64,000 nucleotides of DNA. Source: Cladochytrium replicatum (taxonomy: Eukaryota > Chytridiomycota > Chytridiomycetes > Cladochytriales > Cladochytriaceae). How positions within the stretch are numbered: the first letter of the stretch is position 1; each line of letters starts with the position of its first letter. This document shows, one piece after another, positions 1-64,000 of this stretch. The position numbers were made by a program, and so were the translations under genes. The notes below the pieces were generated by a model. It was not told the DNA's origin, ran no database searches, and was given only the letters and a program-made list of their open reading frames with translations. The stretch spans positions 398,053 through 462,052 of the forward strand of contig JAHLKD010000030.1 in NCBI GenBank assembly GCA_025526935.1, written 5' to 3'.

Positions 1-902
1 GTGTCACTCGATTTGGACAGCGATGAAGGGGTTCGAAATGTTATCTTTGATGTTGAAGGATGGCAGAAATCGACGCAAGGTAGGGAGTGACTGGTATCCT
101 CGTCTTTTGATTTTTCTTACGATATGCTTTGTAGCGCTATACAAATTTTGCTTGAAATTGTGAAGGCATACAGAGAGCGGAACGTTGAGGTCTGCTCGTG
201 AAGCTTAAAAGCGGCTGTCGACCTTGGTTTGTTCGGAATGGTCTCATCGAACTTGTTGGTGGACCAAGTCACTTCTTCCGCAAAATAGCCGATGCAATTG
301 AGTTCGTTGATAGCACATGCTCCTTAATTGGATGTTTATAAAACAACATTCTGACCAACATTAACATCCATTTAATTGTGTGCACAGCCTCTTTCCAGGC
401 TACAGAATCTCTCAGAACGCCTCTGCCACAGGTTGTCAATCAAGTAAGTTGCTAATCGTTGTTGCCAGATCTGGTGGGCTGGTGAAGTGGGCGTCACTTG
501 CCATGTTCTGAACAAGCGAGCCTGTGTTCCAGCCGCTCGTTTTCCAAACCCACCAGCCAGCTCTTAACTTGGCTGACGCCACCTCATCCCCCTGGCTCAT
601 TTCCACTTCTACTCTTTGTTCTCCCTTTCCGCCAACCTTGACCTCACCATCACAGCGTAAGTGCTCATGTGGAAGTTCTGGGAGCTGCTATGATACAGCA
701 TTTGGATTGGTAATGGCTGTTGAGACCATCAGCCGTAATTTGAAATACTGGCGTGGCAAGATATTCTTTTAAGCCGTTCGTTTACCTTTTCGACCTTTGT
801 ATAAAGAAGAAGCTCACACTTTTCAATTTCGGGCAGGTATATCGTTACACTTCTGGGGTTTTCAGCAAAAGACTTTATCACACCAACCACCAATTACTAC
901 AC
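1..902. other. Upstream region with no recognisable gene
   Basis: I see no protein family, RNA gene or clear repeat here. Short open frames after about 520 have no recognisable domain and cross splice-like signals. The last few hundred bases probably hold the promoter and 5' leader of the ubiquitin-conjugating enzyme gene that follows. The first 400 bases could be the end of a gene outside the window. Confidence 0.4.
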
Positions 903-1608
<706 letters not shown>

Positions 1609-1988
1609 TGCACTCGGTGTCATATCATATATCTGGCGAAGATCTGTCGAGTGGGTTAACGAAGTCAACTGCATTTTCGGCTGGTTATTGTGCAGTGTCG
1701 TGTTTTGTTGAGAGGTTTCTGTTGTGGCTCACTTTTATTTCTGGGCGAGTTTGTCCGCTTTCATCGCTTTGTGGTGGAAATGCTTGCTCTTATGTGTCCA
1801 AATTGAGCTCAATATGAATGAAGGACAATAATGCAACATGGTAAAAAACCATTCTTAGTCGCAGGACTTTGAGGTACTGCCAATCGCCTTAGTTCATCTT
1901 TAACCAATCAACGTTTTAAGACCGATCAACTTCTTAGAATAATCGAACACTGGAGGTTGGTACACTTTTCGGCTTAAGAAAACAATCC
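1609..1988. other. Intergenic region between UBC4 and the 7TM-like gene
   Basis: About 380 bases holding the UBC4 3' end and the promoter of the next gene. A 70-codon open frame that starts at 1605 overlaps the UBC4 stop codon and has no recognisable content, so it is not called. Confidence 0.4.
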
Positions 1989-2963
1989 ATGGATCCTACT
2001 ATTCTCACAACGCTGACTCTCAACGCAGTTGGCACTGGTTTGACCGGAATGGGGTTGATCGTTGTTCTTATAAACCTCCATGGGACTCAAGGTTATAGGT
2101 AAGTCACCGTAATAATTCGTGCTCTGGATCTTGAAGGACTTGCATAATCAGCCAACAGCTTCACATTCGATATGCTCTTTACCTTATCGGTAAGTAATAA
2201 GAATCGTGTTTGATACCGTTTTTGAAAAGCCGGGTGCCCACACTAAGCAACTTGCGTTGGCCTCCTCTCCAACGTCATGACAATCACCGGGACAAACAAT
2301 GAACACTGCAGCCCGATATGGTCGCGCCTCAACAACATCTGCTGGGGTTTCACCAAGGTGTTTTTCTCTGAAGTCTCGCTGATCCGCTTCGAAATGGTTA
2401 CACCAGACTACCCATTCAAAATCCGAGCCGCTGTGCGAGTTTTCACCGCGATATGGTACTTGGCTTGGTTGCTCGTCATCCAGACCCAGTCCGGCTTCTT
2501 GGGATGCCAAATGATCTACGACTTGATGCCGCTCTATCCCATTTACAGCTATCAACTCCTCGTCGATGTGGTCACCTCCTTCCGCTTCCTTGCAGTATTT
2601 TATTTCCTCAGGTGGCATCGGAGGGAGATCAACATTGTCTCTCTAATTGTGGACCTGTGTGTTTTTGCAACCATCGTGGCATCTTTGGCGGAAGTCATCA
2701 TATTATTAACTGAACTTCCACAGCCGTTAGATAAAATTGACTTCCAACGGATTCTTTTCTCGGGATCTTCCAACTTTGTCATAACAGGCGTCTTATACTG
2801 CGCTATGAGTGTATACGGAAAATTAGACAAAGGCTCAGCTGGTGGGCCAACTAGTGGTTCTGGGTCAGCGACCTCCACACAGGCAGCCGAAAACTTTGCT
2901 CGAAGGCAATCCAGAAAGAGCGGAAAAGGGAATGACCATGGTAGGCTTTCCTATTACAGCTGA
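1989..2963 (+). CDS. Seven-transmembrane-like membrane protein, uncharacterised
   Basis: Three exons, 1989-2098, 2152-2189 and 2248-2963, give 287 residues. The second exon's acceptor was chosen because only it keeps the frame open and completes a hydrophobic helix (RYALYLIATCVGLLSNVM). Seven hydrophobic stretches are visible at roughly residues 8-29, 40-62, 80-98, 117-136, 150-174, 183-208 and 220-243. A short Ser/Gly-rich tail follows, ending in a basic stretch (RRQSRKSGKG). There is no cleavable signal peptide and no motif of a named transporter or rhodopsin-class receptor. The layout (short N-terminus, seven helices, polar Ser-rich tail) resembles orphan fungal receptor-like proteins and the gene at 19004-20602. 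Being a receptor is inference from topology only; transporters and scaffold proteins remain possible. Confidence 0.75.
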
Positions 2964-5449
2964 AAAGATATTTACATTTAGTTCTTGCAATATTCAGCAC
3001 TTATCACTGTCATTCAAAGTACTGCTTTAGTCAGCACGGAGGGTGGGGATGGTATGAAAATATAGAAAATATACAACCTCCAGGCAAGAGCTGGCTTTGG
3101 GGAATACCTTTGCTTTGTAGAATGTATTGAGTTTACAGCAGTTTGGTAGCTTTAAGTTGTTGGACTAGGAACGTTCCAGGACTCTGTTATTACAGTCACT
3201 TTAACAACCATACACATAACACACTACAACATAACAGATAGGCTGGAGACGTCCGGGAGTTCTCAATGCAGGATGCAGAGAGACCTGTCGGTTATAATTG
3301 TTAAGGCCATAACAATTGTTTACTCGGGAAGAGTAATATGTATTTATGATGTTGGAAACGGGTACTTACGTGTATTCTATCATGTTATCACATGTGGTAA
3401 TATTACTTAAATTCAGCGTTACTTCAGGCAAAAGGTATTCTTTGTGAAAATGGATTCTTTGTTCTTGTATGAGCAATATCCTGAAAGAAACACAGGCGGT
3501 GGCATCACAAGGGAAGGCTTCAAGTGGGAAGGCTGATGGTTCAATAGCGAGCATTATTTACCAACTCTGCCGCAGGCCATTATCCTTGGGAACAGTATTC
3601 AAACTGGCAAGCATAGTCAGGCCAGGCCAGTTCTATGTCATCAGGCAGCCTCGCTCTATTGCCTGCACCATCCTCCACATCATGAACCTCAACAGCCAAA
3701 CTCCGACTATCGAGATTACCGATTTGCTGGATAGCACAATGTTGTCTGAAAGTGCCAAGAAGCGTCGCAGGAAAGCATATAGCATGGATAGTGTTACTGA
3801 CACTCTGAGTCAGCTCAAGACGATATTGGTTCAGCATGCCAAGCAGGAATATAAGGCTGAGGACCAGGGCCACATGGATAAATCCAACCCCAGCAAATGT
3901 GGTTTTTCTTACAGCACATGGAGAACTGCAAGGCGGAACAAGACCAGGAAAGGCAAATAGAAGAATGGGAGTGGAGAGAGGAGCGAGAGTTGAGAAAAAA
4001 GCAGGAGGGAGAGCTCGACTTGACTTGTGACAGACCCTGACACAGACCCATTCAGTGCCGCCTCTCCGCTTGACAAAGCCGCAAATTCTGCTTCTGGTTC
4101 GGGAGATCCGAGGACATGGCAAGCAGCCAAACTCTTGAACTGCCTATTTACCATGGAAAACAATGGCGATGCAGCAGATTTCCTGGCTGTTGGATAGTCT
4201 TGCGTACCCATCTCATGAAGATTGGCAACATCTGTGGACATAACTTCGGAGTAAAGCAGAACGTCAGTAATGTCTGGCTTTGAGGGCACAGCTCAGGGGG
4301 ATCGTGACTGTCTTTGCGCCAAGATGGACAAAGTTAGGGCATTACTTGGAGCAATGCCATCTCTGGCCCTGGTCGTTCATAACCTGTTCCCCACCCCTGC
4401 GATTCCCAATGTCAAAGATCTACCGACACTGGAGGAATATTTCCACGCAAAGGGGCTTCATCCACTGCTATTAGCGACATATACACAGGGCATTCAGTAC
4501 CTTGAAACTTCGCCTGCTCAGTTGACATTGCCTTTCTGGATTCAGCTCCGTCCTGTGAAAGTACTGTGGAAGCAGATGATGTTCATCATTATCTTACGTT
4601 GGATTGTCTCATCAATCCACTGGAGAGTTTGTGGTACACTGTGTATTAGACAGGAAGCAATGAAAATGTATTCAAATCATTTGGGCTCCTCAACACGCCT
4701 TCGCTACTCTTCTGGCAGCGTTTGATCTGCACTACAAAGTGAAAAGCGGAAAGGGGAAACCAGGATGTCTGATTTGTTTTGGAGACAAACACGCAATCCT
4801 CGCATGTCTTCTGCATTTCTACTTCTCCCAGCGCGACAGTAAGTCACATGTTTTGTATACCGCCGGCACCATGCACAGGGTGGAACAATGCCTCTTTCGA
4901 GCCTTGCTGACATCCCTGCTGCAGCAGTATTGTGGCCAGCTCATGAACAACAGAGGGAATGGGCACGGTTGGTTCAACAGAGTGAGCCTCTCGTAGAGAA
5001 AGTGTGGGGTTTCATTGACGGAAAGAGCTACGACGTACAGGAACCGACCCTAGCCGACAAGCAAAATGCTTGTAACAACAGTTGGCTTCAAAGTATCAAA
5101 GTAGCAGCTGGCACGTTCTGTTCTGGTGAATGTTACTGACAGAGGAACAGGATACTTGAACCTTGTCCAGATAACATCAACGTTGCAAAGTTGTCCACAT
5201 ACATCAACATTGGAGGGTTTTTAGAACTGGAAGCGTAATTTTAATCATGTTACAACTCATTTCCTAGACGCAATACCACAAGAAAACTAATAACCGGCTC
5301 TGTTTTGTATAAAAAGCAAACTGTGCAACGCAAATTCCGCGGAAAGTGCTCATCTGAATTTTACGTCTAAAATATTCTAACGCGAACGTAGGATATTTGT
5401 GCGAAGTACCATAGAATTCCAGGATTATTTCTCATGCCTCCATACATCG
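2964..5449. other. Decayed region with uncharacterised open frames
   Basis: The largest plus-strand frame (3469-3960, 163 codons, ATG start) has a basic C-terminal half. After its stop, another frame continues a charged Glu/Arg/Lys-rich stretch (about 3920-4020) that looks like coiled coil. Another frame, 4270-4725, contains NLFPTPAIPNVKDLPTLEEY and then falls into stops. These pieces look like remnants of one gene or transposon broken by frameshifts. I do not recognise the family. The minus-strand frame at 3580-4122 is most likely a shadow. No RNA gene or terminal repeat was seen. Confidence 0.3.
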
Positions 5450-5520
5450 GGCTCAGCCGGGAATTGAACCCGGGACCTCTCCGACCCGAACGGAGAATCA
5501 TACTACTAGACCACTAAGCC
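5450..5520 (-). tRNA. tRNA-Pro, anticodon CGG, no intron
   Basis: Read on the minus strand, the 71-nt segment folds as a complete cloverleaf. The 7-bp acceptor stem is GGCTTAG/CTGAGCC with one G-U pair. The anticodon stem CTCCG/CGGAG encloses loop TTCGGGT, giving anticodon CGG. The T arm is CCGGG/CCCGG around TTCAATT, and the internal promoter (B box) is intact. CCA is not encoded, as usual in eukaryotes. The D arm (GTCTAGTAGTATG region) resembles eukaryotic tRNA-Pro. LINE-like sequence begins within a few dozen bases on the upstream (higher-coordinate) side. Confidence 0.93.
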
Positions 5521-5539
5521 ACCGGCCTGAGTTTATTCT

Positions 5540-7868
5540 GCTATTACGTCTCAACGCCCACTTGATGCTGCCTAAGCGGGATTTCAGTCACACCGCTCGG
5601 GAATGGAATGTGTTTTTGGTCTTCAGGCATGTATCTCCCGTGCGTCTAATGCCAAGGTTCCGTGGGTTGCTGGTTTTTTAGATATTCAAGCAGCTTATGT
5701 CACCACAAATCGTGCAATTCTTTGGGCTGAGCTTCTTTCTAGGGGAGTACGGTGTTAAAAACTAGCATATCAGACTGTTTGCTATATGGGTTATCCTTTG
5801 GGTTGTCTTTTTTCTCTTTGACCTGAGAGTTTTTTTGTCAATCCCTCTTCATTCTTATTTAAGGACTTGTATTTCATGTATTTATTTCCATGTTTGGCAG
5901 GTTCTGTGTGGAGTGATGGTGGCATTTAGTGGGGAATGTGGTGTGGCTTGGTCCTTTGAGTTGATGTGACCAATGTCTTTGACCACAGGTATGCCCACAG
6001 GCACTGTTCACTTGAATATAGGAGTTCATGTGACCAATGTCTTTGACCACAGCATTCCCTGGTTGCCTGACCAGCTTGGGTGTAGTGTACAGCCTGTCGG
6101 AGTATTAGGCATATACACACCTGGGAGAACAGGAACTGGGCCAAGAGACGGAACCTGGAGCTGTTGTGCTAGCTACACTACAGCTAAAGACGCCCTACCG
6201 CTGCCAGGAAAAGCCCTTGGTTTTTAACATACCGTTGCCATTTGTTTTTGTTTTGAAGTCTCTGTTTGATTTTTGTTCTTCCAGAGTGGTTGTTGCAAAT
6301 TGTTTTTCAGATGCTTTTGATTTGTTTAGAGGTTTGTTTCAAGGTTCTGTTCTCAGTCCACTTCTCTATATCACTTTTCTTGATCCTCTACCTGGGCTCC
6401 TCCGACCATTTGCCCCACCTATAACACTCTTTCATCCTGCCAAACCACGATATAATTCTTTTTTATTTGCAGATGATTTGGCCTTGTTTGCACTTACTTT
6501 GGATGCTATGCAGGTTCTTCTCTCTGTTTGTGACCAGTTTGCCCAAGCTCGTGGTTTTTCTTTTGCTCCTTTGAAGTCTGTGATTCTCACAAAAATTCCT
6601 ATTCCTGCTCATTCACCTTTGCTTCTTCATGGTCAAACTCTGCCTGTCAAGCCTTCATTTCGTTATCTGGGTTGCTTTTTTGGAGATACTGGATTTGATG
6701 TGTCACTGACTATTTCCCATCGACTTGCCAAAGCGCGCGCAGCTTCTTTTGCTTTGCTTTCTTTTTCAAGGATGTTTAGTTCTCATTCTCTGGTTGTGGT
6801 TCGTCATTTGTTTTTGTCTTTTATTCGACCTACGCTTGAATTTGGTTTATATTTTATTCTTCCCTCTGTTGCTGTTTGCAAACCAGTTCGGACTTTTATT
6901 CACCAATGTTTGTGTCAATTTCTTCGCCTTTCATTTTCTACTTCAATTGCTGGGGTTTTACTGTTTTTTAAGTTTCCTGACCTTCAGTTTCGGCTTCAAT
7001 ATCTGCGGTTTCAGATGTTTCAACGTTGGCTGGATGATGATTCCCCTGATATGGTTCACTCTATGTTGTCATTCTTTCTTCACCAGGGAAAGCACTTTCG
7101 TTGTTCTCCTGTCCCTTTCAACAATCACTTCCTCTTCCCGGCTGCAAATGTTGTAGTTCCCAAACCTTCTGATGTTATCGCAAATCACTTTCACCAAGTA
7201 GCCTCATCTGCCTATGGTTCTATAGCTGCTAGCTTTGCTCCCCTTGCATCTGCACACCCTCATGCGCTAGCAATTGCTCCTCCATGCTTCCCTATTTCGT
7301 CAATCTTGAGGCTTCTGCAGTATCGCCTTGGACCTTTGTTTTATCACCCCCGCAAGCAGTGTTGTCACTGCCGCACTGCAACTCTCTCTAGATCTCATGT
7401 TTCAGAATGTTTGCGTCTTGACCTATTGTTGCCTCCTGTTCCTGTTCCTGTTTTACAACTTCCGCTTGACGTTGCAATTGATATCCTTCGTCCACTTCGC
7501 ATTGTCAACCCAGTGAATCTTGCACCGTGGTATCTAGTTTTTCGTTGTCTCCATAAGATTTGGCTTCACTGTATGGGTCTGCCATTAGAAGTTTCTCCTC
7601 CAGACTCCCTCTTTGGCCCTGCATTTGTGGATCTTTAACGTTTTCTTTTCTCATTATTTATTACTCACCTGTTTTTTTGGCACCTTAGCAGTATCTGACG
7701 GGTAGCCACAGGTTTGAGTTTACATTCTCTGTTTTGCTTTGTTGCTTTTCCTTATGCTGCGCGCGCTTCCCTATGTGCTGGTCCATGACCATCTTGTAAG
7801 GCACTTTGGGTGTTGTTTTTTGTTATGCAGTGTATGTGCAAAATAAATAATATATTGTTAAAAAAAAA
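5540..7868 (+). mobile_element. Non-LTR retrotransposon (LINE) remnant with reverse transcriptase
   Basis: A reverse-transcriptase reading frame runs from about 6228 to 7638. It contains the SVLSPLL motif, the catalytic FLFADDLALFA box, the downstream SFRYLGCFFG motif and a C-terminal Cys/His stretch (CCHCRTATLSRSHVSEC). An earlier RT piece, FLDIQAAYVTTNRAILWAEL, lies in another frame near 5670-5745. It is separated from the catalytic half by about 480 bases that include the repeat block at 5863-6229. A 3' A-rich tail (AATAAATAATATATTG plus nine A) ends near 7868, which is typical for LINEs. Frameshifts and the insertion make it inactive. The 5' end is not seen; an endonuclease domain was not recognised. 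Confidence 0.8.
5863..6229 (+). repeat. Dispersed repeat block, left copy, inserted in the LINE
   Basis: About 367 bases beginning GGACTTGTATTTCATG and ending before the LINE frame resumes are nearly identical to 43428-43808. Inside the block, a segment containing GTGACCAATGTCTTTGACCA occurs twice about 68 bases apart. Both strands carry open frames (84 codons on plus from 5973, 72 on minus from 6144) shared with the other copy. No family is recognised, so coding is doubtful. It splits the LINE's RT domain here, and in its second copy it abuts the integrase end of a copia remnant, so it behaves like a mobile sequence. No inverted termini or target duplication could be fixed by eye. Confidence 0.7.
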
Positions 7869-7910
7869 GATAGTACGTTTTCTTTCTCAAAACATACACA
7901 CTCTCTCACT

Positions 7911-8552
7911 ATGCGGCCTCACAGTGCTCCACCTGCACAGCCGCCTGCCGCGTGTGCCCCCTCCACAATTGTCCTTGTTTCTGGCCATGCTTGCTCCCCT
8001 CCCTCTGCCTCACGAACTCGCGCCTACGAGGAAATTATTCCTGTCTCTCAGCCCAACAACTTTGCTGGAGAAAATTTTCTGTGGGCAGATGAAGTGAGTT
8101 CTCCTCGAAAATCACGTGACCATCGATCACGTGACCAACTAGCATCAACTTCAGAACATGCTCGACTTCGTGGAAGATCCCCAGCAACTCCTGTTGATTT
8201 TCACATGGATGATGGTGTACAAATCCCAATTACCATTGCTGAAGCTGACCCAAAAGGGAAACGTCGAGCTTCAAAATCGCCTCTGACTCAACGACCTGCT
8301 TCTCGTGAGCTGCCAGCTGCTGTGTTGCAATTCTATCGGACATCTCCAGTTGGTTATGGTTCATCTCCTTATGTTTCAGCTTGTCACAATTTCTCATTTT
8401 ATTATGCCTGCTCTACCCCAACTTCATCTGTTGATGTTGCTTTTTCAGTCTTTAGCTGTTACGCATTTTGGAAAATGGCAGTTTTGTTTGCCGCTGTCTG
8501 CGATTTGAAACTTGTCACCCTTTGTTGCTTCCCCCACACCATGCTATATTAG
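7911..8552 (+). other. Open frame of unknown function after the LINE tail
   Basis: A 213-codon frame starts with ATG just after the LINE poly-A tract. The N-terminal half is Pro/Ser/Arg-rich and the C-terminal half is hydrophobic and Cys-rich. It lacks a recognised domain. Position and composition would suit the 5' part of another non-LTR element, but this is a guess. Two TCACGTGA octamers lie inside it (see findings). Confidence 0.2.
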
Positions 8553-8689
8553 CTTAGCCACCTGTTTCCCAACCCCCGACGTTATTGTAAGAACTGTCAT
8601 GATACCTGTGAAGTGTCACAAGCCATGTCTCTGTGTGTTTACATTTGCATGCTAGTTTGTCTGCTTGTTTGATTTGGGCCGCCTGATGA

Positions 8690-9070
8690 TCCCTGCCTAG
8701 CTCTTGACATTGCAATTGATATGCTTTCACCACAGCCTTTTTATCCTTCGCCTGCTTTTTCCCAGTGGGATCTAAGCGATGATCAATAGTTGCAGCAAGA
8801 TCAAACCCTGCAATAGTAAAATAGTGACCAAGGTACCTAAATGAAACCTAGACGGGGAGGGCAGAGCCATGAAGCTTCAAAGCGTACGTAACCGCTGAGA
8901 CGATAACACAGCACACGTTGAAGGTGAAAACACAAAATGAGAAGCTAAAGCAAAATCTTCACAAATTTTCAATCATTGTACTTTGGACTTTCTCAGGGGT
9001 GGCAGAAAACAAAGCTATGTCATCAGCAAAAAACAACAAATTGAAAACAGGAGTATTATAAGAAAATGTA
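8690..9070 (-). mobile_element. LINE reverse-transcriptase fragment, inverted
   Basis: On the minus strand, a reading frame shows FADDIALFSATPEKVQ, the catalytic box of non-LTR reverse transcriptase. After a frameshifted stretch comes SFRYLGHYFTIAGFDLAAT and a following DHRL stretch. These match the order and spacing of the same motifs in the plus-strand LINE at 6.4-6.8 kb, so it is probably a diverged relative in opposite orientation. Stops and frameshifts make it a dead fragment. Confidence 0.65.
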
Positions 9071-9094
9071 GCAAGATGAGAAGATTCACGACGA

Positions 9095-10560
9095 CGGATT
9101 AAGGTTCGGTGGGTCCGGGTCGGGTCCGGGTTTCAGGGGTGACCTGCATTAAACCCTTGTTTTGGGTCGTGTTTGTCCAGGCATGCGCCGGATCATTGAT
9201 GGGTACGAGTGGTATAACATTAGCCACTCAGAAGGATATGTATCTAATAATGCTCTGAACATGCAATAGATAGTGGCAGCAGCTTAGCGAGTTGCTGTGC
9301 CGTATCCAGTTTCCGACCAGAATGTGCACCCTAAGAAGAGTAAGGCTGCTCCGAGCACTGCTCCTTGAAGTTGATGTTCAGCTTGAGCGTTCGTTAGATT
9401 CAACAAAGATGGGCTGTACAAACTCATTTTGGGAGAGGATTCCGTAGTTGACGCTGACAAACTTGATTGATGGTGGAAGAGACGGCAATTTAAGGTCATG
9501 AATAACCTCATGAATGCATCTGGAAGCAGATGCCCTGGATGACCCCTTTCACCAAAAGGATAGACATACGACCGTGCTGTAGGCTAAGCAATGCAAGGGA
9601 ACTGGTTGGAGAACTGGTTCATTGTACCTTCGGAATTCTACCAATCCCCTTGATAGCGCCTGTAAAGAAGGTTTATGACATTAACACCGGAGTTATTGAC
9701 ATGTGCGACTGTGTCCCCTGCAGGCCCAAATGTATCGATAAAATCCTTTGCTGCAAGATTGATAATGTGTGCCATACACCGCATGATTTGAGTTTCTGCA
9801 GACCATGCAATATCCCTATTCCCAATAGCGTCTACAGCTTAGCACCAATGATAAAGTTGTTTGAACCGTTGTCTGTTGTAATGCACAGTAAGCGTTCACC
9901 CGATAGCATGCCAAATTCATCCAGACACTTGACAAGCTGATTAGCCATGGCGACGCCTTCATGCTTTCCAACTATCGGAATCATCTGCAGCAAGTCCTGC
10001 ATCTCCCATTCTTTCGTGATGAAGTGGGCAGTAATTCCAAGAAAAGAAATCTGGTTCTTCGATGTCCAACAGTCAGCTGTTATTGAAACTTTTGAAGGAG
10101 AACCAACAATCAGACTTTTAACGAGCTCCTTCTGCCTATCGTAAAGATCGATCTCATTTTCCTTCACTGCTTTTGCCGTCTTTGTTGTATAGTTTGGCTG
10201 AAAAGTCTTCAGCATGCTGACAAAGAACTCGTTCTCCACAACTGTAAAAGCCTGATTGTCTGCAGCAATCCAGTCCAAAATCGACTGCCACACTTCGTCT
10301 GGATTGAACACAAAGTCTTACTCCTTCTCCAGCAAGCTGAAATTCAACGTCTGTTGTCCCTTGGGGACAGTGTCCAACAGTCCAAGCGACCTGGCAATAC
10401 TTCCATGGTGATTTTTCAGATGCTGGAAAAAGAATTTTTTTGATCCCGTCTTATCGACCTTCTGGCTCCACTTGCATTTCGCAACCAAACATGTTCTCAG
10501 TCCATTATCAACTTCATAGTAATCCTTCGCTATGCCGCCTTGACCACTTTTATAGTCCTA
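9095..10560 (-). mobile_element. hAT-family DNA transposon, degenerate copy 1
   Basis: From high to low coordinate on the minus strand there are three transposase parts. First, a BED-type zinc-finger remnant (about 10550-10420; CLVAKC then FFFQHLKNHH). Second, an intact 159-codon transposase segment (9832-10311) with ITADCWTSKNQISFLGITAH and LLCITTDNGSNN, typical of hAT catalytic regions. Third, a frameshifted stretch with CMAHIINLAAKDFIDTFG (about 9790-9700). A non-conserved tail leads to a GC-rich end near 9098-9140 built from GGGTCCGGGTC repeats. Frameshifts separate the parts, so it cannot make a full transposase. The exact terminal inverted repeats were not delimited. Confidence 0.75.
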
Positions 10561-10659
10561 CATGCTATCAATATCTCACAATCATTCTCAAAGCTGAGTA
10601 CCAATTCAACCATTACATCAACATCTACGAAACAGAAACCTTCAATGGAGCCTCTCTCC

Positions 10660-11354
10660 TAAGGTTCGGCTAGTCAGGGGTCCAGGTTTTAGAAGCAATC
10701 CAAATCAAACCTTTATGTTGGGTTGTGTTTGTCTGGGCACCGCTGGGTCACTGCAGGTAGGAGCGTTATACTCGGACCCGAAGATATTTACATAAACACT
10801 TTGTGTCTGTTTGGACAGTATGATATTTACAAACACTATTGTAAACATGTACAAAAACCCGTTAAATAATCACAAGTTGATAGGTGGAACAGCCCAAATC
10901 AGTTTCTGTATCTGGTTCATATCTTCAGAGTCCTATCCCCCACTGGTTCCTTTGCCATCCCTGTCCTGATGAACTGATCGATATCACTTGAAAGCATGAA
11001 CTCCTTGGCCAAACCTGCCTTCCAAGGTTTCCAATCCACATCAGGGAGTGTTATGGACGACAGATGGTGGATGTATGCAGTCCAGAACCTTAGCCACTCA
11101 GAGATATTTTTATCCACTATTGCTCTGAACATACGATATATAGTGGCAGAGGTACTGAGTGAGTTGTTGTGCTGAATCCAGTTCCCAAGCAAGATGTGCA
11201 CACAAAGAAGGGTGATCTCGCTCCGAGTGCTACTACTTGATGTTTTGCTTGAGCTGTCAGCAGATTCAACGAAGATTGGCCATAAGAACTCATTTTCAGA
11301 GAGAGTTTCATAGTCGACATTGATGAACTTGATCGAATATGACAACAAATCCAA
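10660..11354 (-). mobile_element. hAT-like element, copy 2, 3' tail only
   Basis: This stretch repeats the order of the tail of the preceding hAT copy. Bases 11090-11340 align by eye with 9230-9480, and the outer edge near 10661 again has AAGGTTCGG followed by a pyrimidine/GC-rich motif and GGGTTGTGTTTGTC. It contains a 145-codon minus-strand frame (10917-11354) that is uninterrupted here and broken in copy 1. The transposase core is missing; gypsy sequence starts at 11355. Confidence 0.55.
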
Positions 11355-12010
11355 TTGCTTTCAAACAGAAAGGCCTGTGATCCATCAGAGATGAAGCTGT
11401 TGGCTACAGAGCTTGAAGTTTGGGGATTAATTACAGGACTGGTAAGTGCAGAAAGAGCCAGCTTCCTGTATGGGGATTTCCCTTTCTCAATTGTTGTTGA
11501 TCATGATGCTTTGCTGTGGTTGAAGAATTACAAAGGTTCTAACAGAAAATATGCACAAATGTGTTTAGGGCCTCATACCCTGATAGAATTGTTACAGGAT
11601 GAACTGCAAAAAGCTCAGTATGACCCAGCATAGCGTTATCTAGCAATTGAACAGTGGCAGTGAGCAAGAACGAATCTTTGTTGCCTCTTGGGAATTTGTA
11701 GATAATATTCTCTATCAAAATGCTGGAGGTTGGAAGATATTTGTACCGACTGAGGCTGCCGAAGCAACTATCCTTCAGGATAGACATGAAAGAAGTGGTC
11801 ACTTTTCTTGTGAAAATATGTTTGCTGCATTAGCTACAGTCTCTGGTTTCCAAAGATGCTACATAAGATGAGTGTTTTCTGTGTGGCGTGTTGTGATCAA
11901 ATTGAGTGCTTGGGCTTGATTCCTTTTCTTAATAATGGCTCTAGCAGATGTCTTCAGTTTGACAGGATGGCTGTATTTAATCAGTTCCCCATTATTCCTG
12001 TACTCTAATC
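11355..12010 (+). mobile_element. Ty3/gypsy fragment: RNase H end and integrase zinc-binding domain
   Basis: Two adjacent plus-strand frames carry gypsy-type features. The first (11355-11633) has an RNase H-like stretch, with SEMKLLATELEVWG and FSIVVDHDALLWL, matching the end of the RT/RNase H module. The second (11647-11871) carries the integrase zinc-binding pattern ILQDRHERSGHFSCENMF. A further frame near 11880 has a Cys-containing remnant (VFCVACCDQI). No LTRs, protease or core integrase residues are seen. It is a truncated, frameshifted piece next to the hAT tail. Confidence 0.65.
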
Positions 12011-12178
12011 AAATACAACCTCATAGTAGTTTATAGGCAAAATGGGAATCTCAAATGTCATACAATTAAGATGAATTATGCAAGGAAAATGTTTGACAGT
12101 GTGTCTGAGATGATCTTCTGTTCTGGGAAGAAAACAAAATGCTGCAGCATTGACAGACAGAATCCTTAGATGAAGCAA

Positions 12179-14329
12179 TCAAGCATGAAAGCGCATATGT
12201 GACTGAAATGCCCAACTAACAACAGACACTTGACATATTTGGCAATATTGCTTCATTCTTCTTCGACTCTGATCAACTTCATCAGGAACTTCCAAGCCAA
12301 AACTTTTGTTCAATTGGTAGTCAGCCAAAGATTCTACGACTTCAGGTTTGTCATTCTTAACTTGTCGTGCTCTCAAATTTGTCAATCCAAAATGTTCAGA
12401 CTTAGTGAAATATCTTTCATTGAGAAAAGTAGCCACATTTTGAGTTCCAGCGATATTTGAAATGGTATCCTGTTGAGCAAGAGTGAAGAGTGACTGCTCT
12501 GGGTTCCCAGGAAAAAAATTTGTTGCACAAATATTGATTAGCGTGATATTGAAAGGAGGTGCTTGAGGTATGTCTCGTGACTTTGATGATGTTCTTGGCC
12601 TTTTGGACTTAGATTGAATAGATAATAAAGTGTGGCTTTTTACAAGCATTTTCTTCAAAAGAGGTCTAAGGGTGGCTTCCACAAGCATTGATGCTCTTGA
12701 TGAGTGTGTGATGTTAACATTAAAAAATTCAGTCGGGATTGCTGATGAACGGCTCTCCCTTGATAAACCATTTTGCCTTATTGTTAGTCTGATTGTACGT
12801 GCATGACGTTTCCATTGATTACTAATTCTAACACTTGATGATAGTGTTGCCGACCTCACATTTCTCAGTGTTTCTTTGCCTTTCCTGCTAGTATTTAACT
12901 CCCATCCAGGTGCAATTTCAGAAGCCTTCCAGCAAACCAATGCATGTTTTGCCCACAATGGAGTGCCCCCTTCAATATCTGAAAGCTCTTCTTCTTCTAA
13001 ACGCTCCAGTAGAAGTATTATTAAGTTATGCATTCGATTCTCTGCCTCTAAAATGGTTGTACATGACTGGAATGAATCTTCAACTGATATTTGTGATGGG
13101 TGCTTTTCAGGTAAAACCTGAGAATTATCAATCCCAAGGCATAAATCATGCAGCTGGGTGCCCTGTTTCTGTCCCAACCAGTCAACAAACTGCTCTTCTG
13201 TACAACGTGAAAGAATATCCTTAACAAACAATCTCGAAAGCTCTCTGGAAGTGACACCAGAATCTGCCAGTTCAGTATCATTAGTTTGGGTGTTGAAGCA
13301 CCACTTTTCGATTTCATGTGAATTCATCTTTTCTGTCAAAATATGTATGATTTTCGTTCCAAATCCTGGAATTCTCCTCAGCTCAACATCTTTCATGTAA
13401 GCTAGAACAACATCTGCTTCACTAATGCTATCATATAAACACATTTGAGGAATAAAAATACTCTGACCATTTGGTTTTGAAACACTTGTTCCAAGTTTTG
13501 CAAGCATTTTATTGTGTGCTACCCCTGCTGAACAAGTATAGCCTAAAATCTCCTTGATACACTTTCTTAGATATTCTGCAATATGAGAAGCGACCATTAA
13601 TGATTTAGTATGATGTGTGATCTCTGAACTTTTGAAGCTGTTTTTGGCATAAAGATGTCTGTCAATGAATGACACTGGTGTTATCAAAGTTCCTGACACT
13701 GTGTATGGGACATATGTGAACCCTTCACACCAGTTTAAACAACTGGATGCTCCTCCAGCTTTCAAATCTTCTGACACTGTAGAACCTCCAGGAATGCTGA
13801 AGTAAACATTCTCCGAAGCTAATGTAAATGATCCAGAGGTCTGAAGATGATTGTCAATCAGCTGAGAGACATCAATAAATAACTCGTCGAGCCCAAGTCT
13901 CTGAACTGGTGATTTTGAAGATGTGCCTTTATTGAATAAGCAGTCCACAAAGCTGAAAATTGCCTTGGAAATTCGCCGGTACCGAGTGATATCTTCGCCG
14001 TTTATGAGCACCAAACTGGGGCATTTTCGAATGGCTGTTGTCAGTAACTCGAGTTTGGTAACACCGGCGGCTCTCGCGACATAATTGCACGTCACAACAA
14101 TTTGCTTCTGAACTATCGCCAGAGGTTTATCCTTCAGCGAAGGGTCGTTCACTGTGAAATTAAGCAGCGTTGATCAGTTTGAAAGCATTCGGTTGTCATG
14201 ATTTCTACCCTCCTCCGCTTGTGCGTAAAAATCTTTTCAGGTTTCAAAATAGGTAAGCGTCTGCCATTACTATTTCGAAGATCCAAACTTACAGTCTAGA
14301 TCGATCGCAATGATGGAACGGTGGGACAT
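12179..14329 (-). CDS. POLI: Y-family DNA polymerase, iota-like, with C-terminal C2H2 finger
   Basis: A translesion polymerase that inserts nucleotides opposite damaged bases. Exons on the minus strand are 14329-14293, 14232-14209 and 14151-12179, giving 677 residues. The first two small exons supply the catalytic motif AIDLDYFYAQAEE (metal-binding Asp), and the long exon supplies LGLDELFIDVS with the second acidic pair. The stretch QIVVTCNYVARAAGVTK followed by LVLINGEDITRYRRI fits polymerase iota much better than eta/Rad30. The C-terminus ends in a C2H2 finger, CQICQVSVVSWAFQSHMRFH, of the kind that binds ubiquitin in eta. A frame starting at GTG 14152 misses the first exons and lacks the catalytic Asp. 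Its stop lies downstream of gypsy remnants, and the Ariadne gene ends 95 nt before its start on the same strand. Confidence 0.88.
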
Positions 14330-14424
14330 CAATTCGAGCTTCGCTGCAGCGCAAATTCCAATGGAGTGGCTTAAGAGTTCTTACATTTATACGACAGATA
14401 TGCAGAAAATCAATATAAAACAAT

Positions 14425-16147
14425 TCATCGCCTCAATTCAATATTGTAAGTCCAGCGACCCTCCTGCAACCCTTTGCAAGTATCAGTCAGCAAAACCTCC
14501 CTCCTCATCGAAACGTATTGCGTCCGGTCAAGCACTTGCTGCTTAAGCTCAGCAATCTTCTCGGGCTCGATCGGCTTCTCCAAAAGGTGACTAAGGTGTT
14601 CAACCGCCATCTCCAGATCCCGCTGGTTGTCTTCAAACAGCTCTGTTTGGTTATTACGAGCGAGGTAATATGCGAACGAGTAGGTCCACTTCAGAGTAGC
14701 TCTAGATTGTAGCAGAACTGCGACGGCTTGTCTAAGAAACTGAACTTCGATCCATGATAATTCTGAGTTTTGCTGCATTTCATCCATCTTCTTTTCTGTC
14801 TTCTCATACAGTTCCTTGTCTAATTTAGCCGACTGTTCGTGATTTGCATACCGATTGTAGTACTTTAAACGAGGTATTACTTAAGAGTATGAAACAGACA
14901 TTCTTTCACGTATACATACATGAAGGTACCGCTCCAGAGCTTGACGCGACTTGGCTTGAGTGTCCCGGGCGTCAACTGATGTCTTCTCGTCAAACCGGTT
15001 GCAGTTGTACCATGAGGTGCCATGCTCCTGCCAAGGACCCATGCAAACCCAACAGAATCTTTGACATAATTTCAACGAAAGAAAAGGGAGAAAGCACTAA
15101 CGGAACTTACTCGTATACACACTTCTTGCATGTCATATGATTGCATCCACCATTCTTTTCGATCGTACTTCCACACTTCGTGCACTCCTTCGTGTTCGCA
15201 TGAATCCAGTTTGCAGTCTCCGAGTCGTCCGCGTTTTTTTGTAGCCACATCTTGGTAATCTCGCATATTGCAGGTTGATGGTCAAATGGCAGTCCGCACC
15301 CAAAGCAGAACGTTGTCCCACACTTGCACTTTACGGTTGGAACAACCTCACGCAGCGCAGATTGTGGTATGCCAGGGGCATTGATAGCATACTCACAACC
15401 CGGAGCAGGACACCAACGATAGAACTCATTGTCGTCCACGTATGTTCGAACCAGTAGCCGATGATATCTAAGATGATTCGTTAAGCTGAGAGCCAAAAAT
15501 TCAAGCAAAGCTACGAACTTTTGGTTGACCTGAGGAGATGCTAGCAGCCCAATAGTTTTCTCATCGACGATCACTTTGCACCCGTTCATCATACACTGGA
15601 TGCGCCGTGACTCTCCTTCCTCGACTATCTTCTGGTTCAGGTAGTGCGAGTAGCAATCTCTGCAAAATCTGTGGCCACATTGCAATGCCAGACTCTCAAG
15701 TCCGGGTTCGTCATTGCAACATATGTCGCACATGAAGCCCGGTACTACGACACATCTCGGGCGAGTATGCTCATCTAGAATAACCCCTGCTGACGCACAA
15801 ACTTCCTCAGGGGTTTCCATGTACTTCTCAATCAGCCTCTCCTTGTTCCACCGAAAATGGCGCAAGAGTGTCGCAGCGTGCTCCTCGAGGCAGCCGAGAA
15901 TCCCGGCTACGTGCGATACTTGTTGGTTTTGAAACTGGATGATGTCCTCAACGGAAACCGCCTTGTAGTCGATTTCGTAAACCTTCTTGATTTCCCGATC
16001 CGGGACCACTTTAGTGAATCCATATGCATCGCCATCAGCATCCGTGTCGAGGTCTTCATCTTCATCTTCGAAGTCGTCTTGCAACTCCTCATCATCGATG
16101 TCTTCTTCGGCCTGGCTGTCCATTGGATCGTAGTCGTAGTCTGACAT
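14425..16147 (-). CDS. Ariadne-type RBR E3 ubiquitin ligase (ARIH1-like), 4 exons
   Basis: Transfers ubiquitin through a RING/HECT-hybrid mechanism, with a cysteine thioester in the RING2 domain. Exons 16147-15519, 15467-15111, 15058-14920 and 14862-14425 encode 520 residues. Order: acidic N-terminus (SDYDYDPMDSQ, then many Glu/Asp), UBA-like region, RING1 (CDICCNDEPGLESLALQCGH), IBR (WCPAPGCEYA, CKCGTTFCFGCG), RING2 (ECTKCGSTIEKNGGCNHMTC, with the catalytic Cys in GGCNH) and FCWVCMGPWQEHG. The C-terminal Ariadne domain (SWIEVQFLRQAV, YYLARNNQTELFEDNQRDLE) autoinhibits the enzyme in relatives. The 51-nt intron at 15468-15518 is in phase, so unspliced reading would insert 17 foreign residues. 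The start was taken at MSDYDYD; the frame upstream has an intron-like TTTCAG and may be 5' leader. Confidence 0.93.
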
Positions 16148-16508
16148 TGATCGGAAGGATGACTGAAATGTAAAGAACTTTCCTAAATTTTTTTGAATTA
16201 ACCCATTAACCACCGGAAAGGTTCACCTCCATACCTCTGGTAGCAATCCTTCAACGAATACTCGGGTGGGATGGTCGCTTTGGCAGTGTCACGTGAGTGT
16301 ACCTTGGAGCAGTTTCGGACTTGGATTTGTAATAAATTTTTGAGTCGTTATTTATTTCGTACAATAATCATACACCCGAGTAAATTTTAGTACCAGTGTT
16401 ATAATACTACGTTTCTCATTGCAATGTTAATCAACTCGCTTTCCTTGCCGCAAACCAACCAGCACATGTCTGCGCCACCATTTCGTTGTTCGCTTGACAA
16501 TTTGCGGA
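16148..16508. promoter_or_regulatory. Shared upstream region of the Ariadne and mtSSB genes
   Basis: About 360 bases lie between two divergent start codons, so both promoters must sit here. A possible 5'-leader intron of the Ariadne gene ends in TTTACATTTCAG close to its ATG. No specific factor site was identified. Confidence 0.45.
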
Positions 16509-17263
16509 ATGTTTGCAACTGCTCATCAACTCAAGCAAGGATTGCGCCTGTTTCGGCAAACTCGCGTGGGTTTGCAGTTTCTCACCCCTTCTACTTCATT
16601 TGGACTTCAGTTTGCATCCAAGAAGCTTGCCAAGGTATATAACCCGAGCTGTACCATGTTGCGCCGCTCACCCGGTTCCGAGTCTTTCACAGTCTCCCGA
16701 ATCGTTTCTGATCAGAACGATCAAGGTCGCTCTTTACTTCTGAGATCAAATAAGGCTCTTACATCGCTGCTTCGTTCACAGGAGCAGACCCCCATGCTGA
16801 CATCGAGTTCAACGATGTGAATAAAGTCATTTTGAGTGGACGCATATTTCGTGAGCCTCGAGCGTTTCAAAATCAGTACAGTGACAGGATTACTACCCGC
16901 ATCACACTGGTTACTGCGGACGTGTACAAGAAGCGAGACTCAGACGAACAGAGAGTTTCGAGATCATACTTCGATGTCGCGACCGATCAGACCTTGAGCC
17001 CTGAGGTTAGGGCAGGGTAAAGTACAACATTATACGCTTCACGTGTTGCTCATCAGTCTTTCAGGGCTCATGTGATGATAGAGGGCCGCATGCGTAAGTA
17101 CAAGAAAAACGATGGGTCTTATTCGGTGGAGGTTCGTGCAGGTAATCCTGTCAGTTTGTGCTTGATTGAATCGATGAAGATGCATGATGTTTTCCTCTTA
17201 GTCGGACCGGTCAGTGTTTTGAAGCCTTCATCCGAACCATTGGAAGAGAAAACGGCTGTTTGA
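16509..17263 (+). CDS. RIM1: Mitochondrial single-stranded DNA-binding protein
   Basis: Binds single-stranded mitochondrial DNA as a tetramer during replication. Exons 16509-16725, 16782-17016, 17065-17141 and 17202-17263 give 196 residues. The N-terminus (MFATAHQLKQGLRLFRQTR...) is rich in Arg, Ser and hydrophobic residues with no acidic ones, fitting a mitochondrial presequence. The OB fold follows: NKVILSGRIFREPRAFQ, RITTRITLVTADVYKKRD, YFDVATDQ and HVMIEGRMRKYKKNDGSYSV. The last intron (60 nt) is in phase and could be retained. The first intron starts with GTCGCT, a weaker donor; an alternative start five codons upstream (16494) exists. The presequence is somewhat long, so the N-terminal border is the least certain part. 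Confidence 0.85.
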
Positions 17264-17639
17264 TTGGTCATTTTTGAGAAGTTATTTTCATGCATGCCTT
17301 TGATGTACGTTTTTTACTCAGTTAAAATACTTTTGCGCACAAATGTTCATCCACCTCAATGGACTTTATTTTGTTTATCTTGTTGCTTGTAGATGTAGTT
17401 GAGGAACGAATTGTGGAGATTGAAGAGTCAAAACATTTAACTGTGGAGACAAAAACGAGCTCCGGCTTCGTAAGTCGTATATTGGAAGCGTCGGCAACGG
17501 AAGAATTCGTCTGCGATGCCGAATAATTCCAGTAGAGGGGACATGAGGCACCTCTGCCGCATTTGACTGCGGTGCTGTACTCAAGGGTTGCAAACAAAGG
17601 TGCGAAACTTCGCTTTCGATCGTAAGTGAATTGATACAT
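17264..17639. other. Region downstream of mtSSB without an assigned gene
   Basis: Contains a 105-codon minus-strand frame (17322-17639) that may belong to the 3' part of the broken F-box gene, but I cannot tie it to a domain. Otherwise nothing recognisable. Confidence 0.3.
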
Positions 17640-18565
17640 CGGAGCTCGAATGGGGAAATATAAGGCCTTGCTCGTTCGAGGTAGATTGAACCGTCTCTGG
17701 ACAGGATTGTTCAGTGTGAACTACCCATGTAGAAGGAGCCGTTCTTACCGCAAACGTAACATTGAAAAGGTCACCGCCCTTCCAAGAGGCTCCAACATCG
17801 TTGACGTGAAGCCTTGGTCGAACAAGCTATTGCACCGAGTTCTTGAACGGTGAGGCTGTTCGGGTGCTCTTAGCACAGTTGTCCACCCCAGCGGAAAAAG
17901 TAATCTTGCCAATATTCCCGGGTCGTAAGATGAAATTTTCAGATGCCACACACGCTGGTAGTTTCCACGAGGAACATAAGCAATGCTCCCGCTATCCTAT
18001 CTGAGTTTGAGTAAAATATTTCTCCCCGCTTTTGGTGATGAGCTTACGCAGAACCACCAGACAGAAATCACTCTCATAACCTCACCATTTGGCCCATAGG
18101 TCAGATTCCATACTCCAATATCTTCGATCGATCCCCCACGTAATGGCTATCTTCGCTGTGGGGAGCTTTAAGGTCGCTAAATGATCGAAATATAACCAAA
18201 TGAGAGACATGCTTTGGGAAGACCTTATCAAGTCTGTACAACTCTTGCAATTGGTTCAGCGGTAACCCAATGTTTCGATTACTCCCCATGGATTCATTCT
18301 CTGAAAAGAGACCCGGGGTTGTCTCCGAGCCCCCTTCAGTCGCCGCATGGCTGTTTTTGACTGGTCTGCTAGAGAAAGAGAGGTTGTCAATGCCTCAAGA
18401 TATCTATTCTGTAGTGAAGCGACGATGCAGCATTAATATCCATAAGTAAAGCTCTTATATTAGAGCTTCGCATGAGCGCGAACAGAGTCCAAATCCTACG
18501 ATCTCTTTCGGTAGGAGATATTTCAGAATGTCGAGCCAGACCTTAGGCGGGAGAAGCAGTGCCAT
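17640..18565 (-). pseudogene. Broken F-box protein gene
   Basis: The minus strand opens at 18565 with MALLLPPKVWLDILKYLLPK and then EIVGFGLCSRSCEAL, an F-box (Skp1-binding helix bundle of SCF ubiquitin ligases), and hits TAA after 36 codons. Further pieces follow in other frames. One reads MDINAASSLHYRID and another SLSLADQSKTAMRRLKGARR, matching the conserved stretch after the F-box in large fungal F-box families (hydrophobic LQYRI-like segment, then an SxADR-like helix). No GT-AG intron reconciles the frames, so at least two frameshifts are likely. Later frames (18289-18101, and about 17950-17745) may be its C-terminal half. Sequencing error or unusual splicing could mimic this. Confidence 0.5.
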
Positions 18566-19003
18566 GTTTGTGTGCCGCGATCCAGAAAAGACTTGCATCC
18601 GCAGGCTCGACCCAGAATCCCAACGTGAAGTTTCAGAATCATGGTTACTATCATCCTCTGCTTCCAGACTCTTGTGTCCGGAAATCGTTTGTTAATTTTC
18701 TATCGTGTGACCACAGTTCGGCAATTTGTAGCTCTAAATTTGTTTCCCATGGTTCTGGGATGATTCACTCCGCTTCTTAGCGATGAACTGATGAACTGTT
18801 AAACCAACTTCATCTAAAAAGGTGTCGGCGAAACGGCGCAGGCTTGGAGGATGGGGAGCACAACCCACTTGACGCCAAAAACACTTTCGCATTAAAAGTC
18901 TTTCCATGCCACAGGTGCTCAACGCGCAAATTTTTTTATTTGTGTATTTCATGCCCAGGGCCGGTAGTGTGATCTTTCCACAACACATCCTTGCTTGTCT
19001 TCC

Positions 19004-20602
19004 ATGTCCGACTCAACACCAGTCGGAATCGCCTGGGTGGGTTCAGCTGTTCTAACTACTGAAGCGTATCGTGCTCACATCTGGGATTAGTTCGCAACTG
19101 CAGACAATGCACTCCCAATCATCTTCTTCCTCCAAGTTACGCTCGTTTCTTATCTCTACTGGCGAGTAGGACATGGGATTTACTGGAAGGTACTCCTCGC
19201 CATGTCCATTGCTGGATTTATCGCCACGAATATGGAGACTCTTTTTTCTCTGTTGGTATGTGAATCTGAGAATTCGTTACTGTTTGACATGTCTCATTTT
19301 GTGTTGCTTCGAAGACAAACAAAGAGTATAACGTGTTGTCGACATCGTCAGCCCGCTGGTTGATTGTCCTGGATGAGCCATTATGGGTAAGATCATAAAC
19401 AGTTCGTAATATTTGCCCTAGTGACGTCCTTGTGAAGTGGATCAGTGAATACGGCATTGTTGTCTTAAACATGCTGAAGATGAATGCTGTTCTTCCGCGG
19501 AACCAATTCCGGGTGTTTCTCGTCCTGCAATGTGTTCTGTTTCTCGGGTTTGTCGCTGGACGCATTTACGTTGCTTACGAGCGTTATGACACACAAATCT
19601 TGTTCTCAACTAAAGTAGGTTAACTCATACAAGGTCCTTCCGAATAATTGACTCCTGGTCCCTTGAATAGATCTGGGCAGCACATACTCCCGCGTACGCT
19701 GCTGTTGCACTTTCAGAACTGCTGTGCACGATTGGAATCCTCTACACTGTGCGAATCCAGATTCTCAAAGAGAAAAGTGCTTCGCTGTACTCAGGAATGC
19801 AGGTTTGCCTCTCCTTTAGCTTTACTGACTTTTGTTGACTCTCCGCACACGTAGAAACATCTCCTGAAGTCCAGCTTCTTCATGCTTTTGGTGGTTGATA
19901 CGGTTGGTGTGATCCTGACTATAGCGACAAGTATTCAAAGCACCCTCCTGAGCAAGATTCTGAGCCCTTTTCTGAACATTAAAAGTGCCTTTGCGCTGGT
20001 AAGTTTTGCTTCTTTTGAAAGGAATAGCTTAAGTGAACATTGCTTTCCAGATCATTGCGATCGACTCATGTGTGATGAAGATTGTTGCGGAAGCGGGATC
20101 GTCGAAACCTGGTCCTGCTTCCACCGACGATCGAAACACGACCCGCAAGTATACCGAGCGAGGAGGAAAAGTTCCGCCAAAAAAAGCAAATTACAATGAC
20201 CACGATGACTTCGTCAGCGAGTCAACGTTCGAGCTGGATGCTTATGGAAACAGGCCCATACAATTTGCAAACGTGGACAAACCGCTGTCTTCTGTGTCCG
20301 GATTCGTCGCTCCTGTCATTTCACAAGCACCAATGCCTCCCGCCAAGTATTCGGCCGAACCGCCTTTCAGTAACGGACTCCAGATGAGGTCCTACGACGA
20401 AGCGCGGATGGATATCCTTCGACACACATCCAGCAGTGGTGGTGGTGCCAGTGCTCTTGGGGGAACTAGCTCTCGCAAAAGTTCTATCCAACACCTCCAA
20501 GTCCATTCTCCCAGTTTTGCACATTCCACTGGAGCAGCCCTATATCTGCAGCAGAGCCCTGCTTCTCCGTCATATCCTTTGTCATATTCACGAGGTCACT
20601 GA
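19004..20602 (+). CDS. Seven-transmembrane-like protein with long Ser-rich tail
   Basis: Seven exons (19004-19036, 19091-19255, 19315-19386, 19438-19614, 19671-19802, 19855-19998, 20051-20602) join in phase 0 to 424 residues. Seven hydrophobic segments are visible: ALPIIFFLQVTLVSYLYW, VLLAMSIAGFIATNMETLF, WWISEYGIVVLNML, RVFLVLQCVLFLGFVAG, AVALSELLCTIGILYTV, FFMLLVVDTVGVILTIAT and SAFALIIAIDSCVMKIV. A tail of about 170 residues follows, rich in Ser, Pro and Gly, polar and probably cytosolic. The exon 4 acceptor was set at GTGAAG/TGG because the nearer CTAG acceptor gives a stop. Topology matches the shorter gene at 1989-2963 and suggests an orphan receptor-like family; no ligand or coupling motif is seen, so function is unknown. 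Confidence 0.8.
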
Positions 20603-23350
20603 TGCGATCCTCTTTATCGTTCTTGTATATGCAAGTTGATTGTTCAAACTCAAACACTGAATGTATTTTTGCCCCTCTTTCATATTTTTTCTTCTGGAAG
20701 TGACCTGTAACTCTGTACTTCAAAAATGTTGTACTGCTTTTTGTTCGGGGCAACCATGATTATACACCAATATAATTCCCTATATAAGTGGTTATACTAT
20801 CACACCTGGTCACACCCCGTCTGTGCAGCCCCAATGTGTCAGTTGAAAGGGGGTGTCCGGTTTCTGGTTAGACCGGACAATCCGGTATTATTTGTTCAAA
20901 CACAAAAAGAATCATTGTTGATCTAAACATGTCACCAATGTTCTGCTCCACCATGCCCAGACCCTTCAGAACCTTCAATTCGCCTTGATCTTATCCCAAA
21001 CAAATTGGATTAATAAGCAAAAGCCCTTTCAAAGCTTTCTCAAGAAGAGAGATGGTCTCACTGAATGTAACAACTGGCTCATCCATCACTGCTTCAACTT
21101 TGTCGTCATCATCATCACATCTTCCACTGTCTTGTCTCGGACGCGCTTCACAAGATCGACAATTGTGGGCATTGCTGACGTCATATCAGCAGTATCAATG
21201 GCCACAATCTCAACAGCCGTCATCAAGTCAGCCCCATAAAGCGGAGTGGGCAGGACAAGGATGGCAACAAGGACAAAGACCATATAGAACCGCTTTCTCG
21301 TGACAATGATTGCAACATTGCTGCCTCTGACCAAGATTTCAACAATGTTAGTGATTCCGGTAAAAGAGAGGACCACACTTAGTGGAGTACAATGAGATTG
21401 ACTTTGGGTTAGATGACGACTTGGAAGATGGCAATTTCAACACTGTGGAATTGTTTGTGGATGTACTTGCTCAGTGGCTTGATTCCACACTATCTTACCT
21501 CCCACACAACCCTCTCAGGCTCGACGACAAAGTAATCCAAATAACGGGACACTCTATGGTAAGTTTGGATGTTTTACATATCTCTTGCTTGTGTATTGAG
21601 AATCTCTATCACTAGTTCTCTTGATTTACTCCATCACGGACATTGTATCCAAACCAATCCCACTTGTGTTCATCTACTCGCAAGATTACACTTGCCCAAT
21701 GCCGACTCCAAGTTCGCCCACCAAAGCTAAAACTCCATCCCTGAAAAGCGTTGCTATCAACTGAAAGCAACTCATTGGGCTATACATGAGGTACAAGAAA
21801 CAACATCCTGAGGACGAAAACCTCCCAGCCATCAAAGATATGGACTAAGCGGAATTGTACAAGCTGTGGGTCAGTGGTGCGTTCCACAAGATCACACTTC
21901 CAGATGCCCATGCACGCAATTTGGCAACTGGAAGAATCATCAAACCACAGGGTCTCAGTTCACTTTATTGCAGGAAAACCAAGATCAAGTACTCGTCACC
22001 TCAGCATGATCAGATTATGTGCCTTGGGACAACGAGAAGAAGAGCTTTGATTATCCCAAGGTTGGCATTGGAATGATTTGTAGTTTTTGCCAAATATATT
22101 GAAACTCTTTCTGTTGCACATGCACTTCCAACCAACCAACTTTGTGCCAATCCTGAAAAGGTGGATACCGGGAGCTCACATCCTTTGATGGTCACCACGG
22201 ACCCTCAGCAAGTCGACGCAGGCATTTGTTGATTTGTGCAATAAATTGCAGCAATGCTCACACACTACACCACCTTGAACGACCACAAGGAATGGCGCTG
22301 GCGAGTGTACAGGTTGAAGCAGCGAGGAGTAATGGAGCAAGCGTGCAAGTTAATTGCCATGCTGCGCGGAATGAGGGACAACTATTTGGACTCCAAGACT
22401 GATCTGGTCTTTGCCAGGGGAGATGCACCAGTCACTGCGTCATCCGGTTCCAACACATCTGCGGAAATTCAGAAAGCGCATCAAGGCACGACTGGCAATG
22501 TGTGTACGTCTTATCTGTGAAACGGCCAAAGCGCACACGTCAGTGCTTTCAATGTGCGATGTGGGTGATGAATGCAGAGCCTCACCAGTAGCCCAAACTT
22601 GTCCACACATGTCATTGCTTCAAGTAAGGTTGCCCATTGAAAGTCCCATACTGCAAGGATCGACGACGCCGGCAATCGGATGACGACGGCGGTGATCCCT
22701 GCTACCACGGAAGCTGCTGGACTGCCCTATCTGCCATACTTGGTGGAACAGGGATGTGTGTGGAGCCATGAATATCAGACTGAGATTCATGTACTTCCAT
22801 CAGCGCTGCAAAGGGGGTCAGCCGTGGATGTTCAGGAAAGGTGTTTATGAGTGGTTTTGCGATTCTATCTGTTTGCTGAGAAAGTCTCCCCAATTTTTGG
22901 TGATCTGTCCAGCGACGCTGAATAAAATGTTCTTGTTATTTTTGTGATCATGATATGTAGACAGTCATACAGGAATCGTCAAATGTTTAATTTCTATAAT
23001 AGTGATAATAAGCTTATAAATGATTTTAGTCAAATGTTTAATTTCTATAATAGTGATAATAAGCTTATAAATGATTTTAATGAAACAATAGAATCTGTTA
23101 AAATAGTTATTTATCTTTTAAAATAGTTATTTATCAAGTCCTTTAAATCAGAAGATAAATAAAACTGGTTGAATTAATCGACGGTTTAGGTCTTTTCTGT
23201 TGAATAGTCGTCGGACCACTTCCGTTAATTGGGATTGGTTGCAAATTAAAGTACTCGTTTCTGCATATACCCTTTCTCCTCAGTGACCACTATATTTTGC
23301 TTTTGAAATTGTCCCAGCCACAGCAGCTGTCAAAATCTTTTCTGGTTTTG
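20603..23350. other. Unassigned, partly decayed region
   Basis: Several plus-strand frames succeed each other with stops between them. One runs 21382-21615 (acidic start NEIDFGLDDDLEDGNF), another 21855-22076 and another 22254-22520 (Arg/Lys-rich, QRGVMEQACKLIAML). A frame near 22500-22560 has KRPKRTRQCFQC. Together they look like one dead gene, perhaps a transposon, of unknown family. The last 400 bases are AT-rich with short tandem repeats and lead into the UTP18 promoter. Confidence 0.3.
22979..23078 (+). repeat. Perfect 50-bp tandem duplication
   Basis: Two identical 50-base units start with GTCAAATGTTTAATTTC and end with AAATGATTTTA; the second begins at 23029. Just downstream AAAATAGTTATTTATC is also repeated twice about 19 bases apart. 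AT-rich, non-coding, probably a recent slippage duplication. Confidence 0.9.
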
Positions 23351-25360
23351 ATGCCTTCGTATAAAGTTGCACCACCTAACGCAGACCTACTTCGATCGAA
23401 AAAGAGGAAGCGGCAAAGAGCGAGAGCAAAAAACTCGCGGGCAAACCGGGGTGCGGGGATCGCACAAGTTGTCGCTTCTGTGACCGAGAAAGACAACGAC
23501 GAACACGCTTTGGAATCACTCCTCTTTGGTGATGACATTGACTCCGGGGAGTGGTTGAGGTCACTGAATGAGAGGCACAAGGACACTGATGAATCGACCC
23601 GCGAGCAAGTCATTAGGAGAAACAACTTTGACGAGAATAGTGATTCGGAAACTGAGCCAGGATCGGTAATTACATGCTTTCAATCAGTATACTGCAATGC
23701 TGAATTTATTTAGAAGCGTCCGTTATTTTTCATTGAGTCCGCACCTACAGAGGCTGCCACGGAATCAGAGACAGGTTTGTGACTCAAAATCAAAAAGCAC
23801 TTGGCATTTAATGGCGCGTTTGTAGACAATGAGACAGATGAAGAAGGTCGATCACTTAAGTTACAAGCACTAGAACCTGTAGTGCCAGCTTCTGTCTGGG
23901 AAGATGACGAAGACGAAGATGGAAGTACGCCATCAGAAGTGGTGCGAGGAGTTGACATTTCTGCTGTATCACGTTTGCGGAAACTAAGAGAGTATGAAAG
24001 TGAGACCGTTGTCTCAATTCAGGACTATGAAAGTCGATTGCGCAAACAGTATGTCAGCACTTCACCCCTAACTAACCGTTCAAGTTTAACAAAGTATGAC
24101 GATAGATTCGAGAGCCTTAATCCTCGTCCAAATTGGGCTCAGCGAAGAGAAAACGAATCTGAAATCGGAGATGTGCTGCAACTTCTTCAGTCATCCGAAC
24201 GCCTCTCCGGGAACTCCCGGAAGGTTATATCTGCAGATCGAATTCCCATGGCACGACTAAAGGATGCGAACCAGTCAGCATACTCGCAGGTTTGTATGAT
24301 TTTATTATCTTGTAAGCTCTCACATTGTTTCCATCCATAGTCCGTCGTTCACTCTTTAAAGTTTCATCCAAGGGCTCCAGTTCTAATGACTGCGGGACTA
24401 GATAGGACTGTTCGCTTGTTCCAGGTGAGAGGTTTTCAATCTCCAGACTTTATCGCTTATAGTTGTTAAATGCGTCTTAGATCGACGGCAAAGTGAACCC
24501 CAAGATTCAGAGTATCACGCTCAAAGATTTGCAGATATACAGTGCGAACTTCACACCCGATGGTCGAGAGATTTTGATGACTGGGAAGAGAAGATTCTTC
24601 TACACCTTCGATCTCGAATCAGGAACAGTTAACAAAGTACCGGGCGTCAGAGGTCACGACGAAAACTCCTTCGAGAAGAGCTATCTGTCTCCATGCGGAA
24701 ATTACATCATTCTGCCGGGTCGGGACGGCGTTCTGCTGATGCTGAACCGAACTACGAAGCAATGGATTGCCGATCTGAAGATGAACGTTCCGGTTGTACG
24801 CTCTGTTGACTTCAGCTCAGATGGACGCTATTGCTATTCCATGGGTGCTGATGGTGTCGTTTGGCAATGGGATTTGTACACGAGGAGTCTAGTACATAAG
24901 TTTAGAGAAGATGGTGCGGTTAACACCAAGGTTTTCTCGATCTCGGGAGACTCAAAGTATTTTGCAATCGGGTAATTTGAATTACCATAATCTAATAATT
25001 GCATACTCAATCGATTTCTTTGCCAGCTCAAAGTCGGGAATAGTAAATATATACTCCGGCGCGGACTGCCATTCGTCAGAAAGGCCGAAACCTCTGAAAT
25101 CAATTCCGAATCTTACTACCTCAATTCACCAGCTTCGTTTCCACCCCGACTCTCAAATTTTAGCTATCTCTAGCCGAGCCAGAAAGGATTCTTTGAGAAT
25201 GTTGAACCTTCCAAGCATGCGCGTTTATCCGAACTGGCCTACAGAGAGAACACCTCTCAGTTACATTAATTCGCTCGATTTTTCACCAAGTGGAGGATAT
25301 ATGGCGATTGGGAATGATAAAGGGAAAGCATTACTTTATCGCTTGGGTGATTATGCATAA
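23351..25360 (+). CDS. UTP18: U3 snoRNP-associated WD40 protein Utp18
   Basis: Part of the small-subunit processome that cleaves the 18S rRNA precursor in the nucleolus. Exons 23351-23665, 23714-23774, 23826-24289, 24341-24424, 24481-24971 and 25027-25360 give 582 residues. The N-terminus is basic then acidic (RSKKRKRQRARAKNSR; ESLLFGDD). The WD40 part carries SVVHSLKFHPRAPVLMTAGL, DRTVRLFQIDGKVNPKIQS and LKDLQIYSANFTPDGREILM, which match Utp18. It continues to SLDFSPSGGYMAIGNDKGKA near the end, giving about six blades. The start at 23351 was preferred over an open frame that begins 18 codons upstream, because MPSYKVAPP begins the basic region. The stop is followed after 14 nt by AATAAA and after 29 nt by the next gene's ATG. 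Confidence 0.92.
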
Positions 25361-25389
25361 GTTGGAATTTGAAAAATAAATTTTTTTTG

Positions 25390-26841
25390 ATGACAAAACA
25401 AAGCCAACTTCAACAGGCCCTCGGCCGACTTGCCAGAGAGACACAAGGTTTTCAGGGAACTACAATCCGAGAGTATTCTGGTTCCCCGTCTCCGGTGGAG
25501 TTTCTGCGCTTAGTTTCGAATAATCAGCCTGCCGTCTTCAGAGGTTAGATTCATTGTCCAATGCCCCGCCAGTCTATGTTTACACCAAATAGGTGCCGCC
25601 AGTCAATGGAGCTGCATGAAATGGAGAGATCCCGCATATCTTATGCAAAAGCTTGGAAGCTCGTCGATTACAGTAACAGCTACTCCAAATGGGTTGGATA
25701 AAGGACAATTTTGATGACAACCAAACTCATGACCGCGGGGGTGGATTTAGGCTAGCTGACGCAGTTATTAGGGACGAATTTGTTACTCCCTATGAAGTCA
25801 AGATGTGCGCATCGGACTTATTTTCCCTGTTTCGAGCGGGACGACCGATCACACCTCAGAATTTTAAAAACCAGCTGAACGATGTTACACCCGTTTATTA
25901 TGTGCAAAGGTATTGCTCTTTTGCTGCTATTCCTTCTTTCCAATATATGCTTATTAAAGTCCGTCAAATTTAAAGCCAATGTGATAACATGAACTCCGAG
26001 TTCTCATGTCTGCGAGACGACGTTCCCCAAGGTGTGGAATGGGCATCGGAAGCTCTGGGAAAGCCATACGATGCGATGAACTTTTGGATGGGTGAAACCG
26101 CGGCTGTTACATCCCTTCATAAGGACCATTATGAGAATGTTTATATCGTGATTGCCGGCGAGAAAACGTTTACACTGTGAGCATCTGTGAAGTATTATTT
26201 CATTCAACTCGCTTAAATCTTTTTTGTTTTCCCGAAAAGGATTCCGCCTACGGAGTTTTTTACCTTGGATGAACGCCCCTACCCGACCGCACAGTACACT
26301 CCATCCAACGAAGCCCTGTTGTTCGAAAGCAGCAGAAAACCGCAGTCATGGAACATCACCCGTGTGGATCCGCCTAGCAATACGCGATGGGTATCCATTC
26401 CTCCGCGTTTCCTCAGAGACGGCAAGGATCAAGATTTGCCACCAGATTTTGTCGCTCGGTGTAGACCGATGGAAGTAACGCTTAGTGCTGAAGACATTCT
26501 TTATCTACCAGCAATGTGGTTTCATCGAGTTGAACAAACGTCCGAAGTCCTGTTCAGTTCGGATGTTAACGTTCCCAACCTGGACTGTGCAATCGCACTC
26601 AACTATTGTGAGTAAGGAACTGAGTATTTTTTTTCCTCTGGATAATCTGTTCAATTGGCAGGGTATGACATGGAGTTTGACAATAGGTACCGGTGGTTAC
26701 GAAATTCCTTGAATTATATGCTGACCTTCTTTTTGGAGGTACTCATATTTCAGCTTTCTGAGGAATATTGTTGCCATAGAAAAGCATGGCAGGCTCGAGG
26801 AATTACCCGAAAGCGATTCACTTGATGGATCGGAAGATTGA
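25390..26841 (+). CDS. JMJD7: JmjC-domain hydroxylase, JMJD7-like, 7 exons
   Basis: A Fe(II)/2-oxoglutarate dioxygenase; human JMJD7 hydroxylates a lysine in DRG-type GTPases. Exons 25390-25543, 25593-25692, 25751-25909, 25976-26176, 26240-26607, 26662-26686 and 26754-26841 give 364 residues. Recognisable segments in order are ITVTATPNGLADAV, VYYVQ, WASEALGKPYDAMNFWMGE, then the iron ligands in TSLHKDHYENVYIVIAGEK (His and Asp). LIPPTEFFTLDERPYPTAQ follows, and later SAEDILYLPAMWFHRVEQ (distal His) and ALNYWYDMEFDN. Length fits the family. The exon 2/3 junction is required, since unspliced reading gives a stop. The last junction is less sure: reading through gives an alternative C-terminus. 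Confidence 0.9.
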
Positions 26842-27209
26842 AGTTTATAAACAAAACATTTTCAAATTCCTTGATTGCAGTACATGTGACTTGACGACGT
26901 TTTGCCAAGACATTAACCCACTCAGGCTTGGGACAAGGAACATGAGGTTGAGAACGTAAAGATAGTTGCTAACCTCATGTTGCCTCTACTATCTCATTTT
27001 TCTTCATCGCTACGAAAACGGAAGGATTGAAAGATAAAATTTGGGCCTCTCCTCATTGTGAACAAGGTTGCCAAGCTTTTGGATGTTTTTAGGTAATTGA
27101 AAACGAATGTCCAGATCAAATATTATAGTTATGTATATATATTATATATATTCTTAACTTTCCCCGAGTGAACAGCAGCTTACGAAGCCAGCGAGTTTCC
27201 AGTGCACAA
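26842..27209. other. Intergenic region upstream of the WOPR gene
   Basis: About 370 bases, AT-rich near 27115-27155 with a TATATATATTATATATATT-like stretch. It presumably carries the WOPR gene promoter. No coding content. Confidence 0.5.
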
Positions 27210-28621
27210 ATGGAAACATACTTTGGAGTAGTCCAGAGCACGCATGATTGTTTGATCTTGTTCGAGGCCTGCAGACAGGGAGTGTTGAAGCGAGTGCGCC
27301 AGAGACTGACTGATTCGGAACGAGATAAAGTGATACGAAGCGGTGCAATCTTTATCTGGGATGAGGAGGAGAGCGGCATTAAGCGGTAATTTTCAACTTG
27401 GCAGACAAGCAATCCCCTAACGGTCTGGCATTGTGCAATTCAGTTGGACGGATGGACGATCATGGAGCCCTTCCAGAATCCAAGGAAGCTTTCTGGTGTA
27501 TCGTGAGATATGCAAAGAAGCCCTTGATTCCCCGGACGTGCCAAAAGTTGATGGGCTTATCAAAAAGTCGCTCAGTGTAAGAACGTCGCTCTCGCGAAAA
27601 CTTCATATTGTATCATACATCACGCGAGAGGACTTGGAAAGTGAAAAGTTGCAAAGCCCACGCACTTCATCGTCGCTGGCATCGATATCCTTGCGCGAGG
27701 AGTTGTACCCCGAGTTTAACGTCGCTGGCGGATCACTGTCGACTGAAATTCCGCTGAAGTACCCGTGGTCGACAGGAGGATCATATTCTCAAACATTGAA
27801 ACATAATTCGGAGGATATGAGAAATGATCAAACAGCGGGCTTTGGTGGCTGGCAAACATCTCAGAACTCAAGTTCGGGTTCAAATTCCAACGTAGTTCAT
27901 GCTACGAGCTGGGACCATGACCACTTTATGGAACCTCATCACTACTACCCGCCAGATGCATCGAGAGACCGCCTTCATGGGAACTTTAAGCGGAAGCGAT
28001 TTGAAGACATGTCTCGAACTCGTCCGGTGACAAAATACAGCAAAAGCTACTTTGATCGTCCATGTGTGGAGGACGGAGTGGAGGAACGTGAACTAAATCA
28101 TGTTGAGCACTACCACCCCCGTATGCCCGGTATTTAGCTTCAGCGTTTACGGATCGTTTGACTAAACAAAATGACGATCTGAAAAAGCAGCTCCCTGGGT
28201 CCGCGAACGTCACTTCTGTGAGATGGATCATTCTTATGGACCAACTGTTCCGGCTGGGCTACTTTATGACGGTCAAGCACGTCATTTCCACCATTGGCGA
28301 GCACCAGAAATGCCGCTTGGATCCTGCGACACTCGTTTGCTAACAAGACCTACGCTTGCAAATTTCCACATCGGCGACAATAATCGAATGCCCGCAAGCA
28401 TCGTTTCCCACAGTACAGCAGACAACTCTCGTCGGTCATACGGATTCACAGAAACCTTATCGTACAGAGGACGCTACGAATCCCACCATAAATTGCGAAG
28501 CGAAACACTCGAAACGGAACCCCATTTGTCATTCATGTCGGACGAGCATCCCCAGGAGCGCAGATTATCTGGTGAATGTTCACTATATCATAGTTTTCCT
28601 GAGGAGGGGAAAGCCATCTGA
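27210..28621 (+). CDS. WOPR-domain transcription regulator (Gti1/Pac2/Wor1 family)
   Basis: Fungal-specific DNA-binding regulators that control morphological switches, sporulation and virulence programmes in studied species. Exons 27210-27385, 27444-28129 and 28191-28621 give 430 residues. The WOPR box has both halves: METYFGVVQSTHDCLILFEA, RQRLTDSERDKVIRSGAIFI and WDEEESGIKRWTDGRSWSPS, then SFLVYREI, and the second half from about residue 95 with LSRKLHIVSYITREDLES. The rest is polar and His/Tyr/Ser-rich low complexity (HYYPPDASRD, HFHHWRAPEM), as is usual for the family. The third exon is joined because the intron 28130-28190 is in phase and opens a 143-codon frame; without it the protein ends at 28137. 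ATG 27210 begins exactly at the conserved METYFG. Confidence 0.9.
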
Positions 28622-29100
28622 ACCCCTTTCTAGTTACAACAAAAAACAAAATTCGGTCATTCAACAATTTTGTTAAGAATTTATACCAATTTTGATTTCA
28701 AGAGGTGATATGATGAGGATATCACTGGATATTGACCCCACAGAAAAAAATTTCTATTGAGATTCCCATCCTGGCAAGCTCATAACTTCCTTTTCCGACT
28801 CGATCTTGACCTCTTCAAAACAACATAACCCCCCGTCTACCGATGCTGTGCCTTGAACACTTTGCCATACGCCCTCCAACGGCTCCTTTCATGTAATGAT
28901 AGTCGACGCCCAGCCGCATGGCTCCCAATCTGACCAGCGCATCTTCGAGCCCTGCTCTCTCAGATGATCCCTCCTCTCTATCGTCGGCGGCGGCGTTGTT
29001 GTGCGGCCGAGGACTTTAATGATGTAGCTGGTTTAAGTCTGGATAATTCCTAAAATTGAAGAATACTGAAACCTACGTAGAAATATGAAATAATTTTGCT
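28622..29100. other. Region downstream of the WOPR gene
   Basis: A minus-strand frame around 28800-29010 contains LEDALVRLGAMRLGVDYHYM, which looks like protein sequence but I cannot name it. It may be more of the broken gene that follows. No complete gene is visible. Confidence 0.3.
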
Positions 29101-29670
29101 TTATTGCCGGTGTTGCAGAGAAAGATGCGAGCAGATACCGCTGGAACTGCTCGCCATTCTTGAGTTATCCATTGCGTCAGCAACAACATCCACTAAACAA
29201 CCTGTGACATCTGGAACTCTGTTCTCCCACCTCACTACATTTGCTGTTACCAATTAACAAAAAAAGAGATCAAAGCATAAGACATTCATGTTATTGTCAT
29301 GTCATGCTCACCCAGTTCGAAACCTTTCCGTGCCTCCTCGGACCCAACCACGATTCGATCCCAGGGTTCACAGGATCCCAAAATGCCATGCAACTCAACG
29401 ATTGCAATCGCGCTTGAAATCTCTCAGGAAATCCTCGACGCCTTCAACCTGAACACAGTAGCTCTGCATCCACTCGTTGGCAAATTTCTTGTCAAATCGT
29501 CCCGGATCATCCGCTGATCTTTGACTATGTATTAGAATTTGAGGCCGGATTTTCGTCTTTCTAACTTACCGACGACACCGACTACCAGTCTGCACTTACA
29601 TACAGCCATCGCAGCACTCAGCAGCACTTTGTTTCCCATGTGAAGACATGTCAAATTTATCAGTACAACG
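29101..29670 (-). pseudogene. Broken phosphopantetheine adenylyltransferase (CAB4/COASY-type) gene
   Basis: The enzyme converts 4'-phosphopantetheine and ATP to dephospho-CoA. Minus-strand pieces line up with the eukaryotic PPAT family. First is HMGNKVLLSAAMAVCKCRLV, corresponding to the nucleotide-binding LHxGHK region and the LVVGV strand. After an in-phase intron comes ADDPGRFDKKFANEWMQSYC and VEDFLRDFKRD. Then comes AIVELHGILGSCEPWDRIVV with GSEEARKGFEL (family: DPxGP, then VVSxET). Last is NVVRWENRVPDVTGCLVDVV and RMASSSG. Two faults are visible. The frame slips between the first motif's GGTFD and HMG parts, where the second catalytic His reads Asn. One extra base also separates FKRD from AIVEL. 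It may be a decayed paralogue. Confidence 0.55.
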
Positions 29671-30096
29671 ATTTGAAGATTCGAGACACCGACGAGCATC
29701 AACGATAATAAGTAAATGAATCAAGCAATGAAAGCTATCGAATGCCGGACAAAAAAGTGTGCGCAAACAAGCTTGTCGCATAGACCAGGAGTGTTCTGAG
29801 TATGATTTCGATTTCGAGGATGAGGAATGTATCAAAAAACAATCCAAAGCTACTTGATCAATTACGCATCGTAGCGCAGTGCGGACACCGGCAATCTCGG
29901 GATGATTCGAGGGTTGTTTGGTATGTTCCAGTTCATTCGGGTTTGTGCCACTTCTTATGTTTGATGTGGAATGTCATGGAAACGTGTCGATGAAAGGCAA
30001 AAAATTCGTGTCGACGCGTCCCAATAAAGACCCCCCAACCCCTCACCTTCCACTCCAGTCTAAATCCACAGAACTTCAATTACATACCTGTTAACG
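29671..30096. promoter_or_regulatory. Upstream region of the HSP70 gene
   Basis: Contains the promoter of the HSP70 gene. The 90 bases before the ATG are C/T-rich (CCCCCCAACCCCTCACCTTCC), as is common at highly expressed fungal genes. I looked for a run of three or more alternating nGAAn/nTTCn boxes and did not find a clean heat-shock element in the last 150 bases; near 29930 imperfect TTC boxes occur. Confidence 0.4.
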
Positions 30097-32196
30097 ATGA
30101 CGAAAGCCATTGGTATCGATTTGGGTACTACCTACAGGTATTCCTGCTGTCAGCCTGCGCCTATCATTTCTGACTTCTTTCATTCAGTTGTGTGGGTGTT
30201 TGGCAGAACGATCGGGTTGAAATCATCGCCAACGACCAGGGTAACCGAACTACACCCAGTTACGTCGCATTCACGGACTCGGAGCGTTTGATCGGTGATG
30301 CGGCGAAGAACCAGGTTGCGATGAACCCAATCAACACCGTTTTCGACGCGAAACGTCTCATTGGTCGTCGTTTCACTGACCAAGAAGTGCAGTCCGACAT
30401 GAAGCACTGGCCTTTCAAGGTCATCGACAAAGGCGGCAAGCCCTTCATTCAAGTCGAATACAAGGGTGAGACCAAGACTTTCACACCCGAGGAGATCTCG
30501 TCCATGGTGTTGCTGAAGATGAAGGAGACCGCAGAGGCATACCTCGGAGGCACCGTTAAGGACGCGGTTGTTACAGTTCCCGCTTACTTCAACGACTCTC
30601 AACGCCAGGCCACCAAGGACGCTGGTGCCATCGCTGGGCTTAACGTTCTCCGCATTATCAACGAGCCCACAGCTGCGGCGATTGCGTACGGTTTAGATAA
30701 GAAGACTGCGGGAGAGGTACATATCTTCTGCTTAATATTGTGTTTTTGGTCGTACTGAGTATCTTTCACAGAAAAACGTTTTGATCTTCGATCTTGGTGG
30801 TGGAACATTCGATGTTTCCCTCTTGACAATCGAGGACGGAATTTTCGAAGTGAAGGCCACTGCCGGTGATACCCACTTGGGAGGTGAAGACTTCGACAAC
30901 CGCCTTGTCTCACACTTCTGCGAGGAGTTCAAGCGCAAATACAAGAAGGACCTCACCAGCAACCCACGATCTCTCCGTCGACTCCGCACCGCCGCAGAGC
31001 GTGCAAAGCGCACACTTTCATCTGCCGCACAAACCTCCATTGAAATCGACTCACTATACGAGGGAGTTGACTTCTACACCTCCATCACGCGTGCTCGTTT
31101 CGAAGAACTCTGTGCAGACCTCTTCCGTTCCACTATCGACCCTGTTGAGAAAGTTCTCCGTGACTCCAAGATCGACAAGTCGTCTGTCGACGAAATTGTG
31201 TTGGTCGGAGGTTCCACTCGTATCCCTAAGGTTCAGAAGCTTGTCTCTGACTACTTCAACGGAAAAGAGCCAAACAAGTCGATGTGAGTGTGACAGGATT
31301 TCTGTTAACGTTTAGTTCTCAATCCTTCTTTAAGCAACCCCGATGAAGCTGTCGCTTACGGTGCTGCAGTCCAGGCCGCGATTTTGACCGGCGACACCTC
31401 AGAAAAGACCCAGGACTTGCTTTTGCTCGATGTTGCTCCTCTGTCGCTCGGTATTGAAACTGCCGGTGGTGTGATGACTGCTCTCATCAAGCGCAACACA
31501 ACCGTTCCTACGAAGAAGTCTGAGGTTTTCTCAACCTACGCGGACAACCAACCTGGCGTGCTCATTCAGGTTTATGAGGGCGAACGTGCTCGTACCAAGG
31601 ACAACAACATTCTCGGCAAGTTTGAACTCACTGGCATCCCACCTGCACCACGCGGCGTTCCCCAGATCGAAGTCACTTTCGATGTTGACGCAAATGGTAT
31701 TCTCAACGTCACCGCCGTCGACAAGACTACCGGTCGTTCCAACAAGATCACCATCACTAACGACAAGGGACGCTTGTCTAAGGAAGACATTGAGCGCATG
31801 GTTGCGGAAGCCGAGAAGTACAAGGCTGAAGATGAGGCCGCTGCCGAGCGCATTCAAGCGAAGAACGGGCTCGAGTCTTACGCATACAACCTTCGAAACT
31901 CTATTCAGGACGAGAAGCTTGCTGAAAAACTTGAAGCGTCCGACAAGGCTACTCTCGAGAAGGCAATCGATGAAGCTATCAAGTGGTTGGATGGTAATCA
32001 GGAGGCTGCAAAGGAGGAATTCGAACACCACCAGAAGGAGCTCGAGAAGGTTGCCAACCCGATCATGATGAAGGTTTACAGCGCTGGTGGTGCACCTGGT
32101 GGTCCTGGTGGTTTCCCAGGTGGTGCTCCAGGCGGATTCCCTGGCGCGCCTAGTGGCGGTGACCCATCTGGCCCCACTGTTGAGGAAGTCGATTAA
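30097..32196 (+). CDS. SSA: Cytosolic HSP70 chaperone (Ssa type)
   Basis: ATP-dependent chaperone for folding, translocation and stress repair. Exons 30097-30137, 30188-30716, 30772-31283 and 31335-32196 encode 647 residues, the usual length. Diagnostic segments include [56 protein letters not shown] and [16 protein letters not shown]. The substrate-binding part has [17 protein letters not shown] and [14 protein letters not shown]. The C-terminus has Gly-Gly-Phe-Pro repeats and ends PTVEEVD, the tag for TPR co-chaperones that marks cytosolic forms. Codons are strongly C/G-ending (AAG, CTC, GAC), unlike neighbouring genes, which suggests high expression. Its 3' end faces the TatD gene 90 nt away. 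Confidence 0.97.
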
Positions 32197-32286
32197 ATGG
32201 ATCTTGCGAATGATGGCTGCTGATTGTTGCTTTTAGTTGGCGTGTTTCCACGCATCATTAATATACATTATTTTTAAATGTAATTT

Positions 32287-33258
32287 TCATGTCCACTTGG
32301 CCTTTCGTTCATCTGGAACTCGAGATCTGTTGGTTTGTTTTGTTGATGGAAACATACTTGCTCCCGCCTCCCATATTCCCCTCTTTCCCGTAAGAAACTC
32401 TTCAGCATTGTTAAACGTCTTGGTCGCTGCCTCAAGTTCAGACCATCCCTTTGCTTGTGCAACAATGCTGAGAACATTGATCATTGCTTCATCCACCAAG
32501 GAAGGACCATATAGATCCGACTCTAACAGCAATCGGTCATCAGGGACTGCTCGAATACGCTCCATCACATCTGCCGAGCGTCCGGATACAACTGTCGAAA
32601 AACCGAAGAAGGCCCGACGTCCCACACCCTTGAGCTTGCAAATGCCATTCACGAGATCCGCAGAGCCAGTCCACGAATGAAATGCGAATCTCGGTGGTAG
32701 TCGATGTGGTTGCGCACTTCGCAAGAGATCAAACATCACGCCGTGGCATCGAACTACATGGATCGAGGCAGGTCTGTTGAATCGGGCAGCCAACAACAAT
32801 TGGGCTTCAAAGAGAGCCATTTGAAGAGCGAATGGGAACTTCTCTCCCGTAGCCCGGTTTTTAGCGACTTTGTCGATACCGATCTCCCCAACGAGGGCGT
32901 TGGGATATTTCATTAAAAGAGTCTCCAGTCTACGAAGAGTGGGATGCACCAACATTTCGTCCACGCTCGGATCTTTTTTGATTTTGCTGTCATCGTCACT
33001 AATCGTTGTGAATTCGACGTCTTGTTTCAGCATCTCTTGGCAGAACCAAGGATGGACACCGAATGCTGGGAAAACTTTGGGAGGGTTTGCTGGCGTGTTG
33101 GGGTCGGTGATCGATTCAACCCGGTCCCAGTCGCCGGTCCTCACTCCCATTGCACAGATACATTTTGTCTTGATTTGCTCGATTTCGGTCCTCTCTGTGG
33201 TCTCGTCCTGGATGTGAACGTGCGTGTCCACCAGATACCCAAACAACTCATCCCCCAT
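32287..33258 (-). CDS. TatD-family metal-dependent hydrolase (Scn1-like)
   Basis: Intronless, 323 residues. The metal-site residues of the TatD amidohydrolase fold appear in order: LVDTHVHIQ (His-x-His), FPAFGVHPWF, LVGEIGIDK (Glu), ASIHVVRCHG (His), FAFHSWTGS (His) and LLLESDLYGP (Asp). Family members act as 3'-5' exonucleases or DNases; the eukaryotic Scn1/Cut9-interacting group is the closest by motif style, but the substrate is unknown. The open frame continues to 33312 only with a TTG start, so the ATG at 33258 was chosen. That leaves 24 nt to the divergent start of the FN3-ankyrin gene. Confidence 0.88.
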   Translation of the reverse strand: MGDELFGYLVDTHVHIQDETTERTEIEQIKTKCICAMGVRTGDWDRVESITDPNTPANPPKVFPAFGVHPWFCQEMLKQDVEFTTISDDDSKIKKDPSVDEMLVHPTLRRLETLLMKYPNALVGEIGIDKVAKNRATGEKFPFALQMALFEAQLLLAARFNRPASIHVVRCHGVMFDLLRSAQPHRLPPRFAFHSWTGSADLVNGICKLKGVGRRAFFGFSTVVSGRSADVMERIRAVPDDRLLLESDLYGPSLVDEAMINVLSIVAQAKGWSELEAATKTFNNAEEFLTGKRGIWEAGASMFPSTKQTNRSRVPDERKAKWT

Positions 33259-33282
33259 CACGCTCAAAGCCACCACCCCATT
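33259..33282. promoter_or_regulatory. 24-nt gap between two divergent start codons
   Basis: The ATG of the TatD hydrolase (minus, 33258) and the ATG of the FN3-ankyrin gene (plus, 33283) are 24 nt apart. Leaders and promoter elements of each must therefore lie inside the other gene, or one true start is further inside. The plus frame stays open upstream into TatD, so it gives no independent stop to fix its start. Confidence 0.5.
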
Positions 33283-35414
33283 ATGCCTCTCGACAACCCT
33301 CCATCCCTCCAATTTTCATCACTTGCGAAGGCACTCAAGAGCTTTGGAGGTGGTGCAAAGCACATCACAGATCAGTCTTCTTCTGGAGGGGCTAACCTTG
33401 CCGCAAACTTGAATGCAATTTCTCCTAAGAGTAAACGTTCAGCAGCCATCGTCCAAACTATCCACTCCATATCCAGCGCATCCAGTCCCGCAGGTACTTC
33501 CCCCGTGCTTCCACATTCTCTCCCACCGCTTCTTGGTCGTGAGTCCCCGCAGCTTGGTGGAAACTTACAGGATCACAGCCAACTCTTTCCGAGCTCGCTG
33601 GATCGAAAAAAGTTGCTGCCAAAGATGCCCCTTACTCACGGCTTGAGCAATGGAGATATGAGGCACATGTTTGGAAGCCGGCCTTTTTCTGGTTCTTCTG
33701 GAGTCCATCACTTCTCACCTGCAACATTGCCAGTGGTAACGTTCAAATCAGTGTTTGCCAGGATTGCGGAGGTGCGGTGGGATTTCAGAACATCTGATCC
33801 GATGGCTCCCCAACCGGGAGAGTGGACTTACCAGGTGCTTGATGACTGCGATCGCAGTGCTCGACGAAATAGCTGACCTGTATTTCTCTTCAGTTATCGC
33901 GTGCTGCAAACGACGATCCCGTATTTGATATAGTCTTTGAAGGCTCTCACAACGAAATCAAAGTTGACGGCCTCACTCCGTCCACCAGATACAGATTCAA
34001 ACTGCGGATTCGCCCGGCAGCCGCCAATGGTGTGGATTGGAGCAGGCAATACGCTCAAGCAGAGTGCCAGACTACAGGTACGCAGAGCAATATTTGAGCG
34101 CCATCAGGATTGATCGACACTTTTCGCACTTTTAATGATACAAGACGAGAGTCAACTTCAGAAGGCGGTATCACAGCTGCTGCGTGCAACCCAAGAGGGG
34201 AATGCAATATTGGTTGCTCAGCTTCTTTCACAGTATGGTCGTGAACTGAACATGGAGACTCGCGACCGATTTGGAAAGAGCTTGCTGATGGTGAGATCCG
34301 TCACTGGCTCAATCACATCTGATGATATTAATCCACTGGTGTTGACAGATTGCTTGTCAAAACGGGAATGCAGAGGTTGTGAAGTTGTTGATAGACAATG
34401 GAGCGTCTATGGCTGCAACAACTCAATCTGGGAAGACAGCTCTTTCGATCGCCGTTACATATGGGAACTTGAAGGCGGTGGAGAGTCTTATCGCTCTTAA
34501 AGTTGACGTTGATCAGGCCGACCAAGGTAAAGGCATCTTATTACCCTGAAATTTTGGATCCAACAATTGATTGTTGGGCAGGGGGATCAACGCCTCTAAT
34601 GTGGGCTGTTGAAAATGCGAACGGAAAAAACGGAATAAGTATCATTGAAGCATTATTGAACGGGGGCGCTAATTTGAACAGAGAAGATGGGGCAGGGCAA
34701 GCGCCGTTTGATCGACTCTGCAGTACATCAGGAAACGTGAGGGCGGCTCGACTGATGATCGAGTTTGCACTTGCTTCCACAGCAACTTCTCCCTTTATCA
34801 TGCACACTGGCCCATTCTCGTATGGTGGCGCAAAGGTTCCTCTTGTTGTGCAGAGGCCTGACAAGAAGCATCCAATGACATCACTCATGTCCGCCGCACT
34901 GAACGGGAACAAAGATCTGTGCCGAGAACTCATTGAGCGTTATGGGGCAGACGTCACAGCTAAGACGGAGTTTGGCTTCAGCGCGCTTGACTTCGCAGAA
35001 AATGGTGGCCATCATGCAATTGCGGACATGATTCGCGCAAAGATGAAGTCCTTAGAAGCAGAGTTCGATGGTGAAGGGAGGTCTGCAGCTGCAGTAGCTG
35101 CGGCTGCTGCGGCGGTAGCAGCGATTGCAACTATAACTTCAGCTCCAACTGGAGGCAGTGTTGGGACACTGCAGGAGCCATCGTCAAAGTCGGACTCCGT
35201 GTCTAGGATGAACACCCGCATGACACTGTCGAAAACAACCAGACATTCCAGTGTCATTAGCATATTCTCAATCGACGGTGATCTCCAGCCTCACGAGGTT
35301 GCGTTGATTAAAGGGAAACAGCCGAAAGCTTTGAGTTCAGTTCGTGGTAGGGGAAAGCAGCTTCCTGCACCAAAATCATCGCGATCACCATCACGGCGCC
35401 CATCAGCACGGTGA
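33283..35414 (+). CDS. Fibronectin-III and ankyrin-repeat protein (FANK1-like)
   Basis: Exons 33283-33834, 33894-34077, 34145-34290, 34349-34526 and 34582-35414 join in phase to 630 residues. Layout: a Ser/Pro-rich disordered N-terminus of about 150 residues, then an FN3 domain (about 155-245; FARIAEVRWDF, IKVDGLTPSTRYRFKLRIRP, WSRQYAQAECQT). Ankyrin repeats follow, about 250-515 (AVSQLLRATQEGNAILVAQL, DRFGKSLLMIACQNGNAEVV, SGKTALSIAVTYGNLKAVES, GSTPLMWAVENANGK, MTSLMSAALNGNKDLCRELI). Then comes an Ala run (AAVAAAAAAVAAIAT) and a basic tail ending SRSPSRRPSAR. FN3 followed by ankyrins is the architecture of animal FANK1, a testis/cilium-linked protein. That link, and any flagellar role here, are inference. 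The first exon's start is the least certain element. Confidence 0.8.
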
Positions 35415-35523
35415 AATAGAGGAAAGGCCGTTTCAAACATTCTCTTGTTGCATAGTTCGTGTTTTTTTTGAAAAATATGCTTTCCCAAAGTAGGTCTGAA
35501 CTGACGCGTCCTCATCTGGCCCC

Positions 35524-37876
35524 ATGTCACACACAGAACCGGAGCTGGAACGTGGTCCCCGTCTCAATAAGTCGCGGCCAATACGCTTCCATCAGCCAGG
35601 CGTAGGCAGGTACAATATCTTATGCCGCTGTTGAGCTACAGGGCTCGCTTAGGTGTATGTTAATATTTCCATAGACGCACCGGCATCGTTGCTCCCGAAA
35701 ATGTTGGAACTGACGAACAAGGAAGGATGAATTACAAGGAGTTCTACACGAAAGCCCTTGAGCAGGAAGCAGTCTGTAAGGGGCGACCTTGTAGCGTTCG
35801 ATTTGTGTTGACAGTTCGTTAACAGCAACGAGGGATGCAGAGAAACGCAAGAGAAAGCCATCCACAATGCGCGGTAGGTAATTTTCAAATTGGATTATAG
35901 GTGGAACTGACCTTGCAGTATCAGGACACGGAAATCGAGGTAGTTTGTTCGTTCGCAGGTATTCGTGATATATTGAATCACAAGCTTTCCAGACCTGCGA
36001 GTCGATGATAATGGACTGGGTCCCGAGAACATTGAATCAGGTAATCGATCGATGCCGCACCAATGAACGGGTCTCATGTATATCCGATATCTCCTGTAGC
36101 AGAACACACTGGTACGATGCTGAAGACACAGGAGTTTCCATTCGTGTTAACGAAACCGCGATTAAGCCAATTACAACAGTAATGAGAGCAGAAACGGCAC
36201 CAAACGTGCAACTGCTCCTACAAGTGACGAAAGTGAGGTTGAACACTCACCTCCGAACTCAAAGAATCGGCCTAACGTTCGAGCCGATGTGTCTTTGGAG
36301 CGAGCTACCAGTGAATTGGACTCGAGCGATACAGATATGAGAGTGGAAGAACTTGGTGCTTTCGTAGACACCCCCAGTCGGCAACGTGCCCCAATCCGAA
36401 GCAGGGATGGGAAGGGTAGCTTGGCATTATCAAGTAAAAGCATCCAGAGAAAGAGGACCTTGACCGAAAACCCTGCAACAGCGATTCACTTGCCTGATCC
36501 TGTTTTCGAGTCTCCTTTATTACCCGAAATTTCGGGTGACGGATTGAGTGATGCACAAAGGAACGATGACGCGGGGCATGCCAAGAATACGAAACGTTTG
36601 AGCCGGGCGAAGGCTACCAATCAAGGATGGGAGGATGTCGTGGGTCCTGAGTCTGGGCTAGTAGAGCAACACCGGGACGGGAAGGAAACTAACGGTCGCA
36701 CAAGAAAAGAGAAAGTTACCCCAGGCTCTTCGAAGAGGCGGCGCGCTCCAACATCTGACCCTGAACCCAGCCCAGCGAAGCGACCCCGCTACTCTACAAA
36801 GGACGATGACAGACAGAAAAATATGATTAGTGCGGACCTGCATGCCGAAGTGGGACCTGACGAAGTTGAAAACACCCCACGCCTAGTGACAAAGGTGAAA
36901 GCCAAGGTAGTTTCACGAGAGATTAAAAAAGCCAAACCGAAACCCGTCGCTCGGTCTCCATCGGTGGAAGGTACATCTGAAGCTCATCATGTGTCTGACA
37001 AGCTCAATTTTTGTAAAGGAGACAACAATGAGGTCCGTCGAAGCCATCGAACCAGAATCAAACCTGTCAAGTTTTGGAAGTGCGAGAAGGCTGTGTACCG
37101 GTGTTCTGCCGGCGATGGTAAGTACGGTGGAATGTTTATTATATAGGATTTTGTTCATAAGGAATGTTTGATAACAGGGTCTGTTCCTATTCGTTTGCCA
37201 GAACTTATTAGTGTGGAGATAAAAGAAGAGGATACCCCTTACCGTCCCCATCTATCAAGGAAACGGCGTGTACATGCAAATACCAGTTCCTCAAGCAAAG
37301 CGGTTGAAATTGACGAACCTATCCCAGTGAAAGTATGGGATAGTACGCAAGGAGTTTACAAAGAACAAGGTATTCTTTCATTTCAGTTGCGGCCGGTATT
37401 TCGATCTAACCTCGGTAAATGAAAAGCGCTGTTTTCTACACCAAATATGATGAAACCGAAGAAACTTCAGCATCGTGATTTTCTCTTTCAAAAGCTGTTC
37501 AGTGAAGGAGAACACTTCTCTGCTGGATTGTTTGAGATTCCCGTCGACTGTGAGATCCCGCGAAAGAACACAAGGCTCTTTTCAATGGTATCCACATTTG
37601 CCGTTACTTCGGAACGTCACCTAACAATCTTAAAGGGATTGGTGGTTATGACGGGTTATGTACGCATAAGCATGAACGACCTTGAGTTCATAATTGGTCC
37701 CGGAACGATGTCATTTATCCCTCGTAGTAGGTCACATGCATGGTTTCTTATAGTTGGACTGATGTGTTGCAGTGAACTTGTACAGGATAGTCAATGTTGG
37801 AGAAGAAACGGCACGAGTTTACTGGTTTTCAGCCAAAGAAACTGAAGTTGTCAAGGGTCTAGTTGAACGTCCATGA
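35524..37876 (+). CDS. MIF2: Inner kinetochore protein Mif2/CENP-C, about 11 exons
   Basis: Links centromeric nucleosomes to the outer kinetochore. Exons as read: 35524-35609, 35675-35775, 35826-35873, 35901-35939, 35993-36040, 36100-36143, 36187-37117, 37178-37369, 37427-37587, 37636-37726 and 37773-37876, totalling 614 residues in one frame. The N-terminal Mif2 block is RPIRFHQPGVGRRTGIVAPE plus NVGTDEQGRMNYKEFY. The CENP-C signature is RRSHRTRIKPVKFWKCEK, which contacts the nucleosome acidic patch and CENP-A tail. The C-terminal cupin dimerisation domain shows FLFQKLFSEGEHFSAGLFEI, VVMTGYVRISMNDLEFIIGP and NLYRIVNVGEETARVYWFSA. The four short exons between 35826 and 36143 are tentative; 35901 could be skipped or shortened without frame change. 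The small intron at 36144-36186 is 43 nt. Confidence 0.85.
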
Positions 37877-38103
37877 GGACTTCAAGAGGATAAGGCATAG
37901 TTTGGAGCAAATCTTCGGTTGTCTGGTCCGGACTTCCTGTTTTATTTTGTTGCATTATGTAAATTGGTTTGTTGGAACGCACCCGAATGTGCTCCTCCAA
38001 TGTCGTTTTATGTGAAGAACACCCAGAAGTAATATAATATACAACAAGGATCAATAGACCAGTTAGAGAATAGGTGGAAAAGTATTCATGGGAATCGATT
38101 ATT

Positions 38104-40273
38104 TCACGGATTCAACCCACTTCGGTTATGTTCTGGTTCCATTGAGAAAGCGGCAGCCACTGGAAATTTGGCAGCAATCAATGTTACGGTCGGCCCCATT
38201 CTGTGGTGTGTGTGTTTTTCAATCAACACAGCAACTCTTTGCCCGTACTTTGATCCACGTAGTGTTGAAAGATGAGGTAACATCAGCCGGACTGCAACTT
38301 CTCGTTGCTGAGGCTCTGCGATAGTCACTATGTGCTGGACTACATAGTTACCGAATTGATTGTTCATCATGTCAATAATATTTGGCCGACTTAAATAAGA
38401 TCAGACATAGGCAGCAATGTTCCCACAACAAACTCACCCGCCACGTCCGCAAAGCGGCGAGATTGCTTGGTCAACAATCTCGTGAAGGTCTCGCCTTTCA
38501 GCAACTTTCAGAGCCTTCTCGACAACTTTGCTGGCATACTGATCGATACTCATCGGAAACAGATTGCGCTTGACAACGTTCAAAATGTATAGCTTGTCCT
38601 GGTGAAGGCCATGTTCAAGTATATGTTGAATAACCCAATTCCCCCACTGTCCCTTCGATATTGCCACGGTGTTTGCGAGGATCTCGCATAATATTGAAGA
38701 TTTCTCCTTTTCAGAGCAGTTTTCAAAAATGCATTGAATCACCAGCGACCCGTTCTCGTCGTTTGCAACCGAATGCCATTGGCCTTTGAGAGCAGCATCG
38801 ACATATTGAATAATTACTGGTGGCTCCGTCGACCACTCCGTTTCAAATATACGCTGCCACACATGCGAAGCAAACCGGTGGGTGAAAGTTTCCGGTATCG
38901 CACGGAAAAGCTCGGAGATTAGGCCAGCCTTCATATCCTCATCCAAAAATTCAAGTGCCTAGTTTTTTTCAATACGAAAATAAATTTGACTCGGCAGAGA
39001 TGAGTACCTTTTGCAAAACATGGCATGCGAACCGGTCGCACGCCAAGGGGAGAAACTGTCCTTTCATCGCATTTCCAATCATTCTATTCTGCATGGGCGA
39101 CCCTTAAGAGAAGAACAGTGAACATCGCGTAAGTATATCCTGCGAAGGAACTGACCAAGCTCAAGACATCTTTGGACCAGGAAGTTGCCAAACCGATTTT
39201 TCATGAGTGGAAGACTCTGCTTATTGATTGCTTCGAAGATTATGTCTTTGAATTTCGACGGTGCAGTACTCAGTTTTTGCTGAAGAAATAAGGAAGCTGG
39301 CTGATCGTTTGTTTTTGTTATCTTTTCTACTAAATGCTATAGCCAACGTGAGGCACAATTCAAAATTAGGGCGGTGGACTTCTTACATTCAACAGAGTAG
39401 CTATGCGGGCTTCATCCTCCGAGCATGCAGTATGTTCGTCATGGAAAAATATTAGCCGAGTGGCCATGGAATGCTCCTACAACATACACGGTTGAATTTT
39501 TTGAAAGTTGGAGAGTTTATGAAGACAGATACCAAGTGGAGAGATTCTTGAGTAAACACGCAGGTTGTCCCAGCTGCCAGGGGTGCCCAGATGGATCGTC
39601 CATTCGAATCCACAGCAACCAGGCTGTCACTGCTAGGGGAGCAAAATTTCTCATCTATATCATTTTCGCGAGGCTGAAATCCACCATATTCCTGTTTGCA
39701 ATCCTAGATCACGAAGTTCAAATAAATTACCGAGTTTGTAGATGCTACACCTACTATACAAATCGCACGGTAGTCTGGACGCCTGAGTCTAGCAGCAGCC
39801 GCTTTGTCCGATAAATCGTTTTCCAAGTCGTGAACAATCTGGAGGGAAAGGCGTTTGAACCAGCGAAAATTCAAATCCAGTCTAACCTTTTGGAGACTTT
39901 CAATCGCTTTATCTTTCTCCTTTAACTCCAATCTACGCTCATCAAGCTGACGGCTTTTGATTCTGAGTTCATTCCGCAGCCAACCGATTTCTCCTGCCAA
40001 GTGTTGGACGAGCTAATGGTGATGACCGTCCAGTAATCAGAAAGAATCAATTTTGAACGAATTACTTCTTTGCGCGTTTTCAAGGAGCGATAGGCCGCCT
40101 GTACGCATGTAGCAGCCCGTTCTAGGTAGATCCTGGAAATACGTCGGCGAAACCACCGTTGAATGACGATCACGGCCGGAACGTTCTGATAATTTGATCA
40201 TTTAGTGATCGTTTGTGTCCCGCTCTTTTCAGTGCACCTCGAGATTCACCAGCAGTTTGGTTGCTTGTGCCAT
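38104..40273 (-). CDS. IQ-motif/coiled-coil protein fused to a Pumilio (PUF) domain, 10 exons
   Basis: Exons on the minus strand: 40273-40238, 40185-40066, 40012-39887, 39838-39755, 39703-39533, 39476-39387, 39336-39156, 39102-39008, 38958-38438 and 38389-38104. They give 569 residues with every junction GT-AG and in phase. Residues 13-52 carry two IQ-like motifs (VIQRWFRRRISRIYLER and CVQAAYRSLKTRKE), candidate calmodulin/light-chain sites. A Leu/Arg/Glu/Lys coiled coil follows (residues about 53-115; LRIKSRQLDERRLELKEKDK). The PUF domain spans about 205-550 with eight repeats. Their recognition helices read ASLFLQ, GNFLVQ, ACHVLQ, ASHVWQ, GSLVIQ, GNWVIQ, ASKVVE and GNYVVQ, then a cap (KYGQRVAVLIEK). 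PUF proteins bind 3' UTRs and repress or localise mRNAs. The join of IQ part to PUF part rests on phase and short introns; two adjacent genes remain possible. Confidence 0.8.
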
Positions 40274-40342
40274 GGTTGTATGGGAGACGCGTGAAATGAA
40301 ACGCGTCCAGCATCACTTGACCAAGCACACCCTAAAACAACA

Positions 40343-40522
40343 ATGTCTAAGCCCCACCTTCATCCCACCACTATCACTAAGCCACTCCCTACTATCTATT
40401 CTGCACGAGAGAGCTTTGCAGGGAATATCAAGGCGAAGCGTGCAATACCCGTGAATGAAGGCATATGCGTAGGTTCGAGGGACAATATGTCGGCTGCTTT
40501 TCCATCCTCCACCGGATCTTGA
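40343..40522 (+). CDS. Possible small protein, 59 residues
   Basis: An ATG-to-TGA frame (MSKPHLHPTTITKPLPTIYS...) lies 70 nt from the divergent start of the PUF gene. It is Ser/Thr/Pro-rich with a basic middle (GNIKAKRAIPV). It looks like a small-protein gene because it is a clean frame next to a promoter region, but I recognise no family and chance is possible. Confidence 0.25.
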   Translation: MSKPHLHPTTITKPLPTIYSARESFAGNIKAKRAIPVNEGICVGSRDNMSAAFPSSTGS

Positions 40523-40841
40523 TTATTCCCCCCTTGCCTGTCTGGAGGATGGTTTGACAAGTTGACGATGTTGAGATAGGTTATTCCGTACCTGTTGGGT
40601 GATTCTGTTTGTATTGCTCGAGGTCCTTTCAGGGATCACTGCAGACAGTTGATGTACGAAGTAATGAATATGAATGCACCAAAATTTGTGTGGCAAAGAG
40701 GTCCTTCCGATGAACAATTGCCGAACCAATCCAAACACTGCCCAGCATGAAGAATGAAATAAAACTAAATCAAATCAACACATTTGGATGTAGAAACATC
40801 GCAAAAAAAAATTGTGATTCCGTGCAAACAAGTGTCCCTGT
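40523..40841. other. Intergenic stretch before the copia remnant
   Basis: About 320 bases without a recognised gene. A 71-codon minus frame (40523-40738) contains LVRQLFIGRTSLPHKFWCIH, which could be a scrap of copia integrase, but this is weak. Confidence 0.25.
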
Positions 40842-43405
40842 TCATTTCAACACTTCCCCAGGAAAATTTTCTTTCTTCAGATCACTCTCTACTTCGTTCT
40901 CAATCTTGCGAAGACTGTACCCATGAGCGCAGAAACTGAAATTCGGTTTCGGTATTGGTTTTGTGAGGGCATCGGCGATGTTCTCTGCAGTTGGTACTCT
41001 CTTCACTACGATCTGGTGAGTTTCAGTGACTCCCGAAGTTAATGAAATTTGATGTCGATGTGTTTCGCTAAGGAGTGTTTCTGTGCTCAGAAGGATAAAG
41101 AGGGAGCACCATTGTGGTCGCAATGGTTCGTTGTCGCTCCTTTCTGTTCAAATCCAAGCTCACTAAGAAGTGATCGAATCCATTTCATTCCGTTGCAGCA
41201 GTCGACAATGCAACGTACTCAGCGTTCACGGTTGATATGGCGATCGTGCTTTGTTTGTTTGATTTCCACGACACTGCAGTGTTGATCGGGAATGCATATC
41301 CTAATACTGACTTACGATCATCGGTATCGTCAGCAAAATTGGCGTCTGAAAAGCACTCCAGACAAAGAATATTGTCGCTGGTGGCCTTGTACACGAGCCC
41401 GAGGTCCGCGCTACATTTGAGATATCGAAGCATGTGCTTTACAGCGCTCCAATGGCCGGGGTACGGGGCTACTTGGTAGTGCGCTGTGGTGTTTAAGGCG
41501 TAAGCGAGATCTGGACGTGTCCCAGTGATGAGGCACATGACCGAGCCAATCGCAGTCCGATAGCTGATTCCCCACCCAGGTTTCAGTGACAACGCCATCC
41601 ATGCATGATCTTGGTGAGTGCTTCGGTTATGTAGGAGTGGGTCAAACTGGAGTTGAATTGCTGAATAGTAGTTTCTGCTAGACGTTTTCGGCAGGTTGGC
41701 GCTATATAAAACCAATAGTCTATATAATTAAGAATAACATTGCAAAAGTGAATGATAGTAAATTTGTTAAACTAAATAATGGTGGACCATGATCGCTCCA
41801 TCCTTCCCCTGGGCCAAGGATGAAGTTCATGTGAGATCAACAGAAATCTGGAGAGCTCTTTCTTCAACCAGGCAACTTTTTCAGGGTCGTTGGTAAAAAT
41901 TCCAGAGTCATCCACGTAGGATCGTGAGTTGCCGTGGCGTTTGACGTAAACGGAGTTGTCTGATGAAAGGTGTATCCATGACAGTGAGGATGCGGTTGCT
42001 CACAACGTTCCACTCCTACCCCGATTGCTTGAGCCCGTAAAGTGCCTTGCGAAGGCTGTAGGCGAGGTCGGGTCGGCCGGGAAGGGAAAATCCGGGAGCT
42101 TGACGCAAGTACAGCTGTTGGGAGATAATGCCATTCAGGTACCCGGTGACTATGTCGAGCTGAGATCGACGATGGCCAAGGGCGGCACATATTGCAAACA
42201 ATATGCGAAGCGAACTGTGACAAACGACGGCGCATAAAGGCTGTTCCAGCTGAAGTCCACACCTTCGCGCTGTGAGAAAACTTGGGGTGACCAGCCGGGC
42301 CTTGAACTTGGAGATCGTTCCATCCTCATTGGGTTTCACCCGACAGACCCACTTTGTCCCGATCTGTTGGCACTAGGGGGTAGAACCTGGAGTTCCCAAG
42401 TGCCATTTTTCTCTGATCGCATCGCAGTGTCCCATTCTTTCATTCTTTCGCGAAAGGGGAGCGCATGGCCTCTTGACATGTGAGTGGTAGAGGAATGTCA
42501 CGAGCCAAAACGACTTTGGTGAGTTTCACCAGGGGAGGGGACCTTGCTGACGACCGAGAGTCGCTGGGAGGGCCATACTCATCGCTTTCATGAGGGCCAT
42601 CCTCATCGTCGGTTTCGTTGAAAACAACTGAGATTGATGTGATGATTCGCCAGATGTCCCGGTTCAAGAGTTCGTATCCTTGGTGCTCGTAACCTAGAAG
42701 GGCAGCAACGCGCACTTTGGAATCGAGTATTCTGCGTTGTTTCTGGTCGATGAGAGCGGCTCCCAAATGTAGGCAAGTGGGAATCGTCCGGTTATTGTAG
42801 GCGATGTCGAACGGTGTTTCGTGGCTGGGGAGGTGGAATTCTGCGAGCGGTTGTAAACATAGCTGGCATACGTTAGAGCGTCGCTAGCGTAGCGTTTGCT
42901 TAAGCTTGATTGCGCCAAGATCTTGCGGGCTTTCTCTTAGTTCATGGGATTGTGGCGTTCGGCAGTTCCGTCCTGTAGGTGTGCATCGGCCATGGTGGGA
43001 AGATGCCGGATGCCATTTTCCGCAAAGTACTTCGAGTTTCTTGAATTCATTCGCCTACTCCATCTGAAATGAAAATTTTCATGCAGTGTTTTTCATCAGC
43101 TGGTTGTACGAAATGACGTGTTCAACAGTATTGTCCTTCTTCGCCATCAAGTAGAGAAGGGATAGGCCACCTTTGCGTTGGCGCATTGGCAATGCGTAGC
43201 GATAGCCTTCTCGGGTTGGTTGATCCAGAGTGATCAAGTCGCCGTCGACGACGTCCAAGATATCGTCTGGTTTGGTAGTGCGATTTGGGAATGGCACCGT
43301 GGTGGTCTTTCCTAGAACACGACATTCGCAAAATTCGCGCGCTTTGTGGGTGGTAAGTTTGAGGCCTGTTTGCAAGATTGTCTTTAGCAAGTCTCTTGCG
43401 CTCAT
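40842..43405 (-). mobile_element. Ty1/copia retrotransposon remnant (integrase to RNase H)
   Basis: Minus-strand frames in copia order, high to low coordinate: an integrase-side piece (43405-43079), integrase C-terminal part (42918-42694; YASDALTYASYVYNRSQNST), reverse transcriptase start (42339-42016; TISKFKARLVT, LDIVTGYLNGIISQQLYLRQ, LRKALYGLKQSG). Then the RT/RNase H end (41715-41185; YRTAIGSVMCLITGTRPDLA, HMLRYLKCSADLGLVYK, SVLGYAFPINTAVSWKSNKQ) and the closing NIADALTKPIP (41123-40842). Frames are broken between the pieces and the catalytic RT box is lost. No LTR was recognised. It belongs to a different copia lineage than the 55-64 kb elements. Its 5' side is cut by the repeat block at 43428. 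Confidence 0.85.
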
Positions 43406-43427
43406 GCCACACGGTGAGCTGATTTAT

Positions 43428-43808
43428 GGACTTGTATTTCATGTATTTATATCCATGTTTGGCATCCATGTTTGGCAGGTCCTGTGTGGAGTGATCTTGG
43501 CATTTAGTGGGGAATGTGGTGTGGCTTGGTCCTTTGAGTTGATGTGACCAATGTCTTTGACCACAGGTATGCCCACAGGCACTGTTCACTTGAATATAGG
43601 AGTTGATGTGACCAATGTCTTTGACCACAGCATTCCCTGGTTGCCTGACCAGCTTGGGTGTAGTGTACAGCCTGTCGGAGTATTAGGCATATACGCACCT
43701 GGGAGAACAGGTACTGGGCCAAGAGACGGAACCTGGAGCTGTTGTGCTAGCTACAGTACAGCTAAAGACGCCCTACCGCTGCCAGGAGAAGCCCTTGGTT
43801 TTTTAACA
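43428..43808 (+). repeat. Dispersed repeat block, right copy
   Basis: Nearly identical to 5863-6229 over its whole length, with a 13-base internal duplication (CCATGTTTGGCAT repeated near 43454-43480) absent from the left copy. Similarity ends at TTTTTAACA, after which the two loci differ. It abuts the integrase end of a copia remnant, as the left copy interrupts a LINE. Sequence beyond 43808 keeps an open frame (to 43940), so the full repeat may be longer and the left copy truncated. Confidence 0.75.
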
Positions 43809-45082
43809 GGAAGCTGTGCTGTGCTTTTAGTCCTTAATGGAGTTGGGTTGATGTCAACAAATGCTGCTGGAGTCACTGTGCTTATTGTGAGATTTTATGC
43901 CTGGAGTATCATTTCCGAGAAAAGCAACAGGCTGGGATAAGCCAGTTTTTGGTGACCCCATGACCCTTGAGATTATACGTGGGGAAATTGATGTAACGGG
44001 AGAGAACTGGTATCAGGTGTACAACGTTAATCTTGTTGCTTGTGGGATAGATGTTTTTCTCAGCAAATTTGGCTTAGTCTGGCCATAAAACATACCATGG
44101 TCACCGGACAGGATATTGTGTTGTCTGACAGTTGTGAAGGAAAGGTGTCATCATCTTGGGTTGGAGTGCAAGGCTGGTGACGGTAAGTTACCCCAAAGAT
44201 CTTCTCATCCTTGTTTGCTGGCTGGTGCCAGAGATTCAGTCAGAATTTGGTTCCACGACACAGTGTTTGGTTGCATCCTTCTGGGAAGATGTCAGTGAAC
44301 TATGATTCGACCATTGTTTGATACAAAAGTGATTCAATGAACAGTGTTGGACGTCGCTTTGCATCCTGAACAGAAGTCGCAAGCACGGGAGATCCATGTT
44401 GTGCAACTCTGCACATCATCATAATTCTGCGTGCTCGTGGCAACTAGTTCACACGAAAAGGGGTGCTGTCATGCGTTGCTACACAAAGTTTCGATTGCGA
44501 AGCTGGTTTCACTTTAACAATGATAATCCGGGGTCACAACGGTTAAATCCAGAGAAGCAATCCATATATGAATGGTGGTCTCCCAACCTGAGAATTTCCT
44601 AACGTCAAACTTCTTTTGCGGTTCGGGACGGTGTTTCTTACAGCATTGAACGCCACCTGATGAGAATGGGATTCCTCATTCCATTCACTGCTGGAGTGGT
44701 CGTTGGGCTGACTGCACTTGGTCTCCGAGCGTGTTTCAAACGATCGGGCCATTTTCAGACGAGACTGACAGAAATGAGAGTGAGCCTTGAAACCTTCCTC
44801 CTGGGCAATGATCGGGGCTCGGTATGTGACGTTCCAAACAATGAGGATAGAGTGGCACTTTCTTCCGCAAATCAGGCGGATATTCCAAAAGAAAGGACTT
44901 CACATTATGGACAGTTACAACATGCGAGCGAATCGACGTTGCCCGATTTTATGAAGGATTCTGTATCGAAGTCATCCCCTCAGCAACATACAGAGCCGTG
45001 GAATCATGGTGTTAGATCAGTCGCAAACCCCCTTCTTATACTGCCGAAACATAGCTGTCTGGAAGTTCGCTCAATAGCACAT
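43809..45082. other. Unassigned region between the repeat block and the phosphatase gene
   Basis: Frames at 43897-44088 (FGDPMTLEIIRGEIDVTGEN) and 44396-44602 (QSIYEWWSPNLRIS) look like protein fragments but I cannot name them. They may be the remainder of the mobile sequence that begins at 43428. One ATG frame, 44660-45124, is listed separately. Confidence 0.25.
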
Positions 45083-45124
45083 CTATTTTATTGTTTGAAG
45101 ATGGTGCAGGATTGTATCGAATGA
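44660..45124 (+). CDS. Hypothetical 154-residue protein with N-terminal membrane anchor
   Basis: Begins MRMGFLIPFTAGVVVGLTAL, a hydrophobic helix followed by basic residues (RACFKRSGHF), then a polar Ser/Gln/His-rich body. This is a signal-anchor layout. No family is recognised. Its last 42 nt overlap, on the opposite strand, the end of the phosphatase gene, which may mean that the true 3' end is spliced or that the frame is accidental. Confidence 0.3.
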   Translation: MRMGFLIPFTAGVVVGLTALGLRACFKRSGHFQTRLTEMRVSLETFLLGNDRGSVCDVPNNEDRVALSSANQADIPKERTSHYGQLQHASESTLPDFMKDSVSKSSPQQHTEPWNHGVRSVANPLLILPKHSCLEVRSIAHLFYCLKMVQDCIE

Positions 45125-45986
45125 ATCCCACACAACCACATTTGGCAAACCTTCCCGTTTGCACCATTCCTCCAAGTCTCTTCCACGCTTCGCGAACACT
45201 AGGTCGGCATGTCGTGCAGCAGACAAATCACTAACCCCGTCCCCAACAAACACTACAAGAGGTTTCTCACAGTTTCGATTCTGCATAAACTGCTGCACTA
45301 CCATCTCAATTGACAACCCTTTGTCATGGCCATGCGGGCTAAAAAAGACGTCGGATCAGATAAGGATCAATCCTGAGTGGGGAACTGACTTTCCGTCGTG
45401 AATATACAAGATTTCCCAGTGAGAAGGATGAATTTTCACATCGTTAGCGACAATCTTCAACGAGTCACGCTCTTTATAAGCGTCAAGGTATAGGCTCACA
45501 AGCGGAACCAAACCGCTACAAAACAACATTCTAACATGCATCATTGTTCTTTTTTTCCTTCTCTCACCTGCTCAGAACTGTTACGGGTATGCCATTCTTG
45601 TCACAAAAGTCGACCGTAGCTCCAAAAAATGGATCTATCTTCACATCTATATGCGCGTCAGCAACTTTAAAGTCATGATCAGTCCAAAACAGCACCTTTT
45701 AGCAGATCAACTGCCCGTTCCCAATCCAAGTTGACCGAGTTCCACATGGTCTGGACAGCTTCACGGAAAGACGATTCTCCGTTCAGTATTTGCAAATCCT
45801 TCAAGTGTCACGCCAGATGAGCTTCATCCTCTTAAATACATGATCAACCAACACCGACCAACTCTCTGCGACGCAGTGCTCCCATGCAATGGTCAATAAG
45901 AATAATGCCCGTATCGCGATCCGTGATCGTTCCATCGAAGTCACTAACTTTGTATGGCTTGTTTATCTCTGGGTTGACGAATGTAC
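45083..45986 (-). CDS. HAD-superfamily phosphatase (phosphoserine-phosphatase-like, Pyp1 type), 5' end uncertain
   Basis: Exons on the minus strand: 45986-45859, 45798-45696, 45646-45568, 45515-45390 and 45338-45083. The catalytic motif I is VSDFDGTITDRDTG (nucleophile and acid/base Asp). RRRELDLQILNGESSFREAV is the cap helix region. VDFCDKNGIPVTVLSSGLVP holds motif II (Ser-Ser-Gly). HDNPHGHDKGLSIE supplies the Lys motif III and VVFVGDGVSDLSAARHADLV motif IV. This order matches yeast Pyp1 (YNL010W), a phosphatase of small sugar/polyol phosphates. Splicing at 45858/45799 removes two in-frame stops. The first exon is not found: no ATG precedes the DFDGT motif in frame, so the start must lie upstream of 45986. 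Confidence 0.82.
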
Positions 45987-46615
45987 CTTTTCATATTTAC
46001 ACAGAAGAATGGGTCGTTTGTTCATCTAGGTTGCAACCAGCGTTAATATGTGGCGCAAAACAAATCTTGCGAATTAATGAAACCGGAGGCTTTCGTGTTA
46101 AATGCCTTCAAATATTGATTAGGGATTATATGAACAAACATATTGTAAAAGGAGGGACAGCTAGCACGAAATCGGTTTTGCCCCCCTTTCTTTAGGGCTA
46201 GCCTTGTCCGTGGCCTGGATATACTATTGGGGGGATATTTTTGTTAGTCTCACTTGATTTCATTGTGGAAAATAAGAACTCCGGTGGCAGTACCGTTTTT
46301 TTCCTTTCTTCGCCTGAGCCAACGTGGTGTGCAGAGGTGCCCACACACACCAACGTGCCAATCGTCTCGTGACAAGAGGCCTCGAATTACCGCTTTAGGT
46401 ACATGTCATGTTAACGCTCAAAGCTGAACATTTCTGAGATGAGACAGTTTTGCAGTTAAGGAGCTCACCAGTGCCGGGTCGGGTTTCATCTAGCCTTTAA
46501 GGTCCCCACCACTTACCATTAGGGTACAAACATCAATCTTTATACAACTAAGTAGTACGAAAGCTGTTTTGTTTGTGCAAGCAACCTAACCTCACGATAT
46601 AGGTAATCGTTACCA
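45987..46615. other. Intergenic region between the phosphatase and CBF1
   Basis: Should contain the missing first exon of the phosphatase and the CBF1 promoter, since the two genes diverge. A 103-codon plus frame (45884-46195) overlaps the phosphatase antisense and is not called. No CACGTG self-site was seen in this interval. Confidence 0.4.
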
Positions 46616-47441
46616 ATGGAAGAATTCGGCGCTAACAGTGCACTGACTGCAAATACTACCGGAGTGCGAACTGCAGCATCACCTCACGCACACGCCGGGG
46701 CAGCCCAGACTCTTGCACAAATGTCACAAATGACAGCAGCAACGCTTCATCAACATTATATGCAGCAACAGGGGGCGAGTGCCGGATACCACCACCTTGC
46801 TGCCGCAGCAGCCGCTGCTACGTCTCAGCAGAATGGTCAAGCACCATCACCACCTACTCAAGGCACGCCTGCTTCCCAGACGTCGAAGCCCCCGGTCGGA
46901 TCGGAAGAATGGCTTCGACAGAGGAGGGAAAATCACAAGGAAGTCGAGCGTCGGCGACGTGAAACGATCAATGATGGCATTGGCGAACTCGCCAAGCTAG
47001 TTCCAGATGGCGAAAAGAACAAAGGACGCGTTATCATGAGAGCGGTGCAGTACATTCAAGAGCTCAAGGCAGCGGAGTCAGCGAACTTAGAAAAATGGAC
47101 GTTGGAGAAGCTGTTGTGCGAGCAAGCGTAAGGATAGAACGAGTCGTTCAGTGCTTAGAACTATCAGTGCTTAGAACTATTTTACTCTATGCAGAATTCA
47201 AGAACTTCACGTGCAGGCTGATAGTTTCAAGAGAGAAATGAAGTATTACCACGAAGCGTACAACAAGCTGAAGCCTGAGCATGAACTGCTGAAAGTGGAG
47301 AACGAGCAACTTAAGTCGGAAATCGAGAGATTGCGTTCAGCCACTTCAGTAGATCTGGACGGCTCTCGCAAACGTCCTAGTATGTTTTTTGTTCTCGTAA
47401 ATCTAGGCGCACTCATCGTTGCTTTTCTAGGGGAGGAATGA
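46616..47441 (+). CDS. CBF1: bHLH transcription factor of the Cbf1 family
   Basis: Cbf1 binds CACGTG as a dimer at methionine-pathway promoters and at CDEI of yeast centromeres. Exons 46616-47127, 47195-47379 and 47431-47441 give 235 residues (252 if the 51-nt in-phase last intron is kept). The N-terminus is Ala/Gln/His-rich low complexity with an Ala run. The basic region RRENHKEVERRRRETIN has the His-Glu-Arg contacts for CACGTG. The helix-loop-helix follows (GIGELAKLVPDGEKNKGRVI, MRAVQYIQELKAAES). The Cbf1-specific segment NLEKWTLEKLLCEQA and a C-terminal coiled coil (LLKVENEQLKSEIERLR) complete it. The retained-intron version would add a hydrophobic tail, so splicing is favoured. FAB1 starts 202 nt downstream. 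Confidence 0.93.
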
Positions 47442-47642
47442 TATTTATAAGATTCCGCTTGGTTTTGAATGAGCGTTCGATTAATTTTTTATATTTGTAT
47501 TTTGTTTTAAGTCACATAAATAAACATCAGCCATCGGCCGTGAAGTTCTTGTGGCTTGGACTGCAGTCCATCTCGTTGAGGTTGGGGCAGATTTGAAATT
47601 CTTTGGTTGACGTTTGGCATTTACCTTGATACTAGAAGTAGA

Positions 47643-50600
47643 ATGAATTTAGGCCAGATTTTTTTCGGAGGAAAGAAGAAAGCGAAGCAAACACCGAAGC
47701 CAGCATCTCGGGATGCCGAGGTAGGGGCCCATCTAACAAATGGTGACGGGAAGGATGCCGTTTTGCGTACCGAATTTGGGGACGGACTGGAAACAAGCGA
47801 GCCCGCTAAACCTGGGCGACCGGCATCAATGGTTTTTACCACAACTGCCATCACCCATGTCGCATCTGCACGAAATTTGAGCACCGAACCCCCCGAAAAA
47901 CCCGGAGAACGTGTTCCATTCTTTGAGGAGAAGGCGTTAACATCGGAGAGCTTGGTCGAAGACGCTCAGTATATGTCTGATGATGACGAGATTTTTTCAT
48001 CGTCGGCTCTTGGCTCACCCATCGCGAAAAGCTCGACATTAGCCTTCCGAATGGCGAATTCAGTTCAACGCGGTGAAGAGAGTGTCTCTGCGCAAGAAAA
48101 GGACGATGAGTTGTGGACTTATCCTCGGCCGCTCGACACAGTTGCTCCACAGCAGCAATCACAGCAGCAATCGCAACATCTAAGTCATCATCGATCAATT
48201 ATGTCAGAAAAGTACAAAGCTCAATCAAACGACATGCTGATGTCTCGCTCAGCATCGCTTACTCCAATTATTAGGGATGATGCGAGACTTTGGTCTGCGT
48301 CATCCCAAAAGCAACAATCAGTCAAGCGGCAAAGTAATATTTTCCATAATCCTGTGCAATCAAAATATGGAAGAGATTCTGGGAGTGTCAGAGAACCCAT
48401 CACTACTCTCAAAGTCAAACAGACAGATTCATATCATACTGTTCTTAATTATGCCTCTCGAAACCATCTTCGCAAAATTGTTCAGCAGCTTCTACTTGAG
48501 AGCTTAATACCAGCAGAGAAGCTATGGGAAGATGTCCTGATGAATCTGTTACTGTTTACTTCCCATAACGTTTCACCAAGTGTCCAAAATGGAGACGAGA
48601 GAGATATACGTTACTATGTTAAAGTGAAGAAAATTCCAGATGGAAATCCAATTGACAGCCAATTTATCCAAGGAGTTGTTTTTTCAAAGAATGTTATGCA
48701 CAAGAGAATGCTTAAGCCGGTTACCAATCCAAAAATTCTGCTCATAGCCTTTCCAATTGAATTTCAAAGAGTCCCTCAAACTTCTAGCTTGTTTCCAAAT
48801 GACACTTCACATAAACTTTTGCCCCTTGAGCCTGTGCTTTCACATGAAAAAGAGTATCTGTATAATATTACATCAATCATTGTATCAACTGGTGCAAATG
48901 TTGTGCTTTCAAGAGAGAGTGTTTCCCGCTTTGCCCATGAGTATCTGATAGATGCAAATATTGTTGTTGTTCAAAATGTGAAAGATTCTGTACTTGAGCT
49001 CGCAGCAAGATGCACACATGCAGATATTATTTTCTCTATTGAGCAACTGAGATCCAGACCCAGAGTTGGGATTTGCAAAGAGTTTCGAGCGCAGAGCTTT
49101 CTGCATACACATGGGCCAGTTTGGAAACAGTCATTAATTTTCTTGGAAGGAACACCGATGCCATTTGGATGTACAATAATATTGCGAGGAGCACAAAGAG
49201 ACATATTGGCAAAGCTAAAAAGTATTGTACAGTTCTGTTTACATATTGTCAACAGTTTAAAACTTGAAACATCGTTATATACTGACCTGTTTGCCAAATC
49301 GTATTCTGATTCCACTGAAGAATCTGCTGATTCAAGTCTTAGCAAGCTTTACTCTGACAAATTGAATTTCACCACAAATGATGACGGTACACAAAAAGCT
49401 GATATATTGGGTAAAATTAACCATGTGTTAAATATTTATCAAATGTCATTAGTTTCAGCATCTCCTTTTGTCCATTTCCCTCCCCCTTTTCTTCTTTCTA
49501 AAATGGCTGAAGCTGCATCAATGAGTTCTTTACTTCACCCTCTCACAAGACAACAGTATATAGAATTTACAAGAGAGCTTGCCTTAGATGATCAGGCACT
49601 CAGAAATGTGGAAAGTGAAGTTGATTATCATCGATCATTATCTGGACTTAGTTACTTGTTGAACACAGCCACATTGCATGCTTCAGAACATCAAAATATT
49701 GCTGTGTTGTATTCAATTGTCAATAGTAAAACCTCAGCTCCATGTCAACAACCAGATATGCGAATTATTGAATATTATCAATCTAAGAGTGACCAAACTC
49801 TTGGTGAATATATTACAGATCTTTGCTTAACTGCACACAATATATGTAGCTCAGAAGGTTGTTCTCAAACCATGTTGTGCCACTATCAGAGCTTTACTCA
49901 TGGGAATGGGTGTATAATGGTATCAACTGAATCAAAATCACCACCCATTATAGGATCAGAAAACTCCATTTTAATGTGGAGTCGTTGCAAAATTTGTCAG
50001 AAAGAAACACCAGTTGTCCAGATGTCAGAAGAAACGTGGACTTACTCCTTTGGCAAATATCTTGAATTATCTTTTTACAACTCTCAAGTAAAATCAAGAG
50101 CAGATATCTGTCCCCATAATCTATTTCAAGACACTCTGAGATATTTTTCCTACAAGAAAGTTACTGTACAAGTTATGCATGAGACAGTTGAACTCTTTGA
50201 AATCTTCGCTCCTCCTTCAAAATTGCAAATAAGTTCTGAAATTAACCGGCAGCTCAAGTTGCAGGAGATAGAGTTGCGGCGGACTCAGATCATGAAGTAC
50301 TATGACTCTGTCCATAACAGATTGTTAGATTTGAGCTCTCACTTAGTGAGTACCACAAAAGTCCAGTTATGTAAAGATGAACTAGGAGAATCTTTGAAGA
50401 AGAGTATTGGAGAGAAGAAGTTGATGTTACAGATACTACAGCAGACAATTGTCAGTAGTTCAGCTGAAGATACGCTTTCATTGACAAAAGTTCTCAAGAT
50501 ATTTCAAAGCAATATTCATGCGTGGGATCTTGAGTTTTCTAGGCTACTAAGAGCATATTTTCAGCCTGATGTCAAAGAGCTAAGAAGATTGACAACTGTC

Positions 50601-53126
50601 CAACTGAAGAAGATATTTAATGAAAAAGACCTACCCTTACGTGCGCCATTACTTCCCCTTATGTCACAAGACTATAACGATCTCGAATCAGAGGGAGAAC
50701 TAGTTTCATCTGGATTAGTATTGCCATATCTTGGAGTTTCTCCAACAATTAATTTTGGAGGGCCAGATGATACAGCTTCTGAAGTGAACAATGTATCTGG
50801 AATGGACCATCACTTTTCAAAACACAGTGACAATGAATCTTTTCAAAAGAATTCTCAGAACAACAAAAGCTTATCATTATCTCTACAATCTCAATTGTCC
50901 CTATTTAGTCTGATAATAGAGAATAAGCTGCCAGAAAATGACGATGATTTTCATGCTGAGTTTGTATCTGACATAGTGATCCCAATGGGTACACCTACTT
51001 TGTCATTTGAAGCCTATCCATCAAATGAAGAGTATTTGGATCTTATTAATGCAAGCCTGATAGATAGCATACTTCAAACTAAACCTCAAGAAATCGAGTC
51101 AGTTGCTATTGAGAATAGTAGTAGTGAGAATGGTCAGAAGGGTGAATCCACTTTGTCATTGAACCTAAAAAGGACAGAAAATGTGCACGAGGGAAGCATT
51201 GCAGTTAAATCTTCAAATTTAAATAATGGCAAACATTTGCCACTTATTATGTCAAGAGGAGCAAATGACACAATATTATCTGAGTCAAACAAAGACGAAA
51301 TGTTGAACAGCATAAGTGGAGTTGCAGTAGGATCTTACGATTCACTTGATGATGAGCTTGCCTCAATCTATTCAAACAGAAAGATTGGGTCAGTCCCTAG
51401 TACACGGAACATTGCTTCTGGTGCGCAAGTTCATGACACAGAATCATTGCAATATACAGAGAGAAATACAATCATTCGTGCTATTTCAGGATTATGGTCA
51501 GGATTGCCACCAGGGATTGTTCCTCTTGAATATCCAGTGTGAGTTAAAACCATGAGCATATTTAACTGTGTTAATTTCCATTTCAGGTCATCAGGAGAAC
51601 ATATCTTTAATGATTCTCTGGTTATTATTCGTGAAGATGAACCAAGCTCAATCATAGCGTTTACCTTAAGGTAGAAAGTGGTGAAATTTCCAAAGAGTGT
51701 GGCTTAAATCATGTTTCACTTGAAGCTCAAAAGAGTACAATGAAAAGTTGCGAATGGCGTCAAGTATGAATGAGGATAAAAATGAGAGTTCTCTGCAAAG
51801 TGCACAAAACTTTGACACCTTTCCTGCCAGACCAACTATTGAGACGATACTCACACAGAACGCAATATTAGGGACACATGTTAAACTTCGTAAGGTTCAA
51901 TCTCTTGATAATGTGTAAAACTAAGGATGTTAGAGTTTAGCGATGGACCAACAAAGCTCTACTGCAAAGTCTATTTTGCTGAGCAGTTTGATGCCTTGAG
52001 GCAACAAAGTTATTATGAACCTCAATTTGTGCAGTCTCTGTGTCGATGTATAAAATGGGAAGCTTCAGGAGGGAAGTCAGGCTCACAGTTTCTAAAGTCT
52101 CGAGGTCAGAGCCAATATTTTCTTGAAAGAGTCTCAAATTCATTAACCTGAACAAAAGATGAAAGGCTTTTAATAAAACAACTGTCAAAACCTGAAATGG
52201 ACAGCTTACTTCAGTTTGCACCTCATTACTTTGACTATATGGCGAAGGTTTTCTTTCATAAGGTAAGTCTGTTTTTATTCCTTTTTGATTTGCCTGAGTA
52301 AGAGATCAATTGAAGCTCCCAAGTGTACTTGCAAAAATGTTAGGATTTTACAAAATTGGTTTTAAAAACCCAATTACTGGAAAGTCTGTCAAACTTGATT
52401 TAATTGTCATGGAAAACCTATTTTTTAACCGGAAAATTAGCAGAGTACGTATTATCCCTGTTATGTCACTTTTCGTTGCTCATTCAAAAAGATATTTGAT
52501 CTGAAAGGTTCAATGAGAAATAGACACATACAATCAACAGGAAAACAGAATGAAGTTTTACTTGATGAAAATCTGGTTGAATGTATGTACACTCCTGTTC
52601 AGTTCAGTTGAAGTAAACTGATTAGCTATATAGTTATATATGACTCTCCGCTTTTTATACGCGAACATGCCAAACGTGTGCTTCAGGCATCTGTTTGGAA
52701 TGACACATTGTTTCTCTCTCGTCATGACATAATGGATTACTCACTAGTTGTTGGAATTGATGAGGAACACAGAGAGCTTGTCATTGGAATTGTCGGTAAG
52801 GGGCTTTTTTGCGCTATCAAATACAAATGATTCTGTTATTTACCTTCTTCTTAAGATTTCATTCGCACATTCAGTTGGGATAAAAAGCTTGAGAGCTGGG
52901 TAAAAGAGACAGGCTTTCTCGGGGGAGGAGGTCGTGAGCCTACAATTGTTTCACCTAAACAATACAAAATGAGGTTCAGAGAGGCTATGGATAAATACTT
53001 TTTAATGGTAAAAACAATTGTCATGGCAAACAAGACAGAGAATTAATTAATCCCTTCATTGTTAACTAGGTTCCCTCAAAGTTTCATAACATTGCATATA
53101 ATGTAGAACCACCTATCTCTGTCTAA
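47643..53126 (+). CDS. FAB1: Phosphatidylinositol-3-phosphate 5-kinase Fab1/PIKfyve, without FYVE domain
   Basis: Makes PI(3,5)P2 on endolysosomal/vacuolar membranes. Exons 47643-51538, 51587-51670, 51726-51889, 51934-52104, 52159-52262, 52316-52444, 52492-52582, 52634-52795, 52856-53007 and 53070-53126 are all in phase, 1669 residues. The N-terminal 250 residues are polar and Gln/Ser-rich. The TCP-1/CCT-like domain follows (about 260-550; [38 protein letters not shown]). The Cys-rich Fab1 domain is at about 730-840 ([38 protein letters not shown]). The kinase domain, about 1330-1660, has [54 protein letters not shown] and [12 protein letters not shown] with [15 protein letters not shown]. 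No FYVE finger is encoded upstream, and CBF1 leaves no room for one. An open frame upstream to 47607 lacks ATG. Confidence 0.93.
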
Positions 53127-54606
53127 TCAATAAAATCAACATAATCTGAATATCTCTATGTGTATTTTTCTTGGGCTCTGTGACTGTTTTTCCCAGAACC
53201 AAGCTTTGATGGAGATGTGAAGCTTCGTGAATATTATTGATAATACAAGCAAAATAGAAGAGCAAAATAGAAGAGCTATAGCGATCGTGTTGCGTTTCGG
53301 AATTAACAAGTAGACAGTTACAGCACTTGGGGTGAAGTGTCTGATGTCTCTCCGCCATGCCCCAATCATGTAATATGGTTGGTATACTGTCGTAGCATTT
53401 TTTATGGCGGGATTTTTGCACAACACACAACATCGATGCCATGCACACATCAAGCAAAGCAGTGCGCACACATCTCAACAACCACACAGCACACCTTCTG
53501 CGCCACACCAAGACGCATGGGCAAACCAAACAGCACCCACATACACACCATCACTCCACAACTTGAATGCGCAATCAACCAAATGTTGGTCAGTACACAT
53601 ATGCGAAAAATTAATGCAGTTCTCACCGCCACTTGCCAATTACACTGCCCACCGGTGACTTCCGACAAGACCCACCATAGCAAGTTTCAGGTAAGTGAGG
53701 AGGTGATCCAGAGCTGGAATATATTAACCTTCTCTTGCTTTTGATCCTCGCTTGTCCCTGCTCCCTGCTCGCTCCTCGCTGCTCGCTGCTTCCTGGTCAC
53801 TCCTCGCTGCTCGCTACTTCCTGGTCGCTCCTCACTTGTCGCTGTGCGATCTGGTCAGGTCAGTGATGATGGTGGTTCAAAACTCTGATATTGTACTTAC
53901 CATTTCTTGCTCTCTCACCTCGATTCCTCCCCTCGCTGCTCGCTTGTCGCAATTCGGCTTAACTATCCCAGGTAATTTTCTGTTCGCTGTCCATTTTTCC
54001 TGTTATTGTGCTTACCATTTCTCGATTTGATACCTCTCCTCGCTGCTGCCATTTCTTTTGTTGTGGTTGTCCTCACCATCTCTTCATGGATCCTTAAGTT
54101 GCCACTGTCCCCCCCATTGTTCACGCACGCCGTCTACAGCTACCTGCAACAAATCATCCTTTCAAAATCTACTCTGGTAAGTGAAGAGGAAGAACTGGAG
54201 CGACATTGCACTTACCATTGCTTGCTTCTTCCACCTCGCTTCGCTGCCACTATCTCTTTTGTTGTTTATTGTCTCCTCCCACTGATACGGTGGCATGCTT
54301 CCACTGTCAGTCGTCATTGTACTCTCCCACCGTCGCTGTTGCCATTGCTACCCCTCCCGCCCTCACTGGCATTGTTTGTTCGTTGTAGAAAATATGCACA
54401 TTTTCTTGCAAGTTCTTGCCGAGAGCAAGCCTCGAGTTAGCCTTCACATTAACAGGCCCGATCCCACTCGCAGAATGTTGAACCTGCAAGATCTCAAGAC
54501 CATTGCCGGCCGTTTACTGAAACGGGAGGGACTCATTGCAAGTTCAGATATTTTTGCCTTGTGTCACCATGACACTTGCTCTACTTGACAGAGGAGGATC
54601 TGCTCA
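53127..54606. other. Low-complexity region with degenerate CT-rich repeats
   Basis: From about 53750 to 54390 the sequence is built of short C/T-rich phrases such as CTCGCTGCTCGCTGCTTCC. A longer phrase recurs three times, with CTTACCATT followed by CACCTC/TACCTC and TCGCTGC (near 53897, 54009 and 54211). Open frames on both strands come from this composition; none has a domain. A short frame near 54390-54590 (NLQDLKTIAGRLLKREGL) is unrecognised. Confidence 0.5.
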
Positions 54607-55678
54607 CTAAAATAGATGAGTTAACAAAATCAAGCCACTCATGACTTTGGGCAGTTTCTTTCCCAGAGAATGTAAAGTTTGCAGGATTTTCCGCAAATGT
54701 ATGTGACCAAATTGCTGGCGTAATCTAGCTAATTTGTTAATGGTCACAGCTGAAATGCTGTTTACTCCATTATCAGCCATTGTTTCGGAGTATAGACTTA
54801 ATGTTGCAGATGAAGCTCCGTCTAAAACTTCACCCCCGTAATCTCTAGTTTTGTTAGAATCTTTTGGGAAAACATTGTTGTCCTTCACAGTGTCAAACTT
54901 TACACCAGACATAGTTGTCTGCTGCTCTTGGGCAGTGTTAGTACTGGTACCAGGTAAAACATTCTGTTTGCCAACAGAGAGTGCAGAATTAGAAAGATTC
55001 GTCAAAATAGCTGCACCTATTTTGGAAGAGTGTTTAAGTCATGGATTAGTGGTATCCAAACTTCCATGAAGATAATATAAACCTCCACGTCTTAAATAAC
55101 ACATTGTTCAGTTCCTTTGTTTGACAAATAGACTTTGTCTTTGGTAAAACTGACTATATCACCTTCATCCTCGATGATGCTATAGACAGATATAAGTGTA
55201 TCCTCTAAATCGGGAACAAAAAGTGTGTTTTGAATGTGTTTTATTGAACCATTTGGCAAAACAAGTGCAATATCTCCATAGCCTTTAATAGGAATGGGAT
55301 GATTGTCTCCCAAGTAAATATCTCCTGCATCATTAACGTAAAATAAATTCTTGAATGCATGTCTGTCTGGAGTCATCCAAGCAGTAGCACCAGAGTCAAT
55401 CAAACCGAGAGGTTTGGCATTTACGTGTAGATTGCAGTTGGTACTCTTCAATGCTGTGATAATAGAGGGATGTGTAAAATCCACAATATTATTAGCTTTG
55501 AAGATTGAAGAGAAGGATTTGATTGATTGTACCTTGCTGGAAGGTTCTGATTCCTGAGAATCGATATCCATGTTCTGGGCCACAGCTTTGTTCAACACAA
55601 TAGTTACGAATCGTTGCTTAACACATTTCTTTGGACAACAACGACAAGATGGGTTCAGGATCGAATGACGCCACATCT
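54607..55678 (-). mobile_element. Ty1/copia fragment: protease and GAG-pre-integrase region
   Basis: Minus-strand frame 55688-55092 has the aspartic protease motif LGLIDSGATAWMTPDRHAFK and IYLGDNHPIPIKGYGDIALV with LFVPDLEDTLISVYSI. Frame 55005-54607 has LARLRQQFGHIHLRKILQT, the GAG-pre-integrase zinc motif start. Both resemble the same regions of the large element at 57.7-61.5 kb but at clearly lower identity, so this is a related, older element. It has no intact integrase or RT. The neighbouring element's LTR begins directly at its 5' side (55679). Confidence 0.75.
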
Positions 55679-56279
55679 TGTTGAACAAAGCTGTGGTCCG
55701 GATCCTCAGGTTGTGTGTGTTGTTAATTCACGGGTTAATGTTGCTAAGAGATGAATAAAGAAGATTGCGAGTCACAAGTACTAGCGCAAGAGAATGCTCC
55801 TTGTGTGTATCGCCACAGGCTCCTTAAATAAGTGTATTGTCGTTTTGGCTTTTCCTTCCGGAAGATCTGGATCGCAGCGATAAGGTTTGACTCTTCTTCT
55901 CACAGGTGTAGCGAAGCATAATCATGCTAAGCTGTGCGTGAGATCTAACTCTCCTCAGCAGGATTGTTTTCACACATGATTCCCACAAACGCGTTAATCA
56001 TATGTAAACCTTTGCTGTGATCTGATCCGGGCTTCACTTCTACAAGTGGATGATTGAGAAGTAATGACAGTTTACTATACCTATGGCCGCAATAAATATA
56101 ACCCATGAAGAAATAACTGGAGGTATCCAAACTCGTAATAGATCATCATCTATATGCTTTAGTTCAATAGTTAGAAATGTTGCTCAGTGAAGAGTGACAT
56201 TTCTGTATATCGGGCGTTTGTGTTTTTGTACTATCAATGACTGGATTGGCCAAGTCCATCAATCGAAATACTTAACACA
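55679..56279 (-). repeat. Long terminal repeat, 3' LTR of copia copy 1
   Basis: A 601-base segment matched base for base, with about 16 mismatches by eye, at 61928-62528. Minus-sense ends are TGTGTTAAG... and ...GTTCAACA, so it starts TG and ends CA. It is preceded in minus sense by the purine tract CTGAGGGGG, the expected polypurine primer site. RT/RNase H ends 125 nt from it. Confidence 0.85.
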
Positions 56280-56404
56280 CCCCCTCAGTCATTAGATAGG
56301 TACAACCGAGAGTATCACTCAACCGATCATAACTTTCTGTAAATGCTGAAGTTGATATTCCATTGAAATAAAGGTGAGTTGTATGGACATCGCCAGTCGG
56401 TCGT

Positions 56405-57826
56405 TCAAGATAGTATATTAAGTGAAGACTGACTGACTAGCCCCAACGAGCCCCTGTGTTTAAGGTATAATTTGCTTCCAAGAGGTTTAGTTAAGATGTC
56501 CGTGATCATATCAGAAGTATCCATATGGTGTAACTCCTGATGTTTCTGTTCAACTTGGAGATTCACAAATCTCTCGCGAACGTCCATGTGTTTGGTCCGT
56601 TTGTTGTTGAACAGATTGTTTGCGATAGACTCGGTGGATTGATTGTCTTGCCATAAACGGAGCGGATTGAACGACGTAATTCCGATACCCGTCATAAGAT
56701 TTTTCATCCACTTCATCTCGCGCGATAGTTCGTTCAGCGCATACAGTTCGGCTTCCGACGACGAGGCTGCAATAGTCTGTTGTCGAATCGACTGCCAACT
56801 GATTGCCGCATTAGCGAACATTACCACGTAACCAGTTCGTGAGTATCTATCTGCATCACCCGCCCAGTCTGCATCGGCATAACCTTGTGGGTTGTTAGCC
56901 GAATCAAACATGTAGAGACCGTCGGGTCTTAGCATCGGAGATGTGATACCAGTCCGTGTATAGTGTAAACCGTAATCCCAAGTACCGAGTAAATATCGTT
57001 GTAATCGATAGAGAGCCTTTGATTCTGACTGTCGAGGATCAATCTGATGTTGTGCCAAAATATTGACTGCGTATGAAATATCTGGTCGTGTCTTAGTCGC
57101 CACGTACGATATCTTCATTAACATTGATCGAAATTGTGTTGCCTCGGCATCGGACAGTGTTAGTGTGGTCTCATCAAAGATATATGATTTCGACATCGGT
57201 GTTTTGGTCGGTTTGATGTTGGTACCCCATAAATTCGCTTCTTCGAGAATCTTCTTTACGTACAATGCATTGCTAAGGAAATATCCTTCCGTTGTCTGCA
57301 ATAACTCCATTTTCAGAATCCATTTCGCCTTCGAAGTACTGCCTACTGTGAACGAAGTTTCCAAATCGGTCTGAAACCGATGATATGCGTTTGGATCTGT
57401 GGAAAAATGTAGTATATCATCGACATGAACGGTAGTGTGTTTGCGGGTACTATTTGTTGGATTGTATCGCCAGAAATGACAGATGTCTGCAATATTCCTC
57501 ACGAAACCAACACTGAGATATTGTTTCCAAAGAGTTTTGTACCATTCTCGAGCTGTCTGGTGTAGACCGTACAGACTTTTGATAAGTCTGCAGACGATGG
57601 GTCGATTCCGGAAATCTACTCGCCCGAAACCATGAGGGAGTTCGACGCAGTTCTCTTCTTCCAGTATCGCATTGAGATATGCACCCTTGATATCAAACTG
57701 GAATATGATCATGCCGACTAATGCTGCTAATGCAATCAGAAAACGGATTTTGGACGTTTTCGTAACTGGAGAATAGGTTTCATCGAAATCCAATCCTTCA
57801 ATCTGGAAAATCCTCGTACGACCCAA
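56405..57826 (-). CDS. Copia copy 1 reverse transcriptase/RNase H part
   Basis: Domains from N to C: GLDFDETYSPVTKTSKIRFL and FQFDIKGAYLNAILEEENCV (RT fingers, first Asp), PIVCRLIKSLYGLHQTAREW, TVHVDDILHFSTDPNAYHRF (catalytic VDD), then RSMLMKISYVATKTRPDISY, GYADADWAGDADRYSRTGYV and ASSSEAELYALNELSREMKW (RNase H Asp, Glu). It ends with the DILTKPLGSKLY closing motif. 473 codons in the open frame. It has no own ATG, since it is the 3' part of the polyprotein. Its frame overlaps the end of the upstream frame by 91 nt. Confidence 0.9.
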   Translation of the reverse strand: MGRTRIFQIEGLDFDETYSPVTKTSKIRFLIALAALVGMIIFQFDIKGAYLNAILEEENCVELPHGFGRVDFRNRPIVCRLIKSLYGLHQTAREWYKTLWKQYLSVGFVRNIADICHFWRYNPTNSTRKHTTVHVDDILHFSTDPNAYHRFQTDLETSFTVGSTSKAKWILKMELLQTTEGYFLSNALYVKKILEEANLWGTNIKPTKTPMSKSYIFDETTLTLSDAEATQFRSMLMKISYVATKTRPDISYAVNILAQHQIDPRQSESKALYRLQRYLLGTWDYGLHYTRTGITSPMLRPDGLYMFDSANNPQGYADADWAGDADRYSRTGYVVMFANAAISWQSIRQQTIAASSSEAELYALNELSREMKWMKNLMTGIGITSFNPLRLWQDNQSTESIANNLFNNKRTKHMDVRERFVNLQVEQKHQELHHMDTSDMITDILTKPLGSKLYLKHRGSLGLVSQSSLNILS

Positions 57827-60800
57827 CGTGCTTTGAATCGAGTGATATTGCCATGTTCGTCAAGCTTATATGTGAAAACCCATTTGCCCGATAGTAAATT
57901 CCGTCCATCAGGTAAAAACGTTTCGGCCCAAGTATTGTTGCCGACTAGTTGTGTGACTTCCTCCTTCATCGCCGCTAACCAGAATGGAGCCTCATCGGAT
58001 CGTGATAAAGCCTCACGAAGAGTCTTTGGTGCAGTCCGTATATTTCCATTCGCAATTGGTTGTGTTGGATATGAGGAATCGGCCTTCAGGGTCCAATCGA
58101 TATTAGGAACAGACCGGGTAAACAAGGAATTTTGTTTCCTTTTGGCGTTCGACAAATTTGCACTTGCTTGACGTTTTCGTTTTCTTGCTGCATACGCTTC
58201 GTCGACATCTTCTCCAATGAATTGAAGATCACTTTCGAGTTGTGCATCATATTCCTCTACAGGAGATACGGAAGACAAATTCGAAGATTCTTCAGTAATG
58301 GATTGTGGAGTCGATAAATCAGCATTTGGATCGTAATCAGCATCGTCTGGCTCATCATCGTCTAGTCCATGTAAATGTTCAACAACATGCATGTCACCGG
58401 CTTCTTCTAAGCAGTAATATATGGGGTCGTCGTTCATATCCTCATCGATTTCTTCGTCTGCAACGGTAGAAATCGGGAAATTGTCTGAGACAAACTCAAC
58501 AGTCGTCTCTTGCACCCCCTGATCCCCGGTTGGTATTTGATCAACATCGAAATATGTCCCGGCCTTCAGTGGATATTGTACCGTAAGATCGTCGAGTAAC
58601 TGTCGGGTAGGATTATAACCAACAAAAACTCCCTCGTGGAAAGTAACATGGAAGTATTCGCCTATTGTGTTTGTCCGAAAATTGAGTGCTATGACGATCT
58701 TCAGGTCTTCACCCTTGTATCCGAGAAACAGACCTGGTTCAGACTTGTCTCGGATTCTGCGCGCCAACCTTTGTTCGTGTGAGATCCACAAACTAACGAG
58801 TGTTCCAAAGGCGTGGATAGTTGCCAGATCTATCCGCTTGTCAAGGTAAGCACAGTACGGAATCGCATTCACAGCTGAATGGAAAGTAGCGTTCTTGAAG
58901 ACCGCAGCGTATAGGATGGAGAGTTGCACGAATTGAAGTGTTCGTGGTAGTCCAGCTTGTAGCAGCATCGCGTCTGACATATACTTGATCGATTGTATAT
59001 TCCGCTCTGATAGACCATCGAGTTCCTTTACTGACGGAGGAGCTGGGTGGACGCGGATGCGAGGAATCTTGGTATTGCACCATTGGATCAACCGTTTCGT
59101 AATCAATTCTCCTGAATCGGAACGTAGTTCAGCAACGTGTAATGGGTGATTGCGATTTTCCACATCAGCGATATGTCGAATCATACTATCCACCGCATCA
59201 CTCTTTCGATTCAGGAAGTAGATTGTGATGAAACGAGGTTGTTCGTCGACAATGATCTGCCAATATCTCTTCTTCTGTCCGTCGTAGATTAAACGTACGA
59301 CATCGGAAAACAGACAGAAAAGTTTCCTCGGAGCTCGACTTATTGTAGAATAAATCGGCTTCTGCTTCAGCTTCGTGCGACTACAGACCAAACAATTCTG
59401 CATAATTGATTTGTTGACAAGATTGAATGCATCCGGTTCAACCTTGGGCATTTTGATGTTGAGCTTCTCTGCCGTTCGAAAGATCGTCCGTAAGTGGATG
59501 TGACCAAACTGCTGGTGTAACTTTGCAAGTTCGTGTACTGTCACTGGCGATAAGTTGGTGCTCACTCCAACTGTATCTTGAGATGCTCGTTGACATTCAT
59601 CATCGTTCGTTTGACGAATGCTGTTGTCTGACATTACATCGAGACCCATCGCGTGAGAAGATCGTACACCGGACGTAAAGTCCATCGACTGATCGAGACC
59701 TTCTGCGGATACCGCTACTGCTTTAGCTCGTTGAGCAATCACATGCCGTGGTTGGTGAGTTCCGACAGTACTAACATCAGCATAGAGATAGTACAAATCT
59801 CTTTCCCGTCGCCCAATAATAACGTGTTCATCCGTATCACCATGCGTGAGGATAACCTTGTCTTTGGTGAAACTCACAATGTCCCCGGAGTCTCCAATGA
59901 TACTACACACCGATGCAAGTGTGTCTTCGAGATCAGGAACATAAAGTGCGTTGTGTATTATCTTAATTCGCCCATTGGGTAAAACTACAGATACATCTCC
60001 AAAACCACAAACTGGAATTGTATGACTATCCGCTAGTTCCACCACGTCCTCGTCATGCGTATACGTCAGCGAACTAAAGGCATGACGATTAGGTGTCATC
60101 CAAACAGTTGCGCCTGTATCAAGCAAACCCACACGATCCTTTGCTTGAACATGTACACAGACAACCTTCTGTGCCGAGTGTGCGTTCACTATCGAAAACA
60201 TATTTCCGATGTATGTGGCAGCATCTTTATCAACAGAAGTAGGTTGGGTAAGGTCAAAGATTACCTTCTTGGTCAACACCGGTTTGGCGGTAGACTCGTC
60301 CTCCGACGAATCATCACCTGCATCGCCACGGCTGGCAATGAATGCACGAAAATCCGTGTCTAAACAAAGACTCTTTGCAGTGAGATAGCGTTTACACGCC
60401 GACTGCTTGTGTCCTCGTTTGCCACAGAAGTTGCATGTGAGATCTGTCTTCTTTGCAGAAGAAGATGTGGACGACCTGGAGTCCTGCGACTGCCTGGTCC
60501 GAGTGGAACTGCTACTCCCACCGCTACTGCCTGATCCACCCGAGGCACCTTGCTTACGGCATTGAGCATTGGTGTGAGACGAGTTCGGATGCAAGGTACA
60601 AATATCCTCCGACTTCGCAACCTTGGCTTTCGCTTTCGCCTTCGCTTTCTTCGCCTTTGCCTTCATGGCCTTCTTTGTCCCATTAGGCCCACCGGCATCC
60701 ATGGTGACGTTGAGTTGGACCAATTGGTTGAGGTCAGTCAAGATATTTGACACTGTTTCGAAGTAATGCGTTGGCTTTTGGTGGAATGGTCGCGGAGCAT

Positions 60801-61464
60801 TCGGATTTGCAGCATCAATTGGATCTTGTATTAACGCCGGTTCCCATTCGGCATACGCAGAAGTGATCATTTTTCCGAGAAAAGGTACGAGGGTCCGTAG
60901 TTCAATTGTCTGCATCGTGATTTTTGTGACTAACCAGTTTAGTAGATCCTTGATTACGAGTTCGTCGGGTAAAGAGTTCAGTTTGAGTTCGAACAACTCA
61001 GTGAGGTCGGTCACAAACTGCTGAACGCTTTCTGCCGACTGACCGTTCGTACATTTCAGATCTACCAGCCGTTGCTCCCACATAGAAGATTCGATCGGAG
61101 CTTGACCGCCAGCACTGAAAATTCGGCGAAGTCCATCGACTTTGCCTTTTGCTGACGCATAAGCTCTGACTCGATTCATGTCGCGTTTTGGGAAACATTC
61201 GCATAGAATTCCAACTGCGACGTTATTGTCCGCTTGTTGTGCACGGTAATCTTGCATTTCAGCACGATATTGCGTACGTAAGTGACTGTTGTGTGTGACG
61301 ATCGCCAAATGTTCACGTAGTTCTGCTTCCCATTGTGCTCGTGCTTCGTTAGCAGCTCCGCCAGCAGCTCCGGCAATGACTATCGGACGCTGTGGGCGAT
61401 TTCCTTCCGCTTCGTAATTCGGACTATCAGGAAGAGCCATTGGTTCTTGTTGATGCATGCACAT
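57736..61464 (-). CDS. Copia copy 1 gag-protease-integrase polyprotein part
   Basis: 1242 codons from an ATG. Gag occupies the first 330 residues, followed by a Lys/Ala-rich stretch (AKAKKAKAKAKAKVAK) and the zinc knuckle CNFCGKRGHKQSAC. Protease is VGLLDTGATVWMTPNRHAFS. The GAG-pre-integrase zinc region is LHQQFGHIHLRTIF with CLVCSRTK. The integrase core has its three acids in FSDVVRLIYDGQ, VAELRSDSGELI and KELDGLSERNIQ. Near the end, NNTWAETFLPDGRNLLSGKW and RFKARWVVRGFS start the RT. The frame then leaves the conserved path at GGATTTTCCAG, where one C seems lost relative to the expected codons. A full product would need a sequencing error or frameshifting. Confidence 0.9.
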   Translation of the reverse strand: MCMHQQEPMALPDSPNYEAEGNRPQRPIVIAGAAGGAANEARAQWEAELREHLAIVTHNSHLRTQYRAEMQDYRAQQADNNVAVGILCECFPKRDMNRVRAYASAKGKVDGLRRIFSAGGQAPIESSMWEQRLVDLKCTNGQSAESVQQFVTDLTELFELKLNSLPDELVIKDLLNWLVTKITMQTIELRTLVPFLGKMITSAYAEWEPALIQDPIDAANPNAPRPFHQKPTHYFETVSNILTDLNQLVQLNVTMDAGGPNGTKKAMKAKAKKAKAKAKAKVAKSEDICTLHPNSSHTNAQCRKQGASGGSGSSGGSSSSTRTRQSQDSRSSTSSSAKKTDLTCNFCGKRGHKQSACKRYLTAKSLCLDTDFRAFIASRGDAGDDSSEDESTAKPVLTKKVIFDLTQPTSVDKDAATYIGNMFSIVNAHSAQKVVCVHVQAKDRVGLLDTGATVWMTPNRHAFSSLTYTHDEDVVELADSHTIPVCGFGDVSVVLPNGRIKIIHNALYVPDLEDTLASVCSIIGDSGDIVSFTKDKVILTHGDTDEHVIIGRRERDLYYLYADVSTVGTHQPRHVIAQRAKAVAVSAEGLDQSMDFTSGVRSSHAMGLDVMSDNSIRQTNDDECQRASQDTVGVSTNLSPVTVHELAKLHQQFGHIHLRTIFRTAEKLNIKMPKVEPDAFNLVNKSIMQNCLVCSRTKLKQKPIYSTISRAPRKLFCLFSDVVRLIYDGQKKRYWQIIVDEQPRFITIYFLNRKSDAVDSMIRHIADVENRNHPLHVAELRSDSGELITKRLIQWCNTKIPRIRVHPAPPSVKELDGLSERNIQSIKYMSDAMLLQAGLPRTLQFVQLSILYAAVFKNATFHSAVNAIPYCAYLDKRIDLATIHAFGTLVSLWISHEQRLARRIRDKSEPGLFLGYKGEDLKIVIALNFRTNTIGEYFHVTFHEGVFVGYNPTRQLLDDLTVQYPLKAGTYFDVDQIPTGDQGVQETTVEFVSDNFPISTVADEEIDEDMNDDPIYYCLEEAGDMHVVEHLHGLDDDEPDDADYDPNADLSTPQSITEESSNLSSVSPVEEYDAQLESDLQFIGEDVDEAYAARKRKRQASANLSNAKRKQNSLFTRSVPNIDWTLKADSSYPTQPIANGNIRTAPKTLREALSRSDEAPFWLAAMKEEVTQLVGNNTWAETFLPDGRNLLSGKWVFTYKLDEHGNITRFKARWVVRGFSRLKDWISMKPILQLRKRPKSVF

Positions 61465-61927
61465 ATATGGAACTAGCTACTCCAGTCTTCATCCGCTACC
61501 GACACTGAGGGGAAATAGCCTTACCAGAGACGTCTGGGACAAGTTCATGCGTAATCATACATTACATGAAAGAACTGGCATTTCTAACTATTGGTCATGA
61601 AGACATCCTCCTTTACTCATTGGAATCTAATAGAGTTCTGCGAGTGATCACGCGTTTGAGAAAGAATGTGATGCTAATCAGTTTGCTGCTGACAGTTATA
61701 TCATACTCAAGAACATCTCGTATGATATTAATGCAAGGTACTACACACTTATTTCTCATAGAGAACATGTCATTGTAGACAAGATTATAGCTAATCTTCA
61801 TGTTCTGCTCACAATGGTTATTGTGAACGATCACTGGGATCTATATCACTCTATTTGAGAGAATAATGTTTATATCAGATATTTCCATATATCTATAGCC
61901 ACAGGTTAATTATAAAAGCCGAAACGA
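61465..61927 (-). other. 5' leader of copia copy 1
   Basis: Lies between the right LTR and the gag start codon. It should hold the primer-binding site next to the LTR. The minus-sense bases after the LTR (TCGTTTCGGCTTTTATAATT) do not match the usual initiator-tRNA-Met site that I know for copia elements. AT-rich, no coding content. Confidence 0.5.
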
Positions 61928-62528
61928 TGTTGAACAAAGCTGTGGTCTGGATCCTCAGGTTGTGTGTGTTGCTAATTCACGGGTTAATGTTTCTAAGAGA
62001 TGAATAAAGAAGATTGCGAGTCACAAGTACTAGCGCAAGAGAATGCTCCTTGTGTGTATCGCCACAGGCTCCTTAAATAAGTGTACTGTCGTTTTGGCTT
62101 TTCCTTCCGGAAGATCTGGATTGAAGCGATAAGGTTTGACTCTTCTTCTCACAGGCGTAGCGAAGCATAATCATGCTAAGCTGTGCGTGAGATCTAGCTC
62201 TCCTCAACAGGATTGTTCTCACACATGATTCCCACGAACGCGTTAATCATATGTAAACCTTTGCTGTGATCTGATCCGGGCTTCACTTCTACAAGTGGAT
62301 GATAGAAAAGTAATGACAGTTTACTATACCTATGGCTGCAATAAATATAACCCATGAAGAAATAACCGGAGGTATCCAAACTCGTAATAGATCATCATCT
62401 ATATGCTTTAGTTCAATAGTTAGAAATGTTGCTCGGTGAAGAGTGACATTTCTGTATATCGGGCGTTTGTGTTTTTGTACTATCAATGACTGGATTGGCC
62501 AAGTCCATCAATCGAAATACTTAACACA
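61928..62528 (-). repeat. LTR shared by copia copies 1 and 2
   Basis: Same 601-base unit as 55679-56279. On its lower side it borders the leader of copy 1 (acting as 5' LTR), and on its upper side it borders a CTGAGGGGG purine tract and the RNase H end of copy 2 (acting as 3' LTR). Confidence 0.85.
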
Positions 62529-64000
62529 CCCCCTCAGTCATTAGATAGGTACAACCGAGAGTATCACTCAACCGATCATAACTTTCTGTAAATGCTGAAG
62601 TTGATATTCTATTGAAATAAAGGTGAGTTGTATGGACATCGCCAGCCGGTCGTTCAAGATAGTATATTAAGTGAAGACTGACTGACTAGCCCCAACGAGC
62701 CCCTGTGTTTAAGGTATAATTTACTTCCAAGAGGTTTAGTTAAGATGTCCGCGATCATATCAGAAGTATCCATATGGTGTAACTCCTGATGTTTCTGTTC
62801 AACTTGGAGATTCACAAATCTCTCGCGAACGTCCATGTGTTTGGTCCGTTTGTTGTTGAACAGATTGTTTGCGATAGACTCGGTGGATTGATTGTCTTGC
62901 CATAAACGGAGCGGATTGAACGACGTATTTCCGATACCCGTCATAAGATTTTTCATCCACTTCATCTCACGCGATAGTTCGTTCAGCGCATACAGTTCGG
63001 CTTCCGACGACGAGGCTGCAATAGTCTGTTGTCGAATCGACTGCCAACTGATTGCCGCATTAGCGAACATTACCACGTAACCGGTTCGTGAGTATCTATC
63101 TGCATCGCCCGCCCAGTCTGCATCGGCATAACCTTGTGGGTTGTTAGCCGAATCAAACATGTAGAGACCGTCGGGTCTTAGTATCGGAGACGTGATACCA
63201 GTCCGTGTATAGTGTAAACCGTAATCCCAAGTACCGAGTAAATATCGTTGTAATCGATAGAGAGCCTTTGATTCTGACTGTCGAGGATCAATCTGATGTT
63301 GTGCCAAAATATTGACTGCGTATGAAATATCCGGTCGTGTCTTAGTCGCCACGTACGATATCTTCATTAACATTGATCGAAATTGTGTTGCCTCGGCATC
63401 GGACAGTGTTGGTGTGGTCTCATCAAAGATATATGATTTTGACATCGGTGTTTTGGTCGGTTTGATGTTGGTACCCCATAAATTCGCTTCTTCGAGAATC
63501 TTCTTTACGTACAATGCATTGCTAAGGAAATATCCTTCCGTTGTCTGCAATAACTCCATTTTCAGAATCCATTTCGCCTTCGAAGTACTGCCTACTGTGA
63601 ACGAAGTTTCCAAATCGGTCTGAAACCGATGATATGCGTTTGGATCTGTGGAAAAATGTAGTATATCATCGACATGAACGGTAGTGTGTTCGCGGGTATT
63701 ATTTGTTGGATTGTATCGCCAGAAATGACAGATGTCTGCAATATTCCGCACGAAACCAACACTGAGATATTGTTTCCAAAGAGTTTTGTACCATTCTCGA
63801 GCTGCCTGGTGTAGACCGTACAGACTTTTGATAAGTCTGCAGACGATGGGTCGATTCTGGAAATCTACTCGTCCGAAACCATGAGGGAGTTCGACGTAGT
63901 TCTCTTCTTCCAGTATCGCATTGAGATATGCACCCTTGATATCAAACTGGAATATGATCATGCCGACTAATGCTGCTAATGCAATCAGAAAACGGATCGT
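62529..64000 (-). mobile_element. Ty1/copia copy 2, 3' end, continues beyond the window
   Basis: Bases 62529-64000 are almost identical to 56280-57750 of copy 1, from the purine tract into the RT. The element's gag, protease and integrase must lie past the window edge. It is in the same orientation as copy 1. Confidence 0.9.
62654..64000 (-). CDS. Copia copy 2 reverse transcriptase/RNase H part, truncated by window edge
   Basis: Open without stops from the window edge to the stop at 62654, with the same RT and RNase H motifs as copy 1. These include IIFQFDIKGAYLNAILEEEN, TVHVDDILHFSTDPNAYHRF, GYADADWAGDADRYSRTGYV and the closing DILTKPLGSKLY. Differences are scattered single substitutions (for example Tyr for Cys after EEEN, Ala for Thr in LHQAAREW). 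The site of the copy 1 frameshift lies just outside the window, so intactness of copy 2 there cannot be judged. Confidence 0.9.
   Translation of the reverse strand, partial: TIRFLIALAALVGMIIFQFDIKGAYLNAILEEENYVELPHGFGRVDFQNRPIVCRLIKSLYGLHQAAREWYKTLWKQYLSVGFVRNIADICHFWRYNPTNNTREHTTVHVDDILHFSTDPNAYHRFQTDLETSFTVGSTSKAKWILKMELLQTTEGYFLSNALYVKKILEEANLWGTNIKPTKTPMSKSYIFDETTPTLSDAEATQFRSMLMKISYVATKTRPDISYAVNILAQHQIDPRQSESKALYRLQRYLLGTWDYGLHYTRTGITSPILRPDGLYMFDSANNPQGYADADWAGDADRYSRTGYVVMFANAAISWQSIRQQTIAASSSEAELYALNELSREMKWMKNLMTGIGNTSFNPLRLWQDNQSTESIANNLFNNKRTKHMDVRERFVNLQVEQKHQELHHMDTSDMIADILTKPLGSKLYLKHRGSLGLVSQSSLNILS

Follow-up and report, generated by a model that had tools for sequence, protein, structure and literature searches.

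Within the window, the 64,000-nt stretch of DNA analyzed here, ten exons on the minus strand (40273-38104, including the stop codon) splice in phase into a predicted protein of 569 residues. The frame runs through 569 codons with no stop in between, and the stop codon ends at 38104. All nine introns have GT-AG borders and measure, in order, 52, 53, 48, 51, 56, 50, 53, 49, and 48 nt; seven are in phase 0, intron 7 is in phase 1, and intron 9 is in phase 2. A preliminary description of this DNA had claimed just such a chain of ten stop-free, phase-consistent exons with GT-AG introns of 48 to 56 nt, and the spliced translation bears it out. We call this the IQ-PUF gene, and its exons are as follows.

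40238..40273, minus strand: exon 1, with the start ATG at 40273 (MAQATKLLVNLE), A at -3 and G at +4; the right boundary is uncertain
40066..40185, minus strand: exon 2, containing the two IQ motifs (I20-Q21 and, 20 residues further on, V40-Q41)
39887..40012, minus strand: exon 3, the end of the second IQ motif and the initial 42 coiled-coil residues
39755..39838, minus strand: exon 4, the end of the coiled coil, in the same heptad register as exon 3 once intron 3 is removed
39533..39703, minus strand: exon 5, linker without a known domain; the internal exon with the least support
39387..39476, minus strand: exon 6, linker, whose final residues (204-209) fall within the PUM2 alignment
39156..39336, minus strand: exon 7, PUF repeats R1 and R2
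39008..39102, minus strand: exon 8, PUF repeats R2 to R3
38438..38958, minus strand: exon 9, the end of R3 through R7
38104..38389, minus strand: exon 10, PUF repeats R8 and R8', the C-terminal tail, and the stop codon TGA

The encoded protein thus carries two IQ motifs and, behind them, a strong coiled coil, a linker of 87 residues, and a classical PUF domain of eight repeats plus R8'. Two exons are weak points of the model: exon 1 is only 36 nt long and has the unusual donor GTGCAC, and exon 5, at 171 nt, has neither homology nor a Pfam match. Two further donors, GTTAGA and GTCAGT, are also unusual. Even so, a GTCTGT donor is apparently used by one of the Pumilio copies elsewhere in this genome (that on contig C118). 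An exon 4 ending at 39760 was rejected because it breaks the frame, which is restored by the donor GTAGGT with the exon end at 39755.

Several other features of the window surround this gene. Convergent with it lies a plus-strand stretch (36166-37842) with a CENP-C/Mif2 match at 37423-37842 (30.6 bits; cut-off, 29), so that a centromere protein gene seems to stand tail to tail with the IQ-PUF gene. Upstream are retroelement remains (40434-42883, minus strand) that we read as Copia-type, with an SH3_retrovirus match in 42443-42883 and no Pfam match in 41188-41727; related DNA has 27 more match pieces in the genome, and it extends to about 160 nt before the IQ-PUF start codon. Copia-type polymerase stretches also occupy 55095-64000 (minus strand) in long open frames (Pol_BBD and RVT_2), two of which have identical final residues. 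A 1,320-codon open frame with a TCP-1/cpn60-type domain (47580-51539, plus strand) is perhaps a Fab1/PIKfyve-type kinase, and a tRNA at 5449-5520 (minus strand) is the sole Rfam match of the window at the gathering score.

The C-terminal part of the IQ-PUF protein is a PUF domain. The Pfam family PF00806 (PUF) scores 165 bits in six stretches, over its cut-off of 26.3, and human PUM2 aligns in a single stretch to residues 204-534 (E = 1.7e-54). Among solved structures, 33 distinct sequences match at E ≤ 0.001, with PUM1 and PUM2 at the top (PUM1, E = 3.3e-58; compare plant Pumilio 23, E = 2.6e-08). Repeats R1 to R8 and R8' can each be assigned by comparison, repeat by repeat, with a canonical Pumilio of the same genome (on contig C151). 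Aligned to that paralogue, R1 to R8 show, as first and last contact residues, S-Q, N-Q, C-Q, S-Q, S-Q, N-Q, S-E, and N-Q. Under what we take to be the PUF code, these residues read 5'-UGUAAAUA-3', a UGUA-type site, and those of all eight repeats fit the code. The same assumed code reads the paralogue as UGUAUAUA, the difference falling at R4, where the IQ-PUF protein reads A and the Pumilio reads U. Both predicted sites fit the UGUANAUA class. The middle contact residue differs from that of the paralogue in seven of the eight repeats, including L instead of R in R1 and R5, and RNA affinity may therefore be lower. In the window itself, TGTANATA is not enriched (7 sites compared with 5.31 expected; 28 of 100 shuffles have as many). 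Taken together, RNA binding by the predicted PUF domain is well supported by sequence.

The N-terminal part is of a different kind. PF00612 (IQ) reaches 25.9 bits for the whole protein over two stretches, above the Pfam cut-off of 20.3, and the second motif alone, deprived of its exon 3 residues, still scores 20.4 bits (E = 0.037 when calculated for one genome). Residues 13-55 carry a net charge of +8. The coiled coil that follows shows a heptad pattern of hydrophobic residues in a register that is kept across exons 3 and 4; by a simple contrast score devised for this analysis, none of 10,000 shuffles of residues 53-112 scored as high. Exon 3 (42 residues) and the opening 13 residues of exon 4 reach their best contrast in one shared register, but only if the 48-nt intron 3 has been spliced out. 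With the intron retained, as the reading frame permits, the register moves by two, and this supports splicing inside the IQ-coiled-coil part. When the first 209 residues were compared with solved structures, only six weak coiled-coil matches were obtained, none better than E = 0.31. A Pfam match to CENPU (13.7 bits; cut-off, 27.8) fell below its cut-off and was taken as a generic coiled coil. With the Pfam scores, the PUM2 alignment, the heptad test, and the repeat assignment in hand, the earlier claim that two IQ-like motifs and a coiled coil are joined to eight PUF repeats stands.

We then placed this architecture among the other PUF and IQ sequences of the host genome (50.5 Mb in 198 contigs). 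The IQ-PUF DNA matches a single place in the genome, itself. At E ≤ 1, the protein matches beyond itself only loci on C151 and C118 and, weakly, one on C60, all within the PUF domain. A PUF search at E ≤ 5 returned at least 35 matches, of which at least 19 exceed the cut-off and lie at three loci (at least 8 on C151, at least 8 on C118, and at least 3 at the IQ-PUF gene). Two loci, those on C151 and C118, are canonical Pumilio loci, and a further one on C117 is of the Nop9 type. The two Pumilio copies look closely similar when judged by eye, and they sit on different contigs and differ in their introns; they represent either a duplicated region or two haplotypes. The C151 Pumilio shares the domain with the IQ-PUF protein at 36% identity over residues 217-528. 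There are 40 IQ matches in the genome at E ≤ 1, and only one of them is at a PUF locus, namely, the IQ-PUF gene; unlike it, the C151 and C118 loci have no IQ match among those listed. No relatives of the IQ-PUF gene were found in viral and prokaryote contig collections, where none were expected.

The IQ-PUF protein has the eight repeats, R8', and a predicted UGUA-type site in common with the classical PUF proteins, such as human PUM1 and PUM2 and Drosophila Pumilio. Pumilio N termini are generally long and of low complexity, whereas that of the IQ-PUF protein is made of IQ motifs and a coiled coil. In one survey, 4,469 Puf-repeat proteins are sorted into Puf, PUM3, and Nop9 clusters, with plant Pumilio 23 grouped with Nop9 (PMC7325665). 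Membership in the Nop9 group was rejected for the IQ-PUF protein: PUM1 is its best solved relative, and PUF_NOP9 scores only 65.8 bits on it, compared with 165 for PUF. Its best matches thus go with the Puf cluster, to which this predicted protein would belong.

Among the titles listed in a literature search largely confined to open-access papers, none concerned a PUF protein with IQ motifs. The words calmodulin, coiled, and chytrid are absent from the main text of PMC7325665 and PMC4654594, and the mention of calmodulin in PMC368173 concerns a purification tag.

A combination of IQ motifs with a proposed RNA and cytoskeleton link recalls the plant IQD proteins. These proteins, such as IQD1, bind calmodulin, kinesin light chain, and nucleic acid; to our knowledge, they have no PUF domain. 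We liken the two by these general features and claim no homology. What is new here appears to be the N-terminal module, unusual in a protein whose RNA-binding domain is itself ordinary; the sequence supports this architecture well.

What might such a protein do? The preliminary description had proposed an mRNA regulator with a calcium/calmodulin or motor link. The regulator part follows from the PUF domain and its retained base-contact residues and can be kept, whereas the only pointer to calcium, calmodulin, or a motor is the IQ motif scores, and IQ motifs are no proof of calmodulin binding. Nor does anything in the sequence distinguish calmodulin from other EF-hand partners, such as a myosin light chain or centrin; control by calmodulin is accordingly a suggestion. 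Our preferred reading, to which we give an even chance of being right, is that of a dimeric PUF regulator whose IQ helix docks calmodulin or a related EF-hand protein and is switched by calcium. The coiled coil would form the dimer, so that a pair of PUF domains could hold two UGUAAAUA-like sites in mRNAs. Calmodulin, or a related EF-hand protein of the myosin light chain or centrin class, would cover the basic IQ helix and switch the complex with calcium. Some target mRNAs would be shared with the canonical Pumilio paralogues, and the IQ module would give them another fate, be it repression, storage, or localization.

The strongest alternative accepts one gene and dispenses with the switch: the IQ helix and coiled coil would serve as a constitutive structural anchor that holds mRNA at the cytoskeleton by binding a basal-body protein, centrin, or a light chain of the myosin type. 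We regard this as possible, though clearly short of probable. An IQ helix followed by a coiled coil is reminiscent of the neck of a motor or of a scaffold used for anchoring, and the genome contains IFT57 as well as the 40 IQ matches at E ≤ 1. Against the anchor, the search of the first 209 residues in solved structures gave nothing better than E = 0.31, and both the partner and the location are hypothetical.

A second alternative is that two adjacent genes were misjoined through exon 5: a small IQ-coiled-coil gene, whose frame ends at 39704, next to a PUF gene that would begin with Met183 (39467). That the unspliced frame of exons 3 and 4 continues to a stop at 39704 fits this view, as does exon 5, which lacks a Pfam match and has a codon score like that of random open windows. 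The model frame is the best of the three sense frames in nine of ten exons (the exception is exon 2), by small margins. Codon scores are -0.035 for exon 5, -0.021 for exons 5 and 6 together, 0.024 for exons 2 to 4, and 0.011 for the certain PUF exons 7 to 10; random stop-free windows average -0.031, -0.008, and 0.004 at three lengths, and known coding stretches average 0.129 to 0.135. The exon 5 score is reached by a fraction of 0.494 of random stop-free windows, and 0.048 of known coding stretches score as low. Codon usage therefore does not set exons 5 and 6, or exons 2 to 4, apart from random open windows, and the PUF exons 7 to 10 are likewise near random; it thus carries no weight for or against exon 5.

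The continuity of the gene is instead judged from splice arithmetic, heptad register, and the evidence on start codons. A stop-free spliced path linking exon 4 with exon 7 was possible in just 2 of 2,000 dinucleotide shuffles, which speaks against two genes, and in 59 of 2,000 random real stretches of the window (coding ones among them), which speaks for them. The rule behind these counts allowed introns of 45 to 60 nt and donors taken mostly from other introns; it included GTGCAC, mistakenly ascribed to an HSP70 gene whose donor is GTACAT. Because it was fixed after the gene had been viewed, the support is moderate. When any GT-AG intron was allowed, 110 of 1,000 shuffles gave such a path. 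A stricter run (0 of 1,000 shuffles) was discarded because its donor rule had been shaped by the already-seen donors of introns 4 to 6.

Other observations are harder to square with two genes. Between the end of exon 4 and Met183, only about 290 nt would have to hold a gene end, a promoter, and a start. Met183 is the only methionine ahead of the PUF domain besides Met1; it has T at -3, and five other ATGs precede it after exon 4 (39687, 39663, 39654, 39603, and 39485). The ATG at 40273 is instead flanked by A at -3 and G at +4. Reading through intron 3 also breaks the heptad register. We therefore consider two misjoined genes unlikely; very probably, a single gene carries the predicted IQ motifs, coiled coil, and complete PUF domain.

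A fusion without function, private to this strain as a recent rearrangement or as a gene in decay, might be suggested by the repeated retroelement-like DNA reaching to about 160 nt upstream of the start, by the unusual donors, and by the lack of relatives in the viral and prokaryote collections. This reading is highly improbable given 569 stop-free codons, contact residues that fit the code in all eight repeats, and a heptad register intact across a splice junction.

To return to the calcium-switched dimer, the swimming spore of flagellated fungi would offer it a natural setting. The genome encodes an IFT57 match of 74.5 bits (cut-off, 40; 3 of 14 prokaryote controls gave weak matches below the cut-off), so the organism probably makes a flagellum. 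The window also encodes a Gti1/Pac2 domain, which we take to be typical of fungi. From these two features together, we infer that the host is a flagellated fungus. PMC8887899 describes the swimming spores of chytrids as inactive in translation, their ribosomes dormant and their mRNA of maternal origin; the words calcium and Pumilio are absent from that paper.

A bolder version is a long shot: the gene would be the founder of a conserved family of flagellated fungi, encoding a calcium/calmodulin-gated dimeric Pumilio that keeps the stored mRNAs of the swimming spore silent, perhaps close to the basal body or the ribosome cluster, until a calcium signal for germination sets them free.

Partner proteins and phosphorylation are the usual means by which PUF proteins are tuned. 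In a PUF protein, a built-in docking helix for an EF-hand protein and a dimerization rod would link calcium or cytoskeletal signals to specific mRNAs within one molecule, and a candidate of this type would make the release of stored zoospore mRNA a testable question.
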